The notes under the pieces: model-generated
Told to the model about the DNA's origin: nothing
The model's input: the letters and a program-made list of their open reading frames with translations, nothing else
Database searches by the model: none
In this document: positions 1-64,000 of the stretch, piece after piece
Layout: each line of letters starts with the position of its first letter
Numbering within the stretch: the stretch's first letter is position 1
Program-made: the position numbers and the translations under genes
Assembly: GCF_000336775.1 (NCBI RefSeq)
Contig: NZ_AOLJ01000022.1
Coordinates: forward strand, 164,823-228,822
Origin: Haloferax gibbonsii ATCC 33959
Lineage (GTDB): Archaea; Halobacteriota; Halobacteria; Halobacteriales; Haloferacaceae
Direction: 5' to 3'
DNA length: 64,000 nucleotides

Positions 1-1505
1 TGGTCGACGGCCTCTTTCCAGCGGCCGTAGCGCGCTTCGACGTTCTGTGGGTCTTTCGGGGCGAACTCGCGGTCGACCTGCCAGTTCTCGCGGAGTTCGT
101 CGAGCGTCTCCCAGTAGCCGACGGCGAGGCCGGCGGCGTAGGCCGCGCCCAGCGCGGTCGTCTCGTCGACCTGTGGGCGGACGATCTCCGTGTCGAGGAT
201 GTTCGACTGGAGCTGGCAGAGGAAGTTGTTCTTGACCGCGCCGCCGTCGACGCGGAGGCTGGAGAGGTCGATGTCGCTGTCGGACTCCATCGCCTCGGCC
301 ACGTCGCGCGTCTGGAACGCGATGGACTCGAGCGTCGCGCGGACGATGTGCTCGCGGCGGGTGCCGCGGGTCATACCGACGATGGTGCCGCGGGCGCGCT
401 GGTCCCAGTGGGGAGCGCCGAGGCCCGTGAACGCGGGGACGAAGTAGACGCCGTCGGTGGACTCGACCGACCGAGCGAGCTTCTCGGACTCGGCGGCGTT
501 GTCGATGAGCGTCATGTCTTCGAGCCACTCGATCGCCGCGCCGGTGATGAAGATGGAGCCTTCGAGGGCGTACTGGACCGGTTCACCGGAGCGCTGGAAG
601 CCGACGGTGGTGAGGAGGCCGTGTTCGGACATGACGGCCTCGTCGCCGGTGTTCATCAGCATGAACGAGCCGGTGCCGTAGGTGTTCTTCGCGTCGCCGG
701 CGTCGAAACAGGTCTGGCCGAACAGCGCGGCCTGCTGGTCGCCGAGCGCGCCGGCGACGGGGACTTCCGCGCCGAGGAAGCCGTCCGCGTCGGTCTCGCC
801 GTAGTGGTCGTCGTCGGACGACGGGCGGACCTCGGGGAGGAGTTCGCGGGGGACGTTGAACTCGTCGAGGAGTTCGTCGTCCCACTCCATGTCGTGGATG
901 TTGAACAGCATGGTCCGCGACGCGTTCGTCACGTCCGTGATGTGGTTCCCCGTCAGATTGTAGATGAGCCACGTGTCGATGGTCCCGAAGGCGAGTTCGC
1001 CGTCGGCAGCGCGGTCTCGGATATCTTCGGGTCGGGAGCGCTGGAGCTTGATGGGGTCGGAGTTGTCCAGCAGCCACTCGGCTTTCGTCGCGGAGAAGTA
1101 CGCGTCGGGTTCGAGACCCGTCTTCGCGCGCACGTCGTCGGTCTTGCCGTCCGCCTCGAGCGTCTCGATGCGGTCGGTCGTTCGACGGTCCTGCCAGACG
1201 ATGGCGTTGTGAATCGGCTGTCCGGTCTCACGGTCCCAGATGAGCGTCGTCTCGCGCTGGTTCGTGATACCGATGGCTTCCAACTGCTCGGCGTCGAGTC
1301 CGGCGCTTCCGAGCGCCTCGTCGATGACCTTCTTCGTGTTGTCCCAAATCTCGTTCGCGTCGTGTTCGACCCAACCGGGCTCTGGGTAGATCTGTTCGTG
1401 CTTCTCGTAGGCGTTGGCGACCACCTTGCCGTCGTGGTCGAACACCATGAACCGCGTGCCTGTGGTACCCTGGTCGATGGCACCGACGTAAGTTTCTCCT
1501 GACAT
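1..1505 (-). CDS. glpK: Glycerol kinase GlpK (3' end cut by window edge)
   Basis: Phosphorylates glycerol to glycerol 3-phosphate with ATP in the cytoplasm, the entry step of glycerol use, a major haloarchaeal carbon source. The protein starts MSGETYVGAIDQGTTGTR, the FGGY-kinase phosphate-1 motif (DQGTTGTR). It continues through NQRETT, IVWQDRRT, GTIDTWLIYNLTG, YGTGSFML and a C-terminal DGGAVKNNF stretch. 501 codons are present, so only about ten C-terminal residues are missing compared with the usual 510. The ATG at 1505 is the only sensible start. The gene lies downstream of glpABC on the same strand but has its own promoter in a 363-base gap. Family assignment is secure. Confidence 0.97.
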   Translation of the reverse strand, partial: MSGETYVGAIDQGTTGTRFMVFDHDGKVVANAYEKHEQIYPEPGWVEHDANEIWDNTKKVIDEALGSAGLDAEQLEAIGITNQRETTLIWDRETGQPIHNAIVWQDRRTTDRIETLEADGKTDDVRAKTGLEPDAYFSATKAEWLLDNSDPIKLQRSRPEDIRDRAADGELAFGTIDTWLIYNLTGNHITDVTNASRTMLFNIHDMEWDDELLDEFNVPRELLPEVRPSSDDDHYGETDADGFLGAEVPVAGALGDQQAALFGQTCFDAGDAKNTYGTGSFMLMNTGDEAVMSEHGLLTTVGFQRSGEPVQYALEGSIFITGAAIEWLEDMTLIDNAAESEKLARSVESTDGVYFVPAFTGLGAPHWDQRARGTIVGMTRGTRREHIVRATLESIAFQTRDVAEAMESDSDIDLSSLRVDGGAVKNNFLCQLQSNILDTEIVRPQVDETTALGAAYAAGLAVGYWETLDELRENWQVDREFAPKDPQNVEARYGRWKEAVD

Positions 1506-1868
1506 TTCTAACCAACCTCGATACGAACTCTCGGTGTGAGAGTCCTACCACTACAAACGTGTACAAATTATATGATAAATGTTTCTTTACTACTGCCTCG
1601 CATATTGTGGAGAGCAAAATCACTCTATAGGGACTGAAACGCCAGAATACGGCGTCTACTATTTCACACGGGCACTATTTCACCCGTTTTAATCGAGGAC
1701 AGAATCGGGCGGACAAAACGGACGATTCGGTCGAACGACGGACAAATCCGGCGATTAATGAGCAACAATCACCGGAAAGTCGCCGTCGAATCGTCGCGCG
1801 CGCCGAGCGCGACGGCGTTCGAGTGGTCCGGCGCTCGAACGAAGTCGTTCGTCAACCGTGCGCGCGTG
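1506..1868 (-). promoter_or_regulatory. glpC-glpK intergenic region: glpK promoter, leader hairpin, direct repeats
   Basis: This is a 363-base gap without a gene. Read on the minus strand, an AT-rich TATA-like element lies at 1564-1582, with a GAAAC BRE-like stretch at 1581-1585. It would start transcription near 1548 and give glpK a leader of about 40 bases. The leader contains the inverted repeat ACTCTC-N5-GAGAGT (1527-1543). Upstream, the 10-mer ACTATTTCAC occurs twice (1658-1667 and 1674-1683), exactly 16 bases apart, a plausible site for a glycerol-responsive regulator. Nothing recognisable was seen in 1740-1868. Assignments are by eye. Confidence 0.55.
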
Positions 1869-3179
1869 TCAGACCAGCGCCTCTTCGAGGAGCTGGAGCG
1901 GGTGTTTGATGTCGTAGCCCGTTCCGTGCTCCATCTGCATCGAACAGGTGGGACATTCGGTCATGCCGACGTCCCCCTGGGCGTGCTCCATGTGGTCGAA
2001 CATGTCCGCGCCGATCTGCATCGACTTGTCGTACTTCTCTTCCTTCCAGCCGTAGGTGCCGGAGATGCCGGAACAGGAGTCGCCCACGTCCTCGATGTCG
2101 ACGCCGTCGAGCTGGCGGAACAGCTCGACCGCCTGCCGGTCGAGCCCCTGATTGCGGCCGTGACACGGCGCGTGGTACGCGAACGACTGGTCCTCGACGG
2201 ACGCTTCTCGAACCTCACTTTCGAGGTCCTCGTGGATGCGCAGGTACTCGAGCGCCTCGTAGGTGTGCGCCGAGAGGTCCTCGATGCCGTCGATGTCGAA
2301 CAGTTCGGGGTACTCCTGGCGGAGCGACATCGAACAGGAGGTACACGACGCGATGATGTCGTAGCCCTCGGGGATGAGCCCCGCGAAGTTCTCGACGTTG
2401 ATGCCGGCGGCGCGCTTTGCGTCGTCGAGCATGCCGTTCGCGAACATCGGCGTCCCCGAACAGCGCTGTTTGGGGACGACGACCTCGTAGCCGAACGACT
2501 CGAAGAGGCGGACCATCGCCTTGCCCACCTCGGGCGTGTTGTAGTTGGAGTAACAGCCGTGGAAGTAGGCGACGCGCTTCTCCTCGGAGCGGACCTGCGG
2601 GCCGCCGCGTTCGTTCCACCACTCGCGGAACGTCTGGGTGGCGAACTCGGGGAAGTCGCGCTCGGCCGTGATGCCGAGCACCTTCTCGTTTATCCGCTGG
2701 ACGACCGAGTTGCCCATGACGGCGTTCGCCAGCCGGGGGAACATGCTGCCCAACTGGGCGAGCGTGCCGTAGTTGGCGAGGATGCGGTTGCGGATGTACT
2801 CCCGCGAGAGCTTGTCCATCTCCTCGTCGACGTACTCGCCGCGGGCCGTGTTGTGCATCTGGCTGAGCGGGACGCCCGAGGGACAGGCGTCGTCACAGCG
2901 CATGCAGTTCGAACACGACATGATGGAGTCGTCGACGGCCTCGTCTTCCTTGCGCTTGAGCCGCCACTGCTCCGGGCCCTGGAACTTCGGCCCGGGGAAC
3001 TCGTCGTCGACTTCCGCGACCGGGCAGGACACGTCGCAGGCGGTGCACTTGTAGCAGTTGTCCGCGCCCGGTCGGAGGTCCATGTCGGTGCTGTCGGGGA
3101 ACACCTCGACGGCCTCGAAGTCGTCTGTCTGTGCGTCGGGAGTCAGCGTCGGGTTGCCTGGGGATTCTGCGTCACTCAT
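1869..3179 (-). CDS. glpC: Anaerobic-type glycerol-3-phosphate dehydrogenase subunit C
   Basis: Iron-sulfur, electron-transfer subunit of the three-subunit GlpABC dehydrogenase that oxidises glycerol 3-phosphate to dihydroxyacetone phosphate and passes electrons towards the quinone pool. The 436-aa protein has two [4Fe-4S] ferredoxin motifs near residues 43 and 93 (CYKCTACDVSCP and CSNCMRCDDACPSG). Two CCG-type cysteine-rich domains follow (FHGCYSN with PKQRCSG; CHGRNQG with CSGISGTYG). Its ATG overlaps the glpB stop as ATGA, so it is translationally coupled. It has no membrane segment, so it probably attaches to the membrane peripherally. Length and motifs fit the family. Confidence 0.95.
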   Translation of the reverse strand: MSDAESPGNPTLTPDAQTDDFEAVEVFPDSTDMDLRPGADNCYKCTACDVSCPVAEVDDEFPGPKFQGPEQWRLKRKEDEAVDDSIMSCSNCMRCDDACPSGVPLSQMHNTARGEYVDEEMDKLSREYIRNRILANYGTLAQLGSMFPRLANAVMGNSVVQRINEKVLGITAERDFPEFATQTFREWWNERGGPQVRSEEKRVAYFHGCYSNYNTPEVGKAMVRLFESFGYEVVVPKQRCSGTPMFANGMLDDAKRAAGINVENFAGLIPEGYDIIASCTSCSMSLRQEYPELFDIDGIEDLSAHTYEALEYLRIHEDLESEVREASVEDQSFAYHAPCHGRNQGLDRQAVELFRQLDGVDIEDVGDSCSGISGTYGWKEEKYDKSMQIGADMFDHMEHAQGDVGMTECPTCSMQMEHGTGYDIKHPLQLLEEALV

Positions 3180-4444
3180 CTGGTTGCCTCCTCGCCCGCG
3201 AGTCGGCCGGCGACGGCACCCGTCGCCAAGGAGACGCCGCTCGCGGATTTCTCGCGCGCCACGTCGGCACCGCCGACGACGCCGCCCGCGGCGCGCAGGT
3301 TCTCGAAGTGCGGTTCGCCGTCTTCGCCGGTCGGTCGGAGTTCGTCGTCGGGGACGACGCCGAAGCGCGCGAACGCGTGGTCGCCGAACGCCTCGGGTTC
3401 GGACCAGTCGTAGCGGTCCTCGGGGTGCGGGACGTGACAGCCGAAGACGGGCTCAGTGACCGATTCTCGGTCGGAGTCGAGGCCCTTGCCGACGAGGCCG
3501 CCCGTCGCGAGAACGACCTGGTCGGCCGAGTAGGGCGTCGGTCGGCTCTTCTGGTCGACGACGACCGTCTCGACGCGGCCGTCTTCGGCCTCGAAGTCGA
3601 CCGCCGGGTTGCCCGCCGAGATTCGGACGCCCGCCTCGTCGAGCGCGTCGAACAGCATGTCTTCGAGCTTGAGCCCGAGCAGGCTCGGCGGGCCGGTCGG
3701 CACCTCGAAGACGGGGACGCCGAGGCGGTCCGAAAGCTCCGCGCGGACCTCCTCGTCGTGGTCGTCGCCGAGCATCGCCGGGAAGCCGACGCGCGACTCG
3801 CCGTCCAGTTCCTCGGCGACCGTGTCGGCGAGGGCCGAGCGAACCGTGCCGCCGTCGACGTCCTCGTCGCGGTCGAGCGCCTTGGCGAACCGCGTCACCT
3901 TCGCGTCGGCGCGGAACCGCTTGGGGAACTCGACGGTGACGCCGCGGGGCGAAAACGGCACGCCGGCGGCCGTCAGGTGGTCGGCCGCGACGGGCGCGTC
4001 GAAGTCCGTGAGGCCCGCGAAGCCGACCAGAAGCATGTCGCCGGAGGTGCTGGCGAGACCGGGCGCGACCGACTCGGGGTAGCGCGCGGTCGGCTTCACC
4101 GCGCCGCCGTGAGTCATCACGAGCGCGTTCGAGTCGGTGTGGCCGCCGCGGTAGGCGTCGCCGACCGCCTCGTCGAAGATGCGGAGGCCGGCGCGGACGC
4201 CGTCCTCGCCGACGACGTGGTAGGGGTGTCCCTCCGGGAGCGCGTCGAGACCGGCGTAGGGGTCCGAGAGGGGACCGTCGCCGCCGGCGTAGCCGAGCAC
4301 GTCGACGAGGCCGCTGGCCTGCCGGAGCGTGCTCTTCTTGTGGGCGAGCAGGCGCACGCGAGCGCCCGTCTCCGCGGCCGAGAGCGCGGCCGTGCAGGCG
4401 GCGATGCCGCCGCCGATGACGAGCACGTCGTCAGTTATCGCCAT
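3176..4444 (-). CDS. glpB: Anaerobic-type glycerol-3-phosphate dehydrogenase subunit B
   Basis: Second flavoprotein subunit of GlpABC. The 422-aa protein starts [17 protein letters not shown], a Rossmann dinucleotide-binding GxGxxA-type motif. It ends with an FAD-binding stretch ([16 protein letters not shown]) typical of GlpB. The reading frame stays open upstream to 4549, but the Rossmann strand begins directly after Met at 4444. That start also gives the compact 14-base overlap with glpA. The stop overlaps the glpC start (ATGA). It is middle gene of the glpABC operon, whose promoter lies in front of glpA. Confidence 0.93.
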
Positions 4445-6215
4445 CGGCACCTCCGAGCGCGTCGTCGTCCGCGCGGTCGGTTCGCTCGCGGCCGCCGTCC
4501 GCGACCGCCCCGCCGGACGCGACGCCCGAGGCGTCGCCCTCCGAGGCACCGCCGTCGTCGAAGGCGGCGAAGTCGATGTCGGCGTCGGCCGCCGCGGGGT
4601 CCTCGTCGCGGTTCATCGTCGCCGCGTGGAGCATGTGCTTCAGCGCGGTCTGTGAGAGCTGCGTGCCCCACATGGCGTGGCGCTCGCCCTTCCAGCGCTC
4701 CTGGTAGAGGTCGTCGAGGGACGCGCGAATGGTCTCCTCGTCGTACTCGGGGGCGAGTTCGTTCGCCATCCGGTGACAGCAAATCGCGCCCTGACAGTTG
4801 CCCATCGAGGCGCGCGTCTGGATGCGCACGGAGTTGAGTTCCGTACCCGCGGTGTCGAGAGAGTCCTGAATCTCGGCGCGGGTGACGGCCTCGCACTCGC
4901 AGACGACCGGGTTGGGGTCGACGCTGTTGAGCACCTCGTCGGCGCGCGAGCCGAGTCGCTGGGCCGACCGGCGGCCGATGGGCGACCGCAGGCCGAAGTC
5001 GTCCATGTAGTCGCGGAGGACGGTGAAGTCCTCGCTGCCCGGTAGCGGCACGTCGGCGGTGCGGCACTCGGCCTCCACGTCGAGCTTCTCGCAGACGTGG
5101 TCCGAAATCTGCTCGGCCATCATCCGGTAGGTCGTGAGTTTGCCGCCGACGATGCTCGTCATGCCCGGCAGGTCGTCGCGGTCGTCGTGGTCGAGCAGGA
5201 AGAACTCGCGGGTGATGTCCGTCGGGTCCTCCGTGCCGGTGCCCGGCGGTTCGTACAGCGGACGGACGCCCCAGAAGGAGCGTATCGTCCGCGCCTCGGC
5301 CAGCATGGGCACGAGCTCCGACAGCGTCTCTATCATCAGGTCGACCTCCCAGCCCTCCTCGGGGTAGTCCTCCGGGTCCTCGACCTCCTCGTCGGTCGTC
5401 CCGAGGATGCACGTCGTCTCGTGCGGGACGATGATGTCGGCGTCGCCCTTCGGCCGACAGCGGTTGACGACCGTGTCGACCTGCCGGGTGTTCATGATGG
5501 TCATGACGCCCTTCGACGGACGGACTTCCACGTCGACGCCGGCGAGGTCACCGATTTGGCCGGCCCACGCGCCCGTCGCGTTGACGACGTAGTCGGCGCG
5601 GATTTCCTCGACTTCTCCGGGTTCGCCGTGGACGTAGGGCCCGGTGCCGGTCTGGTGGGTGACCTCGACGCCGACGACCTCGCCGTCCTCGACGAGCACG
5701 TCCGTGACCTCCGAGTGCGTCTCGATGCGCGCGCCGTGTTCGACGGCGCTCGCGGCGTTCGCCACGCAGAGACGGAACGGGTCGACCGCGCCGTCCGGCA
5801 CCTTGATGGCGCGCTTGATGTCCTTCGCGAGGTACGGCTCTATCTCGCGCGCCTCCTCGGCTGACAGCACCTCGGCGGGGATGCCGCACTCGCGACAGCC
5901 CTCTAACTTCTTCTCGAAGTACTCGTCGGAGTCCTCGGGGCGCTGGACGAACAGCCCTCCCGTCATCTCGACGCAGTGGCCGGCGATTCGCCGCAGGACC
6001 CGGTTTTCCTCGATACACTCCTTGGCGGACGGCTGGTCCGACACCGCGTACCGGCCCCCGCTGTGGAGGAGTCCGTGCATCCGCCCCGTCGTCCCGTGTG
6101 TGAGATTCCCCTTCTCGACGAGGGTCACGTCCAGCCCGCGCATCGCGAGGTCGCGCGCGATGCCCGTGCCGGTCGACCCCCCGCCAATGACGAGGACGCT
6201 CGGCGATTTTTTCAT
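4431..6215 (-). CDS. glpA: Glycerol-3-phosphate dehydrogenase subunit A (FAD-dependent catalytic subunit)
   Basis: Catalytic FAD subunit that oxidises glycerol 3-phosphate to dihydroxyacetone phosphate. The 594-aa protein opens [18 protein letters not shown] (Rossmann FAD motif). It has the DAO-family core with [17 protein letters not shown] and [19 protein letters not shown]-terminal BFD-like [2Fe-2S] domain carries CECEAVTR and [11 protein letters not shown] near residues 450-500, as in GlpA. An upstream ATG at 6245 is rejected because it lies inside the TATA-like element of this gene. A Ser/Asp/Gly-rich acidic tail after residue 560 is typical haloarchaeal decoration. First gene of the operon. 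Confidence 0.95.
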
Positions 6216-6570
6216 CTGTCTTTCGTGAGATAGGACCGACGGCACTTTATTTTACCTTCACTCGTCTCGCGTCCCGTTCGTCTCACGGAACGGACCACTT
6301 CGGCGGCCGGATTGCCATCGTACTGGCCGTAGAATACCGTAGCTCGGCGTTTCTACGCCTATTCGAAACGACGGCAATAATTCAAAATTATTGTTCTTAT
6401 TAGTTACGTCCGGTATGGAATCCCCGCCGGCAACGAACCTCTCAACTGGCTTTGAAGCGCCCCGGACGGCCGATTTCCGTGTTTCATGTTCTCACTTCTC
6501 AGGGATGATGTCGGTAGTGGTCGATTTTTACGCGTGCGCCGGATACCGTCTGCCACGGACTTTCCACGCC
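6216..6570. promoter_or_regulatory. Divergent promoter region glpA / orc-like gene
   Basis: This is a 355-base gap between divergent genes. On the minus strand, TAAAATAAAG (complement of about 6244-6254) is a good TATA element for glpA, with transcription starting near 6225. On the plus strand, a T-rich element at 6526-6533 (GATTTTTACG) lies 40 bases before the orc-like ATG. In the middle is a perfect AT-rich inverted repeat at 6375-6393. The orc-like frame stays open upstream (in-frame ATG at 6415), but its codons lose the usual G/C third positions there, so I treat it as non-coding. Confidence 0.5.
6375..6393. repeat. Perfect AT-rich inverted repeat, candidate operator
   Basis: CAATAATT (6375-6382), spacer CAA, then AATTATTG (6386-6393): a perfect 8-3-8 palindrome in an otherwise GC-rich genome. 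It lies about 125 bases upstream of the glpA TATA element and about 180 bases before the orc-like start. That is suitable for a dimeric regulator, but no regulator can be assigned from sequence alone. Confidence 0.6.
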
Positions 6571-7773
6571 ATGCGCCTCGAAGACAGAATCACCAGGCGA
6601 CGCCGCCGCGGCGGGACGAGACGTCGGCTCGTCCGGGACCTGAACGCGCTCGACCCGACGGCCCACCCCGAGGAGCCGACCGGCCGCGGGCCGACGCTCG
6701 AACGCATCCTCGACCACCTCGACCCGGTGTTCGACGGCGACCTGCCGTCCGACGCCCACGTCCACGGGCCGAAGGGAGCCGGGAAGTCGGCGGTCGTCGC
6801 GACGCTCTTCGAGCACCTCTCCAGCGCGCTCCCCTCCCAGCGGTCGGTCATCCACACCGCCACGCGCACCGCCGCCACGCCGACGACCTCCTTCGCCTAC
6901 GTCGACTCCCGCGACGCCTCGACCGAGTTCGCGCTCCTCCACGCGGCGCTCGACGCGCTCTGCGAGGAGCCGGTGCCGTCGCAGGGCGTCGGCGTCGAGG
7001 CGCTCCGCGAGCGACTCACAGACCGTGTCGCCCACGACGAACACGCGGTCGTCGCCGTCGACCACGTCGGCGAGCCTGAGACCTACCCCGCGGCGACGGC
7101 GGTGGAGACGCTCTCGTCGGTATCGCCACACGTCTCGGTGCTCACGGTCGGCCGCGACCCTCGAAGCGACGCGAGCGAGCGCGACGACGGGGACGGGGCG
7201 ACCGACGCCACCGACGCGGCGTCCATCGCGGTGCCGGCCTACGAGCGCCACAGCCTCGTGGACATCCTCGTCGCGCGCGCCTCGGACGGCGTCACCCGCA
7301 ACGCGCTCCCGCACGAGGCGACGCGCGAGGTGGCCGAGTGGGCCGACGGCGACGCCCACGACGCGCTCTCGGCGCTCTACGGGGCGGCGACGCTCGCCGC
7401 CGCCGACGGCGCGGACGCCCTCGACACCGAGTACGTCTGCGCCGGCATCGACGCCGTCCCCGACGACGGCTGTTCGCTCGGCCGCGTGTTCGCGCTCCCC
7501 GAGAGCCGCCGGCGCGTCCTCCGGGCGTTCGTCGCGCTCGACGACGAGGCGACGGCCTCCGTCTCGGCGGCGACCGAGAACATCGCCGCGTCCCCGCGGG
7601 TGTCGCTGTCGCCCGCGACCATCCGGCGCGTCCTCTACGAGCTTTCGGACCTCGGCATCGTCCGCCGCGTCTCGGACTGCGACTCCACCGACGGGCCGGG
7701 TCGGCCGGCGACGCGGCCCATCCCGAACTTCTCGACGCTGGCGTTCCGCGGACTGGACGACGCCGAACGCTGA
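6571..7773 (+). CDS. Orc1/Cdc6-type AAA+ ATPase, degenerate
   Basis: The 400-aa protein has an AAA+ core and a C-terminal winged helix, like archaeal Orc1/Cdc6 initiators. The Walker A motif is clear (GPKGAGKS near residue 70). The Walker B position reads AVVAVDHVGE rather than the usual DE-containing strand, so ATP hydrolysis may be weak or lost. The C-terminal 80 residues (IAASPRVSLSPATIRRVLYE followed by LSDLGIVRR) form the winged-helix DNA-binding domain. No origin-recognition boxes were recognised nearby. It may be one of the many accessory Orc paralogues of Haloferax rather than an active initiator. Start chosen at MRLEDRITRR; the open frame upstream has non-coding composition. Confidence 0.75.
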   Translation: MRLEDRITRRRRRGGTRRRLVRDLNALDPTAHPEEPTGRGPTLERILDHLDPVFDGDLPSDAHVHGPKGAGKSAVVATLFEHLSSALPSQRSVIHTATRTAATPTTSFAYVDSRDASTEFALLHAALDALCEEPVPSQGVGVEALRERLTDRVAHDEHAVVAVDHVGEPETYPAATAVETLSSVSPHVSVLTVGRDPRSDASERDDGDGATDATDAASIAVPAYERHSLVDILVARASDGVTRNALPHEATREVAEWADGDAHDALSALYGAATLAAADGADALDTEYVCAGIDAVPDDGCSLGRVFALPESRRRVLRAFVALDDEATASVSAATENIAASPRVSLSPATIRRVLYELSDLGIVRRVSDCDSTDGPGRPATRPIPNFSTLAFRGLDDAER

Positions 7774-7900
7774 GCCGCGGGGGGCGACCTGCGAGAACGA
7801 GACCTGCGTGACCCGCGAGAGCGACGACCCGCCCGGGCCGTCCTGCGGCGCGCTTCTCCCCGACCGCTGAATCTTTTTCCCCCGTCTCCCAACTCCGGGT

Positions 7901-8581
7901 ATGGTTCCGCCGCTCGTACTCGACATCGACGGGACGCTCACCGACGCGCAGGGCCGCCTCGACTCGCGCGCGTTCGAGGTGCTCCCGACGTGGGACGCGC
8001 CCGTCATCCTCGCCACCGGCAAGGCGTTTCCCTACCCGGTCTCGCTGTGTCACTACCTCGGCCTCCCGCAGACCGTCATCGCGGAGAACGGCGGGGTCGT
8101 CCTCGCCGACGGCGAGGTGACGTTCACCGGCGACCGCGAGGCCGCGCAGGCCGCCGCCGACGAGTTCGTCGCGCGCGGCGGCGACCTCGGATGGGACGCC
8201 GCAGACACCGCGAACCGCTGGCGCGAGACCGAGATAATCGCCCGTCTCGACGCCGACGAGGCGCTCCTCCGGGAGGTCGCCGACGAGTTCGACCTCGAAG
8301 TCATCGACACCGGCTACGCGTACCACATCAAGACCCCGGGCGTGGAGAAGGGCGTCGGCCTCGAACGCGTCTGCGAGACGATGGGCTACGACCCGGCGGA
8401 GTTCGTCGCCGTCGGCGACAGCGTCAACGACGCCTCGACGTTCCGCGTCGCCGGTCGGTCGTTCGCCGTCGCCAACGCGGACGACGTGGCCAAGGAAGCC
8501 GCCGACACGGTGCTCGAACAGTCGTACATGGACGGCACGCTCTCGGTGCTCGAATCGCTCCGGGAAGAAGACGCGGCGTAG
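7901..8581 (+). CDS. pgp: HAD-family phosphoglycolate phosphatase (archaeal type)
   Basis: HAD hydrolase expected to dephosphorylate 2-phosphoglycolate. The 226-aa protein carries the nucleophile motif LDIDGTLTD (residues 7-15), motif II in ILATGK, and motif IV in AVGDSVNDASTF. A C2-type cap lies between, as in the archaeal family related to Thermoplasma phosphoglycolate phosphatase. It is shorter than bacterial Gph. A T-rich element at about 7871-7878 may be its promoter. Substrate assignment follows the family, and other small phosphoesters are possible. Confidence 0.82.
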   Translation: MVPPLVLDIDGTLTDAQGRLDSRAFEVLPTWDAPVILATGKAFPYPVSLCHYLGLPQTVIAENGGVVLADGEVTFTGDREAAQAAADEFVARGGDLGWDAADTANRWRETEIIARLDADEALLREVADEFDLEVIDTGYAYHIKTPGVEKGVGLERVCETMGYDPAEFVAVGDSVNDASTFRVAGRSFAVANADDVAKEAADTVLEQSYMDGTLSVLESLREEDAA

Positions 8582-8617
8582 CGCGTAGCCGCCGACCGCG
8601 CGCAGTTCGTCGGCGTC

Positions 8618-8806
8618 TCAGGCCGGCTCTTCGAAGGGAGCGAAGCGGCCGTTGATGTCCCACTCGTGGATGCAGTAGGGGCTTCCGACCCGTTTTTCGC
8701 CGTCCTCTTCGGCGACGACCCACGTCGCGGCGTCGTCGTCCCAGCGTTCCACCCGACCGCAGCGCTCGCAGACGCGTCGCGTCGGTCGTCGAAGTTGGGG
8801 TTCCAT
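8618..8806 (-). CDS. Small HEWDING-motif zinc-binding protein, unknown function
   Basis: A 62-aa protein with CERC near residue 13 and a later YCIHEWDINGRF segment. The two cysteine-containing sites could bind one metal ion. It is a type of small protein I recall as conserved in haloarchaea but without known function. The ATG at 8806 is supported by a T6 tract flanked by GGGC/GCCC (8826-8839) centred 27 bases upstream, so the transcript is probably leaderless. It is tail-to-tail with the phosphatase gene. Confidence 0.75.
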   Translation of the reverse strand: MEPQLRRPTRRVCERCGRVERWDDDAATWVVAEEDGEKRVGSPYCIHEWDINGRFAPFEEPA

Positions 8807-8825
8807 ACGTGTGAGACTGACTGCC

Positions 8826-8839
8826 GGGCAAAAAAGCCC
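8826..8839 (-). promoter_or_regulatory. TATA-like T-tract flanked by GGGC/GCCC
   Basis: GGGC-TTTTTT-GCCC on the minus strand, 27 bases upstream of the ATG at 8806. The spacing fits a leaderless haloarchaeal promoter. The flanking palindrome could also form a short hairpin. Confidence 0.45.
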
Positions 8840-8993
8840 ATCGCCGTCGGCAGTTTCGCGGTCGCACGGCCGACCGTCCCGACTGTCCGACTCCTCGCCG
8901 CCGGAGCGAACCAACCGGGGCGGTTGTGTGCGAGTCGAACACGCGTCTTCCGGAACCGATGGGACTTACGGGTCGGGGCACGGAGTGGTTCGC

Positions 8994-9548
8994 ATGGGCT
9001 TTCACACCTTCGACGCCGACAGGGCGGCGAAACTCGACGACCCCGCGCGGTTCCGATTCGTCTCCCGAGAGGAACTGCTCTCGCACCTCGGCGTCGCTCC
9101 CGACCGGGTCGTCGCCGACCTCGGCAGCGGCACCGGCTTTTTCACCGACGAGGTCGCGCCTCACGTCGGCACGCTCTACGCCGTGGACGTACAGGAGGTC
9201 ATGCACGACTACTACCGCGAGAAGGGCGCGCCCGACAACGTCGAGTTCGTCACGGCCGACGTGGCGTCCCTCCCGTTCGACGACGACCACCTCGACGCCG
9301 CGTTCTCGACGATGACCTACCACGAGTTCGCCACCGACGACGCGCTCGCCGAACTCGCCCGCGTCGTCCGCCCCGGCGGCACCGTGGTCGTGGTCGATTG
9401 GTCCACATCCGGTTCGGGCGAGGACGGGCCGCCGCTCGACGAGCGCTTCGGTCTCGGCGACGCCGTCGACGCGCTCGAATCGGTCGGCTTCACCGTCGCT
9501 CACGGAGAAACGAGACGCGAGACCTTCGTCTGCGTCGCCCGGCGCTGA
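8994..9548 (+). CDS. Class I SAM-dependent methyltransferase
   Basis: The 184-aa protein has a methyltransferase type 11 fold. Motif I VADLGSGTGFFT lies near residues 40-51. An acidic residue ends strand 2 (YAVDV), and VTADVASLPFDDDHLDAAFS forms the SAM adenine region. RVVRPGGTVVVVDW is the post-II/III strand pair. The start at MGFHTFDADRAAKL is chosen because that stretch matches the usual N-terminal helix of this group, while the upstream open frame is Arg/Ser-rich and non-coding. Substrate is unknown. It does not form an operon with its neighbours. Confidence 0.85.
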   Translation: MGFHTFDADRAAKLDDPARFRFVSREELLSHLGVAPDRVVADLGSGTGFFTDEVAPHVGTLYAVDVQEVMHDYYREKGAPDNVEFVTADVASLPFDDDHLDAAFSTMTYHEFATDDALAELARVVRPGGTVVVVDWSTSGSGEDGPPLDERFGLGDAVDALESVGFTVAHGETRRETFVCVARR

Positions 9549-9584
9549 CGCGACCGACAGGGCGGAAGCGAAAATCCCTCACAG

Positions 9585-9640
9585 GAATTGGAATGTGTGA
9601 GTCTGTGTGGTTGATGTAGTTTCCACTCGCACACCAATTC
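9585..9640. repeat. Imperfect long inverted repeat
   Basis: The arm GAATTGG-AA-TGTGTGAG (9585-9601) pairs with CTCGCACACCAATTC (9626-9640). There is one G-T wobble and a two-base bulge, and the loop is 24 bases. It lies just after the methyltransferase gene and before the small rubrerythrin-like gene, so it could be a transcript end structure or a regulator site. Confidence 0.45.
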
Positions 9641-9692
9641 GGTGTTGAATATTAACATGCTAGAGTAATTTGGTGAATATCAGGACAACGCT

Positions 9693-9711
9693 TACCACGA
9701 AAACTGTGGTA
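9693..9711. repeat. Short inverted repeat before small zinc-ribbon gene
   Basis: TACCAC-N7-GTGGTA is a perfect 6-7-6 repeat ending 9 bases before the ATG at 9721. It would sit across the likely transcription start or leader. Confidence 0.4.
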
Positions 9712-9720
9712 CTGGGTGTC

Positions 9721-9876
9721 ATGGCATTGCATAACTCAGTCATCGACGACTATCACCCGACAGAGGGGTACTACGAGTGTCGTTCCTGTCGCACGCGAAC
9801 GGTCAGTGCGTCTCACCTGTCGGAATGCCCCGACTGCGGCGGGTCGGTTCGTAACATCGCCGTCGCCCGCGAGTGA
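9721..9876 (+). CDS. Rubrerythrin-like zinc-ribbon small protein
   Basis: A 51-aa protein with CRSC and CPDC knuckles 14 residues apart (residues about 19-22 and 36-39), forming a rubredoxin/rubrerythrin-like zinc ribbon. It resembles the haloarchaeal 'rubrerythrin-like domain' small proteins (DUF7129 as I recall). The ATG at 9721 is preferred over an upstream in-frame start because the conserved part begins there and the upstream sequence is AT-rich. Function is unknown. Confidence 0.72.
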   Translation: MALHNSVIDDYHPTEGYYECRSCRTRTVSASHLSECPDCGGSVRNIAVARE

Positions 9877-9978
9877 GATTCGCCGCCGCCCGCGCGAGTC
9901 CGTGAGCGCATCGACTCCGAACAGACAGCCGACTTCCTTCTCACCGGGTCGCCGTGGCCGCCCGCCACGACGGCCCGC

Positions 9979-10947
9979 TCAGGATTCGATGATGCCCGTG
10001 TACCGGTCGACGAGTAGGACGACCGCCGCGCCGACGACCGCGGCCACGGCGAACGCGGCGTAGAGCTCGGTCGACCACGACCGACCCGCGTCGACGAGCG
10101 CGTTGGTGCTCTCGACGACGGGAGCGCGGAGCGCCCCGACGATGAGACTCACGAGGAACGCCAGCGTCGCCCGGCGGTGGTGTTCGAGCGCCCAGCGGAC
10201 GACGTGCGCGATGCTGAACAGGCCGACGACCGCCCCGAGCATGAACGTGATGACGACCGTTCCCGGTTCGACGATGACCGACAGCGACGCGCCGCCGGCG
10301 ATGTCGATGAGGCGGTCGATGAACGTGTTGAGCGCCGCGTTCATGTACTCGTACTGGCCGAGAATCAACAGGAGAAGCGACCCCGAGACGCCGGGGAGAA
10401 TCATCGCGCTGACGGCGATGCCGCCGGCGACCGCAATCGCCGGGAGCGAGTGCCCGAACGCGCCGCCGCTCCCGCCGGAGGCGACGAAGGCGAGGACGAA
10501 CCCGGCGACGGCGGCCGCGATTTGTCGCGGGCCGTCGAGCGAGACCTGCGCGTACAGGACGACCGCCGACGCGGCGATGAGCCCGAAGAAGAAGCCGTAG
10601 GTGGGGACCGGTGCGTCGTTGAGCGCGATGTGTAGCACGCGCATCACGGTCACGATGGCGGTGGCGATACCCGCGCCGAGCGCGAGCAGGAAGCCGACAT
10701 CGACCTCGCGCATCGCCGCGATTGCGTCGGCCCGGCGTCCCGGGACGACGACGCCGAGAGCGCGCTTGATGCGGCCGGGCGTGATGGCCGTCACCGCGCT
10801 GATGAGCCGTTCGTAGATGCCCGTGATGAGCGCGATGGTGCCGCCCGAGACGCCCGGAACGGCGTCGGCGGCACCCATACAGACGCCCTTCAGGTAGATG
10901 AGAAGCCACGAGAAACGGGATGTCGCCCCGTCTGAGTTCCTCGACAT
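9979..10947 (-). CDS. DUF368 (PopT-type) polyprenyl-phosphate transporter candidate
   Basis: A 322-aa polytopic membrane protein of the DUF368 family, with about eight hydrophobic segments. It contains two copies of the hallmark PGVSG motif: AVPGVSGGTIALI near residue 30 and ILPGVSGSLLLLI near residue 200. This indicates an internally duplicated, inverted-repeat transporter. Bacterial DUF368 proteins (PopT) were reported as undecaprenyl-phosphate translocases that return the lipid carrier to the cytoplasmic face. Its position beside aglB, which releases dolichol phosphate outside the cell, makes dolichol-phosphate recycling attractive. That role is inference, not shown here. A weak TATA-like GATATC lies 26 bases upstream, so it is probably leaderless. 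Confidence 0.85.
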   Translation of the reverse strand: MSRNSDGATSRFSWLLIYLKGVCMGAADAVPGVSGGTIALITGIYERLISAVTAITPGRIKRALGVVVPGRRADAIAAMREVDVGFLLALGAGIATAIVTVMRVLHIALNDAPVPTYGFFFGLIAASAVVLYAQVSLDGPRQIAAAVAGFVLAFVASGGSGGAFGHSLPAIAVAGGIAVSAMILPGVSGSLLLLILGQYEYMNAALNTFIDRLIDIAGGASLSVIVEPGTVVITFMLGAVVGLFSIAHVVRWALEHHRRATLAFLVSLIVGALRAPVVESTNALVDAGRSWSTELYAAFAVAAVVGAAVVLLVDRYTGIIES

Positions 10948-11070
10948 TTCGTTGTCGGATGCTCTCTCGGGAAGGATATCAGTCCACCGCTCTGTCGGTC
11001 GGCGGCGAGAAGAGAAACGCGTCGAAACGGCGGTCGGAAACCGGGCGACTGCCCGGCCCGGTTCGAAACC

Positions 11071-14000
11071 TTACGCGGCGACCGAAACCGCGCTGGCGTC
11101 GACTGACGCCGAGGTCGATGCCGACTCGTTCGTCTGCGAGTCGTCTGAATCGGAGTTCTCCGTCAGGTTGAACTCCTGTTCGTTCCGTTCGAGAGTGACC
11201 TGCACGGTTCCGTCTTCGGCACCGTTGACGAGGCCTTCCTCGACGGCGACGTTCTGCGCCTGGTAGCTGACGATGGTGTTGTTCCCGGCGAAGGTCGTCG
11301 GCCCGGTGAACGTGTAGTCGCCCGTCGCGCGGACGTCGACGTTCGTGTAGCCGTTGTCCGGACCGTACTCGTCGTAGCCGGTCGTGGAGTACGGGAGCGT
11401 CATCGTGAACTCACCGTCGGCGTCGGTCTGCGCCTGTTGCGTGTAGGTGAAGTTCGTGCCCGTGGTCTGGTCGCGCATCTGGACGCGGGCGGTCACCGTC
11501 GTGTTGGCCGGGGCACCGCTGCCTTCGACCGTCGCGCCGGGGACGCGCTCGAACGTCTTGACCCACGAGGGGTTGTTGGGAACGAGCGCCTGCGCTTGGA
11601 TGCCGTAGGTGTTGCCCGCCTGGATGAACGAGTTCTGGTAGGACCCCGAACGGAGCGCCGAGTTGTTCGAGGACTTCACGAGGCGGTAGTGTTCGAGGGC
11701 GGCGACGCGTTCCTCGGGGAACGTGCCGATGCCGCCGATCTGCGAGGTCGGGTCGTTCGCGACGTACTCCTCGGCGGCGGTCATGTTGTCGAACACTCTG
11801 ACCGCCTGCCCGTCGGACGGCGTCACCTTGAACGTGGTCTCGCCGTCGGCGGACGTTCGTTCTTCCCAGTCGACGACGATGGGCGACGCCTCACGGGCGC
11901 TGCCGTGGTACGCGTAGAGCCGGACCATCAGGCTCTCGTAGTACCGCTGGTCTTTGAGGCTCGACACGGCGGCGACTCTCGTCTGTCCCTCCTGCTCCTG
12001 CAGGCGGTACATCGTACTGTAGAAGTCGGACGTGGAGACGTTCGACTCGTCGTAGAAGACGGTCGGCGCACCGAACTTCGAGTCGGTCGAGGCCATCTGC
12101 CAGTCGACCATGACGTAGCGGGTCTCGTTACCCTCCTCGCTCATGTCGGCGAGGACGTCGGAGGCCTGCTCCTCGTTCGGCGCGAGGAGGAAGTTCGCGG
12201 CCTCGGTCGCGCCCTGCTGGAACGGGTTAGCGTTCGGGATGCGCTCGCCGAGGACCGTTATCCAGTGCCCGTAGTCCCACCACGACATGACGCCGTACGT
12301 TCCCTCGGCGTAGTCGAAGTCGTCGGTCCGTTCGTAAGTTCCGTAGTAGTCCATCTCGTTGGATGCGCCGCCGAACTGCCCCTCTTCGGGCGTGCTGTTC
12401 TGCATCCACTCGAAGCTGTCCTGCCACTGCGTCACCGTGCCCGGTCCGGTCTGGGACGACTGGAGGGCGTTGCTGCTGGTGCCGGCGTTGCCGAGCTGAA
12501 TCGGCACGACGAGCACCGGGGTGAGGACGAGAAGCAGGGCGACGGCGACGACCGCGACCGTCCCGTACGACACGTCGTCGAGGCGGTCGGTGCCGGCGAG
12601 GTCGATGATACCGAGCGAGAGAATCTCGCGGAGGAGGTACGCGTTCATCACCGCGACCACGACCGCGAGGTAGTAGTTGAAGCGGACCTGCGTGAAGGCG
12701 GCCGAGGTGATGATGGCCGCCCAGACGAGGACGAACAGGTGTTCGCTCTCGTAGTCGGCCTGCAGCACCGCGCCGACGATGAGGGCGCTCGCGATGGCGA
12801 GGCTGACGAGCGAGGATTCGAGGCCGAGGAGCCCGCCGATGCCGGCCGGGATGGCCGGAATCAGGAAGATAACGCCGAAGGCGGCGAGGCTGCCGGCGAC
12901 GTAGCCGATCTTCCGAGTGTCGCCGTCGCGGACGAGCGGCTTGCCGACGAGCCAGATGGCACCGACGAGGCCGGTGAAGAACGTGAAGCCGTACTCGGAC
13001 ATGATGCGCTCGGTCGCGGTCATGCCGCTGTTCTGCAGGACGCTCGCGGCGATGAAGGGCTGTGCCTCGCCGATGGTGCGCGTCGCCGCACCGGCGCTGA
13101 AGCCGACGGTGCGGAGGAAGTTGACGCTCACCTGGCGGAAGGCGTCGGGGAGGACGACGGCCGTGCCGATGACGGCGACGAGGCCGAGGGCGGCGACCGC
13201 GACGGGGTAGCCGCGGTCGTCGACGTCGTTAGACTCCCACCACCGGGCCAGCGCAGCGAGGAACACCGCGCCCGCGCCGATACCGAAGGCGAACACGGGG
13301 TGGAGGAGACTGAAGTTCGTCACGCTGAACGAGAAGTCGGTCAGCGGGACGAACATCAGGAGGCCGGTGACGAGCATCGAGACCGCACCGACGAACGCGA
13401 CGTGTTCCGGGGACTGTCCGCCGACGTAGTCGGCGACCATCTGGAGGACCAGGTACAGGCCGAAGATACCGACCAGAAGGACGCCCGGTGGCCACGCCCA
13501 CATGTAGAGCGCCATGCCCACGCCGGCGAGCGCGGACCAGATGAGGGTGGAGCGGAGGGCGTCGAAGTCACGGGCGGCGACGAGTTCCCAGACGGGCTTC
13601 TCGCGGTTCGCCACGGTGAGGGCGATCATGATGGCGACGACCGCGAAGCCCTGGAAGAACGGCTCGGCGATGTTGTGGTCGGCGAAGCCGACGAGGCCGC
13701 GCTGGAGGAACGTCCCGGGGAGCAAAGCGAGGATGACGACCCCGAAGATGCCGCCGAGGCGACCCCCGAGACGACGGCCGATGAGGAACGTCGGAATGGC
13801 CACGAGCGCCCCGAAGACGGCCGGCGCGACAAGCAGCGTCTTGGCCACGAGGTCGGCCGACGGACTGCCGAGGCCGACGACGAGGGCGGCCGTCGCGATA
13901 ATCTGGTCGTAAACCGTCCCGAACTGGCCGACGCTCGTCCCGAACGGGAAGTAGGTCCACGGGTCGAACGGCATCGTCGACGGCCAGTTCTGGACGGAGT

Positions 14001-14205
14001 ACGTCACCTCTCGGAGGTGATACCAGGCGTCGTTTCCGGAGAAGAGGACATCACCGTCCCTGATAAAGTTACTATACGACCGAAGACGGACGGCCAACAT
14101 GGCGACCAGTATCACGAGGAGGGCGGGGACGTGATACCAGTCTTTGGCGAGGTCGAGGACCGACTTCGAGTCGGGGCCCTCGATGCGCTCTGTGTCTGCG
14201 CTCAT
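11071..14205 (-). CDS. aglB: Dolichyl-phosphooligosaccharide-protein glycotransferase AglB
   Basis: Archaeal STT3-type oligosaccharyltransferase that moves the dolichol-linked glycan to Asn in Asn-X-Ser/Thr of S-layer and other surface proteins. The 1044-aa protein has about 13 N-terminal membrane segments and a large extracellular C-terminal domain. The first external loop carries the metal-binding acidic motif (GNDAWYHLREV, near residue 58), followed by GFADHNIAEPFF. The catalytic-domain signature WWDYGHWI is present near residue 640. Length and motifs match H. volcanii AglB closely. The gene anchors one end of the glycosylation island. Its promoter has a palindromic TATA region. Confidence 0.97.
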   Translation of the reverse strand: MSADTERIEGPDSKSVLDLAKDWYHVPALLVILVAMLAVRLRSYSNFIRDGDVLFSGNDAWYHLREVTYSVQNWPSTMPFDPWTYFPFGTSVGQFGTVYDQIIATAALVVGLGSPSADLVAKTLLVAPAVFGALVAIPTFLIGRRLGGRLGGIFGVVILALLPGTFLQRGLVGFADHNIAEPFFQGFAVVAIMIALTVANREKPVWELVAARDFDALRSTLIWSALAGVGMALYMWAWPPGVLLVGIFGLYLVLQMVADYVGGQSPEHVAFVGAVSMLVTGLLMFVPLTDFSFSVTNFSLLHPVFAFGIGAGAVFLAALARWWESNDVDDRGYPVAVAALGLVAVIGTAVVLPDAFRQVSVNFLRTVGFSAGAATRTIGEAQPFIAASVLQNSGMTATERIMSEYGFTFFTGLVGAIWLVGKPLVRDGDTRKIGYVAGSLAAFGVIFLIPAIPAGIGGLLGLESSLVSLAIASALIVGAVLQADYESEHLFVLVWAAIITSAAFTQVRFNYYLAVVVAVMNAYLLREILSLGIIDLAGTDRLDDVSYGTVAVVAVALLLVLTPVLVVPIQLGNAGTSSNALQSSQTGPGTVTQWQDSFEWMQNSTPEEGQFGGASNEMDYYGTYERTDDFDYAEGTYGVMSWWDYGHWITVLGERIPNANPFQQGATEAANFLLAPNEEQASDVLADMSEEGNETRYVMVDWQMASTDSKFGAPTVFYDESNVSTSDFYSTMYRLQEQEGQTRVAAVSSLKDQRYYESLMVRLYAYHGSAREASPIVVDWEERTSADGETTFKVTPSDGQAVRVFDNMTAAEEYVANDPTSQIGGIGTFPEERVAALEHYRLVKSSNNSALRSGSYQNSFIQAGNTYGIQAQALVPNNPSWVKTFERVPGATVEGSGAPANTTVTARVQMRDQTTGTNFTYTQQAQTDADGEFTMTLPYSTTGYDEYGPDNGYTNVDVRATGDYTFTGPTTFAGNNTIVSYQAQNVAVEEGLVNGAEDGTVQVTLERNEQEFNLTENSDSDDSQTNESASTSASVDASAVSVAA

Positions 14206-14230
14206 CGCTTCGATGGACTGGGAAAACCCG

Positions 14231-14243
14231 CATAAGCCTTATG
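14231..14243 (-). promoter_or_regulatory. Palindromic TATA region of aglB
   Basis: CATAAG-C-CTTATG is a perfect 13-base palindrome. Read on the minus strand it provides a CTTATG TATA-like element about 30 bases before the aglB ATG. Overlap of TATA and palindrome means a dimeric protein bound here would block transcription. Confidence 0.5.
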
Positions 14244-14359
14244 ACTCGGTTTCATCGGCGAGACGGGCTCGCTCCCGTCGAGACCCGATTCAGCGTGGTT
14301 TTGCGGCCGTCAGGTCGCAGTTTCGCGGCCGATCGAGCGCCGACCCGCGCGAACGACAC

Positions 14360-14369
14360 TCTTTATACG
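14360..14369 (+). promoter_or_regulatory. TATA element of the glycosyltransferase-AlkP operon
   Basis: CTTTATAC at 14361-14368, centred 27 bases before the ATG at 14392, matches the haloarchaeal TTTATA consensus. The transcript would be leaderless and would cover the 14392 and 15130 genes. Confidence 0.65.
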
Positions 14370-14391
14370 GGACCTTCTGATAGCACTCAGT

Positions 14392-15111
14392 ATGGCCGAC
14401 GGGGATACGGAAGACAGGAGCCACGAGGGCGCGTCGTACCGCGACGACACGGCGCGGGCGCTCGACGTGACCGCCACGCTCTCCGACGCGTCGCTCGTCG
14501 TCGCGAGCAACCGAGAGCGATGTTACTCCAGTGAGACCGCCCCGGAGTGGCTCGACGTCGTCGTCCGCACCGACAAGGGCCGCAACTACGCGCGAAACAG
14601 AGCCATCGAGGAGGCCGAAAACGAGTGGATAATCGTCGCCGACGACGACATCACCTTCCCCACTCGGCTCGCGGCACACCTCGTCGACTCGATGCACGAG
14701 TTCCAGGTCGTCGGGCTGGAGGACTTCTGGCCCATGCGGTGGACGCTCACGCGATTCATGATATTTCACCGAAGCCTGTGGGAGCGCGTCGGTGGCTTCG
14801 ACGAGCACCGCGAACACGGCGGCGACACAGACTTCGCGATTCGCGCCGAGAAGGCCGGCGCGGAGGTTCACCGCCTGCCCCGTCGCATCGTCCCGCACCA
14901 CGACACCGAGTCCGACTTCGACGTGGGGACCCACCTCGAATGGCTGTTCTACCTGTTCAAGCGCCACCCGAAGCAGGTCGCGGTCCCCGCGCTCAAACTG
15001 GCGCTCGCGAAGGTGAACGTCATCTCCCCGTCGAAAATCGAGTACGACGCGTCGTGGGCCGGTGACGTTTTCTCGCTCAGCGACACCGACGACGCACCGC
15101 TCGACCACTGA
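14392..15111 (+). CDS. GT2-type glycosyltransferase of the N-glycan island
   Basis: A 239-aa GT-A fold transferase without membrane segments. It has RTDKGRNYARNRAIE (nucleotide-sugar region) and the metal-binding DDDI near residue 85. GGFDEHREHGGDTDFAIRAE is the acceptor/catalytic ED-like region, usual in GT2 enzymes that lengthen lipid-linked glycans. It shows the same general design as AglG/AglI of H. volcanii, but I cannot call orthology. It is first gene of an operon with the AlkP-fold gene 18 bases downstream. The sugar transferred is unknown. Confidence 0.85.
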   Translation: MADGDTEDRSHEGASYRDDTARALDVTATLSDASLVVASNRERCYSSETAPEWLDVVVRTDKGRNYARNRAIEEAENEWIIVADDDITFPTRLAAHLVDSMHEFQVVGLEDFWPMRWTLTRFMIFHRSLWERVGGFDEHREHGGDTDFAIRAEKAGAEVHRLPRRIVPHHDTESDFDVGTHLEWLFYLFKRHPKQVAVPALKLALAKVNVISPSKIEYDASWAGDVFSLSDTDDAPLDH

Positions 15112-15129
15112 GTTTCAGACCTCCGAATC

Positions 15130-16575
15130 ATGAATATCCTACTCCTCATCATGGACAGCGTCCGTGCGAGCAACACTAGCCTGCACGGCCACGAACACCG
15201 GACGACCCCGTTCTTGGAATCGCTCGCCGACGAGGCCACGGTCTACGAGACCGGTATCAGCCCCGGCTCGTGGAGCCTGCCGAGCCACACCAGCATCTTC
15301 ACCGGCTACCACGTCGCCGAACACGGCGTCACCGGCGCGAAAAACAAGCTCGAACCCGGACACACCATTTTCGAGCGGCTCGCCGACGAGGAGGGCTACT
15401 CGACCGGCATCTTCTCCGAGAACACGTGGGTCACCGAGATGGACGTGGGACTGAAAGAGACCTTCCAGACCGTCGAGGGCGCGCGGAACATCCCGTACGT
15501 CGAGGGTCTCGACCCGAGCAACTTCGTGCTCACCGAGGGACAGGGCAACTACGCCGGCTACCTCAAGCGGTGTCTGTCCCACGACCACCCGGCGAAGTCG
15601 CTCGCAAATGGGGTCGTCACGAAGCTCGCGTGGGACTACCCGCAGTACCTCCCCGACTCGCTGAAGGCGACTACGCCCGCGGACGTGTACGTCGACCTCT
15701 TTCTGGACTGGGAGGAGACGCGGAACGACTCGTGGGCCGCCTGCATCAACCTCATGGACGGTCACATGCCGTACGAACCCCGCCCGGAACACGACAACTG
15801 GGGCGGGAAACGCCTCCAGAAGCTCCAACAGGACGTCGACGACCAGGTGTGGGAGTACCTCGGTGGCCACCGACCCTGGTGGGAGAAACGCGCCATGGAG
15901 GGGCTGTACGACGGAACCATCCGACAGATGGACGCCCAAATCGAACGCCTCGTCTCGACGCTCAAAGAGCGCGGCGAGTACGAGGACACGCTCATCGTCG
16001 TCACCGGCGATCACGGCGAGGGCTTCGGCGAGAAGAGTCAGGTCAAGCCCGATGTGCGACTCGCCGGCCACGGCAAGGACGTACACGAGGCGGTCCTCCA
16101 CGTCCCGCTCGTCGTCAAGTTCCCCGGGCAGTCGGACTCCGAGACGGTCTCCGCGGCGGCCTCGCTCACCGAGTTCCCGCGCGTGGTCGACGCCGTCCTC
16201 GACGGCGAGTGGGACCGCGACGCGTTCGTCCCCGACGACGGGGCGGTCGTCGCCTCGACCCACGGCCTCGACGAACCCTCACAGGCGCTCGCCGAGGAGT
16301 TCTGTGGGTCCGTCATGCCCTACGGAGGCGTCTCACGGACCGTTTACGAGACGACCGACGAGGGCGTGGTGCAGTATCAGGCCTGGGAGGACGCCGCCAG
16401 CACGGTTCGCATCTTCGACGCGAAGACCGCGTGGAAGGCCGCCGATACCGACGACGGCGTCGTCTCGGAGACGTTCGGCGCGTTCGACGACCTCGGCGTC
16501 CGCGAGGAGAGCGAGGGCATCGATGCCGCCGAGGGTGCAACGAAAGAGCGCCTGAAGGACTTAGGGTACCTGTAG
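15130..16575 (+). CDS. AlkP/sulfatase-superfamily enzyme 1, Ser-type nucleophile
   Basis: A 481-aa alkaline-phosphatase/sulfatase fold protein. The metal ligand Asp9 lies in LIMDSVRASN. The nucleophile loop reads W-S49-L-P-S-H53. Where formylglycine sulfatases need C/S-x-P-x-R, this has Ser and then His in place of Arg, so classical sulfatase maturation is unlikely. The second metal site is VVTGDHGEGFGE near residue 298, then a GHGKDVHEAVLHVPLV helix. The fold begins at residue 1 with no signal peptide or membrane segment, so it is cytoplasmic. It ends in LKDLGYL, as do its paralogues here. It probably modifies or hydrolyses an ester on the glycan or lipid carrier; substrate unknown. Confidence 0.82.
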   Translation: MNILLLIMDSVRASNTSLHGHEHRTTPFLESLADEATVYETGISPGSWSLPSHTSIFTGYHVAEHGVTGAKNKLEPGHTIFERLADEEGYSTGIFSENTWVTEMDVGLKETFQTVEGARNIPYVEGLDPSNFVLTEGQGNYAGYLKRCLSHDHPAKSLANGVVTKLAWDYPQYLPDSLKATTPADVYVDLFLDWEETRNDSWAACINLMDGHMPYEPRPEHDNWGGKRLQKLQQDVDDQVWEYLGGHRPWWEKRAMEGLYDGTIRQMDAQIERLVSTLKERGEYEDTLIVVTGDHGEGFGEKSQVKPDVRLAGHGKDVHEAVLHVPLVVKFPGQSDSETVSAAASLTEFPRVVDAVLDGEWDRDAFVPDDGAVVASTHGLDEPSQALAEEFCGSVMPYGGVSRTVYETTDEGVVQYQAWEDAASTVRIFDAKTAWKAADTDDGVVSETFGAFDDLGVREESEGIDAAEGATKERLKDLGYL

Positions 16576-16645
16576 CGGGGCGTCTACGGTTGCGGGGCCG
16601 GTGTGACGGCGGGTCGTCGTCGTGGCCCGCCCCGTTCCGAAGCCA

Positions 16646-16661
16646 TAGAAAGTTTTTCTTT
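16646..16661 (+). promoter_or_regulatory. BRE/TATA of the 16684 gene
   Basis: GAAAG followed by TTTTTCTTTGG, centred about 29 bases before the ATG at 16684. It gives a separate leaderless promoter for this gene. Confidence 0.5.
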
Positions 16662-16683
16662 GGTCGGTTGGGTCCGGTCCTCT

Positions 16684-17631
16684 ATGTCGAACGCATTCGA
16701 CCGGATCAAATACGGCCTCTCGCAGATCGCCGAGAACGGCCGGAGTTTGAACTGGTGGCGGGGGACGCTGATGCGGCGGGGAAACGGGGCGATTCAGACG
16801 AAACTGTATCCGGGCAGGCGCGGAATCGACGTGGTCGACGCGGATTGGGACACGCTCGTCGTCCTTGACGCGTGCCGGGCCGACCTCTTCGAGGAGTTCG
16901 TCGACCTCGACCAGTTCGACGACTACCGCGCGGAGACCAGTCGAGCGAGTGCGACTCCCGAGTGGCTCCCGGTCTCGTTCCCCGACGAGTACGGCGACAT
17001 CGTCTACGTCTCGGGCAACCCGCAGGTCTCGAAGAAGGTGCCGGACAAGTGGCACAAGCTCTTCGAAGTGTGGCAGGACGCCTACGACGACGACGTGGAG
17101 GCGATTCTCCCCGGACCCATCATCGACGGCGCGATTCGAGCGCGCGAAGAGTACCCGGACAAGCGGCTCATCGTTCACCTGATGCAACCGCACGTCCCGT
17201 TCGTCGGCCGCCCGGACCTCCACTTCTGTACCTACCAGTTGTTCGAGGACCTGGACATGGACGGCGACGACCGCGCCGGAAACGTCTTCGAGGCCGCGGC
17301 CAAGGGCATCGTCGACGAAGAAGAGATGTGGCAGGCGTACGGCGAGAACCTGACCTACGCGATGGACGAGGTCCAACGGCTCATCGACGCGTTCGACGAG
17401 CGCATTGTCCTCACGTCCGACCACGGCAACGTGGTCGAAGCGAAGTCGTGGCCGCTGCCGTTCACCTACCACCAACACCTGCCGTACCACCGCCACCCCG
17501 GCCTCGTGACGGTCCCGTGGGCGGTCCTCGACGGCGAGCGGCCGACTATCACCGACGACGGCGTCGAGTCCAGCAGCCGCGCCACCTCCGCGGAGGTCAC
17601 GGAGCGACTGGAGAATCTCGGCTACAAGTAG
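16684..17631 (+). CDS. Short AlkP-superfamily protein 2
   Basis: A 315-aa protein with the reduced AlkP/sulfatase core. The first metal Asp is in DTLVVLDACRADLFEEF (near residue 63). SRASATPEWLP follows where the nucleophile Ser/Thr is expected. HLMQPHVPFVG supplies a metal histidine and LTSDHGN the second metal pair. It is shorter than the 450-480 aa paralogues and lacks their C-terminal subdomain, but ends with the same LENLGYK-type tail. Its 50-residue N-terminal leader has no hydrophobic segment, so it is cytoplasmic. It closely resembles the 19531 gene in layout. Function in the glycan pathway is inferred only from context. Confidence 0.78.
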   Translation: MSNAFDRIKYGLSQIAENGRSLNWWRGTLMRRGNGAIQTKLYPGRRGIDVVDADWDTLVVLDACRADLFEEFVDLDQFDDYRAETSRASATPEWLPVSFPDEYGDIVYVSGNPQVSKKVPDKWHKLFEVWQDAYDDDVEAILPGPIIDGAIRAREEYPDKRLIVHLMQPHVPFVGRPDLHFCTYQLFEDLDMDGDDRAGNVFEAAAKGIVDEEEMWQAYGENLTYAMDEVQRLIDAFDERIVLTSDHGNVVEAKSWPLPFTYHQHLPYHRHPGLVTVPWAVLDGERPTITDDGVESSSRATSAEVTERLENLGYK

Positions 17632-17667
17632 TCAGCCGGGGTTCCGATTCGAATTCGTTCGGCAGTC

Positions 17668-18366
17668 TCACCCGAGCACGTCGGAGACGCTCTCGATGCT
17701 CGTGAGGTCCGTCTCGAAGAACTGTCTGTTCTCTGCTACCTTCTCCTCCGACCAGTTCCACCACGCCGTGTCGAGCAGTTCCTCTCGGATGTGTTCGTCG
17801 AACCGCCACTTCTTTCGTTCGGCGGGGACGCCCGCGACAACCGCGTAGGGCTCTACGTCGCTCGTCACGACGGCCCCCGCGCCGACGATTGCGCCGTGGC
17901 CGATAGAGACTCCCGAGAGGACGGTCGCGTTCGAACCGATCCACACGTCACTTCCGACGTCGATGTCTCCTTTCGAGGTCCACGCCAACTCGTCGCCGGT
18001 GACCTGTCGGTACAGTTTCAATTGCAGCGTCGGATTCGCGGTCGTGTGGTTCTGCGACCGGAACTCCGCGCCGGGGGCAACGGCACAGTACCGTCCGATA
18101 TCGACGGTCCCTCTGAGTGTGTTCCGACCGTTGAGATTCGTCCCCCGTCCGAGACCTACCGTCCCGTTGAGTACGCAGTCGGGACCGACGTGCACGTCGT
18201 CACCGAGTGAAATATCTCCTCGCATCGAACAGCCGGATTCGATGCCGACGTTCCGCCCCCGTGAGAAGTTCGTCTCCGCGGGCGACTTGTCGATGAGCGT
18301 CGTGGCGATCTCGGGGTAACCAAGCCGCGAAACCACGGATTCGACAGTCGTCTTTACGCTCCGCAT
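17668..18366 (-). CDS. Left-handed beta-helix (hexapeptide) acyltransferase
   Basis: A 232-aa CatB/NodL-like hexapeptide-repeat transferase. Repeats such as IGRYCAVAPGAEF, VGSDVWIGSNATVLSGV and IGHGAIVGAGAVVTSDVEPY lie between residues 40 and 185. The extended loop contains the usual active-site His (RSQNHTT near residue 106). AVVAGVPAERKKWRF closes the acetyl-CoA site. It is probably an O-acetyltransferase that decorates an island sugar. It faces the surrounding genes and has its own leaderless promoter. Its base composition is less GC-rich than its neighbours, consistent with gain by transfer. Confidence 0.85.
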   Translation of the reverse strand: MRSVKTTVESVVSRLGYPEIATTLIDKSPAETNFSRGRNVGIESGCSMRGDISLGDDVHVGPDCVLNGTVGLGRGTNLNGRNTLRGTVDIGRYCAVAPGAEFRSQNHTTANPTLQLKLYRQVTGDELAWTSKGDIDVGSDVWIGSNATVLSGVSIGHGAIVGAGAVVTSDVEPYAVVAGVPAERKKWRFDEHIREELLDTAWWNWSEEKVAENRQFFETDLTSIESVSDVLG

Positions 18367-18386
18367 TGTACGGAGTCTCCGCGTGG

Positions 18387-18398
18387 TACTATATTACC
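18387..18398 (-). promoter_or_regulatory. TATA element of the acetyltransferase gene
   Basis: GGTAATATAGTA on the minus strand, centred 26 bases before the ATG at 18366; fits a leaderless promoter. Confidence 0.55.
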
Positions 18399-18468
18399 CT
18401 TGCCCTCCAGTTATCAACATTGATAGGAAAGGGCGATGAGCACGCGACTGCGATGACGACCGGACAGT

Positions 18469-18480
18469 TGATTTTTAACC
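18469..18480 (+). promoter_or_regulatory. TATA element of the 18501 glycosyltransferase
   Basis: TTGATTTTTAAC ends 20 bases before the ATG at 18501, with the TATA core centred about 27 bases upstream. Confidence 0.55.
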
Positions 18481-18500
18481 TCGTGTGGGGCACTCTGAGT

Positions 18501-19424
18501 ATGTCCAGTTCCCCTCGCTACTCCATCGCGGTCTGTAACTACAACATGGCCGAGACCATCGAGGAGTCGCTTCGGAGCATGGTTGAGCAGGTCGACGAGG
18601 AACTGTACGAGGTCGTCGTCGTCGACGGCGGTTCGACCGACGGTAGCCGCGATATCCTCCGCGAGCTGGAGGCCGAATTCGACAACTTGCGGGCGGTTCT
18701 TGACCGGTCGGACGAGTGCGACTGGCTCGGCGGGGACCGAAACATCTCCTTCGAGGAGTCCCGCGGCGAGTACGTCCTCGAATCGCTCGACACGGACGAC
18801 TACTACCACGAGGGGGTCATCGAGGACTTCGTCGAGATATTCCACGCGCTGGAGGCGCAGGTCGACCGTCCCTTCTTCCTCAGCGGGCGCGGGATGAACA
18901 TCGCCCCCCGCGGACTCCTGCTCGACGTGCCGTACTACGACGTGGGCGGCGCAGAGGACCGCGACCACTGGCGACGGCTGTACGCCCGCGACGCGCTCAT
19001 CTGGCTGGACCACGGTCACGTCTCGGACTCGCTGGGCTACGACTTCGACCTGCGCGGCGAAATCAGCCGCGACATCCACGGGAAGATAACCGACTTCCAG
19101 TCGGGCGTCTCCTTCTGGAGCGCGATTCGGTGGACGCTCCACCACGAACACCACTACATCTTCGAGCGACCGCGGAGCCTCCCCCGCGAGGTCCTAAAGC
19201 GCCTCTACGACCTCGCGACGTTCCCGTACGCCTACCTGAAATCGCTCCCGCTCGAACGACACGAGGCCCCGGCGGAGTTCCGGCGGAAGGGCGCGCTCGA
19301 AGCGCGCATCGCAGCGACGCGGATGACGCTCCCCGAGATGGAAGCCCACTACGGCTTCGAGGTCGACTGCGACGAGTTCAGCGAGGCGGGCAGGAAGGCG
19401 TTCTGCGAGTACGCCGACACGTGA
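18501..19424 (+). CDS. GT2 family glycosyltransferase
   Basis: A 307-aa GT-A transferase. The N-terminal strand is YSIAVCNYNMAETIEESLRSM. The nucleotide-binding VVVVDGGSTDGSRDIL lies near residues 38-52, and a DTDDYYHEG segment near residue 97 supplies the metal-binding acidic pair. The C-terminal half is charged, without clear membrane helices. The start at MSSSPRYS is chosen because the GT fold begins there and a TATA core sits 27 bases upstream; the longer open frame crosses that promoter. It is one of four island glycosyltransferases. Sugar and acceptor are unknown. Confidence 0.85.
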   Translation: MSSSPRYSIAVCNYNMAETIEESLRSMVEQVDEELYEVVVVDGGSTDGSRDILRELEAEFDNLRAVLDRSDECDWLGGDRNISFEESRGEYVLESLDTDDYYHEGVIEDFVEIFHALEAQVDRPFFLSGRGMNIAPRGLLLDVPYYDVGGAEDRDHWRRLYARDALIWLDHGHVSDSLGYDFDLRGEISRDIHGKITDFQSGVSFWSAIRWTLHHEHHYIFERPRSLPREVLKRLYDLATFPYAYLKSLPLERHEAPAEFRRKGALEARIAATRMTLPEMEAHYGFEVDCDEFSEAGRKAFCEYADT

Positions 19425-19493
19425 CCGACGCTGGAACGTCTCGCGCCGACCGGTGGGATACTCGGTGCCTGATTATCAAACTGTATTTCTGTG

Positions 19494-19510
19494 GAGAAAC
19501 GTTCAAAACC
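19494..19510 (+). promoter_or_regulatory. BRE/TATA of the 19531 gene
   Basis: GAGAAACGTTCAAAACC is a GAAACG BRE-like stretch joined to TTCAAAA, centred about 28 bases before the ATG at 19531. It resembles the leuA promoter at 32431-32446 (GAAACGTTTAAATAGG). Confidence 0.5.
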
Positions 19511-19530
19511 CCCTGAAGGGAGTGTCTCCT

Positions 19531-20466
19531 ATGGGGCTTGGCGATTGGGCATCTAACGCACGGTGGTACTATCAGAATCTGAACCTCGGGACCGCGGCGA
19601 AAGTCAGCGCCGCGGAGCTACTGGGGGGCGCGGTTCGGCGGGCGTATTCGCACGCTCCACGACTTGGGAGACCGATATACGAGCGGGACTGGGACGCGCT
19701 GATTATTTTGGACACGTGCCGTCCCGACGCCCTCGAAGCGGTCGCATCGGAGTACGACTTCCTCCCCAACGGTCGCGTCCCGACCGCCACCTCGCTCGGG
19801 TCGAACTCCCGCGAGTTCATGCGGTACAACTTCACCGAGGAGTATCGCGAGGAGATGGACCAGACGGCGTTCGTCACGTTCAACCCGAACTCTGACGCCA
19901 TGCTCGACCCCAACGACTGGTTGCTGTTGGACGAGGTGTGGCGGGACGCCTGGGAGGCCGACATCGGGAGCGTCCGGCCGCGGACGGTGACGAACCGCTC
20001 GATAGCGGCTCACCGCGAACTCGATCCAGAGCGAACGATTATCCAGTACCAACAGCCGCACACGCCGTACCCGCACTTCGAGAAGCACGACTGCGGGGCG
20101 CTCGCCATCGAGGACGACGCGAACGACCGGTCCGGGATATTCGGCGCGATTCTCGACGGAAAGATAACTCGCGAGGAGGCGTGGGAGGGCTACCTAGACA
20201 ACCTACGCTGGGCGCTCGACGACCTCGAACTCCTCCTCTCGAACCTCGATGCGGAGCGGGTGATACTCACGTCGGACCACGGCGAGTGTTTCGGCGAGTG
20301 GGGACTGTACGGCCACCACAGATCGACTCCAGTCCCGGAACTCATTCGCGTTCCGTGGGTCGTCACCGAGGCGACTGACGAGGGAACTCACGAGCCGCCC
20401 GCCGCATCCACCGACCCCGACGATGTCGGTCTCGACAGCAAGCTCTCTTCGCTCGGCTACCTGTAG
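19531..20466 (+). CDS. Short AlkP-superfamily protein 3
   Basis: A 311-aa protein and sister of the 16684 product. The metal Asp sits in DALIILDTCRPDALEAV (near residue 61). A Ser/Thr-rich nucleophile stretch TATSLGSNSREFMRYNF follows. QYQQPHTPYPHFEKHD provides histidines, and ILTSDHGECFGEWGLYGHH provides the second metal site. The C-terminus KLSSLGYL shows the shared tail. There is no signal peptide or membrane helix. The start at MGLGDWAS is supported by the TATA spacing. Activity is unknown; the missing C-x-P-x-R motif argues against a formylglycine sulfatase. Confidence 0.78.
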   Translation: MGLGDWASNARWYYQNLNLGTAAKVSAAELLGGAVRRAYSHAPRLGRPIYERDWDALIILDTCRPDALEAVASEYDFLPNGRVPTATSLGSNSREFMRYNFTEEYREEMDQTAFVTFNPNSDAMLDPNDWLLLDEVWRDAWEADIGSVRPRTVTNRSIAAHRELDPERTIIQYQQPHTPYPHFEKHDCGALAIEDDANDRSGIFGAILDGKITREEAWEGYLDNLRWALDDLELLLSNLDAERVILTSDHGECFGEWGLYGHHRSTPVPELIRVPWVVTEATDEGTHEPPAASTDPDDVGLDSKLSSLGYL

Positions 20467-20523
20467 CGTCCCGTCGTAGCGGGACGACACCACGCTATCG
20501 CCGCTGACGACGTCTCCTCGCGG

Positions 20524-21867
20524 TCAATCCATATATCCGAGCTCTTCGAGTCGCTTCTGTACGTCCTCGCTCACGTCGTCGGCCTCCGGGACGCCCTCGG
20601 TCGTCTCGCGCAGCAGGTGCGGCGGAATCTCCGACCGGAACGAGGCACAGCGGTCGGGGTGGTCGGCCGCGACGTTCTCGCGCTCTTTCGGGTCGGCACG
20701 GAGGTCGTACAGTTCGTCTTCCTCGCCGTCGACCGCGATGTACTTCCAGCCGTCCTCGCGGACGCCGACGACGGGGCCGGCGTCGCTGAACGATCCGGTC
20801 GAGACGACCCGCCGGGGACCGCCCTCGAAGAGGTCGGTTCCGCGGAACGCGCTCGGCGGTTCGACGCCGTGGTTTCGCGCTACCGTGGGCGCGAGGTCGA
20901 GGAGTTCGCGCTGGTCGTCGACGACCCCGCCGTCGCCGCGGTCGGACTTCACCACGAGCGGGACGTGCGTCAGTTCGTCGTAGGGGCGGTTCCGGTGGTA
21001 GTAGTTCCCGTGGTCGGCGAACTCCTCGCCGTGGTCGGCGGTGAGGATGATATCCGTCTCGTCGTAGCGGCCGAGCGACTGCAACCCGTCGAGGAAGCGG
21101 TCGATGTGGTCGGACGTGTACCGGATATCCGAGTCGTAGAGGTCGACGATTCGCCGACGCTCCGCTTCGGTCACGTCTTCGGGGTGGATTCCCGCCTTGG
21201 ACATGAGACGGCGAATCTCCGACTCGTCGGCGGGCTCGGCGTACGCCGGGTCCTCGAGGTCGATGCCGTAGGGGCGGTGTGGGTCCATGTAGTGGACCCA
21301 CAGGAAGAAATCGCCGTCGACGCCGTCGAGCCACTCCAGGGCCCGGTCGGTCGTCTTCTCGGCGTTCTCGTACACCGTCTGCTCCATGATGAGCGACGCC
21401 GGGAAGACGGCCTCCTGAATCCGTTCGGCGAGGGGACGTATCCCGAGCGACTCGACCGTCGGACGGACGACGTCCATCGTCCGTCGAAACAGCCTGTGGG
21501 CCGCCGACGGCGACCCCGAGTCCTCGGAGTCCATGATGCCGAAGTCGTCGAAGTGGTCGAAGTCGGCCGGGCGGGGGACGCGGCTCGCGAAATAGGTGTT
21601 CGAATGGATGCCGGCGGTCGATACCTCGTCGGGGAGCGGAGAGGCGATGTTTGGCCCGTCGCGGGCGTGTTCGTCCCCGCGGTACCGGGAGGTGAGAAGC
21701 GACGGCACCGAGATTCCCGTGTTGGTACCGTTGGCGAAGGCGGCGGTGAACAGCGTCGAGTCGTCGTCGAGCAGGCGGTCGAGGACCGGAAGCGTGTCCC
21801 GCTGGTAGCCGTACTGGCCGACGTGGCCGGCCCGGAGCGCGTCGACGGTGATCAACACGGTGTTCAT
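20524..21867 (-). CDS. AlkP/sulfatase-superfamily enzyme 4
   Basis: A 447-aa sulfatase-fold protein. The metal Asp9 is in LITVDALRAGHVGQYG. The nucleophile loop is G-I-S53-V-P-S-L57, Ser again with Leu where sulfatases have Arg. HYMDPHRPYG supplies the His, and ILTADHGEEFADHGNYYH the second metal site (near residue 285). A typical C-terminal sulfatase subdomain (DGWKYI, DELYDLRADPKERENVA) is present, which the other island members lack or have in divergent form. By layout this is the most classical family member. It is cytoplasmic, with no signal. Start at 21867 is set by a TATA element 29 bases upstream; it is divergent from the 21969 gene. Confidence 0.83.
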   Translation of the reverse strand: MNTVLITVDALRAGHVGQYGYQRDTLPVLDRLLDDDSTLFTAAFANGTNTGISVPSLLTSRYRGDEHARDGPNIASPLPDEVSTAGIHSNTYFASRVPRPADFDHFDDFGIMDSEDSGSPSAAHRLFRRTMDVVRPTVESLGIRPLAERIQEAVFPASLIMEQTVYENAEKTTDRALEWLDGVDGDFFLWVHYMDPHRPYGIDLEDPAYAEPADESEIRRLMSKAGIHPEDVTEAERRRIVDLYDSDIRYTSDHIDRFLDGLQSLGRYDETDIILTADHGEEFADHGNYYHRNRPYDELTHVPLVVKSDRGDGGVVDDQRELLDLAPTVARNHGVEPPSAFRGTDLFEGGPRRVVSTGSFSDAGPVVGVREDGWKYIAVDGEEDELYDLRADPKERENVAADHPDRCASFRSEIPPHLLRETTEGVPEADDVSEDVQKRLEELGYMD

Positions 21868-21890
21868 TGCTTCGGTGGTGTGGCAGGTGC

Positions 21891-21940
21891 GTTCAAATAT
21901 CTGTTGCTCAGCGGTCGGCACACTCGAAGGTGCTATAACC
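21891..21940. promoter_or_regulatory. Divergent promoters between AlkP genes 4 and 5
   Basis: Minus strand: AGATATTTGAAC (21891-21902) is centred 29 bases before the ATG at 21867. Plus strand: GTGCTATAACC (about 21930-21940) lies 34 bases before the ATG at 21969. The two elements are about 35 bases apart, so the genes may influence each other. Confidence 0.5.
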
Positions 21941-21968
21941 TCCGGCGAAGAATCGCCGACAACCCGAA

Positions 21969-23381
21969 ATGAGAAACGTCGTCCTCATCTGTCTCGACAC
22001 CGTCCGGAAGGACTACTTCGACCGGTTCGCCGAGCGGTTGCGCGAGCGGGCCGACGCCTCTTTCGACCAGTGTCGGGCTGCGAGTGGCTGGAGCGTTCCG
22101 AGCCACGCGAGCATGATGACCGGGAAACTACCGCACCAACACGGGATTCACGTGTACAACCGGGATTTCTCAGGGCTCCGTCGGGAAGACACGTTTCTCG
22201 CTGACCTCCCGGACCACCGGGCGTTCGGGTCGAGCGCGAACGTCTACGCCAGCGACGCGTTCGGCTTCGACCTGCTTTTCGACGACTTCACCAGCGTCTC
22301 GCCCGACCGGCGGTTCCCCGACGGCATCGACGCCGAAAAGTTCGGACAGGAGTGTGAGGAGACGGGGCTCGCCCGCTACCTCGCCTTCCTGAAAGCCTCG
22401 CTCGCCAGCGACCATCCGGTCCAGAGCCTCGCCAACGGCGCGCTCGTCGAGTTCGACCGACAGTTCGCCGAGCTCCCCGTGCCGAAGCCGCTCGACGACG
22501 GGGCGAACATCGTCTCGCGCGAGGCGGTGAAGCTCGTCCGCGAACACGGCGACGCGGACCCGTTTTTCATGTTCACGAACTTCATGGACGCCCACGGTCC
22601 GCTCACCCACGTCCGCGGCTACGACTCAGACCTCCACGACGCGCCGTACTCGTGGACGACGGGCGAGTACAGCACCCACGAGGTCAACGTCTCCGGCGAA
22701 CTCGAAGAGAACTGGGAGCACATCGAACACACCCGCGGGCTCTACGGCGCGGCCATCGACTACCTCGACCGCAAGGTGTGTTCGTTCATCGACCGCGTGC
22801 AGGACGAGACGGACCGAGAGACGACGTTCGTCATCACCGCCGACCACGGCGAGAACCTCGCGTTCGAGGCCGACGGCGGCCTCCTCGCCCACAAGGGCGT
22901 CCTCACGGAGGGGCTGCTCCACGTCCCGCTTCTCGTCGTCAACGCGCCCGAGGGATACGACGACAGCGAGACCGGCTACTTCTCGCACGTCGACCTCGGT
23001 CGCTTGCTCGTCGGACTCGCGCGCGGGGAGACGCCCGACGTGTTCGAAGCGCGTATCGCCGCCGAGCGAATCGGCTCCAACATGGCCGCCGACGCGTCCG
23101 AGGCGGAGCGCCGCGAGTGGGACCGCATGATCCGCGTCGTCTACGACGGGGCCGACAAGTACGAGTGGGATTCCAACGGGACTCGGCTTCGCCACCGACT
23201 CGACCCGGACCGACCGAACTGGCAGGAACTCGCGGCGGAGGACGTCGATATCGGCGACCTCGACGAGGCGTTCTTCGACGCTCCGCTCGACGAGTACAAG
23301 CGCGAGGCCGTCACCGCGAGCACCGACCACGACGTGGACCAGACGACGAAGTCGCGCCTGAGCGACCTCGGCTACATCTGA
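21969..23381 (+). CDS. AlkP/sulfatase-superfamily enzyme 5 (tandem paralogue)
   Basis: A 470-aa protein. The metal Asp10 lies in LICLDTVRKDYFD, and the nucleophile loop is G-W-S42-V-P-S-H46. NFMDAHGPL supplies the His, and VITADHGENLAFEADGGLLAHKG the second metal site. It shares long blocks with the next gene (MRNVVLICLDTVRKD, LYGAAIDYLDRKVCSFID, FEADGGL), so the pair arose by duplication. As in enzyme 1, His replaces the Arg of the sulfatase signature. There is no signal peptide, and it ends LSDLGYI. The C-terminal 120 residues (DGADKYEWDSNGTRLR) differ from classical sulfatases. Role inferred as glycan or lipid-carrier modification. Confidence 0.82.
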   Translation: MRNVVLICLDTVRKDYFDRFAERLRERADASFDQCRAASGWSVPSHASMMTGKLPHQHGIHVYNRDFSGLRREDTFLADLPDHRAFGSSANVYASDAFGFDLLFDDFTSVSPDRRFPDGIDAEKFGQECEETGLARYLAFLKASLASDHPVQSLANGALVEFDRQFAELPVPKPLDDGANIVSREAVKLVREHGDADPFFMFTNFMDAHGPLTHVRGYDSDLHDAPYSWTTGEYSTHEVNVSGELEENWEHIEHTRGLYGAAIDYLDRKVCSFIDRVQDETDRETTFVITADHGENLAFEADGGLLAHKGVLTEGLLHVPLLVVNAPEGYDDSETGYFSHVDLGRLLVGLARGETPDVFEARIAAERIGSNMAADASEAERREWDRMIRVVYDGADKYEWDSNGTRLRHRLDPDRPNWQELAAEDVDIGDLDEAFFDAPLDEYKREAVTASTDHDVDQTTKSRLSDLGYI

Positions 23382-23450
23382 ACAGCTGACGCGCCGGTCG
23401 GCGACCGTTTCCTCCCGATTTCGGGCGGTTTCGGCGGTGATTTCGGTCCC

Positions 23451-23466
23451 GAAGAACCTTTCTATG
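23451..23466 (+). promoter_or_regulatory. BRE/TATA of the 23496 gene
   Basis: GAAGAACCTTTCTATG lies about 35 bases upstream of the ATG at 23496. It gives enzyme 6 its own short-leader promoter in the 114-base gap after enzyme 5. Confidence 0.4.
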
Positions 23467-23495
23467 GCCGCCGCATCAGCCACCTGTACCGACGT

Positions 23496-24893
23496 ATGAG
23501 AAATGTCGTCCTTATCTGTCTCGATACTGTCCGAAAGGACTTCTTCGATTCCTTCTCCTCGCGGCTCCAGGAGCGGGCGGACATCATCTACGACCAGTGC
23601 CGAACCGCCAGCACCTGGAGCGCCCCGAGCCACGCGAGCATGTTCACGGGGACGCTCCCCCACGAACACGGCGTCCACGCCTACCACCGCGACTTCTCGG
23701 GTATCGGTCGCGACGACACGTTTCTCGCCGAGCTTCCGGACCACCGCGCGCTCGGCGTGAGCGCCAACGTCTGGGCCGGGTCGTCGTTCGGGTTCGACGG
23801 CTTCTTCGACGAGTTCTCCAACATCTCTCCCGACCGACGTTTCCCCGAGGGCATCGACGTGGCCCGGTTCGGCCAGTCCTGCGAGAAGACCGGCCTCGGG
23901 AAACAACTCGAGTTCCTCAGGCGCGCGCTCGAACACGAACAGCCGGTTCAGAGCCTCCTCAACGGCGCGGCCGTCCAAGTTGACAACATGCTGGCGACCG
24001 CGCCGGTGCCGAAGCCGATGGACGACGGCGCGAAGACGCTCATCGGGCAGGCAAACCGCCTCGTCGGCGCGTCCGACGAGCCGTTTTTCCTCTTTACGAA
24101 CTTCATGGACGCCCACGGTCCCCTGCGGCACATCCTCGGCTACGACGGGAGTCTCCACGACGCGCCGAACTCGTGGAGCTCCGAGCGCCTCGACTGGTCG
24201 CGAATCGTCGCCGAGGGCGACGAGACCGAGATGACGCGCTACCGCGACCTCTACGGCGCGGCCATCGACTACCTCGACCGCAAAGTGTGTTCGTTCATCG
24301 ACGAGGTGCGGGCGGCGACAGACGAGGAGACGACGTTCGTCGTCACCTCCGACCACGGCGACAACCTCGCGTTCGAGGCCGACGGCGGCCTGTGGGGTCA
24401 CACCGAAAGCAGCCTCAACGAAGCGCTGACGCACGTCCCACTCGTGGTCGTGAACGCGCCCGGTGAGGGCACCGACGTCGTCGACGGCTACGTTTCGCAC
24501 CTTCGGCTCGGCGACCTCCTCGTCGGCCTCGCCCGTGGGGAGCGCCCCGACGTGACCGACGCGCGGATTCCCGTCGAGCGAATCGGTCACAGCGGCAAAC
24601 AGCACAAGCTCGCCGAACAGGCGCGGGACACGAACCGGATGCTCCGCGCCGTCTACGACGGCGACCGCAAGTTCGTCTGGGCGGACGACGGGAGTCGAGA
24701 GACCTACCGTCTCGACGCCGACCGCCCGTGCTGGCAGGCCGAGACCGACGAACCGTTCGACGCCGAGTCGCTCGACGACTCGTTCTTCGAGATGCCCGTC
24801 GCCGACTACGCGGAGCGCGCTCGGTCCGCCGAAGACGAACTCGGCGTCGACGGCGCGACGGCGGACCGACTCCGCGAACTCGGCTATCTCTGA
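23496..24893 (+). CDS. AlkP/sulfatase-superfamily enzyme 6 (tandem paralogue)
   Basis: A 465-aa protein, close paralogue of the preceding gene. Metal Asp10 is in LICLDTVRKDFFD, and the nucleophile loop is T-W-S42-A-P-S-H46. FTNFMDAHGPL supplies the His and VVTSDHGDNLAFEADGG the second metal pair. The differences from its twin cluster in residues 100-200 and in the C-terminal third, as expected for a change of substrate. There is no signal peptide or membrane helix, and it ends LRELGYL. It is followed at 48 bases by the flippase gene on the same strand, so the two may be co-transcribed. Confidence 0.82.
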   Translation: MRNVVLICLDTVRKDFFDSFSSRLQERADIIYDQCRTASTWSAPSHASMFTGTLPHEHGVHAYHRDFSGIGRDDTFLAELPDHRALGVSANVWAGSSFGFDGFFDEFSNISPDRRFPEGIDVARFGQSCEKTGLGKQLEFLRRALEHEQPVQSLLNGAAVQVDNMLATAPVPKPMDDGAKTLIGQANRLVGASDEPFFLFTNFMDAHGPLRHILGYDGSLHDAPNSWSSERLDWSRIVAEGDETEMTRYRDLYGAAIDYLDRKVCSFIDEVRAATDEETTFVVTSDHGDNLAFEADGGLWGHTESSLNEALTHVPLVVVNAPGEGTDVVDGYVSHLRLGDLLVGLARGERPDVTDARIPVERIGHSGKQHKLAEQARDTNRMLRAVYDGDRKFVWADDGSRETYRLDADRPCWQAETDEPFDAESLDDSFFEMPVADYAERARSAEDELGVDGATADRLRELGYL

Positions 24894-24941
24894 CCCAGCC
24901 GTGACAGACCACTCCCTCGCACGCCGGTCGTTCAGCCTCCC

Positions 24942-26384
24942 ATGAAAAAGACAGACAGCCTCTCCATCGGCCGCGAGGCGTTCCTCTCCCTGTTCTCGAA
25001 GGTCCTCACCGCCGGTACCGGCTTCGCCGGCGTCGTCATCTTCGCGAACCTCCTCGGCGACGTCGGCTGGGGAAAGTACCGGACCGTCCTCGCCGCCGCA
25101 TTCGTCCTCACGCAGGTTCCGAGCGGTATCGGCGCGGCGGTCAAAAAGCGGGTGAGCGAGGTCGGCGTCGAGCCCGGCTCCTTTTTCGGGACGGCGCTCC
25201 TCGCGCACCTCGCGTTCTCGCTCGTCGTCGCCGGTGCGTACGTACTCCTCGAGCCCTACGCCGTCGACTACTTCGGAACCCGCGAACTGGCCGTCGGCGT
25301 GGTGCTCGTGGTGGTGTCGCTCGGACTGTTCAACATCGCGAACAAGCTCTACGCCGGCACGGGTCACCCGGCGGTCTCCTCGTGGGTCGACGGCATCCGG
25401 AGCCTCCTGACCATCGCGCTCCAGCTGCTCTTTTACTGGCTCGGCTTCGAGGCGTTCGGGCTCGTTCTCGGCCTGGCCATCGCGACGGTCGGAACGGCCG
25501 TCCTCGCCGCAGTCCTCTCGCGCGTTCTCCCCGCGCGCCCGACGAAACGGGTCGCAGAGCGAATCTACGACTTCGCCCGGTGGAGCGTCCCGACCTCGAT
25601 GCTGTCGAATTTCTACTCCAGCGCCGACGTGCTCATCATCCAGGCGTTCGTCGGCCCGGCCTCGGTCGCGTACTACTCGGTCTCGATTCAGCTCGCCCAG
25701 CCCGGGGCGATGTTCGCGACGACCATCGGAAACGTGCTGAACGTCAAGTCGAGCGGCGTCGACTCCGTCGGCGGCGACGTGCGGTTCGACCTGATTAACT
25801 CCATCTCCTACGCGGGGCTCATCGCGATTCCGGTCTTCTTCGGCGCGGCCGCGATGCCGAAGGAGTTGGTGACGACGCTGTTCGGTAGCGATTTCGCCAA
25901 CACGCCGGTGCTCGTGGTCGTCGGGATGACCCTGTTCCAGATCGGCAATGCCTACCGCCACCCCTTCGAGGCCGTCTTACAGGGCACCGACCGCCCGGAG
26001 CTCGTCTTCCGGGTGAACAGCTTCATCGTCCTCCTGCACCTTCCGGCCGCGGTCGCGCTCGGGAGCGTCTACGGGCTCGTCGGCGTCGTCGCCAGCACGG
26101 TCGCCGCGGAGGTCGTTCGACACGCCGTCTTCCAGTACGTCGCCCACCGCGAGTTCGGCGGCGTCGTGTTCACGCGTCCGATGCTCGAACAGACAGTCGC
26201 CGGCGCGGTCATGTTTGCCCTCGTCTGGTCGGTCCTCGAATACGCCGTCTCGATTACCGGGTGGGTCTCGCTGCTGCTCGTCGTCGGGTTCGGTGCCGTC
26301 GCCTACTTCGCGGCGCTCCTCGGACTGAGCAGCCACTTCCGCGAGACGGTCAGAAACACGGTCCCCGGGCTCTCGGGCGAGTAA
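24942..26384 (+). CDS. Wzx/AglR-type lipid-linked oligosaccharide flippase
   Basis: A 480-aa MOP-superfamily membrane protein with 12-14 hydrophobic segments. The N-terminus LSIGREAFLSLFSKVLTAGT resembles polysaccharide biosynthesis flippases, including H. volcanii AglR and Agl15. A conserved NFYSSADVLIIQAFVG stretch lies near residue 225, and charged loops separate helix pairs. It probably moves the dolichol-linked glycan to the outer face, where AglB uses it. It is the only flippase-like gene in the island. Orthology to AglR is likely by role; sequence orthology cannot be judged here. Confidence 0.88.
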   Translation: MKKTDSLSIGREAFLSLFSKVLTAGTGFAGVVIFANLLGDVGWGKYRTVLAAAFVLTQVPSGIGAAVKKRVSEVGVEPGSFFGTALLAHLAFSLVVAGAYVLLEPYAVDYFGTRELAVGVVLVVVSLGLFNIANKLYAGTGHPAVSSWVDGIRSLLTIALQLLFYWLGFEAFGLVLGLAIATVGTAVLAAVLSRVLPARPTKRVAERIYDFARWSVPTSMLSNFYSSADVLIIQAFVGPASVAYYSVSIQLAQPGAMFATTIGNVLNVKSSGVDSVGGDVRFDLINSISYAGLIAIPVFFGAAAMPKELVTTLFGSDFANTPVLVVVGMTLFQIGNAYRHPFEAVLQGTDRPELVFRVNSFIVLLHLPAAVALGSVYGLVGVVASTVAAEVVRHAVFQYVAHREFGGVVFTRPMLEQTVAGAVMFALVWSVLEYAVSITGWVSLLLVVGFGAVAYFAALLGLSSHFRETVRNTVPGLSGE

Positions 26385-26452
26385 GCGAGCGACGCCGGCG
26401 TCGGGGGCCGCCGCATCAACCCAGTCCGACCCGACCCGACCCGGTTCGGTTC

Positions 26453-27526
26453 TCAGTGCGCCGCGTTCCACCCGCCGCGACAGACCGTGTCGTAGACCGC
26501 GGTCGTCCGCTCAACCACGGACTCCCACGTCGGAAGCGGTTCCGCCGGCGCGTCGAGGTCGACCGCGCGCTCGATGCCCGAAACGAGGGCCGCGGGGTCG
26601 ACGCCGACGCAGTCGTCGCGGTCCGCCCAGTCGACGAGCGCTCCCGCGTTGCGGACGACGCACGGGGTGCCCGCGGCGAGCGCCTCGGCGACCGTCATCC
26701 CGTAGGCCTCGAACTCCGACATCGTCACGAACGCCGCCGCGCCGGCGTACAGCCCCGGTAGGTCCTCGTCGTCGACGAAACCGAGGAAGTGAACGCGGTC
26801 TTCGACGCCGACCTCGCGGGCGAGTCGCTTCAGCTCCGACCCGTAGTCGCCGGAGCCGGCGACCGCGAGGTCGTAGTCGAGGCCGGGGAGGGCTCGAATC
26901 ACGTGCTGAACGCCTTTGTACTCCGCTAACCGACCGACAGAAAGCAGGTAGTCGTGGTCCGCCCACTCGGGGTCGGGCGACGCCTCGGCGAACCGCGACA
27001 CGTCGAGACCGTTCGGAATCACCGTCGCCTCGACGCCGAAGTCGGCTTCGAGCTGCCGGCGCTCCCAGTCGCTGACGGCGATGCGGGCGTCGGCGCGGCG
27101 GAGCGCCCACCCGCCCGGGACTCGGTAGACGGACAGCAGTTTGTCTCGCAGGTCGGAGGCGCTCCCGCCGTGGTAGTGCGGGGTGGCGACAAACGGCGTC
27201 TCCGCGCCGGTGCCGAGCGCCGCGAACAGGAGTGGAAGCGAGTGGTAGTTGTGTGCGTGGACGAGGTCGGCGCCGCGGGCGAGGCGGCGCACGGTCGCCA
27301 GTATCTCCGGGGCGACGTGGAACGCGCCGCCGGGGGCGACGCCGGGGTGTCGAATCACCCGGACGCCGTCTCGGTACTCCGCCGAGCGGGTGAGTCCCTC
27401 GGCGTCGGCGGTCAGGACCGTCACGTCGTGTCCCACCGCTGCGAGCCGGGTCGCGAGCTCGGCGACGTGTGCCTCGACGCCGCCGGTGTGCGGAGGATAC
27501 CGCGTCGTGACGTAGAGGACGTTCAT
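26453..27526 (-). CDS. GT4-family glycosyltransferase
   Basis: A 357-aa GT-B fold transferase. The N-terminal domain starts MNVLYVTTRYPPHTGGVEAHVAEL with the glycine-rich acceptor loop. DLVHAHNYHSLP follows. The C-terminal domain has LLSVGRLAEYKGVQHVI and the EX7E-type signature (FEAYGMTVAEALAAG near residue 285). It is typical of retaining GT4 enzymes adding hexoses to lipid-linked glycans. The start is fixed by the ATGA overlap with the upstream GT2 gene (27523-27526), so the two enzymes are translationally coupled and probably act in sequence. Confidence 0.9.
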   Translation of the reverse strand: MNVLYVTTRYPPHTGGVEAHVAELATRLAAVGHDVTVLTADAEGLTRSAEYRDGVRVIRHPGVAPGGAFHVAPEILATVRRLARGADLVHAHNYHSLPLLFAALGTGAETPFVATPHYHGGSASDLRDKLLSVYRVPGGWALRRADARIAVSDWERRQLEADFGVEATVIPNGLDVSRFAEASPDPEWADHDYLLSVGRLAEYKGVQHVIRALPGLDYDLAVAGSGDYGSELKRLAREVGVEDRVHFLGFVDDEDLPGLYAGAAAFVTMSEFEAYGMTVAEALAAGTPCVVRNAGALVDWADRDDCVGVDPAALVSGIERAVDLDAPAEPLPTWESVVERTTAVYDTVCRGGWNAAH

Positions 27527-28677
27527 TCGAAGTACTCCCTCGACTCGCGGTCGAGTTCCCACGTGCCGTCGCCCTCGTCGCGGAGGAGTTCGACCGCGGC
27601 GACGAGCAGCGACACCTGCGAGTCGAAGACGGCGTACAGCGGCTGGAGCGGACCGAGGCGTTCGGACTGCCCCGCCCACGCGAAGGCGGCGACGGCACCC
27701 GGCACGGCGAGGCCGAGCGGCCCCGCGAGGAGGACGCCGGCGGCGGTCGCCAGCGCGACGGTCGCCGCGAGCAGCCACGGCGAGACGACCATGAACCACC
27801 AGTTGAACGGGAGGACGACGGTCCCGTAGAACCCGTAGCGGCCGAGCATGTCTCGGTTCTGGACGAGGAGTTTGAGCAGGCCCATCGCCCGGCGGTCCTT
27901 GCGCTGTCGGCGCTTCGAGAACTCGGAGACGCCGGACTCGGTGAACGCCATCGCGGGGTCCATCACGACGCGCTTGCCGGCCCGGCGGATGCGGAGCGCG
28001 AGTTCGGTGTCGTCGGCGAGGGAGTCGTCGGAGATCGGGACGAAGTCCTCGGCGCGGAACGCGAAGCAGGGGCCGTGGAAGATGAACGTCGAGTCGAGGT
28101 GGGATTCGAGGCCCTGAATCTTCGTGAGGATGCCGCGGTAGTCCGATTCGACCTCGCTGTCGCCGAGGACTTCGGACTGTTGGCCCGTCACCGCGCCGAT
28201 AGTCGGGTCCGAGAGGTTCGCCGCCGCCTGCCGGAGCACGTCCGGGGCGAGCTTCGAGTCGGCGTCGGTTCGGAAGAGCAGTTCGTTGCTCGCCGCCGCG
28301 AACGCCTCGTTGAGGGCGGGTGCGACCCCCCGACGCTCGTCGTCGTGGAGGAGCGTCAGTTCGGGGGCGTCGCGTCCGGCGAAGAAGTCGCGGACGACAG
28401 CGGGTGTGTCGTCGTCGCTCGCGTCGGCGACGACCACCTCGACCTTCTCCATCGGGTAGTCGAGCGCGAGGATGTCTTCGAGCTTCGCCTCGATGATGCT
28501 CGCCTCGTTGTAGGTCGGGAGGACGATGCTCACGGTCGGCTCGTCAGGGGACTTCCGGGCGGGCGACCCCGAAGTGTCGACGACCCGGAGCAACGCGAGG
28601 TAGACGAGGTAGGGGACCCCCGTCAGAGAGAGGAGTCCGAACGTCGCGGCGAGGAGGCGACGGAGGCGTGCGCGCAT
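27523..28677 (-). CDS. Membrane-anchored GT2 glycosyltransferase
   Basis: A 384-aa protein. One N-terminal membrane helix (residues 8-30) is followed by a GT-A domain with VSIVLPTYNEASIIEAKL, VVVADASDDDTPAVV, the metal motif RTDADS and LADDTELALRIRRAGKRV. The C-terminal part has two or three membrane helices (VVLPFNWWFMVVSPWLL). A KRRQRKDRR segment stands at the Q/RXXRW position of processive enzymes. The layout resembles AglE- or cellulose-synthase-like transferases acting at the membrane. ATG at 28677 is set by a TATA element 27 bases upstream. First gene of a two-gene operon. Confidence 0.88.
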   Translation of the reverse strand: MRARLRRLLAATFGLLSLTGVPYLVYLALLRVVDTSGSPARKSPDEPTVSIVLPTYNEASIIEAKLEDILALDYPMEKVEVVVADASDDDTPAVVRDFFAGRDAPELTLLHDDERRGVAPALNEAFAAASNELLFRTDADSKLAPDVLRQAAANLSDPTIGAVTGQQSEVLGDSEVESDYRGILTKIQGLESHLDSTFIFHGPCFAFRAEDFVPISDDSLADDTELALRIRRAGKRVVMDPAMAFTESGVSEFSKRRQRKDRRAMGLLKLLVQNRDMLGRYGFYGTVVLPFNWWFMVVSPWLLAATVALATAAGVLLAGPLGLAVPGAVAAFAWAGQSERLGPLQPLYAVFDSQVSLLVAAVELLRDEGDGTWELDRESREYFE

Positions 28678-28698
28678 GAAATGTGGTTTTCCCACCAA

Positions 28699-28768
28699 GA
28701 ATAAAAGTGCTGTAGGTTGCTCTCGCCCCGCGGATTCGCGGGGACACATCCAGAAGTCCTTTTATACT
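28699..28768. promoter_or_regulatory. Divergent promoters of the GT operon and aglJ with central palindrome
   Basis: Minus strand: GCACTTTTATTC (28699-28710), about 27 bases before the ATG at 28677. Plus strand: CTTTTATAC (28759-28767), about 26 bases before the aglJ ATG. Between them is a perfect inverted repeat, CCCCGCG-GATT-CGCGGGG (28726-28743). A regulator bound there could control both sides of the locus. Confidence 0.6.
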
Positions 28769-28788
28769 GTCCGCTGGATGTCCCGCTG

Positions 28789-29697
28789 ATGGACTACGCG
28801 GACGTTTGCGTCCTCGTCCCGACCTACAACGAGGCGGAGACTATCGCCGAGGTCGTCGCCAGCTACCGAGACGAGGGGTTCCACAACGTCCTCGTCATCG
28901 ACGGCGACTCCACGGACGGGACGCGGGAACTCGCCGAGGAGGCCGGCGCGCACGTCGTCGTACAGCGCGGGAGCGGGAAGGGACAGGCGGTCAGGGAGGC
29001 GGTCGAAGAGCACGTCGAAGCGACGTACGTCCTGATGCTCGACGGCGACGGCACCTACGAGGCGGGCGACGCGGCGAAGATGCTCGACCCGCTCACCGAG
29101 GGGTACGACCACGTCATCGGCGACCGCTTCGCCGACATGCGACCCGGCGCGATGACGCGGCTCAACAAGGTCGGAAACCGCATCATCAACCGAGCGTTCG
29201 CGTTCATCCACGGCCAGGACTTCCGCGACATCCTCAGCGGCTACCGGGCGTTCACCCGCGAGTCGTTCCTCGATATGACGCTCACCTCCGACGGCTTCGG
29301 CATCGAGACGGAGATGGCCGTCGAGTGCGCGAAACGCGGCATCGAGACGACGGTCGTCCCCACGACCTACTACCCGCGGCCGAACGGCTCGGACACGAAC
29401 CTCAACCCGGTCCGCGACGGCGGTATCATCTTCCTCGAACTGTACCGCCGCGCCAAGACCAACAACCCGCTTTTCTACTTCGGCAGCGTCGGGCTCACGT
29501 CGACCGCGACGGGGGTCGGCCTCGCCGGCTACGTCGCCTACGAGTGGTTCATCCGCTCTATCTCCCACGAGGTCATCGCCGTCGTCTCCGCGGCGGGCAT
29601 CCTCTTCGGCGTGCAACTACTGATGTTCGGCGTGCTCTCGGACCTCATCCTCTCGTTACACCGCGAGCAGATGAAACGAATCGAAGAACTGGAGTGA
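28789..29697 (+). CDS. aglJ: Dolichol-phosphate glycosyltransferase AglJ (first sugar)
   Basis: A 302-aa GT2 enzyme. The N-terminal catalytic domain has VCVLVPTYNEAETIAEVV, VLVIDGDSTDGTRELAEEAG, QRGSGKGQAVREA and LMLDGDGTYEAGDA. The signature DFRDILSGYRAFTRESF and two C-terminal membrane helices (residues 235-290) follow. This layout matches AglJ, which in H. volcanii charges dolichol phosphate with the first N-glycan hexose. It lies at the same end of the locus there, opposite aglB. A strong TATA element just upstream supports the ATG at 28789. It provides the conserved base of the otherwise variable glycan. Confidence 0.9.
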   Translation: MDYADVCVLVPTYNEAETIAEVVASYRDEGFHNVLVIDGDSTDGTRELAEEAGAHVVVQRGSGKGQAVREAVEEHVEATYVLMLDGDGTYEAGDAAKMLDPLTEGYDHVIGDRFADMRPGAMTRLNKVGNRIINRAFAFIHGQDFRDILSGYRAFTRESFLDMTLTSDGFGIETEMAVECAKRGIETTVVPTTYYPRPNGSDTNLNPVRDGGIIFLELYRRAKTNNPLFYFGSVGLTSTATGVGLAGYVAYEWFIRSISHEVIAVVSAAGILFGVQLLMFGVLSDLILSLHREQMKRIEELE

Positions 29698-29755
29698 GCG
29701 TCGGCGTCGGCTCGCGCCGGGGCGTCGGAACCGGGTGAATCGACCGAGACCGCCT

Positions 29756-30082
29756 TCAGAACGGGACGAGCGAACGGAGCCGCCCCATCAGACTCTTCGA
29801 CGCCTTGGCGCGGAACTCCTCGAACACGGGGTGGAGCGTCTCCAAGAGGTCGCGGCGGGAGTCGAACCGGTCTTTCGGCGCGGCGGCGAGGGCGTCGCTT
29901 ATCGCGACCGTGTTGCCCGCGGCGTCTATCGGCACGGCGACGTCGTCGAGCGCCCGCGCAATCGCTCTCGCGTCTGCCGGGTAGTCGATGTCTGCGGCGT
30001 CGACGTCGGCGGCGAGCGCGGCAATACCGAATTCGATTGAGTCCGGCTCTGACGTATCGTTTTGGGGCGGTCTCGCGGCCAT
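29756..30082 (-). CDS. Small haloarchaeal protein, possibly DUF5789-like
   Basis: A 108-aa acidic protein. IDYPADARAIARALDDVAVP is followed by ISDALAAAPKDRFDSRRDLL, reminiscent of the haloarchaeal DUF5789/DUF2795 small proteins. The C-terminus is basic and hydrophobic (KSLMGRLRSLVPF). The frame is open upstream, but the codon pattern breaks beyond the ATG at 30082. Function is unknown. It is divergent from the RHH gene; no operon. Confidence 0.6.
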   Translation of the reverse strand: MAARPPQNDTSEPDSIEFGIAALAADVDAADIDYPADARAIARALDDVAVPIDAAGNTVAISDALAAAPKDRFDSRRDLLETLHPVFEEFRAKASKSLMGRLRSLVPF

Positions 30083-30187
30083 CGAACGTGTATAGGATGT
30101 CCCGCATGGAAAAACCCCCGACCTTCGGTGATACTGCCAGTGAGCGCCGAAAAACCGCGACGGACGTTTGGTTCGCGACCCACCGTT

Positions 30188-30199
30188 GGGGTTAACCCC
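30188..30199 (+). promoter_or_regulatory. Palindromic TATA/operator of RHH gene
   Basis: GGGGTTAACCCC is a perfect 12-base palindrome centred 27 bases before the RHH start codon, where the TATA element of a leaderless gene should be. RHH dimers bind short palindromes, so autorepression by the product of 30221-30433 is plausible. Confidence 0.6.
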
Positions 30200-30220
30200 G
30201 CCCGGCGCGACGTTCGAGCC

Positions 30221-30433
30221 ATGACGGAGTACACGACGGTCTCCATCCCGAAGGAGTTGGCCGCTCGCGTCGACGACACGCTCGAAGGAACCACGTTCTC
30301 GAGCACGAGCGACCTCGTCCGGTTCCTCCTGCGCAGCATCGTCATCCAACACGAGCGCTCCGGCGGCGACCTCTCTGAGTCGGAGTTTCAGGAGATAGCG
30401 GAACAGCTGACCGACCTCGGCTATCTGCGGTAG
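30221..30433 (+). CDS. Ribbon-helix-helix (CopG-like) DNA-binding protein
   Basis: A 70-aa protein. The N-terminal strand TEYTTVSIPKELAARVDDTL is followed by FSSTSDLVRFLLRSIV, the classic beta-helix-helix of the MetJ/Arc family. A short acidic C-terminal helix ends LTDLGYLR. It is most likely a dimeric repressor. No toxin-like partner lies next to it, so a toxin-antitoxin role is not supported. The promoter palindrome suggests autoregulation. Size and fold are clear; targets unknown. Confidence 0.85.
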   Translation: MTEYTTVSIPKELAARVDDTLEGTTFSSTSDLVRFLLRSIVIQHERSGGDLSESEFQEIAEQLTDLGYLR

Positions 30434-30496
30434 TCTGCCGAGGCGAGCGGCCGCCACCCGCGAGGTGGCAGCGCCGGCCGGCCGAACGGGGTCGGC

Positions 30497-31015
30497 TCAG
30501 TCGAGTTCTTCCTGCGGCGGTTCGGCGTCGTGCACGACGAGTTTCAACTTCCGCCCGGCGCGGTCGAAGGCGGCCAGCGTCCGCCGCTCCCACGGGGGAA
30601 CGGCGAGGAGCACCACGGCCGCGAGGTCGTCGCGCTCCGTGAGTTCGAACGGTCCCTGCGGGTGGGTGAGAAAGCGGGCGCGGCCGCGGCCGGCCGGCGT
30701 CCCGAGGTCCATCCCGAAGACGGCGCTCACGGACTGGCCGGCCTCGGCCATGTAGAAGTGGGTGAGCACCGGCGTCTCCGGGTCGAGGCCGAGGTCGTCG
30801 TCGTCGAATTCGCCGGCGGCCGTCGGCGCGAGAACGAGGTTCACCGACGTCGGCTCGGCCTCCTCGGCCATATCGAGCAGCACGTCGACGAGCCCTCGCG
30901 TGACGTGGACTCGCTGTCGCTCCGACTCGTCGACCGCTCCATCGGTCGCGCGGTCAGGCTCAGTCTCGGTGCCGGGCGTGCTCTCGTTGCCGACGGCGGT
31001 TGTGTCGTCTGACAT
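30497..31015 (-). CDS. Haloarchaeal protein, possible inactive JAMM/MPN fold
   Basis: A 172-aa protein with an acidic, Thr-rich N-terminal 35 residues and a folded remainder. The segment TRGLVDVLLDMAEEAEPTSVNL followed later by LTHPQGPFELTERDDLAAV recalls the JAMM pattern H-x-H-P...S/T-x-x-D. The first His is replaced by Leu and only the second HP and the T-x-x-D remain. If related, it would be a catalytically dead scaffold. I cannot confirm the fold by eye. Its start overlaps the upstream gene stop (TGATG), so the two are coupled. Confidence 0.5.
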   Translation of the reverse strand: MSDDTTAVGNESTPGTETEPDRATDGAVDESERQRVHVTRGLVDVLLDMAEEAEPTSVNLVLAPTAAGEFDDDDLGLDPETPVLTHFYMAEAGQSVSAVFGMDLGTPAGRGRARFLTHPQGPFELTERDDLAAVVLLAVPPWERRTLAAFDRAGRKLKLVVHDAEPPQEELD

Positions 31016-31701
31016 CAGTTCGAGAGCATCGAGGTGAACGCCTGGAAGTAGGCGCTCGGGAGGTTTCGTCGGGCGTTGCCGAGTGCGGTCCGGAGTTTGT
31101 CGCCCGCGTTCACGGGCACGCCCGCGCCGTGGCCGACGAGCAGTCGCTCGGGGTCGTACCGGGAGAGCACGCGCCGCGGCGGGAACGGCCGGAGCATCGG
31201 ATGGACGCCGAGGTGCTCGCCGCGGGCGCAGAAGTAGCCGACCGTGCCGAGCGTCTCGGGGACGACGAGCAGGTCGTACCCGTCGTGATAGAAGCCGACC
31301 TCCTGCCACGGCGGGACGGAGCGGTCGACGAGACGGAACGCCTCGAAGCCGGAGTCGGCGAGGTCGGCCCCGAAGCGTTCGACGGTCGCGTCGAGTTCGT
31401 CGGCGACGCCGGTCATCCACGAGGCGACGTAGACCGGCACTTCGTGGCGGTTGGCGATGGCCGCCGAGTCGCGTTTGTGTCGGTCGAGTCCGACCACGAC
31501 GCCGGCCACGTCGCCGAACTCGGCGAACAGGTCGTCGACGCCGGGGGCATCGACGGGTTCGAACAGCCACACGTCGCCGTCGACTTCGACGGCGTGACTG
31601 GCCCGCTGCATCGTCTCGTCGGGGTACGCGAGCCATCCGACGCCGTGGTCCCATCGGTCGATTTCGCGGAGGTCGGAAGTGCCGCGACCTTTCATCGGCA
31701 T
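31015..31701 (-). CDS. Metallo-beta-lactamase-like fold protein, degenerate
   Basis: A 228-aa protein whose layout suggests an MBL fold. AGVVVGLDRHKRDSAAIANR occupies the place of HxHxDH, with only one His and an Asp kept. SVPPWQEVGFYHDGYDLLVV resembles the domain core, and RLLVGHGAGV the GHG strand near the C-terminus. Loss of ligands suggests a non-hydrolytic or altered enzyme. Two Met codons (31701, 31695) are possible. The first is chosen because CCTTATGCG (about 31724-31732) lies 27 bases upstream. It is coupled to the 30497 gene by TGATG. Confidence 0.55.
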   Translation of the reverse strand: MPMKGRGTSDLREIDRWDHGVGWLAYPDETMQRASHAVEVDGDVWLFEPVDAPGVDDLFAEFGDVAGVVVGLDRHKRDSAAIANRHEVPVYVASWMTGVADELDATVERFGADLADSGFEAFRLVDRSVPPWQEVGFYHDGYDLLVVPETLGTVGYFCARGEHLGVHPMLRPFPPRRVLSRYDPERLLVGHGAGVPVNAGDKLRTALGNARRNLPSAYFQAFTSMLSN

Positions 31702-31816
31702 GCCAGTATCGTGGGGCGCGCGGCGCATAAGGACTCTCCCCGCGGCCGATGCGCCCGGTTCTGGTCGGTTCGTTCCGTTCGTCGGGACCGCGGAGACCGC
31801 GAAGCGGGCCGCCCGA

Positions 31817-32104
31817 TCAGAGGTCGTCCGTGTTGATGTCCACGCCCGGCGGAGAGACGACGAGGAACTTCCGGAAGTGCATCAGCTGGCCGCCCATATC
31901 CTTGATGTCGCGTGCGAAGCCCGACGCGAGCTTGTTGAGGTCGCCCTCGATGGCGAGAAAGAGGACGTTTCCGCGGGCGACGGACTGGACCCACTCGTCG
32001 GGCGGGGTCGACCCGTCGAGGACGCCGAGGACCACGTCACCCTCGGCGTCGTCCTCGTCGAGGTGTTCTTCGGCCGTCTGCAAGTTGAGATTGAAATCGC
32101 CCAT
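31817..32104 (-). CDS. DUF5779-like haloarchaeal protein
   Basis: A 95-aa protein starting MGDFNLNLQTAEEHLDED. It has VVLGVLDGSTPPDEWVQSV, FLAIEGDLNKLASGFARDI and LMHFRKFLVVSPPGVDI, a pattern I recall from the DUF5779 family of small conserved haloarchaeal proteins. There is no known activity, signal or membrane segment. Start at 32104 leaves out a basic upstream open stretch with poor codon usage. It is divergent from leuA. Confidence 0.65.
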   Translation of the reverse strand: MGDFNLNLQTAEEHLDEDDAEGDVVLGVLDGSTPPDEWVQSVARGNVLFLAIEGDLNKLASGFARDIKDMGGQLMHFRKFLVVSPPGVDINTDDL

Positions 32105-32469
32105 ACCCGCTCGGTTGTCGAGCGACGAGAAAAGGGTTCGGTCGAGCCGCGAACGGCTCTGACGGCACAAACGCGCCCATTGGTATCACGTTTCACACGA
32201 CAGTCGCAGTTTGCTCCACGTTTGTCCAGTCGAGAGCGCGCGCACCGGGTGCTAAATTTTGTTTCTAAATTCTATTTAGTTATATTATCGCTCAGGAGCC
32301 GTCGAACGCCGAGCGGACATATCAAGTCAACATATGTCATGATATCGTATAAGGACGTTTAGGTACAGCGATTAGCCCCGAGAGTAGTTGTCACGCAACA
32401 CCCGCTGAACGTTCGTGATACTGTCGGGGAGAAACGTTTAAATAGGAGTTCGGGCACGTCACTGACACG
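32105..32469. promoter_or_regulatory. leuA upstream region with AT-rich island and inverted repeat
   Basis: This is a 365-base gap without a gene. It contains an AT-rich block at about 32250-32288 in which CTAAATT occurs twice before ATTTAG. A perfect inverted repeat, GACATAT-N9-ATATGTC, lies at 32316-32338, about 100 bases before the leuA TATA. A strong BRE/TATA, GAAACGTTTAAATAGG, lies at 32431-32446. That places the transcription start at or next to the ATG at 32470, giving a leaderless mRNA. Confidence 0.6.
32316..32338. repeat. Perfect inverted repeat upstream of leuA, candidate operator
   Basis: GACATAT (32316-32322), nine-base spacer, ATATGTC (32332-32338). It is upstream of the core promoter, a position suited to an activator such as an Lrp/AsnC-type regulator. 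The protein is unknown. Confidence 0.55.
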
Positions 32470-33706
32470 ATGTCTCACAACGACACGGAGGATTCGTCGG
32501 GTTCCCCGGCGGGTCGAGTTCTTCCAGGGCACATTAGCCCAACAATCTGAAATCGAAGACGTACGAATCTTCGACACGACACTCCGCGACGGCGAACAGT
32601 CACCGCGAACCTCGTTCAGTTACGAGGAAAAGCGCGACATCGCCGAAACCCTCGACGACATGGGTACCCACGTCATCGAGGCCGGGTTCCCGGTGAACTC
32701 GGAGGCGGAGTTCGAAGCAGTCGCAGATATCGCTGCTTCGACGGACGCGACGACGTGCGGGTTGGCCCGCGTCGTCGACAAGGATATCGAAGCCGCGCTG
32801 GATTCCGGCGTGGACATGGTGCACACGTTCGTGAGCACCAGCGACGTCCAGTTGGCCGACTCGATGCACGCTTCCCGCGAGGAAGCCGTCGAGCGGGCCG
32901 TCCGCAGTGTCGAACACGTCCGCGACGCGGGCGTTGAAGTAATGTTCTCGCCGATGGACGCCACCCGGACGGACGAGGACTTCCTCATCGAAGTCGTCGA
33001 GGCCGTCTCCGAGGCGGGCGTCGATTGGATCAACCTGCCGGACACCTGCGGCGTGGCGACGCCGACTCGCTTCGCCCGCATGGTGGCGACGGTCAGAGAG
33101 CACACCGACGCGAGAATCGACGTGCACGCGCACGACGACTTCGGACTGGCGTCGGCGAACGCGATGGCCGGCTTCGAAGCCGGCGCCGCACAGGCGCAGG
33201 TGTCGGTCAACGGCATCGGCGAGCGCGCCGGAAACGCCGCCTACGAGGAGGTCGTCATGGCCGCCGAATCCCTCTACGGCGTCGACACCGGCATCGACAC
33301 GACGAAGATAACCGAGCTGGCTCGCGTCGTCGAGGCGGCGTCCGACATCCCGGTCCCGGCGAACAAGCCGGTCGTCGGCCGCAACGCCTTCTCCCACGAG
33401 AGCGGCATCCACGCCGCCGGCGTCATCGAGAACGCCGACACCTTCGAACCGGGCGTCATGACCCCGGAGATGGTCGGCGCGACCCGCGAGTTCGTACTCG
33501 GCAAGCACACGGGGACGCACTCGGTACGCAAGCGCCTCGCAGATATCGGGTTCGAGCCCTCGGACGCCGAGGTCCGGGAGGTCACCCGCCGCGTCAAAGA
33601 CCACGGCGCGGAGAAAGAACGCGTCGACGACGCGACGCTCGAGGTGTTCGCCCGCGACGTGGGTATCACCCACGAGGACGACACGGAGGAGGAGGTCCGC
33701 GCCTGA
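32470..33706 (+). CDS. leuA: 2-isopropylmalate/citramalate synthase LeuA, apparently frameshifted near its 5' end
   Basis: LeuA-type acyl-CoA condensing enzyme starting leucine or isoleucine synthesis. The frame ending at 33706 shows the whole catalytic TIM barrel: FDTTLRDGEQSPRTSFSYEE near the start, THVIEAGFPVNS, HAHDDFGLASANAMAG (HxH metal site) and NGIGERAGNAAYEE. It stops after about 395 codons, without the C-terminal leucine-regulatory domain. No ATG, GTG or TTG exists in this frame between the in-frame TAG at 32360 and Met at 32660, which lies after the catalytic DTTLRDGEQ. The only well-placed start, ATG 32470, directly downstream of a strong TATA, is one base out of frame and stops at 32550. 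One extra C in the CCCC run at 32504-32507 would explain this. Confidence 0.82.
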
Positions 33707-33785
33707 TGGCGCCGGGCTGTGGCCCTACGGGGCGACCGCCCTGCTCGCGTCCGACCTCCCGCGCGGCGTGCAATCGTTGCCCGCC

Positions 33786-33803
33786 GCGAAAGCATTATTA
33801 CGG
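33786..33803 (+). promoter_or_regulatory. BRE/TATA of the ilvBNC-leuCDB operon
   Basis: GCGAAAGCATTATTACGG: a CGAAA BRE followed by ATTATTA, centred about 30 bases before the leader-ORF ATG at 33827. Transcription would start at or just before that ATG, 240 bases upstream of ilvB. Confidence 0.6.
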
Positions 33804-33826
33804 CCGGGACGGACGTGTGGCATACG

Positions 33827-33928
33827 ATGACCTCGCACGACGAACACGCGGTTCGCGCGACCCCGGAAGCCGGGGCCAGCGCCGCCGCCGTCGGTGCGAT
33901 TCGGTCGCTCATTATTGTAGGGGCATAG
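33827..33928 (+). CDS. Leader ORF of the ilv operon (33 aa, ends ...SLIIVGA)
   Basis: A 33-codon ORF, MTSHDEHAVRATPEAG continuing to IRSLIIVGA, stops at the TAG 33926-33928. It starts at the predicted transcription start of the ilv operon. Its last residues are Leu-Ile-Ile-Val-Gly-Ala, a run of all three branched-chain amino acids, and its stop codon sits inside a GC-rich hairpin (33917-33936). This is the layout of a branched-chain attenuator leader peptide. Archaeal attenuation of this type is not something I know to be established, so the regulatory role is inference. Confidence 0.55.
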   Translation: MTSHDEHAVRATPEAGASAAAVGAIRSLIIVGA

Positions 33929-33936
33929 CCCCCTAC
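33917..33936 (+). promoter_or_regulatory. Hairpin overlapping the leader-ORF stop codon
   Basis: GTAGGGG (33917-33923), loop CATAGC, CCCCTAC (33930-33936): a perfect seven-base GC-rich stem. The alternative register GGGGC-ATA-GCCCC is also possible. No T-tract follows, so it is not a simple intrinsic terminator. A ribosome stalled at the Ile-Ile-Val codons (33911-33919) would cover its left arm. Confidence 0.6.
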
Positions 33937-33996
33937 CACACCATCTCTCCGACCCGCGTATTCGCACCGTTTTCAGACACGTCCGCAGTCCCCACA

Positions 33997-34074
33997 ATGG
34001 CGCACCAGCACCACACGCAGTCACCAGACAGCCCGTATCGACGACCGACCACACACCACGGAGCCCACACATGA
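33997..34074 (+). CDS. Second short ORF in the ilv leader, coupled to ilvB
   Basis: A 25-codon ORF, MAHQHHTQSPDSPYRRPTT and six more residues, unusually rich in His. Its TGA overlaps the ilvB start codon as ATGA, exactly like the other junctions of this operon. It may be translated as a coupling or histidine-rich leader. It may also be chance, since only the overlap supports it. Confidence 0.35.
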   Translation: MAHQHHTQSPDSPYRRPTTHHGAHT

Positions 34075-35834
34075 GCGAACGAACCGCAGCCACGACCGAC
34101 CCCGACGCGACCGACGGGGCAGACGATTCGACCGAGACGCCGACCGAGATTACCTCGGGTTCGACGTCAGTCGTCCGCGCCCTCGAAAACGCCGGCGTCG
34201 AGACCGCCTTCGGCGTGCAGGGCGGGGCGATAATGCCCATCTACGACGCGTTGTACCACTCTGACATCCGTCACGTGACGATGGCCCACGAGCAGGGCGC
34301 GGCGCACGCGGCCGACGCGTACGGCGTCGTTCGCGGCGACCCCGGCGTCTGCCTCGCCACGTCCGGTCCGGGCGCGACGAACCTCGTGACCGGCATCGCC
34401 GACGCGAACATGGACTCCGACGCGGTGCTCGCGCTCACGGGGCAGGTCCCGTCCGACATGGTCGGCTCCGACGCGTTCCAGGAGACCGACACCACGGGCG
34501 TCACCGCGCCCATCACGAAGCACAACTACTTCGCCTCGTCGCCCGACACCGTCGGCGACACCGTCGGCGAAGCGTTCGCGCTCGCCGCGGAGGGCCGACC
34601 CGGCCCGACGCTCGTCGACCTCCCGAAGGACGTCTCGCTCAACGAGACCGACCGCGAGCCCGGTCCGGCGCAGGCACCCGAGACGTGCCGCGCCCGAACC
34701 GACCCGGCCGACTCGCAGGTCGAGGCCGCCGCGCGCGCAATCGAGCGCGCGGAGAAGCCCCTCTTGCTGTTCGGTGGCGGCGTCGTCAAGGCCGACGCGA
34801 CCGAGGTCGCTCGGCGGTTCGCGACCGAACACCGGATTCCGGTCGTCACCACGATGCCCGGAATCGGCGCGATGCCGGAGGACCACGAACTCTGCCTCTC
34901 GTGGGCGGGGATGCACGGCACCGGCTACGCCAACATGGCCATCACGCACACCGACTGCCTCATCGCGGTCGGCACGCGGTTCGACGACCGCCTGACCGGC
35001 GGTATCGACACGTTCGCGCCCGAGGCCGAAATCGTCCACATCGACATCGACCCGGCGGAAATCTCGAAGAACGTCCACGCGGACTACCCGGTCGTCGGCG
35101 ACGCCGGTCGCGCCATCGAGCGCGTCGACGCCGAACTGGGCGAGAGCCCCGACGCGCGCGAGTGGGTCGAACAGTGTCTCACCTGGAAGGAGGAGTACCC
35201 GATGGACTACGCGGCCCCGGACAACGAGCCGCTGAAGCCGCAGTTCGTGGTCGAGGCGCTCGACGAGGCCACCCCCGACGAGACCATCGTCACGAGCGGC
35301 GTCGGTCAACACCAGATGTGGGCCGCCCAGTACTGGACGTTCACCGAGCCGCGGCGGTGGGTTTCGTCCCACGGCCTCGGCACGATGGGCTACGGCCTGC
35401 CCGCCGCAATCGGCGCGCGGGTCGCGGCCGCCGACGACGAGACGGTCGTCTGCGTCGACGGCGACGCCTCGTTCCTGATGACGATTCAGGAGCTGTCGGT
35501 CGCCGTCCGCGAGAACCTCGACATCACCGTCGCCATCCTGAACAACGAGTACATCGGGATGGTTCGCCAGTGGCAGGACGCCTTCTTCGAGGGCCGACGC
35601 ATGGCCGCCGGCTACGACTGGTGTCCCCAGTTCGACAAGCTCGCCGAGGCGTTCGGCGCGCGCGGCTGGACCGTCGACTCCTACGAGGAGGTCCCCGGCG
35701 CCATCGAGGAAGCGCTCGCGTACGACGGCCCCTCGGTCATCGACTTCCACGTCGACCCGGCGGAGAACGTCTACCCGATGGTCTCCTCGGGCGGCGCGAA
35801 CGGCAAATTCGCACTCTCGGAGGACCAGTTATGA
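34071..35834 (+). CDS. ilvB: Acetolactate synthase large (catalytic) subunit
   Basis: ThDP-dependent enzyme joining two pyruvates (or pyruvate and 2-oxobutyrate), the common first step to valine, leucine and isoleucine. The 587-aa protein has a 25-residue acidic Thr-rich N-terminus, then the PYR domain with catalytic Glu in [12 protein letters not shown] and [15 protein letters not shown]. The central domain has [11 protein letters not shown], and the ThDP-binding motif runs [16 protein letters not shown] to [10 protein letters not shown]. Family length is usual. Its stop overlaps the ilvN start (ATGA). It is first large gene of a tight operon that runs to leuB. Confidence 0.96.
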
Positions 35835-36487
35835 GCGACAATCGGACAGGACTGCAAGGCCCCGCGCCCGACGAGCGGCCACACCCCGACGGCCGACGCA
35901 ACGCGCAGGGCATCCGCATCGACCCCGAAGCGGAATCGGAACACGAACCGCGGCGAACGGTCTTTTCGGCCATCGTCGAGGACGAACCCGGCGTGCTCTC
36001 GCGCGTCGCCGGCCTCGCCGCCCGCCGCCAGTTCAACATCGAGAGCCTCACCGTGGGCCCGACGACCGTCGACGGCCACTCCCGAATCACGATGGTCGTC
36101 GAGGAGCCCGAACCGGGCATCGACCAGATAGAAAAACAGCTCGCGAAGCTCAAACCCGTCATCTCAGTCGGCGAACTGGACGACGACGCCGTCCGCGCGG
36201 AACTCGTCCTCCTGAAGGTCCGCGGAGAGGACCCCGACAAGGTCCACGCCATCACGGAGATGTACGACGGCCGCACCCTCGACGCCGGCCCCGAGACCAT
36301 CACGGTCCAACTCTCCGGCGACGAGCGCAAGATAGACGACGCCGTGGACGCGTTCCGGCGGTTCGGCATCATCGAAATCGCCCGGACCGGCCAGACCGCG
36401 CTCGCCCACGGCTCGAAGAAGACCGTCCCCGGAGAGGAACCCGGAACCTCCGGCGAACCCACCAAACCAAACACGAACACGAAATGA
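35831..36487 (+). CDS. ilvN: Acetolactate synthase small (regulatory) subunit
   Basis: Regulatory ACT-domain subunit that gives feedback control by valine. The 218-aa protein carries [32 protein letters not shown] (residues about 45-75), the ligand-binding ACT core, then a C-terminal ALS_ss_C domain ([20 protein letters not shown] and IEIARTG). Acidic N- and Lys/Thr/Pro-rich C-tails extend the family length of about 165. Both ends overlap neighbours as ATGA, indicating balanced production with ilvB and ilvC. Confidence 0.95.
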
Positions 36488-37530
36488 CAGAACTCACCAC
36501 GGAAGTTTACTACGACGACGACGCCGACCGCTCCCAAATCGACGACAAGACCGTAGCCGTCATCGGCTACGGCAGCCAGGGCCACGCCCACGCGCAGAAC
36601 CTCGCCGACAGCGGGGTCGACGTGGTCGTCGGCCTCCGCGCCAACTCCTCGTCCCGCGCCGCCGCGGAAGCCGACGGCCTCCGCGTCAAAGAGCCCGCCG
36701 AGGCGGCCGCCGAGGGCGACATCGTCTCGATTCTCGTCCCCGACACCGTCCAGCCGGCGGTGTTCGAGCAGATTCGAGGCTCCCTCGAGGCCGGCGACAC
36801 GCTCCAGTTCGCCCACGGCTTCAACATCCACTACAACCAGATTCGGCCCCCGGAGAACGTCGACGTGACGATGGTCGCGCCGAAGTCGCCGGGCCACCTC
36901 GTCCGCCGTAACTACGAGGCGAACGAGGGGACGCCGGGTCTCATCGCCGTCTACCAGGACGTAACGGGCGACGCCAAGGAGGAGGCGCTGGCCTACGCCC
37001 ACGGCCTCGGCTGCACCCGCGCGGGCGTCATCGAGACGACGTTCCAGGAGGAGACCGAGACCGACCTGTTCGGCGAGCAGGCCGTCCTCTGCGGCGGCGT
37101 CACCTCGCTGGTCAAGCAGGGCTACGAGACGCTCGTCGACGCGGGCTACTCCCCCGAGATGGCCTACTTCGAGTGCCTGAACGAACTGAAGCTCATCGTC
37201 GACCTGATGTACGAAGGCGGGCTCGGCGAGATGTGGGACTCGGTCTCTGACACGGCCGAGTTCGGCGGCCTGACCCGCGGCGACCGCGTCGTCGACGAGC
37301 ACGCCCGCGAGAACATGGAAGAGATTCTGGAGGAGGTCCAAGACGGCACCTTCGCCCGCGAGTGGATTCTGGAGAATCAGGCGGGCCGGCCGTCGTACTC
37401 CCAGCTGAAGGACGCAGAGGAGAACCACCACATCGAACAGGTCGGCGCGCCGCTGCGCGACCTGTTCGCGTGGGCCGACGACGAAGAAGAAGCGGACGCG
37501 GAGAAAGCCGAAGCACCGGCGGACGACTGA
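36484..37530 (+). CDS. ilvC: Ketol-acid reductoisomerase
   Basis: NADPH- and Mg-dependent isomeroreductase, second shared step of valine/isoleucine synthesis. The 348-aa class I enzyme has the Rossmann motif [21 protein letters not shown] near residue 26. The phosphate-binding loop [15 protein letters not shown] suggests NADPH use. The Mg-binding [12 protein letters not shown] and Glu-rich [18 protein letters not shown] region lies in the knotted domain. An acidic C-terminal extension of about 20 residues is typical of halophiles. Start overlaps the ilvN stop. Confidence 0.97.
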
Positions 37531-37541
37531 ACACGACACCA

Positions 37542-37811
37542 ATGACACGCGACGACACGACCGACCGAATGCGAGACATCAGCCACACGAACCCCTATAC
37601 GGGCGAGACGTTCACCACGGTCTACGAGCGCGGCCCGGCCGTCACCGACGGCGGACAGAGCGACGCGACGACCGCGGCGGCGGACACGGACGCGACCGAG
37701 ACCGAGACGATGGGCGACGTGGACCACACGCCCCGCAACGGCGAGGGCGCGAACCAGGTCTGGGAACGCGGCCACGACGACCGCGTCGTACCGGGTGACG
37801 GACATGAGTGA
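37542..37811 (+). CDS. Small conserved-looking ORF between ilvC and leuC, function unknown
   Basis: An 89-aa acidic protein starting [21 protein letters not shown]. Two similar short blocks ([11 protein letters not shown] near residue 30 and [12 protein letters not shown] near residue 75) flank a Thr/Asp-rich linker. Codon usage is typical coding. The start lies 11 bases after ilvC, and the last codons overlap the leuC start by eight bases, so it is part of the operon. No enzyme domain is visible; it may be a small subunit or assembly factor for the isomerase. Confidence 0.65.
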
Positions 37812-39225
37812 GGGAACGCTGTACGACAAGGTCTGGGAGGAACACACGGTCTCGGAGCTACCGACCGGCCAGACGCAGCTGTTCTGCGGCCTGCACCTCA
37901 TCCACGAGGTGACGAGCCCGCAGGCGTTCGGCATGCTGCAGGAGCGCGACCTCGAAGTCGCCTACCCGAACCGGACGCACGCGACGGTCGACCACATCGT
38001 CCCCACGTCGGACCAGTCGCGGCCGTTCCGCGACGACGCCGCGGAGGAGATGATGGCCGAGCTCGAACAGAACGTCCGCGACGCGGGCATCAACTTCTCG
38101 GACCCGACCTCGGGCGAACAGGGTATCGTCCACGTCATCGGGCCCGAGAAGGGACTCACCCAACCCGGCATGACTATCGTCTGCGGCGACAGCCACACCT
38201 CGACCCACGGGGCGTTCGGCGCGCTCGCGTTCGGTATCGGCACGAGCCAGATTCGCGACGTGCTGGCGACCCAGACGGTCGCGATGGAGAAAAAGAAGGT
38301 CCGGAAGATAGAGGTCACGGGCGAACTCGGCCCCGGCGTCGAGGCCAAGGACGTCATCCTCGAAATCATCCGTCGCCTCGGGACCGAAGGCGGCGTCGGC
38401 TACGTCTACGAGTACGCCGGCGAGGCCATCGAGAACCTCGACATGGAGGGTCGGATGAGCATCTGTAACATGTCCATCGAGGGCGGCGCTCGCGCGGGCT
38501 ACGTCAACCCCGACGAGACCACCTACGACTGGCTGAAAGAGACCGAGTACTTCCAGGAGAACCCCGAGCGGTTCGACGAACTCAAGCCGTACTGGGAGTC
38601 CATCCGCTCCGACGAGGACGCCGAGTACGACGACGTCGTCACCATCGACGGCTCCGAACTCGAACCCGTCGTCACGTGGGGGACCACGCCCGGACAGGGC
38701 GTCGGCATCACCCAGCCCATTCCGGCCCCCGAGGACCTGCCCGAGGAGAAGCAGGACACCGCCCGGATGGCGCAGGAACACATGGGCGTCACGCCCGGCG
38801 AGACGATGGAGGGCTACGAAATCGACGTGGCGTTCCTCGGCTCGTGTACCAACGCCCGAATGCCCGACCTCCGCCGCGCGGCGGGAGTCGTCGAGGGGCG
38901 ACAGGTCGCCGACGGCGTCCGCGCGATGGTCGTCCCCGGCAGTCAGCGCGTCAAGGCCGCCGCGGAGGCGGAGGGCCTCGACGAGATATTCAAGGAAGCC
39001 GGCTTCGAGTGGCGCGAGGCGGGCTGTTCGATGTGTCTCGGCATGAACGAGGACCAGTTGGAGGGCGACGAGGCCTCCGCGTCCTCGTCGAACCGCAACT
39101 TCATCGGTCGGCAGGGGTCGAAAGACGGCCGCACCGTCCTGATGAACCCGCGAATGGTCGCCGCCGCGGCCGTCACCGGGCACGTGACTGACGTGCGCGA
39201 ACTGAAGGAGGTGAGCGTCGCATGA
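37804..39225 (+). CDS. leuC: 3-isopropylmalate dehydratase large subunit
   Basis: [4Fe-4S] aconitase-family subunit isomerising 2- to 3-isopropylmalate, with LeuD. The 473-aa protein shows [44 protein letters not shown] and the paired cluster cysteines in [12 protein letters not shown]; together with the SCTN cysteine they give the three Fe-S ligands. ATG 37804 is chosen over the GTG at 37795 because [14 protein letters not shown] is the family N-terminus. It may also serve citramalate in isoleucine synthesis. Ends with an ATGA overlap to leuD. Confidence 0.96.
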
Positions 39226-39830
39226 CCGACGAGATTCCCGAAATCGACTCGGCGTCCGGCTCCGGCGTTCCCATCCGCGGCAACGACATCGACACGGACC
39301 AGATAATTCCGGCGCGGTTCATGAAGGTCGTCACGTTCGACGGCCTCGGCGAGTTCGCGTTCTTCGACCAGCGCTACGACGAGAACGACGAACCCAAAGA
39401 CCACCCGATGAACGAGCCGCAGTTCCAGGACGCCGCCATCATGGTCGTCAACGCCAACTTCGGCTGTGGCTCTTCCCGGGAGCACGCCCCGCAGGCGCTC
39501 ATGCGCTGGGGCATCGACGCCATCATCGGCGAGTCGTTCGCCGAGATTTTCGCGGGCAACTGCCTCGCGCTCGGTATCCCGACGGTCACCGCCGACCACG
39601 ACACCATCACCGAACTGCAGGACTGGGTCGACGAGCACCCGGACGCAGACATCGACGTGGACGTGGAAAACGAGACGGTCACCTACGGCGAGAAGACCGT
39701 GGACGTGACCGTCGACGACGCACAACGGAAGGCGCTCACCGAGGGCGTCTGGGACACGACGGCGCTCATGAAGTCGAACGCCGACGCGGTCGCCGAGAAA
39801 GCCGCTTCCCTGCCCTACGTCGATGACTGA
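39222..39830 (+). CDS. leuD: 3-isopropylmalate dehydratase small subunit
   Basis: Swivel-domain subunit completing the LeuCD active site. The 202-aa protein carries [16 protein letters not shown] near residue 19 and [19 protein letters not shown] near residue 81, the substrate-binding loop of the family. [18 protein letters not shown] follows. Length is usual. The start overlaps leuC (ATGA), and leuB begins eight bases before its stop. Confidence 0.96.
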
Positions 39831-40797
39831 GGAAATCGTCGTCATCCCCGGCGACGGCATCGGCGCGGAGGTCATCCCGGCGGCTGTTGACGTGCTGAAG
39901 GCCGTCGGCGACTTCGAGTTCGTCGAGGCCGACGCGGGCGACCACGTGAAGGAAGCCACGGGCGAGGCGCTCCCGCAGGAGACCTACGACCTCGCGGCCG
40001 AGGCCGACGCGACGCTGTTCGGCGCGGCCGGCGAGACCGCGGCGGACGTCATCCTCCCGCTTCGGACCGCGGTGGACTCGTTCGTCAACGTCCGCCCGGC
40101 GAAGGCCTACCCCGGCGTCGACGCGCTCCGCCCGGAGACGGACCTCGTCTTCCTCCGGGAGAACACCGAGGGCGTCTACGCCGGTCACGAAGACCGCCTC
40201 TCCGAGGACCTCTCGACGCTCACGCGCGTCGTCACCACCTCGGCGTCCGAGCGACTCGCCGAGTACGCCTGCGACTACGTCGGCGGCGAGGGCGGCAGTT
40301 TCCAGGTCGCCCACAAGGCGAACGTGATGCGCGAGACGGACGGTCGCTTCCGCGACGCCGTCGTCTCCGTCGCCGACGACCGCGGCGTCGAGACCGAGGA
40401 AGTCCTGATGGACGCCTTCGCGACGCGCGTCTGTCTCGACCCCACGCAGTTCGACACCATCGTCTGTCCGAACCTCGCGGGCGACGTGCTGTCCGACCTC
40501 GCCGCCGGCCTCGTCGGCGGTCTCGGACTGCTCCCCTCGGCGAACATCGGCCCGGACGCCGCGCTGTTCGAACCGGTCCACGGCTCCGCGCCCGACATCG
40601 CCGGCGAGGGTATCGCCAACCCGGCCGCGACGATTCTGTCCGCGGCGATGCTGCTCGACTACCTCGACTACGAGGAGGAAGCCGACCGCGTCCGGTCGGC
40701 CGTCGAAGGCGTCCTCGCCGACGGGCCGCGCACGCCCGACCTCGGCGGCGACGCCTCCACGGAGGACGTGACCGCCGCGATTCTCGACCGACTCTGA
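39823..40797 (+). CDS. leuB: 3-isopropylmalate dehydrogenase
   Basis: NAD-dependent oxidative decarboxylase making 2-oxoisocaproate. The 324-aa beta-decarboxylating dehydrogenase has the N-terminal [17 protein letters not shown] and the substrate loop [17 protein letters not shown]. The metal site lies in [19 protein letters not shown] with [16 protein letters not shown], and the NAD site in [19 protein letters not shown]. It is shorter than bacterial LeuB, as usual in archaea. Last gene of the ilv-leu operon; a T-rich terminator follows. Confidence 0.96.
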
Positions 40798-40842
40798 GCG
40801 TCGGCGACCCACCGAATCGGCGGTTCGACGTTCGTTTCGAGC

Positions 40843-40871
40843 GTTCTCGTTTTCGTTTTTGATCGTTTTCT
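40843..40871 (+). terminator. T-rich terminator after leuB
   Basis: Several T-tracts (CGTTTTCGTTTTTGATCGTTTTC) begin 45 bases after the leuB stop. Archaeal RNA polymerase stops at such U-rich stretches without a hairpin. They fit the end of the ilv-leu operon and precede the glpR promoter. Confidence 0.65.
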
Positions 40872-40939
40872 CACCGGCGAGCACACCGTGTTCGTTCTTG
40901 TGTGAGATTTGGCTGTTTCGAACATATACGGGCGGAATC

Positions 40940-40956
40940 CAACATAAACAATTAAC
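40940..40956 (+). promoter_or_regulatory. Promoter of glpR-pfkB
   Basis: AACATAAACAATTAACA is the most AT-rich TATA-like stretch upstream of glpR. It gives a start near 40975 and a leader of about 25 bases containing GAGG (40989-40992), a weak Shine-Dalgarno. In H. volcanii this promoter is repressed by GlpR itself; I could not identify the operator here with certainty. Confidence 0.4.
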
Positions 40957-41000
40957 ACTACTCCCCGACCTATCTTCCACCTAACGAGGAATCGCTACCG

Positions 41001-41768
41001 ATGTTACCAGCAGAGCGCAAACGCCGCATCGTCGAACTCGTCTCCGACTCGGACGGCCGGTCGGTCGAGTCGCTGTCCGACCACCTCGGCTATTCGAAGG
41101 CGACGATACGACGTGACCTGCGCGAACTCGAAGACCGTGGGCTCATCGAGCGGTCGCACGGCGGAGCCGTCCCCGTGACCTCCGTCGGGCGCGAGCAGAC
41201 CTACGGCCAGAAGGAAGTACAGAATCTCGAAGGGAAACGCGCGATCGCGGACCGCGCGGTCGAAGAACTGGCCGAGGGTCAGGTCGTGTTCTTCGACGCG
41301 GGGACGACCACGATGGAGGTGGCCCGGAAGGTCCCCAAGGACGGGACGACACTCGGCGTCACTAACTCACCGCGGCTCGCTATCGAACTGAACGAGGAGG
41401 ACAACGAGGTCAAACTCACCGGCGGGACGCTCCGGCGGCGGACGAAGGCGCTCGTGGGGCCGACCGCGGAGTCGTTCATGGAGCGGACGAACTTCGACCT
41501 GCTGTTCCTCGGCACGAACGGGCTGGACGTGGACTCCGGCCTCACGACCCCGAACGAGGACGAGGCGCGGATGAAGGAGCTGATGGTCGAGAAGGCCGCG
41601 AAAGTCGTTCTCGTCGCGGACCTCTCGAAGCTCGGCCGACGGAGCTTCGTCCAGTTCGCATCGCTCGAAGACATCGACCTGTTTATCACCGACGGAACGC
41701 TCGACGCCGACTCTCGCGAGGAGATAGAGAACGCGGGCGTCACCGTCGTCGACGGAGTTGCACGATGA
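41001..41768 (+). CDS. glpR: DeoR/GlpR-family repressor of fructose and glucose genes
   Basis: A 255-aa DeoR-type regulator. The N-terminal winged helix-turn-helix is LPAERKRRIVELVSDSDGRSV with LSDHLGYSKATIRRDLRELE (recognition helix). A C-terminal sugar-phosphate sensor domain has DAGTTTMEVARKVP, LTGGTLRRRTKALVGPTAESF, LFLGTNGLD and LVADLSKLGRRSF. In H. volcanii, GlpR represses glpR-pfkB, the fructose PTS genes and KDG kinase when glycerol is the carbon source. Co-transcription with pfkB (ATGA overlap) and the next genes support the same job here. Confidence 0.93.
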   Translation: MLPAERKRRIVELVSDSDGRSVESLSDHLGYSKATIRRDLRELEDRGLIERSHGGAVPVTSVGREQTYGQKEVQNLEGKRAIADRAVEELAEGQVVFFDAGTTTMEVARKVPKDGTTLGVTNSPRLAIELNEEDNEVKLTGGTLRRRTKALVGPTAESFMERTNFDLLFLGTNGLDVDSGLTTPNEDEARMKELMVEKAAKVVLVADLSKLGRRSFVQFASLEDIDLFITDGTLDADSREEIENAGVTVVDGVAR

Positions 41769-42682
41769 TTCTCACAGTCACCCCGAACCCAGCAGTAGAC
41801 CACACGATTCACTTCGACGAACCGCTTCAGCCCGGCGTCGTCCACCGGACCGACGACGCGGTGTTCACCGCGGGCGGCAAGGGCATCAACGTCGCCAAGT
41901 ACGTCTCGGCGCTCGACGCCGACGCGACCGCCTCGGGCTTTCTCGGCGGCCACTTCGGGAAGTTCGTCCGCGACCGACTCGACGCCGACGGCATCGCCTC
42001 GGACTTCGTCACCGTCGACGCGGACACGCGCCTGAACACGACCGTGCTCGCGGAAGACGGCGAGTACAAACTCAATCACAACGGCCCGCAGATTCGTGCA
42101 GCCGACGTGGACGAACTCGTCGAAACCGCGCAGGCGAACGAGCCCGACACGCTCCTCGTCGGCGGCAGTCTCCCGCCGGGGATGTCCCTCGCCGACGTCG
42201 ATAGACTCGCCCGCGCGGGCGACTGGCAGATTGCGGTGGACATGGGCGGCGAGTACCTCGCCGAACTGGACGCCGACTACTACGTCTGCAAACCCAATCG
42301 TTCCGAACTCGCGACGGCGACGGGTCGAACGGTCGAGACCGAAGCCGACGCCATCGCGGCCGCCGAGGAGCTTCACGCGCGCGGGTTCGAGTACGTACTG
42401 GCCTCGCTCGGCGCGGACGGCGCGCTCCTCGTCACCGACAGCGAGGTCCTCTCTGCGCCCGCGCTCGACGTTGAGGTCGTCGATACGGTCGGCGCGGGCG
42501 ACGCCGTCATGTCCGGCTTCCTCGCCGCGCGCGAACACGGGCTTTCGGACGCCGACGCCCTCCGAATGGGCGTTCTGACCGCGTCCCGCGTCGTCGGCGT
42601 CGCGGGCACCCGCGTCCCGCACCTCGAAGACGTGCTGACGAACGAGACGCACGTCGAGGTGACGACGGTTCGGAGCCGGTGA
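41765..42682 (+). CDS. pfkB: 1-phosphofructokinase (PfkB family)
   Basis: Phosphorylates fructose 1-phosphate, the PTS product, to fructose 1,6-bisphosphate. The 305-aa ribokinase-fold protein has ILTVTPNPAVDHTIHFDEPL, the substrate GGKGINVAKYVSALD motif near residue 38, and the anion-hole/catalytic base motif DTVGAGDAVMSGFLAA near residue 240. This is typical of FruK. Start overlaps the glpR stop (ATGA). Context with the fructose PTS and aldolase fixes the pathway. Confidence 0.94.
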   Translation: MILTVTPNPAVDHTIHFDEPLQPGVVHRTDDAVFTAGGKGINVAKYVSALDADATASGFLGGHFGKFVRDRLDADGIASDFVTVDADTRLNTTVLAEDGEYKLNHNGPQIRAADVDELVETAQANEPDTLLVGGSLPPGMSLADVDRLARAGDWQIAVDMGGEYLAELDADYYVCKPNRSELATATGRTVETEADAIAAAEELHARGFEYVLASLGADGALLVTDSEVLSAPALDVEVVDTVGAGDAVMSGFLAAREHGLSDADALRMGVLTASRVVGVAGTRVPHLEDVLTNETHVEVTTVRSR

Positions 42683-42689
42683 TTCTCAG

Positions 42690-42730
42690 ATGAACGTTTG
42701 TTAACGACTGAAACGCTCAGTAACGTTCAT
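42690..42730. repeat. Long inverted repeat in the ptfC promoter region
   Basis: ATGAACGTT (42690-42698) and AACGTTCAT (42722-42730) are perfect 9-base arms separated by 23 bases that include GTTAAC. The repeat ends just upstream of the promoter at 42731-42749. It is a good candidate operator for GlpR or another fructose-responsive factor. Confidence 0.6.
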
Positions 42731-42749
42731 ATTCGAAAGGGTTTTTGAG
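42731..42749 (+). promoter_or_regulatory. Promoter of the PTS operon
   Basis: ATTCGAAAGGGTTTTTGAG: a TCGAAA BRE and GTTTTTGA TATA-like element about 44 bases before the ptfC ATG, so a leader of around 18 bases. AGGGGTGG (42773-42780) could act as Shine-Dalgarno. Confidence 0.5.
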
Positions 42750-42787
42750 CACATTTGCGTATGTTCTTTCGTAGGGGTGGCAACACT

Positions 42788-43915
42788 ATGGCAAACGACG
42801 CAGAAGACGCGGTTCGGTCCTACCTCACTTCGGTGAAGGAGGACCTCATGACTGGGGTATCGTTCATGATTCCGTTCGTGACTATCGGCGGAATCTTCCT
42901 GGCGCTGGGCTACGCCGTAGCCTCGCTTTCGAACAACGTACAAGACGTATTCAACAGCACGGGGACCGCCGGCTGGTTCCTCGCGCAGATCGGCGTCGCT
43001 GGGCTGACGCTGATGGTTCCGGTGCTCGGCGCGTACATCGCGTACGCAATCGCCGACCGTCCGGGCCTCGCACCGGGCTTCATCCTGTCGTACATCATCC
43101 AGCAGGGCAACGTCCTGCAGGCGGCCGGTGACGTCATCGGTCTCCAGGGTGGCTCCGCCGGCGCGGGCTACCTCGGCGCTATCGTCGCCGGGTTCCTCGC
43201 CGGCATCGTCGCGCGCTGGTTCAAGCAGCGCGACGTGCCCGAGTTCATCGCACCGATGATGCCCGTGCTCCTCATCCCGGTCGCGACGACCGCGGTACTC
43301 ACGCCCATCATGCTGTTCGTGCTGGGCGTCCCGATTTCCATCGCGAACGCGGGACTCACGAACTTCCTGAGCAACATGCAGGGCGGCGGACAGGCGATTC
43401 TCCTCGGGGGCATCCTCGGGGCGATGATGGCGGCCGACATGGGCGGCCCCATCAACAAGGTCGCCTACGTGTTCTCCGTCGGCCTCATCTCCGAGGGCGT
43501 CACCGCGCCGATGGCCGCGGTCATGATCGCGGGTATGGTCCCGCCGATCGGCCTCGCGCTGTCGAACTTCATCGCGCCGCAGAAGTACGCGGCCGAGATG
43601 TACGAGAACGCCAAGAGCGGCGTGCTCCTCGGCTTCTCCTTTATCACTGAGGGCGCGATTCCGTACGCGGCGGCCGACCCGGCCCGCGTCATCCCGAGCG
43701 TCGTCGCCGGCAGCGCCGTCGCCGGCGCGGCCTCGATGGCGCTCGGCGTGAACATGCCGGCTCCGCACGGCGGCATCTTCGTGGTTCCGCTGTCGAACCA
43801 GCCGTTCATGTTTATCGCGTGCATCCTGCTGGGCTCCATCGTCACCGCGGTCATCGCGACGGCCATCAAGCCGAACTTCGACGCCAAGGTGGCCGCCCAG
43901 AGCTCCGACGACTGA
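42788..43915 (+). CDS. ptfC: Fructose PTS permease, EIIC component
   Basis: Membrane channel of the phosphoenolpyruvate:fructose phosphotransferase system, which is rare in archaea but known in Haloferax. The 375-aa protein has about nine hydrophobic helices (for example MTGVSFMIPFVTIGGIFLAL). The EIIC-Fru loops GGPINKVAYVFSVGLISEG and GFSFITEGAIPYAAADPARV contain the conserved substrate Glu. The start MANDAEDAVRSYL is preferred over upstream Met 42761, which would lie within about 20 bases of the TATA element. First gene of ptfC-ptfA-ptsH-ptsI-ptfB. Confidence 0.93.
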   Translation: MANDAEDAVRSYLTSVKEDLMTGVSFMIPFVTIGGIFLALGYAVASLSNNVQDVFNSTGTAGWFLAQIGVAGLTLMVPVLGAYIAYAIADRPGLAPGFILSYIIQQGNVLQAAGDVIGLQGGSAGAGYLGAIVAGFLAGIVARWFKQRDVPEFIAPMMPVLLIPVATTAVLTPIMLFVLGVPISIANAGLTNFLSNMQGGGQAILLGGILGAMMAADMGGPINKVAYVFSVGLISEGVTAPMAAVMIAGMVPPIGLALSNFIAPQKYAAEMYENAKSGVLLGFSFITEGAIPYAAADPARVIPSVVAGSAVAGAASMALGVNMPAPHGGIFVVPLSNQPFMFIACILLGSIVTAVIATAIKPNFDAKVAAQSSDD

Positions 43916-43959
43916 CCACACCGAACTAATCTTTCCAGACCCGAACGAAGTACAATACA

Positions 43960-44424
43960 ATGGACGTCACTGACATCAGCACCATCACACCGCTCGAACT
44001 GATATCGCTCGAAGAGCCGCCGGCGACGAAGGAGGGAGCCATCGAGTTCCTCCTCGACCTCGCGGTCGACGCCGGCCGCGTCGACGACCGAGACGCCGCG
44101 CTCGACGCCCTCCTCGAACGCGAGGAAGAGGCGACGACCGGCGTGGGCTTCGGCATCGGCATCCCGCACGCGAAGACCGACGCCGTCTCGAAGCCGACGG
44201 TCGCCTTCGCGCGCTCGACCGAGGGCATCGACTTCGACGCCATGGACGACAAGCCGGCGAAGCTCCTCTTTATGATTCTCGTCCCCGCGGCGGGCGGCGA
44301 GGACCACCTGCAGATTCTGAGCGCCCTCTCGCGGTCGCTCATGCACGAGGACGTGCGCGAGAAGCTCCTCGAAGCCGAGAGCAAGCAGACCGTCCAGGAC
44401 GTGCTCGCCGAGGTGGTCGAGTGA
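43960..44424 (+). CDS. ptfA: Fructose PTS EIIA component
   Basis: Phosphocarrier that receives phosphate from HPr on a histidine and passes it to EIIB. The 154-aa EIIA-Fru domain has the phosphorylated His in GIGIPHAKTDAVSKP near residue 69 and ILVPAAGGEDHLQILSALSRSL later. It stands as a free protein, not fused to EIIB/C as in many bacteria. Its TGA overlaps the ptsH ATG by one base (TGATG). Confidence 0.94.
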   Translation: MDVTDISTITPLELISLEEPPATKEGAIEFLLDLAVDAGRVDDRDAALDALLEREEEATTGVGFGIGIPHAKTDAVSKPTVAFARSTEGIDFDAMDDKPAKLLFMILVPAAGGEDHLQILSALSRSLMHEDVREKLLEAESKQTVQDVLAEVVE

Positions 44425-44693
44425 TGGAGCGGACCGTCACGGTCGTCCCCGAAGACGGGCTCCACGCCCGCCCGGCCTCGCAGTTCGTCGAGACCGCGAA
44501 CTCCTTCGACGCCGACGTACAGCTCGGCCGCGCCGACGAGGACGACCTCGTCCCCGCCGCCAGCATGCTCGCGGTCACCGGTCTCGGCGTCGGACACGGC
44601 GAGTCGGTCCGACTCGTCGCCGAGGGTGACGACGCGGAAGCGGCACTCGACGCCCTAGAGGACATCCTTTCGACGCCCGAAGCCAAACAGTAA
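44424..44693 (+). CDS. ptsH: Phosphocarrier protein HPr
   Basis: An 89-aa HPr that moves phosphate from EI to EIIA. The active His lies in GLHARPASQFVETAN near residue 15. At the place of the regulatory Ser46 of Gram-positive HPr, the sequence reads AASMLAVTGLGVGHGE, so a Ser is present, but no HPr kinase gene is in the window. ATG 44424 is used rather than GTG 44421 because it gives the family N-terminus MERTVTVVPEDG. Confidence 0.94.
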   Translation: MERTVTVVPEDGLHARPASQFVETANSFDADVQLGRADEDDLVPAASMLAVTGLGVGHGESVRLVAEGDDAEAALDALEDILSTPEAKQ

Positions 44694-44696
44694 GCC

Positions 44697-46394
44697 ATGA
44701 CCGAACGAACCCTCTCCGGCATCGGCGTGACACCGCTTTCGGGCGTCGGCACCGTCGTCTGGTACCGACCGGACGCCGACCTCCCGGAGCCGCCGGCCCC
44801 GGAAGACGTGGACGGAGACGCCGAACTGGCGCGCTTCGAGGACGCCCGCGCGGCCGCCGAAGACGAACTCGAAGCCGAGCGCGAGCGGACCGCCGAGCGC
44901 GTCGGCGAGGAGGAGGCCGCGGTGTTCGACGCGCACGTCCAGTTCCTCAACGACCCGCAGATAACCGACGGCGTCACCGACGCCATCGAGGGCGGACTCC
45001 CGGCCGAACACGCCGTTCAGGAGACGTTCTCCGAGTTCGTCGAGCAGTTCGAGAACATGGGCGGTCGCATGGGCGAGCGCGCCGACGACCTCCGCGACGT
45101 GCGCGACCGGCTCGTGCGCGTCCTCTCGGACGGCGAGCGGGTCGACCTCTCGTCGCTGCCGGAGGGGAGCGTCGTCGTCGCCGAGCGCCTCACGCCGAGC
45201 GACACCGCACAGCTCGACCCCGAGCGCGTCGCCGGCTTCGTCACGGTGACGGGCGGCCGCACCTCCCACGCGGCCATCTTCGCGCGCTCGCTCGCCCTGC
45301 CGGCCATCGTCGGCGTGGGCGAGGAACTCCAGTCCGTCGAGGACGGCACCGAAGTCGTCGTCGACGGCGAGTCGGGCGACCTCGTGGTCGACCCGACCGA
45401 CGAGCGCAAGGAGGCCGCCGCGGCCGCCGCCGAGGTGGACATCCGACACGAGTCGGTCGAGACCGCCGACGGCGTCGACATCGAGGTCGCGGCCAACATC
45501 GGCACGCTGGCGGACCTCGGGCCGGCCGTCGACCGCGGGGCCGACGGCGTCGGCCTGTTCCGCACCGAGTTCCTCTTCCTCGACCGCGAGTCGCCGCCGG
45601 ACGAAGACGAGCAGTACGAGGCGTACGTCGAGGCGCTCGAATCGTTCGACGGCGGCCGCGTCGTCGTCCGGACGCTCGACATCGGCGGCGACAAGCCGGT
45701 CCCGTACCTCGACCTGCCGGACGAGGAGAACCCGTTCCTCGGCGAGCGCGGCATCCGGCGGTCGCTCGGCCCGGACGCGGACCTCTTCGAGACGCAGGTG
45801 CGCGCGCTCCTGCGCGCGGCGGCCAGCGCCGACGGGGCGAACCTGTCGGTGATGCTCCCGCTCGTCTCGACGGTCGAGGAGCTTCGCGCCGGCCGAGAGC
45901 GGTTCGAGTCGGTCGCGGCCGACCTCGACTCCGAGGGCGTCGAAAACGAACTGCCCGAGTTCGGCATCATGGTCGAGACGCCCGCCGCGGCGTTCATGGC
46001 CGACCGGTTCGCGCCGCACGTCGACTTCTTCAGCATCGGGACGAACGACCTCGCGCAGTACGTGATGGCCGCAGAGCGCGGCAACGAGCGCGTTTCTGAC
46101 CTCGGTGACTACCGTCAGCCGGCGGTCCTCCGCGCCATCGACGCCACCGTCTCGGCGACCGAGGGCGAGGACTGCTGGGTCGGCATGTGCGGCGAGATGG
46201 CCGGCGACCCGGACCTCACCGAACTGCTCGTCGGGCTCGGCCTCGACGAACTGAGCATGAGCGCCGTGACGGTGCCGCAGGTCAAGGCGGCCGTCGCGGA
46301 GACCGACACCGCGGACGCCCGCGAACTCGCGGAGCGCGTCCTGCAGGCCGACACCAAGGCTGAAGTCGCGGAAATCCTTACACTAGACCAATGA
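44697..46394 (+). CDS. ptsI: PTS enzyme I (phosphoenolpyruvate-protein phosphotransferase)
   Basis: Starts the PTS cascade by autophosphorylation from phosphoenolpyruvate. The 565-aa protein has an N-terminal HPr-binding helical domain and the phospho-His domain (VTGGRTSHAAIFARSLALPA near residue 190). The C-terminal TIM barrel has GADGVGLFRTEFLFLDRE, GDKPVPYLDLPDEENPFLG, SIGTNDLAQYVMAAERGN and the active Cys in WVGMCGEMAGDP. It is full length. Three bases separate it from ptsH and its TGA overlaps ptfB. Confidence 0.96.
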   Translation: MTERTLSGIGVTPLSGVGTVVWYRPDADLPEPPAPEDVDGDAELARFEDARAAAEDELEAERERTAERVGEEEAAVFDAHVQFLNDPQITDGVTDAIEGGLPAEHAVQETFSEFVEQFENMGGRMGERADDLRDVRDRLVRVLSDGERVDLSSLPEGSVVVAERLTPSDTAQLDPERVAGFVTVTGGRTSHAAIFARSLALPAIVGVGEELQSVEDGTEVVVDGESGDLVVDPTDERKEAAAAAAEVDIRHESVETADGVDIEVAANIGTLADLGPAVDRGADGVGLFRTEFLFLDRESPPDEDEQYEAYVEALESFDGGRVVVRTLDIGGDKPVPYLDLPDEENPFLGERGIRRSLGPDADLFETQVRALLRAAASADGANLSVMLPLVSTVEELRAGRERFESVAADLDSEGVENELPEFGIMVETPAAAFMADRFAPHVDFFSIGTNDLAQYVMAAERGNERVSDLGDYRQPAVLRAIDATVSATEGEDCWVGMCGEMAGDPDLTELLVGLGLDELSMSAVTVPQVKAAVAETDTADARELAERVLQADTKAEVAEILTLDQ

Positions 46395-46867
46395 AACTCG
46401 TCGCAGTCACATCCTGTCCGACCGGAATCGCACACAGCCAGATGGCGGCCGAGAACCTCCTGCAGGCCGGCGAGCGCCTCGGCCACGACATCGACGTCGA
46501 GGTCCAGGGCGCGATGGGCACGCAGGACGAACTGTCCTCGGACGCCATCGCCGAGGCCGACGCGGTCATCATCACCTCGGACACGTCGGTCAGCCGCGAC
46601 CGCTTCGACGGCAAACTCGTCGTCAAGGGGACGGTCAAAGACGGCGTCAACAACGCCGAGGCCGTCGTGAAGAAGGCGGTCGAACTCGCCGAGGCCGGCA
46701 AGACCGGTTCGGTCACGTTCGGAAGCGGCGACGACGGCGAGGACGCCGACGCCGACGCCGGCACCGACGGCTCGTCCGGCGACGCCGCGGAATCGGACGA
46801 ACCCGTTCGCCGCGGCGGCGACCCCGAAAAGGGGCTGTTCGCCCGGCTGAAGAAGCTGTTCTCGTAA
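46391..46867 (+). CDS. ptfB: Fructose PTS EIIB component
   Basis: Phosphorylated on a cysteine by EIIA, then phosphorylates fructose during transport. The 158-aa protein starts MKLVAVTSCPTGIAHSQMAAENL, with the active Cys9 and the P-loop of EIIB-Fru. The domain ends near residue 105. An acidic Asp/Gly/Ser linker and a short basic amphipathic end (GLFARLKKLFS) follow, which may touch the membrane or EIIC. Last gene of the PTS operon; a T-rich stretch follows. Confidence 0.94.
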   Translation: MKLVAVTSCPTGIAHSQMAAENLLQAGERLGHDIDVEVQGAMGTQDELSSDAIAEADAVIITSDTSVSRDRFDGKLVVKGTVKDGVNNAEAVVKKAVELAEAGKTGSVTFGSGDDGEDADADAGTDGSSGDAAESDEPVRRGGDPEKGLFARLKKLFS

Positions 46868-46877
46868 CGCCGCCGAC

Positions 46878-46893
46878 GGTTTTCCGTTTTTCG
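46878..46893 (+). terminator. T-rich terminator after ptfB
   Basis: GGTTTTCCGTTTTTCG begins about ten bases after the ptfB stop, a U-rich archaeal termination signal for the PTS operon. Confidence 0.55.
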
Positions 46894-46983
46894 CTCGCCC
46901 GCCAGCGGCGGCGCTTCGTCCGCCGACGAAAATTAACTCGAACGCGAACAAACGAAAACGTGCAGAATCGAAACTCGCTTCCC

Positions 46984-47024
46984 ATACATTATTAGTCTCG
47001 CAGTCGTTGACGAAACCGAGGTGA
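46984..47024 (+). promoter_or_regulatory. fba promoter and strong Shine-Dalgarno
   Basis: ATACATTATTAG (46984-46995) is a TATA-like element about 40 bases before the ATG. GAGGTGA (47018-47024), seven bases before the ATG, matches the 16S rRNA 3' end perfectly. This is one of the few leadered genes of the window. It indicates high, separately initiated expression. Confidence 0.6.
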
Positions 47025-47031
47025 ACGCATA

Positions 47032-48024
47032 ATGCCGTTCTACGGCGGGGAGGAACTCGCCACAGTGTACGACGAGGCGCTCGACGAAGGATTCGGCCTC
47101 ATCGCGAGTAACATCGCGGAGCCGAACATTATGATGGGTCTCATGGAGGGGGCCGACCGGATGGACTCGGACCTCCTGTTGCAGATGAGCGGTGGTGCCT
47201 GCCGGTTCGCCGGTGACGGCGACGCCGTCGCGGGCCTGAAAGCCATGGGGAACTACATCGAGACCATCGCCGAGCGGTACGACATCGGCGTCTTCCTCAA
47301 CATGGACCACCAGACGGACCTCGAGTTCATCGAGCAGCAGATCGAACTCGACATCCCGTCGTCAATCATGATCGACGCCTCCCACGAGCCGTTCGACGAG
47401 AACGTCGCGACGAGCCGCGAGGTCGTCGAGATGGTCGAGGCCGCGGACTCCGACGTCCTCATCGAGGCCGAACTCGGCCAGATAAAGGGCGTCGAGGACG
47501 AAATCGAGGCCGAAGAGGCGTTCTACACGGACCCCGAACAGGCCGTCGAGTTCGTCGACAAGACGGGCGCGGACCTGCTCGCCATCTCCGTCGGCACGCA
47601 GCACGGGGTCGCCAAGGGCAAGGACCTCGAACTCCGCCCGGATCTCGCCCAGGACATCCGACAGGCCCTGCGCGACCACGGCCTCGACACGCCGCTCGTC
47701 CTCCACGGCTCTTCGGGCGTCCAGCCCGACCAACTGCAGGAGATGCTCAAACACGGCATCTGCAAGGTCAACAAGGACACCCGCTACCAGTACGAGTACA
47801 CGCGCACCGCCTACGACCTCTACAGCGAGGACCCCAACGCCATCGTCCCGCCGGAGGGCGTCGAGGACGCCCGTGACACGTTCTTCAACGAGACCGAGTG
47901 GTCGCCGAACAAGGACGTGTTCGACCCCCGCGTCGTCGGTCGCGACATCCGCGAGCGCATCGCCGACGTGCACGCCGGTCTGACCGAGGTCTCCGGCAGC
48001 GCCGGCCAGTCCCTGTTCAAGTAA
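47032..48024 (+). CDS. fba: Class II (zinc) fructose-1,6-bisphosphate aldolase
   Basis: Cleaves fructose 1,6-bisphosphate to dihydroxyacetone phosphate and glyceraldehyde 3-phosphate. The 330-aa class II enzyme has zinc/catalytic sites in [13 protein letters not shown] (catalytic Asp and His near residue 90), [12 protein letters not shown] (His near 190) and [13 protein letters not shown] (His near 222). Active as a dimer in this family. It follows the PTS operon and completes fructose degradation; H. volcanii needs this aldolase for fructose use. It has an unusually good Shine-Dalgarno. Confidence 0.95.
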
Positions 48025-48197
48025 CCCGCGCGGGCGGTGATTCGTTCACCGTCGAGCGTTCGCCGCGTCCGCACGGCGGACCGGAACCCGGTTGTCGTCT
48101 CCACCCGGCACTCCGCCGGCTCTTCGTTTCGATACGCTTCTCGCCCAGCGGCGGCGCTCTCGGGGGTCGACGGCAGTCGAGTTCGATGCCCCACGTC

Positions 48198-48205
48198 GCT
48201 TAAGG
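48198..48205 (+). promoter_or_regulatory. TATA-like element of the 48229 gene
   Basis: GCTTAAGG centred 28 bases before the ATG at 48229; leaderless spacing. Confidence 0.45.
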
Positions 48206-48228
48206 TGTCACGCGGCGTGGACGTACGT

Positions 48229-48378
48229 ATGCCGCAGATTCACCTCGACGACGAGACGGTCGCCCGACTCGACGCGCTCCGCGAGGACGACGAGGAGTAC
48301 GACGACCTCATCAACGAACTGATGAACATCTACGAGGCGAGCGAGCGAACGCTGTTCCACGCCGGCGACGAGTACTGA
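48229..48378 (+). CDS. Small antitoxin-like/DUF7557-type protein
   Basis: A 49-aa protein: MPQIHLDDETVARLDALRED then YDDLINELMNIYEASERTLF. The strand-helix-helix pattern resembles RHH or VapB-type dimerisation domains, and I recall a DUF7557 family with this ending (FHAGDEY). No toxin partner follows. Function is unknown; perhaps a DNA-binding or adaptor protein. The ATG is preceded by the palindrome ACGTACGT (48221-48228). Confidence 0.65.
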   Translation: MPQIHLDDETVARLDALREDDEEYDDLINELMNIYEASERTLFHAGDEY

Positions 48379-48439
48379 GTCGTCGCCGCCGACGCTCGGC
48401 CGTCCGTCCGACCGGTTCGCGGTGGCTCGCGGTGGTCCG

Positions 48440-48565
48440 TTACGAACCGAGCCACCGCGCGAGCGCTCCCGCGAGGAGCACCAGTGCGCCGGCGATAAAC
48501 GTGCCGGGAATCGGAAGCACGAACAGGAGTCCACCGAACGCGAATATCAGCGTTGACGGTCTCAT
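48440..48565 (-). CDS. 41-aa single-pass or hairpin membrane protein
   Basis: A short ORF MRPSTLIFAFGGLLFVLPIP, then GTFIAGALVLLAGALARWLG and a final Ser. It contains two hydrophobic stretches joined at the PIPG turn, suggesting a membrane hairpin. The codon pattern is G/C-ending and coding-like. I recall similar tiny proteins in other haloarchaea. Function is unknown. The nearest downstream gene on the strand is far, so it stands alone. Confidence 0.6.
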   Translation of the reverse strand: MRPSTLIFAFGGLLFVLPIPGTFIAGALVLLAGALARWLGS

Positions 48566-48671
48566 CTAGCAGCGACGTCGCGCCCGCGCCTGTTACGAAT
48601 TGTGGCCCTCGAACGGAATGTCGACACCGGAGCCGGGTGAGCGCTCCCGCCGCGGCCGGTCGCCCGGCCCG

Positions 48672-49121
48672 CTATTCGAGGTAGCTGACGCGGACCTGAT
48701 TCCACTTGCCCTTCTTTTCGAGGTGGTCTTGGAGCGCGTCCGCGTACTCTTGTGTGAGCCGTTCCGCGTCCTCGAGTTTCTCCTGTTCGCCCTTCTTGCC
48801 GCCGCCGCCCATGCCGAGCGCGCCCTTGATGGAGTCGACGATGCCGCCGCCGCCGGACGACGAGTCGCCTCCGCCGCCGCCACCCATCGCGCCCATCTGG
48901 CTGCGGATGTTGTCGAGTTCGGGGATTATCTGCGGGACTTTCTCCGTGTCGGCGACGATGCGCGCCTCCTCGGGGTCGTCCGCGTTCTCGATTTCGAACT
49001 CCGTCGCCGTCATGATGAGCCCCCATTCCTGACTGTTGAACCGGGAGTTCATCACCTGGTCGTTGAACTCGCGGTCCACCGTCATCCGGTCGCCGACGAT
49101 GCTGTCGGTCCAATGTGCCAT
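48672..49121 (-). CDS. DUF5799-like haloarchaeal protein
   Basis: A 149-aa protein starting MAHWTDSIVGDRMTVDREFND, with SQEWGLIMTATEFEIENADD. A Gly/Ser-rich low-complexity linker occupies residues 78-108, followed by a charged C-terminal helix (LEDAERLTQEYADALQDHLE). The pattern fits the DUF5799 family as I remember it; no activity is known. The helix may form a coiled coil. ATG 49121 is favoured over a GTG two codons upstream. Confidence 0.65.
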   Translation of the reverse strand: MAHWTDSIVGDRMTVDREFNDQVMNSRFNSQEWGLIMTATEFEIENADDPEEARIVADTEKVPQIIPELDNIRSQMGAMGGGGGGDSSSGGGGIVDSIKGALGMGGGGKKGEQEKLEDAERLTQEYADALQDHLEKKGKWNQVRVSYLE

Positions 49122-49247
49122 GTGCACACGTCGTCGGCCGGTCGGTATCAGAGTTGCGGGGCCGGCCGGCCCCGGAGGCGACCGACCGCGGAGGCGACCG
49201 CGCCCCAGTCAGCCGACGGGGCGACGGGACGGATTGCCTCCCACGCG

Positions 49248-49258
49248 GGTTTAATGCG
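49248..49258 (+). promoter_or_regulatory. TATA element of the 49280 HAD gene
   Basis: GGTTTAATGCG centred 28 bases before the ATG at 49280; leaderless promoter. Confidence 0.5.
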
Positions 49259-49279
49259 GTTGGGTGACGACCCCGAATC

Positions 49280-50503
49280 ATGGAGCGGTACGACCTCCTG
49301 TACAGACTGTACGGGAACTTCGACGCGGACGCGGTCCGGGACGCACAGGACTTCGTCGACCTCTTGCCGCCGCTCGGCTCGCCGGTGGCGCTGTCGCACT
49401 GGCAGGCGGTCGACGACGAACTCACGGCGAAGAAAGACCGCATCCGCCGGGCGCTCTCCGACGGCGACCGCTACGCCGAACTCGCCGCGCGCGCGACGCG
49501 GGACCAGGCGTTCACCGCCCTCGACCTCTACACGAAGTACGGTCGGGCGGTGAACGCGCTCGTCCTCGACGTGGACGAGACGCTGCGCTCTGCGGGGCAG
49601 ACCGACAACGAGATTCCACGCGAGGTGCTGCACCTCCTCACCCAGTTCCACGAGGAGGGCGTCCCCATCGTCATCTGCACCGGCCAGACATTGGAGAACG
49701 TCAAGGGCTTCGCCATTCAGGGATTGGGCAACGAACTCGTCCACTCGGGGAACGTGAGCATCGTCTACGAGGCGGGCACCGGCGTCTTCACGCCCGGACA
49801 CGGCTCGGACACGAAGCGCCTCCTCTACGAGACGCTCGACGACCCGGTGCAGTCGGTCTTCGAGTCGGTTCGCGGGCGCGTCATCAGCGACCTCCCCGAC
49901 GCGCTCCGCGGGGGCGTTCACCTGCAGGGCAACGAGTTCAACGTCACGCTCAAGCCGAACTTCGAGACCGGCAGCGACGACGCCGAGGAAGTCATCGACG
50001 GCGCGCTCGTCTACTTGCTCGACCTCCTCGGCGAGGCGCTCACCGACGACCCCGCCGGTCCCGACTGGGCGCGGGCGTACTTCGCGGAGCGCGACCCGGA
50101 GATAGCGGGCGTGCTCGACGACCGCGACGCGCTTCCCGCCTCGGATGTGGCGGAGATTCCCGAGGACGCGAGGCGGACGCTGGAGCGAGTGACGGTCGCG
50201 TACTACCACGCCGACGCCGCGGAACTCTCCGCGGTCGACCTGAACAAGGCGGCGGGCGTCCGCGCCGCGCTCGACGTGCTCGGGGTGGACGACCCGTTCG
50301 TCCTCGTGATGGGCGACTCGAAGTCCGACCTCGACGTGATGAGTTGGGCCGCCGAAAACGAGTGCGGGCTCGCGGCCGCCCCCGAGCACTCCTCTCCGGG
50401 TGTGCTCGAACACGTCCGCGAGACCGACGAACTGGTGTTTCCCCGCGGGGACGCCGCCTCGGTGCTCCGGACGGCCTACGCGCTCAACCTCTTGGTCGAC
50501 TGA
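49280..50503 (+). CDS. HAD-superfamily hydrolase with large insert
   Basis: A 407-aa protein. An N-terminal helical domain of about 90 residues has no motif I recognise. A HAD domain follows with nucleophile LVLDVDETLRSAG (near residue 98), ICTGQTLENVKGF (motif II) and the metal motif VLVMGDSKSDLDVM near residue 345. A 150-residue cap lies between. The motif IV spacing (GDSxxD) is as in Cof-type phosphatases. It is much longer than typical HAD enzymes. Substrate is unknown; sugar phosphates are plausible given the sugar-catabolic surroundings. Single-gene leaderless transcript. Confidence 0.78.
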   Translation: MERYDLLYRLYGNFDADAVRDAQDFVDLLPPLGSPVALSHWQAVDDELTAKKDRIRRALSDGDRYAELAARATRDQAFTALDLYTKYGRAVNALVLDVDETLRSAGQTDNEIPREVLHLLTQFHEEGVPIVICTGQTLENVKGFAIQGLGNELVHSGNVSIVYEAGTGVFTPGHGSDTKRLLYETLDDPVQSVFESVRGRVISDLPDALRGGVHLQGNEFNVTLKPNFETGSDDAEEVIDGALVYLLDLLGEALTDDPAGPDWARAYFAERDPEIAGVLDDRDALPASDVAEIPEDARRTLERVTVAYYHADAAELSAVDLNKAAGVRAALDVLGVDDPFVLVMGDSKSDLDVMSWAAENECGLAAAPEHSSPGVLEHVRETDELVFPRGDAASVLRTAYALNLLVD

Positions 50504-50530
50504 GGGTGGCGCGCCGCACGGTGTCTCAGC

Positions 50531-51127
50531 TCACACCGTGCACATTCCGATGTCGTCACCCGAGTCGTCGTCGGTCGAATCGTCCGAGGATGAGCCGCTG
50601 TCGTCGGTGTTCGACCCGTCGTCGTTCGAGTTGTCGTCGGCGTTGTCATCGTTCGAACTGTCGTCGGACGAACTGTCGTCGGTGTTGTCATCGCTCGAAC
50701 TGTCGTCACTCGAGTCGTCGTCGTTCGAGTCGTCGGACGAACTCTCGTCGTTCGAGTCGTCGCTGTCGTTCGATTTCGAACTGCTGCGTTTCTTCGAGGA
50801 CTTCTTCGTCGTCGAGTCGGTGTCGTCGTCGGCAGCGTCGGTTTCGACCGTCTCGAACGCGCCGGTCGCGTTCTCGGAGTCGTCCGCGGACGAGCCGCCG
50901 TCGGCATCGTCGGCGTCACCCGAGTCGTCGCCGACGACGGGCTCTTCTTGGATTTCGACGTCCTCGTCCGGCGCGTCGCCGTCGGGGTCGGTCACGTCGG
51001 CGCCGATACTTCTGTCGGCGTCGTCGGCGGGAGCGGGCGTCTCGGGCGTATTCACGCCGCCGGAGAGGAGGGCGAACACGACGATGACGAGGACGACGGC
51101 ACCGACGCCGAGTTGGCCGAGGTTCAT
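50531..51127 (-). CDS. Membrane-anchored Asp/Ser-repeat protein
   Basis: A 198-aa protein. The N-terminal hydrophobic segment LGQLGVGAVVLVIVVFALLSG (residues 3-22) is a signal anchor. About 170 very acidic residues follow, from residue 110 dominated by Ser/Asp runs (DDSSSDDNTDDSSSDD). It ends DDIGMCTV. No catalytic domain is seen. It is probably a surface-exposed flexible stalk or cation-binding polymer. The DNA shows imperfect tandem repeats of TCG-rich 6-12-mers, prone to slippage, so length may vary between strains. Family is unknown. Confidence 0.65.
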   Translation of the reverse strand: MNLGQLGVGAVVLVIVVFALLSGGVNTPETPAPADDADRSIGADVTDPDGDAPDEDVEIQEEPVVGDDSGDADDADGGSSADDSENATGAFETVETDAADDDTDSTTKKSSKKRSSSKSNDSDDSNDESSSDDSNDDDSSDDSSSDDNTDDSSSDDSSNDDNADDNSNDDGSNTDDSGSSSDDSTDDDSGDDIGMCTV

Positions 51128-51192
51128 CGCGCGGCCTCCCGGGAGTCGAAGTCGGGACCCTGTGTCGGTACATCGGTGGCAGTCAGAGACAT
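51124..51192 (-). CDS. Possible short upstream ORF coupled to the Asp/Ser-repeat gene
   Basis: A 22-codon ORF, MSLTATDVPTQGPDFDSREA and two more residues. Its TGA overlaps the ATG of the downstream gene as ATGA. A TATA-like CAAATAAC lies only about 16 bases before it, so its start codon may precede the transcript start. Overlap is the only support. Confidence 0.25.
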   Translation of the reverse strand: MSLTATDVPTQGPDFDSREAAR

Positions 51193-51533
51193 GGTTCGTC
51201 CCGTTATTTGCGTCCCGAGGCTTTCGTTACGAATCGTCTACCCCGGACGCCGCGGTAGTTCGGGATTCCGTCGGTCTGAGAGCGCGCCCCGCGACGGGGG
51301 CCCGACGCGAAGTCGTCGCGGGACGCGAAAATTCGCGTTCCTAACCCGTGTTAATACGCGAATACCGCGCCGGTCTGAGTGTCTATTTTCGGTTGACTCT
51401 CACCGTGAACTGAATGTCTGGAAATCCTGTGGTTATCGCCCGACTACGGAGCGTTTGACGGACGGTGTCTGGCCCGACCCCTCCCGCCGGTCCGACTTCG
51501 CAGTTATCTCCTCGGAACGCGTACATTCACCGA
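51193..51533. other. Gene-free stretch with no clear element except end promoters
   Basis: About 340 bases between divergent genes. The left end holds a possible minus-strand promoter. The right end has CAGTTATCTC (51501-51510) centred 28 bases before the ATG at 51534. The middle (51290-51420) shows several short GC-rich self-complementary runs such as CGCGACGGGGGCCCGACGCG, but nothing I can name. Confidence 0.4.
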
Positions 51534-51980
51534 ATGACTACCTCCATCGACAGAATCGTCTCGCGGGTCTCGCGGTGGCCCGGCGTCGAGACCGCGCCGC
51601 ACCGCTTCGGGGGAACGGAGTTCCTCGTCGCCGGCCGGGAGATCGGCCACGTCCACGACGCCGGCGTCGTCGACCTCGCGCTCACGAAACGCGTCCGCGA
51701 CGTGCTCCTCACCGACGGCCTCGCGGACCCGCACCACGTGCTCCCCGACTCGGCGTGGGTGACCTACCGCGTCCGGAGCGCCGCCGACGTGCCGGGCGCG
51801 ATGCGCCTGCTCAGGCTCGCGTACCTCTGGCGACTGCTCGCGCTCCGCCGCCGCGGCGTCGACCTCGACCCGGCGATTGACCCCGACACCGACCTCCGGC
51901 GACTCGGCCTCCCCGCCGACCTCGACGCGCTCGTCCGAGAGACGTTCCGCGACACGCTCGACCGGCGCGCGCCGGTCTGA
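51534..51980 (+). CDS. Luciferase-domain (DUF5519) protein
   Basis: A 148-aa protein with VSRWPGVETAPHRFGGTEFLV, GREIGHVHDAGVVDLALTKRV and DPHHVLPDSAWVTYRVRS. This pattern is usual in the small 'luciferase' (DUF5519) domain proteins, which are unrelated to bacterial luciferase and have no proven activity. Conserved His (HRFGG, GHVH, HHVLP) could bind a metal or ligand. Leaderless start with a TATA-like element 28 bases upstream. Confidence 0.7.
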   Translation: MTTSIDRIVSRVSRWPGVETAPHRFGGTEFLVAGREIGHVHDAGVVDLALTKRVRDVLLTDGLADPHHVLPDSAWVTYRVRSAADVPGAMRLLRLAYLWRLLALRRRGVDLDPAIDPDTDLRRLGLPADLDALVRETFRDTLDRRAPV

Positions 51981-52019
51981 CCTGTTCCCGCGAGTCCCGA
52001 GCGGGGACATGTCTCGGTC

Positions 52020-52036
52020 GGAAAAACTTTACTAAC
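52020..52036 (+). promoter_or_regulatory. Promoter of gluconate dehydratase gene
   Basis: GGAAAAACTTTACTAAC: a GAAAAA BRE-like stretch and TTTACTAA centred 25-27 bases before the ATG at 52057, a leaderless promoter. Confidence 0.6.
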
Positions 52037-52056
52037 GTCCGAGTAAACCACTCTAC

Positions 52057-53295
52057 ATGGGTAAGAACTACGCGGAGTTGCACGATCCGAACGCGGAGTA
52101 CACGATGCGAGAGCTGTCGGCGGAGACGATGGGCGTGACGGCCAAGCGCGGCGGCGGCCGCGACGTCGAAATCACCGACGTGCAGACGACGATGGTCGAC
52201 GGCAACTTCCCGTGGACGCTCGTCCGCATCTACACCGACGCGGGCGTCGTCGGCACCGGCGAGGCCTACTGGGGCGCGGGCGTGCCCGAACTCATCGAGC
52301 GCATGAAGCCGTTCGTCATCGGCGAGAACCCCCTCGACATCGACCGCCTGTACGAGCACCTCGTCCAGAAGATGTCCGGTGAGGGCTCCGTCGAGGGCGT
52401 CACGGTCACCGCCATCGCGGGCATCGAAATCGCGCTGCACGACCTCGCGGGCAAGATTCTCGACATCCCCGCCTATCAGCTTCTCGGCGGGAAGTACCGC
52501 GACAAGGTCCGCGTCTACTGCGACTGCCACACCGAAGAGGAGGCCGACCCCGAAGCGTGCGCCGACGAGGCAGAGCGCGTCGTCGACGAGCTCGGCTACG
52601 ACGCGCTGAAGTTCGACCTCGACGTGCCCTCCGGCTTCGAGAAGGACCGCGCGAACCGCCACCTGCGACCCGGCGAGATTCGGCACAAGGCCGAAATCGT
52701 CGAGAAGGTGACGGAGCGCGTCAAGGACAAGGCCGACGTGGCGTTCGACTGCCACTGGACGTTCTCGGGCGGCAGCGCCAAGCGCCTCGCCGCCGCGCTC
52801 GAAGACTACGACGTGTGGTGGCTCGAAGACCCCGTGCCGCCGGAGAACCTCGACGTGCAGGAGGAGGTCACGAAGTCCACGCTCACGCCCATCACGGTCG
52901 GCGAGAACCGCTACCGCGTGACGGAGCTGCGCCGGCTCATCGAGAAGCAGGCCGTGGACATCGTCGCGCCCGACATGCCGAAGGTCGGCGGCATGCGCGA
53001 GACGCAGAAAATCGCGGACGTGGCGAACCAGTACTACGTGCCGGTCGCGATGCACAACGTCTCGTCGCCGGTGGCGACGATGGCCTCCGCGCACGTCGGC
53101 ACGGCGATTCCGAACTCGCTGGCGGTCGAGTACCACTCCTACGAGCTGGGTTGGTGGGGCGACCTCGTCGAGGAGACGGTCATCGAGGACGGCTACATCG
53201 AGATTCCGGAGAAGCCGGGCCTCGGCGTGACGCTGGACATGGACACCGTCGAAGAACACATGGTCGACGGCGAGACGCTGTTCGACGAGGCGTAA
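52057..53295 (+). CDS. gad: D-gluconate dehydratase (semi-phosphorylative Entner-Doudoroff pathway)
   Basis: Enolase-superfamily enzyme dehydrating gluconate to 2-keto-3-deoxygluconate, the haloarchaeal glucose route. The 412-aa protein has the capping domain (residues 1-160) and a barrel with metal ligands in VAFDCHWTFSGGS (Asp), WWLEDPVPPENL (Glu) and TVGENRYRVTELRRL (Glu). A C-terminal catalytic His lies in VPVAMHNVSSPVA. The pattern matches mandelate-racemase group dehydratases. In H. volcanii the gene in this position encodes gluconate dehydratase. Some family members accept other sugar acids. The last codons are duplicated 104 bases downstream. Confidence 0.88.
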   Translation: MGKNYAELHDPNAEYTMRELSAETMGVTAKRGGGRDVEITDVQTTMVDGNFPWTLVRIYTDAGVVGTGEAYWGAGVPELIERMKPFVIGENPLDIDRLYEHLVQKMSGEGSVEGVTVTAIAGIEIALHDLAGKILDIPAYQLLGGKYRDKVRVYCDCHTEEEADPEACADEAERVVDELGYDALKFDLDVPSGFEKDRANRHLRPGEIRHKAEIVEKVTERVKDKADVAFDCHWTFSGGSAKRLAAALEDYDVWWLEDPVPPENLDVQEEVTKSTLTPITVGENRYRVTELRRLIEKQAVDIVAPDMPKVGGMRETQKIADVANQYYVPVAMHNVSSPVATMASAHVGTAIPNSLAVEYHSYELGWWGDLVEETVIEDGYIEIPEKPGLGVTLDMDTVEEHMVDGETLFDEA

Positions 53296-53441
53296 GCCGA
53301 AGTCGAATCAGTCGAGCTTCGCTCGACGCGATTCGACGAGGAGTGAAACAACTCGTCGAGCCAGCAGCACGGAGTGCTGCGCTGTTCGACGAGGCGTAAG
53401 CCGAAGTCGAATCGGCGAATCTCTGATTCGCCTCATTCGAC
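53276..53441. repeat. Duplicated stem-loop element at the 3' end of the dehydratase gene
   Basis: A perfect 34-base direct repeat (53276-53309 and 53380-53413) covers the last five codons of gad and the following 19 bases. Each copy leads into a nested hairpin. Copy 1 has outer stem GTCGAATC/GATTCGAC (53302-53309/53330-53337) and inner stem GTCGAGC-TTC-GCTCGAC. Copy 2 has outer GTCGAAT/ATTCGAC (53406-53412/53435-53441) and inner GGCGAATC-TCT-GATTCGCC. A third hairpin, GCAGCAC-GGA-GTGCTGC (53364-53380), stands between them. Inner stems differ in sequence but keep pairing. Confidence 0.75.
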
Positions 53442-53486
53442 GAATCGAACCCGAACTCACAGACTGGCTTCCGATTTTTCCGAGGC

Positions 53487-54755
53487 TCAACGCGGAGCCG
53501 TCGGCTCGTCTCCTCGTTCCTCGTCGACCAGCCGAACGCCACCGGAGGGTCGACAGGCGAACACGTGAGCGTCGGGGCCGACGCGCTCGGGGGCGGCGTC
53601 TCGAATCGCGCGCGCCGCCCGGTCGAGGGCGTCGTCGTCGACCAGCGCGACCGCGCTCCCGCCGAAGCCGCCGCCGGTCATCCGCGCGCCGTAGACGCCC
53701 GGCGTCTCGGCGGCGAGTTCGACCGCCGCGTCGAGCTCCGGACAGCTCACCTCGTAGTCGTCGCGCAGGCTCTCGTGGGCCGCGAGCATCGCGTCGCCGA
53801 CGCGGTCGAGGTCGCCGGCGGCGAGCGCGTCGCGGGCGCGACGGACGCGCTCGTTTTCCGTCACGACGTGTCGAACCCGGCGGCGGTGTATCGGCTCCAG
53901 CGCGTCGGCGTGGGCGTCGAGGAGGTCGCGGTCCACGTCCCGGAGGGAGTCGAGGTCGCGGCCGGCGCGCTCCCGGAGGCGGTCGAGCGCCGCCGCGCAC
54001 TCGCGGACGCGGTCGTTGTAGCCCGACTCGGTCAGTTCGTGGGAGACGCCGGTGTCGATGACGAGGACGCCGACGTCGTCGCCGACGGGCACCGACTCGA
54101 ACTCGTGGGTTCGGCAGTCGAGAAAGAGCGCCGAGTCGGCCTCGCACAGCGCCGCGGAGAACTGGTCGAGGATGCCGCACTCGACGCCGACGCCCTCGAC
54201 CTCGGCCCGCCAGCACGCCAGCGCGAGGTCGGCGGTCGGGAGGTCGCGCCCGGAGACCGCGAGAAGCACGCGGCCGACTGCGAGTTCGAGCGCGGCCGAC
54301 GAGGAGAGGCCCGCGCCCGTGGGCACGTCGGAGGCGATGGCGAGGTCCGCGCCGCCGACGGGGCCGTCCTCGCGGAGGACGCGCGCGACCGCGGCGACGT
54401 AGGCGGCCCACCCATCGGGGTCGTCGGCGGGGGCGAGTTCGGCCGTCTCGTCGAAGTCGGCGGCGCGGACGCGGAGCCGGTCGTCGTCTCGCGGGCGGGC
54501 CGCGACCGCGACGTGGCGGTCGACGGCCATCGGGAGACAGAGGCCGTCGTTGTAGTCGGTGTGGCCGCCGACGAGGTTCACGCGACCGGGGGCGACGGCG
54601 ACCGTCAGATTCGCAGGCTCCGTCGGCTCCGGGGTCGAAGTCGAATCGAAGGCGTCGCCGCCGGCTCTGAGCGCCGCGAGAGCGGTCTTCGCGCGCTCGA
54701 CCGGCGTTCCGGCGTCGTCGGTCACCGCGTCGTCAGCATCGTCGTCGTCGGTCAT
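53487..54755 (-). CDS. galK: Galactokinase-type GHMP kinase
   Basis: A 422-aa GHMP-family kinase with galactokinase motifs: VNLVGGHTDYNDGLCLPMAVDR (sugar site, residues about 60-80; a Gly replaces the usual Glu of GEHTDYN), DVPTGAGLSSSAALELAVG (ATP phosphate loop), CGILDQFSAALCE and MTGGGFGGSAVALV. It probably phosphorylates galactose or a related sugar. The Glu-to-Gly change in the sugar-binding motif leaves some doubt about the substrate. The start is fixed by the ATGA overlap with the upstream MOSC gene. The N-terminal 30 acidic residues are halophilic decoration. Confidence 0.85.
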   Translation of the reverse strand: MTDDDDADDAVTDDAGTPVERAKTALAALRAGGDAFDSTSTPEPTEPANLTVAVAPGRVNLVGGHTDYNDGLCLPMAVDRHVAVAARPRDDDRLRVRAADFDETAELAPADDPDGWAAYVAAVARVLREDGPVGGADLAIASDVPTGAGLSSSAALELAVGRVLLAVSGRDLPTADLALACWRAEVEGVGVECGILDQFSAALCEADSALFLDCRTHEFESVPVGDDVGVLVIDTGVSHELTESGYNDRVRECAAALDRLRERAGRDLDSLRDVDRDLLDAHADALEPIHRRRVRHVVTENERVRRARDALAAGDLDRVGDAMLAAHESLRDDYEVSCPELDAAVELAAETPGVYGARMTGGGFGGSAVALVDDDALDRAARAIRDAAPERVGPDAHVFACRPSGGVRLVDEERGDEPTAPR

Positions 54756-55333
54756 ACGTGGCCGTCTCCGTGCGGTTCCCCGGCGCTCGTCGCGCCTTCG
54801 TCGGCCGCGACGGCCTCGCCGCCGAGTCGGGCGGCTATCTGCCGACCCAGTTCGCGCGGGTTCGACTCGGTCACGCGGAGGTCGTCGCCGACGGCGACCC
54901 GGCCGGGCGAAAGCACGTCCGCGCAGATGCCGCCGCGGGACTCGCGGAGGGCGTCGCCCACGTCGTCGCCGACGAGGTCCGCGAGGTGCGCGCAGGGCGG
55001 TCTGCGCTTCGTCCCGCGGAGTTCGGCCCCGCCGAGTTCGAACGTCGCGTCGAGGAGGGCGTCGAGGTCGACGCCGCGGACGACGACGTTCCGGCGGTGT
55101 TCGCCGGCCGAGAGGTCGAGGTCGTACTCGCGCTCCGCGTCGTCCAGCACCGCGGCGTCGACGAGCGTCACCTGACAGCCGTCGGTCGCCGAGTAGAAGC
55201 CGTCGCCGTCGAAGTAGCGGTCGCTCTCGATACCGCCCTCGGCGACCGCGACGGTCTCGTGGGAGACCATCGGCTCGCCCTTCGACGGCGCGGTGTACAG
55301 CGCCTCGACGCGTCCGCGAACCTCGGAAGTCAT
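54752..55333 (-). CDS. MOSC-domain protein
   Basis: A 193-aa protein with the MOSC beta-barrel common to the C-terminal part of molybdenum-cofactor sulfurases and YiiM. VEALYTAPSKGEPMVSHETV and GIESDRYFDGDGFYSATDGCQ open the domain, DLDLSAGEHRRNVVVRGVDL lies centrally, and RRPPCAHLADLVGDDV (near residue 112) carries the conserved Cys proposed to handle sulfur. It may act as a Moco or thiol carrier. It is translationally coupled to galK, though a functional link is not obvious. Confidence 0.85.
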   Translation of the reverse strand: MTSEVRGRVEALYTAPSKGEPMVSHETVAVAEGGIESDRYFDGDGFYSATDGCQVTLVDAAVLDDAEREYDLDLSAGEHRRNVVVRGVDLDALLDATFELGGAELRGTKRRPPCAHLADLVGDDVGDALRESRGGICADVLSPGRVAVGDDLRVTESNPRELGRQIAARLGGEAVAADEGATSAGEPHGDGHV

Positions 55334-55423
55334 ACCTCCGGCTACCACTCCGGGACACGAATAGGTTGGGTCGGCGGGGCGCGGCGGTGCAGTCCGGGGT
55401 CCGAAGCGCCGAGCCGAGCCGAC

Positions 55424-56059
55424 TCAGCAGAGCGGCTTCGGGTCGACGCCGAGTTCGGCGAGGCCGTCGGCGTAGTCGTCGTACGCCAGTTGGACGACGT
55501 ACTCGGCGACCATCCGGGCGCGCTCCCAGTCGTCGTCGCTCTCGCAGCGCTCGGCCAAGAGGTCGAGACCGGTCGCGAGCGTCTCTTCGGTCTCGGCTTT
55601 CAACTCGCGGAAGAGGTCGGCGCGGGGCTCGTCGGCCTCGTTGACGAAGAAGCCGATGACCTGCGTGTGGGTCCGAACCGAGACGAGGCCGCGGCCGACC
55701 ATCCCGGCGGCGGCCCGCTCGACCGTGTCTTCGCGCCCGCGGAGGTACGCGTGCATCACGCCCGGTTCGTCCGGGAGGTCGACCTCCTCGTCGAGCGCGT
55801 CGAGGACGCGGTCGAGGTGCTCGGCCTCTTGGGCCGCGGTGGCCTCGAAGGCGGCTCTCGCGTCGTCGTCGGGCTCGTCGTCGGCCCACGCCTCGAACGT
55901 CCCGCGGGCCGCGTGCTCGGAGTACGCGGCGGCGCGGAGCACCGCCGGTTCGGAGAGGTCCGCATCGGTCAGCGCTAACAGGAGCTTCGACGAGCCGAGT
56001 CGGTCGAGTTGCGTCCGTTTCGCCGCCTCGACTGACTCGCGGAACGAATCGGCGTCCAT
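55424..56059 (-). CDS. Ferritin-like/rubrerythrin-like helical protein
   Basis: A 211-aa all-helical acidic protein. DSFRESVEAAKRTQLDRLGS opens it. AYSEHAARGTFEAW and AAQEAEHLDRVLDALDEE carry Glu/His patterns of a ferritin-like bundle, and VRTHTQVIGFFVNEADEPRA lies in the third helix pair. Some haloarchaeal relatives carry an odd database name, 'transcription antitermination protein', which the sequence does not support. Two starts (56068, 56059) are possible; the second gives the family-like MDADSF. Function unknown. Confidence 0.6.
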   Translation of the reverse strand: MDADSFRESVEAAKRTQLDRLGSSKLLLALTDADLSEPAVLRAAAYSEHAARGTFEAWADDEPDDDARAAFEATAAQEAEHLDRVLDALDEEVDLPDEPGVMHAYLRGREDTVERAAAGMVGRGLVSVRTHTQVIGFFVNEADEPRADLFRELKAETEETLATGLDLLAERCESDDDWERARMVAEYVVQLAYDDYADGLAELGVDPKPLC

Positions 56060-56162
56060 ACCGTTCATCGGTCCGCCAGTCACCTGAACATTCGGACCGG
56101 TCCACGAATGTGGGATTCTCACGGCAATCAGTTCCGGTATCATTCGTGATACTCCGCGGTGA

Positions 56163-56174
56163 GGCTTGAAATAC
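56163..56174 (+). promoter_or_regulatory. TATA element of the HemAT-like gene
   Basis: GGCTTGAAATAC centred 27 bases before the ATG at 56196; leaderless promoter divergent from the ferritin-like gene. Confidence 0.45.
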
Positions 56175-56195
56175 TGGAACCTATTGGGAACGGGT

Positions 56196-57962
56196 ATGAC
56201 GAACTCCTCGGCACCAGTCGACGCCAACGCGCGAGCGCGTGTCGACGGGGATGCGCTACTCTCAGAACTGGACATCGATGCGGCGGAAATCGACCGCCGG
56301 AAGTCGTTCGTTCGCCTCTCGGCGGCGGACGAGCGACGATTGAGCGACCTTCAACCGCTCTTCGACGAGTTCGCGAACGAGTTCGCCGCGGAGTTCTACG
56401 ACCACCTCGGCGAGCACGCGGCGGCGACGACGTTCTTCGGTCGCTCGACGAAGAACACGGAGATGCTGCAGGCCGACCAGGCGGCGTACCTCCGCGAACT
56501 CGGCCGCGGGGAGTACGGCGAGGACTACTTCGCGAAGCGGGCGCGAATCGGGAAGTTACACGACATGATAGACCTCGGGCCGAAGTTCTACCTCGGCGCG
56601 TACTCGGTCTACTACGAGGGTATTCTCGGTGCCGTCGCGGACGAGGTGAAAGCCGAGTTCACCGGCGGCGGGCGGACGGTCGGCGACGAGTCCGGCGCAG
56701 ACGGCGACGGTGCGGGCGACGCTGAGGACGGTGGCGGTCTGATTTCCGGGCTCCTCGGCGGCGCGGCCGGCGTCTCAGGCGGGCTCCGCGGCGGCGACGA
56801 CCGGGTCGAAGACGCCGTCGACGAGGTCGTCGCGCGCATCCTCCCCGTGTTGAAGCTCCTGTCTCTCGACCAGCAGGTGGCGATGGAGACGTACATCCAC
56901 TCGTACAGTCAGGCCGCGCGGGAGGCGGCCGAGCGCCGACGCGCCCTCGCAAACGAGGTCGAAGCCGACGTGAGCGAGCCGGTCGAGTCGCTCCTGCGGA
57001 CCTCCGAGGAGGTCACGGAGCGAACCGACGACATCGAGACCACGGCGCGGGCGCAGGCCGACGACATGGCGACGGTCGCCGCCGAGGTGTCGGACATGAG
57101 CGCGACCGTCGAGGAGATTGCGGCGACCGCGGAGGAGGTCGAGCGGACCAGCGCCGACGCCGCCACGCGCGCCGCCGAGGGCGAGGACGCGGCCGACGAG
57201 GCCATCGACGTGATGCGCGACGTGAGCGAGGCCGCCGAGACGGCCTCCGAGGACGTCCAGCAACTCCACGACCAAATCGCGGAGATAGACGAGGTGCTCG
57301 ACGCCATCAACGACATCGCCGAACAGACGAACCTGCTCGCGCTCAACGCCTCCATCGAGGCCGCCCGCGCCGGCGACGCGGGCGAGGGATTCGCCGTCGT
57401 CGCCAGCGAAGTCAAGAACCTCGCGGAGGAGTCGCAGGCCCGCGCCGCCGAGGTCGAGGGCACGGTGGGCAACATCCAGTCCGAGGCGAGGGAGACCATC
57501 GAGAGCCTCTCGCAGACGACCGGCCGACTCTACGACGGCATCGACCGCGGCGAGGACGTGATGCGCAGTCTCTCTGACATCTCGGCGGCGGTCGAGCAGG
57601 CGACCGTCGGCGTCGGCGAGGTCGCCTCGGCGACCGACGACCAGGCCGAGAGCGCCGAGCAAATCGCCGGTATGGTTGACGACGCGACGGAGCGCGCGAC
57701 CGCGGTGTCGGACCAAATCGGCGAAATCGCCGACGCCAACCGCTCGCAGACCGAACAGGTGCTCTCGATTCGCGACGCGGCCGCGCGACTCGGCGGCGGC
57801 GAGACGGGCGGCGCCGGCGGGGCGGGCACGCCTCTCGAACCGAGCTCCGACACTCCGACAACCGGCGGTGTCGACGGTCCGCCGGCCGGCGTCCTCGACG
57901 AGTCCGGCTTCGACGAACCGCCATCGAGACGCCTGAGCAACGACGGCGGAACGTCGGAGTAG
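56196..57962 (+). CDS. hemAT: Globin-coupled aerotaxis transducer, HemAT-type
   Basis: A 588-aa soluble chemotaxis transducer. The N-terminal globin-coupled sensor (residues 30-190) has FYDHLGEHAAATTFFG, and proximal-His region ARIGKLHDMIDLGPKFYLGAY near residue 120 binds heme. A Gly-rich linker follows, and a long coiled coil (residues 250-560) contains the MCP hairpin tip (DIAEQTNLLALNASIEAARAG). There is no membrane segment. It probably senses oxygen or another gas and signals to CheA. Glu/Gln pairs in the coiled coil may be methylation sites. It is a single gene, with no che genes in the window. Confidence 0.9.
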   Translation: MTNSSAPVDANARARVDGDALLSELDIDAAEIDRRKSFVRLSAADERRLSDLQPLFDEFANEFAAEFYDHLGEHAAATTFFGRSTKNTEMLQADQAAYLRELGRGEYGEDYFAKRARIGKLHDMIDLGPKFYLGAYSVYYEGILGAVADEVKAEFTGGGRTVGDESGADGDGAGDAEDGGGLISGLLGGAAGVSGGLRGGDDRVEDAVDEVVARILPVLKLLSLDQQVAMETYIHSYSQAAREAAERRRALANEVEADVSEPVESLLRTSEEVTERTDDIETTARAQADDMATVAAEVSDMSATVEEIAATAEEVERTSADAATRAAEGEDAADEAIDVMRDVSEAAETASEDVQQLHDQIAEIDEVLDAINDIAEQTNLLALNASIEAARAGDAGEGFAVVASEVKNLAEESQARAAEVEGTVGNIQSEARETIESLSQTTGRLYDGIDRGEDVMRSLSDISAAVEQATVGVGEVASATDDQAESAEQIAGMVDDATERATAVSDQIGEIADANRSQTEQVLSIRDAAARLGGGETGGAGGAGTPLEPSSDTPTTGGVDGPPAGVLDESGFDEPPSRRLSNDGGTSE

Positions 57963-58028
57963 CGCGGGTCACTGTTCTCTCTTCGGTCCGCGTAGCGTTC
58001 TTCCGCCCGGCGCGCGTATCGTGTGCGT

Positions 58029-59171
58029 ATGACTCCCGAGGAACTGTCGGCCCGACTCGCCCGCGGCGACCCGACGGCGATTCTCGACGTGCGCGACCGC
58101 GACGAGTTCGAGGCGTGGCGCGTCGACGGCCCGGCCGTGACCGCGACCCAGATTCCGGCGATTCGCTTCACGCAGGCCGAGATTCGCGGGACGGTCTCCG
58201 AACTCGCGGCGGGGTTCGAAGACGCCCCTTCGCCCGTAGTCGTCGTCTGCGCGGAGGGCCGGTCGAGCGCGCACGTCGCCGAGTTGCTCTCCGAGGCCGG
58301 TGTCCCCGCGGAGAATCTCGAAACGGGAATGGACGGCTGGGCGCGCGTCTATCGCGCCCGCGAACTCCCCGTCGGAACCGCGGACGCGACGGTTCTCCAG
58401 TACGACCGCCCCTCCAGCGGCTGTCTCGCCTATCTCGTCGTCGCCGGCGACGAGGCGGTCGTCGTCGACCCGCTTCGGGCGTTCGCGGGGCGGTACGTCG
58501 AAGACGCCCGCGAGCGCGGCGCTGAGGTCGTCGCCGCCGTCGACACCCACGTCCACGCCGACCACGTCAGCGGCGTCAGCGCCGTCGCCGAGCGAACCGG
58601 CGCGACCGTCGTCCTCCCGGCGGGCGCGACAGACCGCGGCCTCGACTTCGACGCGCGACTCGTCGCGGACGGCGAGACCATCAGCGTCGGCGACGCGGAA
58701 CTCGTCGCCGTCCACGCGCCGGGACACACGACCGAGATGACCGCGTTCCGCCTCGGCGACCTGCTCTTTGCGGGCGACAGCCTCTTCCTAGAGAGCGTCG
58801 CGCGCCCGGACCTCGAAGACGGCGACGAGGGCGCGCCCGACGCCGCGAGGCGACTCCACGCGACGCTCACGGAGCGGTACGGCGAGTTCACGGACGACAC
58901 GCGGGTCGCGCCCGCACACTACGGCCCGCGGACAGTCCCGGACGAAAGCGGCGCGTACGTCGCGGAACTCGGGGCGCTCCGGGACCGACTCGGGGCGCTC
59001 TCGATGGACGAGGCGGCGTTCGTCTCGTTCGTCTGTTCGGACATGCCGCCGCGGCCGGCAAACTACGAGCGAATCATCGAGACGAACCTCGGTCGGGACT
59101 CGCTGTCGGACGAGGAGGCGTTCGAAGTCGAGTTGGGGCCGAACAACTGCGCGGCGACGAGCGAGGCGTGA
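58029..59171 (+). CDS. Rhodanese-metallo-beta-lactamase fusion (persulfide dioxygenase-like)
   Basis: A 380-aa two-domain protein. Residues 1-115 are a rhodanese domain with the active Cys in VVVCAEGRSSAHVAELL. Residues 120-380 are an MBL domain with metal motif DTHVHADHVSG (HxHxDH), VHAPGHTTEMTAF and LFAGDSLFLES, as in ETHE1/GloB-type persulfide dioxygenases. This rhodanese-first order is the reverse of many bacterial fusions. It probably oxidises low-molecular persulfides or transfers sulfane sulfur, detoxifying sulfide. The neighbouring ferredoxin is not obviously linked. ATG 58029 is used instead of GTG 58023. Confidence 0.85.
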   Translation: MTPEELSARLARGDPTAILDVRDRDEFEAWRVDGPAVTATQIPAIRFTQAEIRGTVSELAAGFEDAPSPVVVVCAEGRSSAHVAELLSEAGVPAENLETGMDGWARVYRARELPVGTADATVLQYDRPSSGCLAYLVVAGDEAVVVDPLRAFAGRYVEDARERGAEVVAAVDTHVHADHVSGVSAVAERTGATVVLPAGATDRGLDFDARLVADGETISVGDAELVAVHAPGHTTEMTAFRLGDLLFAGDSLFLESVARPDLEDGDEGAPDAARRLHATLTERYGEFTDDTRVAPAHYGPRTVPDESGAYVAELGALRDRLGALSMDEAAFVSFVCSDMPPRPANYERIIETNLGRDSLSDEEAFEVELGPNNCAATSEA

Positions 59172-59294
59172 GGCGCGGTCCGCGGGCCGAGCGAGTGCGT
59201 CGGTCCGACGCGTCGGGCCGACGCATCGGCTCGGTGACTCGGTGCGAAACGGAGAAACGCGGGCCGGCGCGCCGGCCCCGGAGAGTACCCGTCG

Positions 59295-59621
59295 TCAGTC
59301 GTCGTCGGCGGCGGTGCCGGCGGCCGCGGCGTCGCCTTCGATGCTCGGCGGGTAGACGCCGCGGTCGAGTTTGAGGTCGCTCTGCGGGCGGGCCATGCAG
59401 GTGAGGGCGAACCGCTCTGCCTCCTCGTCGGTCAGCCCGCGGGCGGCGGGCTGGGTGACGTCGCCTTCGAGAATCTCGGCGGAGCAGGCGAGGCACATCC
59501 CGACGCGGCAGGAGTACTCCTGTGCGATGCCCTCCTCGATACAGGCCTTGAGGATGGTCTGCTTGTCGGATACGGTGATGGTCTCGCCCGTGCCGACGAA
59601 CTCGACGGTGTACTCGGTCAT
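59295..59621 (-). CDS. [2Fe-2S] plant-type ferredoxin
   Basis: A 108-aa ferredoxin: TVEFVGTGETITVSDKQTIL, then the cluster cysteines CRVGMCLAC (C-x4-C-x2-C) near residues 37-44 and the fourth Cys in FALTCMARP near residue 75. The C-terminus is Ala/Asp-rich. It is smaller than the main halophilic ferredoxin of about 128 residues, whose acidic N-terminal insertion is missing here. It is probably an electron carrier for a specific oxygenase or desaturase. A TATA-like TTTGATAAACAG lies 35 bases upstream. Confidence 0.9.
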   Translation of the reverse strand: MTEYTVEFVGTGETITVSDKQTILKACIEEGIAQEYSCRVGMCLACSAEILEGDVTQPAARGLTDEEAERFALTCMARPQSDLKLDRGVYPPSIEGDAAAAGTAADDD

Positions 59622-59650
59622 ACCGCGGCGTATGAGCGACCGCACCAAAA

Positions 59651-59662
59651 CTGTTTATCAAA
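59651..59662 (-). promoter_or_regulatory. TATA element of the ferredoxin gene
   Basis: TTTGATAAACAG on the minus strand, about 35 bases before the ATG at 59621; transcription would start about ten bases before the gene. Confidence 0.5.
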
Positions 59663-59746
59663 GTCGCGGCGACCTCGTCGCCGACCGCGCGGTCGGAGCA
59701 GGCTGCCGAGCGAGTCGGGAACGCGCGACTCGCGCCCGAGTTCGGG

Positions 59747-60232
59747 CTACTCCGCGGCTTCGGCGTCCGCGTCCGCGCTCTCGTCAGCGTCGTCTTCTTC
59801 GTCCTCGTCGTCCAGCCGGATGGTGAGCACCGGGACCGGCGAGGTGCGGACGACGCGTTCGGTGACGCTCCCGAGGAGGTAGTGGCTCAGCCCCGTGCGC
59901 CCGTGGGTACCCATGACGACGAGGTCGATGTCGTGGTCGTCGATGTACTCCCGGATGGAGCGGTAGGCGGTCCCGGTGACGACCTCGGCCTGCACGTCGA
60001 CACCGGCTTCCTCTGCGGCCTCGCCGACGTGTCGGGTCGCGGCGTCGCCCTCCCGTTCGAGGGCGTCGATGACCACGTCCGCGCCGGCGTCGAGCGAGGT
60101 GTAGATGCTGGTGTCGATGACGTACAGCGCGTGAATCCGCGCGTCGTACGTCGTCGCGAGGTCGAGGGCGTGGTCGATGGCGCGTTCGGCGGCCCTGCTT
60201 CCGTCGGTCGGGACGAGGATTTCGCTGTACAT
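59747..60232 (-). CDS. Universal stress protein UspA family
   Basis: A 161-aa UspA-fold protein. MYSEILVPTDGSRAAERAID is the first strand with conserved Asp. VVMGTHGRTGLSHYLLGSVTERV contains the ATP-binding G-x2-G-x9-G(S/T) motif near residues 108-125, so it should bind ATP, and VVRTSPVPVLTIR ends the fold. A 20-residue Asp/Glu tail follows. Its precise stress is unknown. TATA-like GTATTAACC (about 60259-60268) overlaps the end of the upstream gene. Confidence 0.92.
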   Translation of the reverse strand: MYSEILVPTDGSRAAERAIDHALDLATTYDARIHALYVIDTSIYTSLDAGADVVIDALEREGDAATRHVGEAAEEAGVDVQAEVVTGTAYRSIREYIDDHDIDLVVMGTHGRTGLSHYLLGSVTERVVRTSPVPVLTIRLDDEDEEDDADESADADAEAAE

Positions 60233-60266
60233 GATAAATTGTACTTAGTTCGGAACGCGGTTAATA

Positions 60267-60554
60267 CTACTCCTCGTTCCCGTCGTCTCGGAACGACAGG
60301 ATGGCCTCCTCGCACGCCCGCAGTCCGTCGATTCGCTCGGTCTCCTCGTCGAGTTCGACCGTCTCGACGACCGACCAGCCGGCGTCGTCCTCGTAGGCGG
60401 CGGCCTTGACCCACGCCTCGGTGGCGAAAAGCAGGCTGCGGGCGGGGCCGTCGTCCTCGACGGCGACGACGAGGTCGAACGCGTCGGCGCGGTTCAGAGA
60501 CGTCAGCTCCTGCGGTTCGAGGGGGCGAGCGGGTAGCGACTCGATGAGCGACAT
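60267..60554 (-). CDS. Small haloarchaeal protein, unknown
   Basis: A 95-aa acidic protein: MSLIESLPARPLEPQELTSL, then FDLVVAVEDDGPARSLLFAT and AYEDDAGWSVVETVELDEET. It is a compact alpha/beta pattern without known motifs. The start at 60554 is the only suitable Met. It lies 34 bases upstream of the UspA gene on the same strand, so the two may be co-expressed. Not recognised. Confidence 0.6.
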   Translation of the reverse strand: MSLIESLPARPLEPQELTSLNRADAFDLVVAVEDDGPARSLLFATEAWVKAAAYEDDAGWSVVETVELDEETERIDGLRACEEAILSFRDDGNEE

Positions 60555-60655
60555 ATCCGAGTGCTACCGGTCGGCGGGGATGACGCTTTCGAAGGGGCGG
60601 GCCGCCGGCCTTCCAAGTCGTAACCTTTCTGCCGTCCGGCGCGCCACGTCATCCC

Positions 60656-62299
60656 ATGATTCCCTCCCGCGTCGGGCGGCGACCCGACCGAACGACGCTC
60701 GCCGTCGTCGCGCTCGCCGCCGCGGCGCTCGTCGTCCGCCTCGTCGGACTCGGCGACCGGCCGCTCCACTGGGACGAGGCCCGCGTCGGCTACTGGAGCC
60801 TCCGGTCGCTCGAAACCGGCTTCTTCTCGTACCGCCCCGTCGCCGGCGGCCCGCTCGTCTATCACCTCTCGCGGCCGTCGCTCGCTCTCTTCGGCGCGAC
60901 CGACTTCGCGCTCCGCCTCCCCTTCGCGCTGTTCGGCGCGGCCCTCCCGCTCGCGGCGCTCCTCTTCCGCGGCCGCCTCGCCGCCGACGAGACCGTCGGG
61001 TTCGCGGCCGTCCTCGCGGCGAACCCGATTCTCGTCTACTACGGCCGGTTCGCCCGCGGCGACGTGCTCGCGGTCGGCTTCGCGCTCGTCGCCTTCGGCT
61101 TCGCGGTCCGTCTCGTCGACGGCGCGGGGCGGCGCAACGCCTACGGACTCGCCGCGGCCGTCGCGCTCGCCGTCGCCTCGTCGGGGCTCGGCGTCGTCGC
61201 CCTCGGCTGTCTCGCCGTCGCCGGCCTCTTGGTGTTCGACCACGCGGCGCTTCTCCCGTCGGCGCGACCGGCCGCGATGCGCCTCGGCGAGTACGCCGCC
61301 CGACTCCGCGGCGCGGCGACCCCCGCGGCCCGCGCGCTCCTCGTTTTCGTCGGACTCTACGTCTTCGCGTTCGCCCCGCGGGCGGGCGACACCGACGGCG
61401 CGGGGCTCTACACGCCGGGGACGATTCTCGGCGCAATCGACGCGGCGCTGTTCGGCTCGGTCCGTCGCTTCGTCGGCGTCCGCGTCGTCGACCGCTACCC
61501 GGAGGGAACCCACGAGTATCTCCCGTACTTCGGCGACCTCCTCGGCGCGCTCGCGCTCGCGGCGCTCCCGGTCGTCCTCCTCGGCGCGGCGGTCTTCCTC
61601 GTCGACCGCTACACGGCCGGCGGGCCGCGTTCTGAGGTGTCGGCGGCGGTCTACTGGGCCGGCGCGTCGCTGGCGTTCGTCCCCATGCTGACCGAGGTGT
61701 CCGCGCCGTGGCTCGGCGTCTACGTCGTCGTCCCGCTCGCGCTCCCGGCGGGTATCGGCCTCGCGGCGCTCGTCCGCTGGGGTCGCAGCGCGTTCGACTC
61801 GCGGGACGTGCCCCGCGTCGCGGCCGCGGTCATCGTCCTGCTCGCGCTCGTCGCCCAGACCGGCGCGGTGGCGACGACCGAGGTGTACGGCCCGAGCGAC
61901 CGCGACACCGAACTCGCGCACTTCGCACAGCCGTCCAGCGAGTTCTCGTCGTTCCGCGACAACCTTTCGGCGTGGGTCGGGCCGACCGACGACGAGGGGC
62001 CTGAGGTGCTCTACTACGGCAGTTCGATGTACGTCGCCGACGGCGCGGCCGACTATCCGCCGGTCCCCGACCCGTGGGGCGAACAGCTCCCGATGGCGTG
62101 GTACGTCGAGCGAATCGGCGCCGACTCGACGTCGGCGGCGACGCCCGAGGCGCTCGAATCTCGGTCGTCGGTTCCGCCGGTGGTCATCGCGCCCGCCGAC
62201 GAGCGCGGGACGGTCGCGCCGCTCCTCGACGGCTACGTCGCACACCAGTACGACACCGGCCTCTGGGGCCGGCCGGTCGTGGTGTTCGTGAAAAACTAA
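60656..62299 (+). CDS. GT-C membrane protein, Agl23/TIGR03663-type
   Basis: A 547-aa polytopic protein with about 12 membrane helices. It belongs to the PMT/ArnT-like GT-C fold. The first external loop carries HWDEARVGYWSLRSL near residue 38, the acidic pair that binds lipid-phosphate sugar donors. YYGRFARGDVLAVGF follows. I recall haloarchaeal members named 'flippase activity-associated protein Agl23'. It should move a sugar from dolichol phosphate to a glycan on the outer face, or aid flipping. It lies 31 kb from aglJ. Confidence 0.78.
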   Translation: MIPSRVGRRPDRTTLAVVALAAAALVVRLVGLGDRPLHWDEARVGYWSLRSLETGFFSYRPVAGGPLVYHLSRPSLALFGATDFALRLPFALFGAALPLAALLFRGRLAADETVGFAAVLAANPILVYYGRFARGDVLAVGFALVAFGFAVRLVDGAGRRNAYGLAAAVALAVASSGLGVVALGCLAVAGLLVFDHAALLPSARPAAMRLGEYAARLRGAATPAARALLVFVGLYVFAFAPRAGDTDGAGLYTPGTILGAIDAALFGSVRRFVGVRVVDRYPEGTHEYLPYFGDLLGALALAALPVVLLGAAVFLVDRYTAGGPRSEVSAAVYWAGASLAFVPMLTEVSAPWLGVYVVVPLALPAGIGLAALVRWGRSAFDSRDVPRVAAAVIVLLALVAQTGAVATTEVYGPSDRDTELAHFAQPSSEFSSFRDNLSAWVGPTDDEGPEVLYYGSSMYVADGAADYPPVPDPWGEQLPMAWYVERIGADSTSAATPEALESRSSVPPVVIAPADERGTVAPLLDGYVAHQYDTGLWGRPVVVFVKN

Positions 62300-62370
62300 A
62301 ACTGCGTGTCGTCGACGTCGTCAGTCGGTGACGGTGAGCCGGGTCGCGGGTCGGGTCGGCGGGCCGACGC

Positions 62371-63324
62371 TCAGCGGAAGCCCATCGCTTCGATCTGTTC
62401 TTGGTAGCGGTTCCGGATGGTGACTTCCGTCACCTGCGCCACGTCCGCGACCTCGCGCTGGGTCTTCTTCTCGTTGCAGAGAAGCGACGCGGCGTAGATT
62501 GCGGCGGCGGCGAAGCCGGTCGGCGACTTCCCGGAGAGAAGCCCCTGCTCGGCGGACACGTCGATGATTTCGGTCGCCTTGGCCTGGACCTCCTCGGAGA
62601 GGTCGAGCGCGGAGGCGAACCGCGGGACGAACTGCTTGGGGTCGACGGGCTTGAGTTCGAGGCCGAGTTCCTGGGAGATGTAGCGGTACGTGCGACCGAT
62701 TTCCTTCTGCGGGACGCGCGACACTTCCGCGACTTCGTCGAGCGAGCGCGGGATGCCTTCCTGACGGCAGGCGGCGTAGAGCGCCGAGGTGGCGACGCCC
62801 TCGATGGAGCGCCCCCGAATCAGGTCCTCGTTGAGCGCGCGGCGATAGATGACCGAGGCGACCTCGCGGACCGACCGCGGGACGCCGAGCGCCGAGGCCA
62901 TGCGGTCGATTTCGCTGAGCGCGAACTGGAGGTTGCGCTCGCCGGCGTCTTTCGTGCGGATGCGCTCTTGCCACTTGCGCAGGCGGTGCATCTGCGACCG
63001 CTTCTCGGACGAAAGCGAGCGACCGTAGGCGTCTTTGTCCTTCCAGTCGATGGTCGTCGTCAGCCCCCGGTCGTGCATCGTCTCCGTGATAGGCGCACCG
63101 ACGCGCGACTTCGACTGCCGCTCGGAGTGGTTGAACGCCCGCCACTCCGGGCCGCGGTCGATCTGTCGCTCGTCGAGGACGAGTCCGCAGTCGTCACACA
63201 CCAGCTCCCCCTGGTCTGCGTCCGTGACGATCTGGTCAGAGCCACACTCCGGACAGTTGACTTGCTCGTCCTCTTGTGCCGTTGCCTCCTCCTCTCGTTG
63301 ACGCTGCCGGCTCGGACGTTCCAT
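62371..63324 (-). CDS. tfb: Transcription initiation factor TFB
   Basis: Archaeal TFIIB homologue that binds TBP, BRE and RNA polymerase. The 317-aa protein has an N-terminal zinc ribbon (CPECGS and CDDCG near residues 24-44) and a B-finger region ([20 protein letters not shown]). Two cyclin repeats follow (residues about 130-215 and 225-317, the second with [13 protein letters not shown] and a helix-turn-helix [20 protein letters not shown]). It is one of several TFB paralogues expected in Haloferax. Leaderless start, with TATA-like GGTTTAAATTC 27 bases upstream. Confidence 0.97.
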
Positions 63325-63345
63325 TAAAAGGTTTCTGGTGGAGCG

Positions 63346-63357
63346 TGAATTTAAACC
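63346..63357 (-). promoter_or_regulatory. TATA element of tfb
   Basis: GGTTTAAATTC on the minus strand, centred 27-28 bases before the ATG at 63324; a near-consensus haloarchaeal TATA. Confidence 0.65.
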
Positions 63358-63430
63358 TTTGTAACAGAAATATGATACAGGCCGCTGTCTGGCGATTCGA
63401 CGAGCTCGGATTCGGGCGACTCGGACGCAG

Positions 63431-63441
63431 CTACTTATACA
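63431..63441 (+). promoter_or_regulatory. TATA element of the nuclease gene
   Basis: CTACTTATACA centred about 30 bases before the ATG at 63466; leaderless promoter. Confidence 0.55.
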
Positions 63442-63465
63442 GTTCCCTGACTAACGGTGAATCGA

Positions 63466-64000
63466 ATGGTCAGACGTGCTACCGCGACACTCGTCGTCGT
63501 CGTTCTCGCGGTCCTCGCGGGCTGTCTCGGCGGGGGCGGCGCGGGGGCGGCGACGACGGTCGAATCGACCGCGACAGAGACGGCATCGCCGACGGCGCAG
63601 TCGGGGTCGCCGACGACCGCGGCCGCCGAAGGCGACGTGACAGTCGAGGTGGTCGACGTGGTCGACGGCGACACCATCAAGGTCGTCATGCCGGACGGCG
63701 CGCGCGAGACGGTTCGGCTCCTCGGCGTCGACACGCCGGAGGTCCACGCCGAGAACACGCCCGACGAGTTCGAGGGCGTCCCCGAGACCGAGGCCGGCCG
63801 GACCTGCCTCCGCACGGCGGGCGAGGACGCGAGCGCCTACGCGAAGTCCCGGCTCGCCGACCGGACGGTCGAGCTCCGATACGACGAGAAGGCGGGCGAG
63901 CGCGGCTACTACGGCCGGCTCCTCGCGTACGTCGTCGTCGACGGCGCGGAGTTCAACTACGACCTCATCACCGAGGGCCACGCCCGACTCTACGAGAGTT
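63466..64000 (+). CDS. Secreted lipoprotein with staphylococcal-nuclease-like (TNase) domain, 3' end cut
   Basis: 178 codons are visible before the window ends. The N-terminus MVRRATATLVVVVLAVLAGC is a lipoprotein signal with lipobox LAGC (Cys20). A Thr/Ala/Ser-rich surface linker covers residues 22-55. The SNase domain begins EVVDVVDGDTIKVVMPDG, with RLLGVDTPEVHAEN (Arg/Asp site), later ELRYDEKAGERGYYGRLLAYV and NYDLITEGHARLYES. The catalytic Arg and Asp/Glu of the thermonuclease family appear kept. It is probably a lipid-anchored extracellular nuclease for DNA as nutrient. The C-terminal part is missing. Confidence 0.88.
   Translation, partial: MVRRATATLVVVVLAVLAGCLGGGGAGAATTVESTATETASPTAQSGSPTTAAAEGDVTVEVVDVVDGDTIKVVMPDGARETVRLLGVDTPEVHAENTPDEFEGVPETEAGRTCLRTAGEDASAYAKSRLADRTVELRYDEKAGERGYYGRLLAYVVVDGAEFNYDLITEGHARLYES

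Follow-up and report, generated by a model that had tools for sequence, protein, structure and literature searches.

Six AlkP-fold proteins as candidate cytoplasmic sulfotransferases of the N-glycosylation pathway in Haloferax gibbonsii ATCC 33959

The DNA analysed (the window) is a stretch of 64,000 nucleotides from Haloferax gibbonsii ATCC 33959 (NZ_AOLJ01000022.1, positions 164,823 to 228,822). Between positions 15130 and 24893, it carries six genes encoding AlkP-fold proteins (P1-P6), and all six open reading frames were confirmed. The genes are flanked by aglB and aglJ, and thus lie in a setting of the Agl30/Agl31 type. The features of the locus are as follows, with profile matches as E values unless bits are given.

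11071..14205, minus strand: AglB, archaeal oligosaccharyltransferase, one boundary of the cluster (TIGR04154 963 bits, cut-off 450; PF02516, PF22627, PF18079)
14392..15111, plus strand: GT2-like glycosyltransferase (PF00535 1.8e-5)
15130..16575, plus strand: P1, long AlkP-fold protein, 481 aa; loop SWS49LPSH; tail LKDLGYL; PF00884 1.3e-32
16684..17631, plus strand: P2, short AlkP-fold protein, 315 aa; loop SRASAT91PEW; tail LENLGYK; PF00884 0.0018, under cut-off
17668..18366, minus strand: hexapeptide-repeat acyltransferase-like protein, candidate for sugar O-acetylation (PF00132 4.5e-16)
18501..19424, plus strand: GT2 glycosyltransferase (PF00535 1.9e-19)
19531..20466, plus strand: P3, short AlkP-fold protein, 311 aa; loop SLGSNS93REF; tail LSSLGYL; PF00884 0.0092, under cut-off
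20524..21867, minus strand: P4, long AlkP-fold protein, 447 aa from ATG; loop NT50GISVPS; tail LEELGYMD; PF00884 1.5e-35
21969..23381, plus strand: P5, long AlkP-fold protein, 470 aa; loop GWS42VPSH; tail LSDLGYI; PF00884 4.5e-17
23496..24893, plus strand: P6, long AlkP-fold protein, 465 aa; loop TWS42APSH; tail LRELGYL; PF00884 2.8e-21
24942..26384, plus strand: MOP-type lipid-linked glycan flippase, AglR-like by position (PF13440 2e-12, PF01943 1e-11)
27526..28749, minus strand: GT2 glycosyltransferase (PF00535 2.5e-20)
28717..29697, plus strand: AglJ, glycosyltransferase of the dolichol-linked N-glycan, other boundary (TIGR04182 453 bits, cut-off 325)

For P4, the listed open reading frame has 465 aa, with a GTG start 18 codons upstream of the ATG. 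P5 and P6 share 57% identity, and P6 is a tandem copy of P5. The genome (4.06 Mb) has eight PF00884 matches, four of which are inside these 10 kb, and the near-identical locus L080, with six AlkP frames, has the highest number among 80 related loci, which were found via the short family and in which the long relatives counted are those near a short one (four other loci have five frames); the clustering of AlkP genes is therefore beyond chance. The locus of H. prahovense DSM 18310 has the same six genes; it is 96-98% identical to that of the window at the DNA level, and its P2 protein is 100% identical.

For P1, the predicted structure (pLDDT 78) had SpAS2 (4upl) as its top fold match (Z 33.7, rmsd 3.4, 378 residues aligned), which places the model within the AlkP/sulfatase fold. 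The best 50 matches listed for this model (Z 28-34) were mostly sulfatases and phosphonate monoester hydrolases, and YejM/PbgA scored 28-30. In addition to PF00884, secondary matches to PF01663 were found in all four long proteins (P1 7e-13, P6 8e-8, P5 2e-7, P4 5e-5), and P4 had sub-cut-off matches to phosphoethanolamine transferase models (EptA/MCR). For P2 and P3, PF00884 matched only below its curated cut-off; comparison of the short-family with the long-family profile by hhalign gave a probability of 98.6. The predicted structure of P3 (pLDDT 87) is AlkP-like, with EptA (4kav, Z 15.2) tied with the sulfatase 6hhm (Z 15.0), and phosphoethanolamine transferases as a group (EptA, EptC, MCR-1) at Z 14-15. 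An earlier note made from the sequence had described six AlkP-fold enzymes that lack the sulfatase signature C/S-x-P-x-R and keep metal-type D and DHG motifs. Both descriptions were borne out, the signature being absent from all six loops and the motifs present in all six proteins.

The nucleophile column was compared across 182 relatives, a set including frames cut at contig ends and the six frames of L080. Ser or Thr occupied this column in 178 relatives, followed by a gap in three and Arg in one, and Cys in none. In the long family (n=77) the residues were Thr 57, Ser 17, gap 2 and Arg 1, and in the short family (n=105) Thr 66, Ser 38 and gap 1. Of the loops proposed earlier for the long proteins, those of P1 (SLPSH, in which S49 falls on the formylglycine position in the alignment to choline sulfatase), P5 (SVPSH) and P6 (SAPSH) were retained, and the Ser of SVPSL in P4 was given up, the alignment putting Thr50 of N-T50-G-I-S-V-P-S, the likely nucleophile of P4, in the column. 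The short proteins indeed lack C/S-x-P-x-R, but the view that they have no usable loop did not survive, since their loop S-x-G-S-x-[ST]-x-E-[WF] holds a conserved Ser/Thr at the nucleophile-equivalent place (P2 Thr91, P3 Ser93). Ser86 of P2 and Ser88 of P3 were dropped as candidates for this role, because the profile alignment and the helix start favour Thr91 and Ser93. Ser88 is conserved in 102 of the 105 short-family members. The catalytic-type His, Asp-His and second His were present in 105, 105, 104 (one Tyr) and 105 of 105 short relatives, and in 75, 75, 75 and 73 of 77 long relatives (the remainder being gaps). With both the nucleophile and these columns conserved, the short proteins are not expected to be dead enzymes.

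These data bear on the reading that the six are ordinary sulfatases, whose Ser would be matured to formylglycine by an unrecognised enzyme. The predicted sulfatase fold of P1 would fit it, and anSME matures Ser in some bacteria, so maturation of this kind is possible for the Ser members. However, Thr is the commonest residue in the column of both families and is not known to be convertible to formylglycine, which argues that the six proteins are not formylglycine sulfatases. At the signature-Arg position, the long family has His (28), Phe (24) and others, with Arg in only 1 of 77, and C-x-[PA]-x-R anywhere in the protein was found in 6 of 182 relatives, none with Cys in the nucleophile column. 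The profile search for maturation enzymes that the earlier note had proposed gave no FGE match in the genome at E <= 0.001, and the best anSME match, at 38.9 bits, was far under the cut-off of 349.45. In addition, K102 and H104, which are important in choline sulfatase (PMC5870055), are not kept in either family; Asn stands beside that place in 61 of 77 long and 90 of 105 short relatives. Taken together, these findings make ordinary sulfatase activity extremely improbable for these proteins. The C54S variant of choline sulfatase retained about 0.5% of kcat (PMC5870055), so Ser in the nucleophile place is not a full block to hydrolysis, which counts against the transferase reading.

Kyte-Doolittle scans with 19-residue windows found no window above 1.6 in any of P1-P6, compared with 81 such windows in the flippase and 108 in AglB as controls, and no twin-arginine motif was found in the first 35 residues of P1-P6. 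The claim that the six proteins lack an export signal or membrane helix therefore holds by hydropathy windows and twin-arginine scan. P2 and P3 have N-terminal extensions of about 50 residues, which are without a membrane helix by hydropathy.

In the aglB cluster of Halobacterium salinarum, the AlkP-like proteins Agl30 (VNG1056C, membrane-associated) and Agl31 (VNG1057C, soluble) were published in 2025 as N-glycan sulfotransferases; the evidence came from deletion mutants, from mass spectrometry and from expressing the proteins in Hfx. volcanii (PMC11980604). In the same cluster, deletion of the AlkP-like VNG1063H is described as having no effect on N-glycan sulfation (PMC11980604). Kinship was tested with the peptides encoded by the primers of that paper, which were scored in the family profiles against a null of 4000 random peptides (p floor 0.0002); 29 peptides in two profiles gave 58 scores, and the p values are uncorrected. 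The VNG1063H peptide VHYFQPH fitted at P3 I171-H177 in the short profile (p 0.0002), and its peptide KELGYIE fitted the LGY tail of the P2-like profile (p 0.0027) and was missed by two other profiles. The Agl31 tail LEELGYT reached p 0.0002 in the long profile and 0.0022 in the short, and its NGAEIK fitted at P1 N160-K165 in the long profile (p 0.0027), which is weak on its own because RSLFPAT, a control read out of frame, scored p 0.0022 in that profile. The Agl30 tail HLEDLGYL gave p 0.0002 in both profiles and did not assign Agl30 to a subfamily. In sum, the VNG1063H peptides clearly match the short family and those of Agl31, less surely, the long family. Placement of Agl30 in the short family was also tried and set aside: order and spacing were plausible in the P3-like profile, but p was 0.2-0.3 and the profile had only four rows. 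The primer patterns of Agl30, Agl31 and VNG1063H had no match in 392 genomes of the order, and none with up to three mismatches in 26 genomes of one family, probably the Halobacteriaceae; since the full-length proteins were not found by these scans, the kinship with Agl30 and Agl31 is drawn from short peptides and the shared setting.

The deletion phenotype bears on whether P2 and P3 are transferases themselves or accessory or scaffold subunits for the long proteins. VNG1063H, the sole studied protein placed in the short subfamily, is deletable with no change in sulfation, and this makes P2 and P3 less convincing as sulfotransferases; the adjacency of short and long genes also recurs. A purely accessory role is nevertheless improbable, with Ser/Thr in 104 of 105 short relatives (one gap) and the catalytic-type His, Asp and His intact in 104-105 of them.

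A C-terminal LxxLGY tail was found in 170 of the 182 relatives (164 of 176 when L080 is left out). Eligibility for the alignments A4 (65 of 95 eligible short relatives, plus P2 and P3) and A5 (23 of 25 eligible long relatives, plus the four window proteins) required the LGY tail, and tail conservation was therefore taken from the 182-relative count. L015 and L030 were left out of the short-family alignment A3, and P2 is a member of A3 and A4. Altogether 545 places encode a short-family relative, and haloarchaeal relatives carry the database labels sulfatase, sulfatase-like, LTA synthase family or hypothetical protein. Among the 80 short-family loci, searched with the window's own genes as the only queries, AglB was matched at 15, a flippase at 16, a window-like GT2 at 21 and any of these at 34, indicating that many family members work outside aglB clusters.

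In this locus, the assignment of function is based on the fold, the loop, residue conservation, the setting, the lack of a detected export signal and the lack of an FGE match. That P1-P6 sulfate glycans is inferred, and the best reading is a transferase whose substrates are dolichol-linked glycans that have yet to be flipped, because the AlkP-like Agl30 and Agl31 of another aglB cluster sulfate the N-glycan. We put at about 0.6 the probability that the six are of the Agl30/Agl31 kind, as AlkP-fold sulfotransferases that serve the N-glycosylation pathway in the cytoplasm. The earlier note had suggested cytoplasmic transferases or diesterases for dolichol-linked intermediates or nucleotide sugars; of these, the Agl30/Agl31 precedent favours a transferase on dolichol-linked glycans. 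Its suggestion of a possibly new branch of glycan modification is superseded by the 2025 publication, and its hint that missing formylglycine points away from sulfate chemistry finds no support, as the demonstrated activity of Agl30 and Agl31 is sulfation (PMC11980604).

Some or all of the six may instead be phospho-type transferases, which, with a nucleotide or a lipid as donor, would attach phosphate, phosphoethanolamine or phosphoglycerol to the dolichol-linked glycan via phospho-Ser/Thr, like EptA, MCR-1 or LtaS without the membrane domain. EptA is the top match of the P3 model, and the sub-cut-off EptA/MCR matches of P4 are accompanied by a T-x-x-S-V-P loop, which the EptA/MCR loop resembles. 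The Ser/Thr, D, DH, two further His and conserved Asn also resemble, by comparison of residue types, the active site of MCR-1 (E246, T285, N329, H395, D465, H466, H478; PMC5031297). Against this stand the sulfation by Agl30 and Agl31, the sulfatases and phosphonate monoester hydrolases that dominate the best 50 listed matches of the P1 model, and the missing membrane domain that would hold a lipid donor, and this reading is considered unlikely.

The loop also resembles that of NPP enzymes, T-F-P-N-H, in its T/S-x-P-x-H form. Together with the PF01663 matches of the long proteins, this would suit cytoplasmic NPP-like hydrolases that cleave nucleotide sugars or dolichol-linked intermediates in proofreading or recycling. 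Six different hydrolases within one biosynthetic cluster are hard to explain, however, and Agl30 and Agl31 add a group rather than remove one, so that such a role is quite doubtful.

For the sulfate donor, profile searches for Sat and APS kinase recognised no PAPS synthesis genes in the genome. A weak PF01583 match was rejected as an APS kinase, since by sequence and neighbours it sits in FtsY, where TIGR00455 is far under its cut-off. Sulfotransfer_3 (PF13469) had no match genome-wide in a search confined to that family, and no Sulfotransfer domain of Pfam matched within P1-P6 at E <= 0.01. Tandem CysD/CysH-like PP-loop genes (L055) scored 76 and 83 bits, where the cut-off is 195. Among 117 genomes of the order, strong short-family matches (E <1e-30) were counted from the matches listed in 96, APS kinase was over cut-off in 6, a Sat-type ATP sulfurylase in 3, and Sulfotransfer_3 matched in 3 (2 over cut-off). 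The main text of PMC11980604 makes no mention of sulfate donor, catalytic mechanism or formylglycine, and searches of the open-licence PMC literature found no description of the mechanism and donor of Agl30 and Agl31.

For the proposed sulfotransferases, each protein would sulfate one hydroxyl of the dolichol-phosphate-linked glycan built by the neighbouring glycosyltransferases. This step would come ahead of the reorientation of the glycan to the outside by the flippase next door and its transfer to protein by AglB. A metal coordinated by the DH pair together with the N-terminal Asp would activate the Ser/Thr that opens the helix following the second core strand. This residue would accept a sulfuryl group from an activated donor, giving a sulfo-Ser/Thr enzyme, and would then pass the group to the sugar hydroxyl. 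In sulfatases, the aldehyde hydrate of formylglycine lets sulfate be expelled into water. A plain Ser/Thr fits a transferase, because, with the aldehyde hydrate missing, the covalent intermediate can wait for its acceptor.

A wider proposal is put forward tentatively, as possible but not probable: haloarchaea may hold a large, mostly unnamed sulfotransferase superfamily derived from the sulfatase/phosphotransferase fold, in which the plain Ser/Thr was kept or regained, a sulfo-enzyme ping-pong runs without PAPS (e.g., with APS), the LxxLGY tail joins divergent enzymes to one shared partner or completes the active site of an adjacent subunit, and the classical PAPS system has been largely replaced in the order.

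AlkP-like N-glycan sulfation is itself already known from Agl30 and Agl31 (PMC11980604); new here are the Ser/Thr rule, the LxxLGY tail and a genome with no recognised Sat, APS kinase or Sulfotransfer_3. If the reading is correct, haloarchaeal "sulfatases" in good part build sulfated glycans, the opposite of their label, and the mechanism of Agl30 and Agl31 gains a testable form of one Ser/Thr and one covalent intermediate. It would also raise the question of the sulfate donor in organisms with no recognised APS kinase, and PAPS-free sulfotransferases would be useful tools for sulfated-sugar synthesis.

Compared with known systems, Agl31 shares with the six proteins the aglB cluster, AlkP type, solubility and LxxLGY tail and, less surely, the long-family motif NGAEIK. 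Agl30 shares the cluster, AlkP type and tail, but is membrane-associated, whereas P2 and P3 have no membrane helix by hydropathy. The comparison, made by peptides, sets two demonstrated enzymes in Hbt. salinarum against six putative ones here. VNG1063H has the short-family motif VHYFQPH in common, and its deletion left N-glycan sulfation unchanged. The formylglycine (type I, S1) sulfatases and phosphonate monoester hydrolases (SpAS2 4upl, FA22070 6hhm, choline sulfatase) share the fold, N-terminal Asp, PxH or DxH, and DHG, whereas the six have Ser/Thr for formylglycine, mostly His or Phe for Arg, no K102/H104 and a biosynthetic setting. EptA, EptC and MCR-1 have the Thr/Ser nucleophile type in common with the six proteins, which differ in lacking the membrane domain and in being cytoplasmic by prediction.

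Six genes encoding AlkP-fold proteins (long P1, P4, P5 and P6; short P2 and P3) were found in a cluster with the following layout.

11071-14205: AglB, cluster boundary (TIGR04154, 963 bits)
15130-24893: six AlkP-fold genes, five on the plus strand and one (P4) on the minus strand
28717-29697: AglJ, cluster boundary (TIGR04182, 453 bits)

Between AglB and AglJ there are also GT2 genes, a MOP flippase gene and one for a hexapeptide acyltransferase-like protein, and from these bounds and contents the cluster is therefore a locus for N-glycan assembly. A PF04018 gene (DUF368, undecaprenyl-phosphate translocase-like, 216 bits; 9979-10947, minus strand) directly adjoins aglB and is a candidate dolichol phosphate recycler in archaea. 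P2 and P3 are 32% identical. Since only P5 and P6 form a close pair (57% identity), the long proteins otherwise sharing about 23-32% over aligned parts, the six genes did not arise in a single recent burst.

The nearest named record was Haloferax prahovense DSM 18310 (L080), with 96-98% identical DNA, the same six AlkP frames and a 100% identical P2, so that the window stems from a close relative of that strain. Short-family genes have AglB as a neighbour in 15 of the 80 named loci and in 4 of the 16 stretches taken from other genomes (L059, L060, L063 and L073). The most similar of these was L060, which has relatives of P1 (38%), P3 (41%), P4 (45-62%, in three pieces) and AglB (48%), as well as of the GT2 gene (46%) and the flippase (33%). 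A second locus in the own genome (L056, G000:C18:128001-148000) has a flippase gene with an AlkP gene on each side. In several genomes of genus g44 (L062, L064-L066, L068-L070), a short and a long AlkP gene are adjacent, with no AglB match within the 20 kb fetched; the loop of the long partner is TTTTPA where seen (L013, L015, L018, L026 and L037).

When the long-family profile was aligned with the C54S form of choline sulfatase (7pth), P1 S49 fell on the formylglycine position, H53 on the signature Arg, and D9, H212 and D294-H295 on their Asp, His and Asp-His counterparts, whereas K102 and H104 of choline sulfatase were absent from the profile. The earlier note had observed six AlkP genes without the formylglycine signature, which holds with two corrections to the nucleophiles. 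The short family lacks C/S-x-P-x-R, as the note states, but in the short-long profile-profile alignment (probability 98.6), P3 S93 lies on P1 S49, H177 on H212, D249-H250 on D294-H295 and H262 on H314, and a helix begins at the aligned nucleophile in both predicted models (P1 49-58, P3 93-100). Although it is Ser93 of P3 that falls in the nucleophile column, Ser88 (19792-19794) is conserved as well, in 102 of 105 short relatives. P4, read before through its S-V-P-S-L loop, deviates from S-x-P-S-H, and the alignment places T50 in the nucleophile column, as in the T-x-x-S-V-P loop of MCR-type enzymes. In MCR-1 the nucleophile is Thr285 (PMC5031297).

Among 182 relatives from the 80 loci, the nucleophile column held Ser or Thr in 104 of 105 short proteins (T 66, S 38, gap 1); in the 77 long ones the counts were T 57, S 17, gap 2 and R 1. 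Cys occurred in none. Thr is not convertible into formylglycine, and this interchange of Ser and Thr therefore speaks against a formylglycine mechanism for the family. C-x-P-x-R was present in all four bacterial sulfatases fetched from the P4 matches, and the own-genome sulfatase L002 (G000:C5:147821-148810) has the formylglycine-type loop CIPAR. In its genome FGE gave no match and anSME none above cut-off; L002 is either inactive or served by another maturase.

At the C-terminus of all six proteins stands LxxLGY, followed by one or two further residues. This tail (M or F variants accepted, within 8 residues of the end) was found in 170 of the 182 relatives; the 12 exceptions include several truncated by contig ends or frames, and some with variants such as RQFGYR and RAIGYV. 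It was absent from the four bacterial sulfatases (0/4) and from L002. The tail is conserved, but its position against its own chain is not confidently placed, because pLDDT is about 47-56 in both models (P1 and P3). In choline sulfatase the C-terminal tail builds the oligomer and contributes to the active site of the neighbouring subunit (PMC5870055); by analogy, the LGY tail may act likewise or, alternatively, in docking.

The transferase interpretation in the earlier note was partly right and is not new, having been reached by experiment in 2025 for a pair of AlkP-like proteins from a different species (PMC11980604). In that work, gene deletion, mass spectrometry and expression in Hfx. volcanii showed VNG1056C (Agl30) and VNG1057C (Agl31) of Halobacterium salinarum to sulfate the N-glycan; VNG1057C was in the soluble and VNG1056C in the membrane fraction, and deletion of VNG1063H had no effect on N-glycan sulfation. 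Its primers were translated in three frames and compared with the two profiles, which gave 58 uncorrected scores for 29 peptides. The VNG1063H peptide VHYFQPH matched the short family at its catalytic-type His, and the VNG1056C and VNG1057C tail peptides matched at the LGY tail, all at 0.0002, the floor of the test. The VNG1057C peptide NGAEIK fell on long-family N160-K165 (0.0027), which is only suggestive since the out-of-frame control RSLFPAT also scored 0.0022 in the long profile, at gap columns. Together, the published results and the peptide matches make sulfation the likeliest chemistry of the six proteins, supported best for P1, P5 and P6, which have an SLxNG motif in common, less for P4 and least for P2 and P3.

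As for the donor, the main text of PMC11980604 does not mention an active site, donor or PAPS. In the own genome, no Sat, no Sulfotransfer_3 and no APS kinase above cut-off were found, a weak match to the last reading as FtsY. Among 117 genomes of the order, Sat occurs in 3, APS kinase over cut-off in 6 and Sulfotransfer_3 in 3 (2 over cut-off), and PAPS is therefore not the obvious donor; the short AlkP family occurs in 112 at E <= 0.001 (96 below 1e-30). In each of the three Sulfotransfer_3 genomes (G011:C31; G040:C78 and C85; G093:C6; the match is partial in the latter two), a full APS kinase lies no more than about 2 kb from the match, joined in G011 by Sat, which makes up a rare classical PAPS module. 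The donor may be APS from CysD-like proteins. Two neighbouring CysD/CysH-like PP-loop genes below model cut-offs lie next to a Dph6 gene (L055:6936-8998), possibly encoding sulfate activation or thiolation enzymes.

As far as the searches go, the novelties are the Ser/Thr rule, the short-family correction, the tail common to these proteins, the array of six genes and the poor fit with classical PAPS machinery. In a Ser/Thr-type AlkP enzyme the nucleophile would first receive the group, which would then be passed to a sugar hydroxyl. Ser in place of formylglycine reportedly traps the sulfated enzyme in sulfatases, in work of Recksiek et al. from 1998, and the kcat of choline sulfatase falls to about 0.5% in the C54S form; such trapping and low turnover are what a transferase requires.
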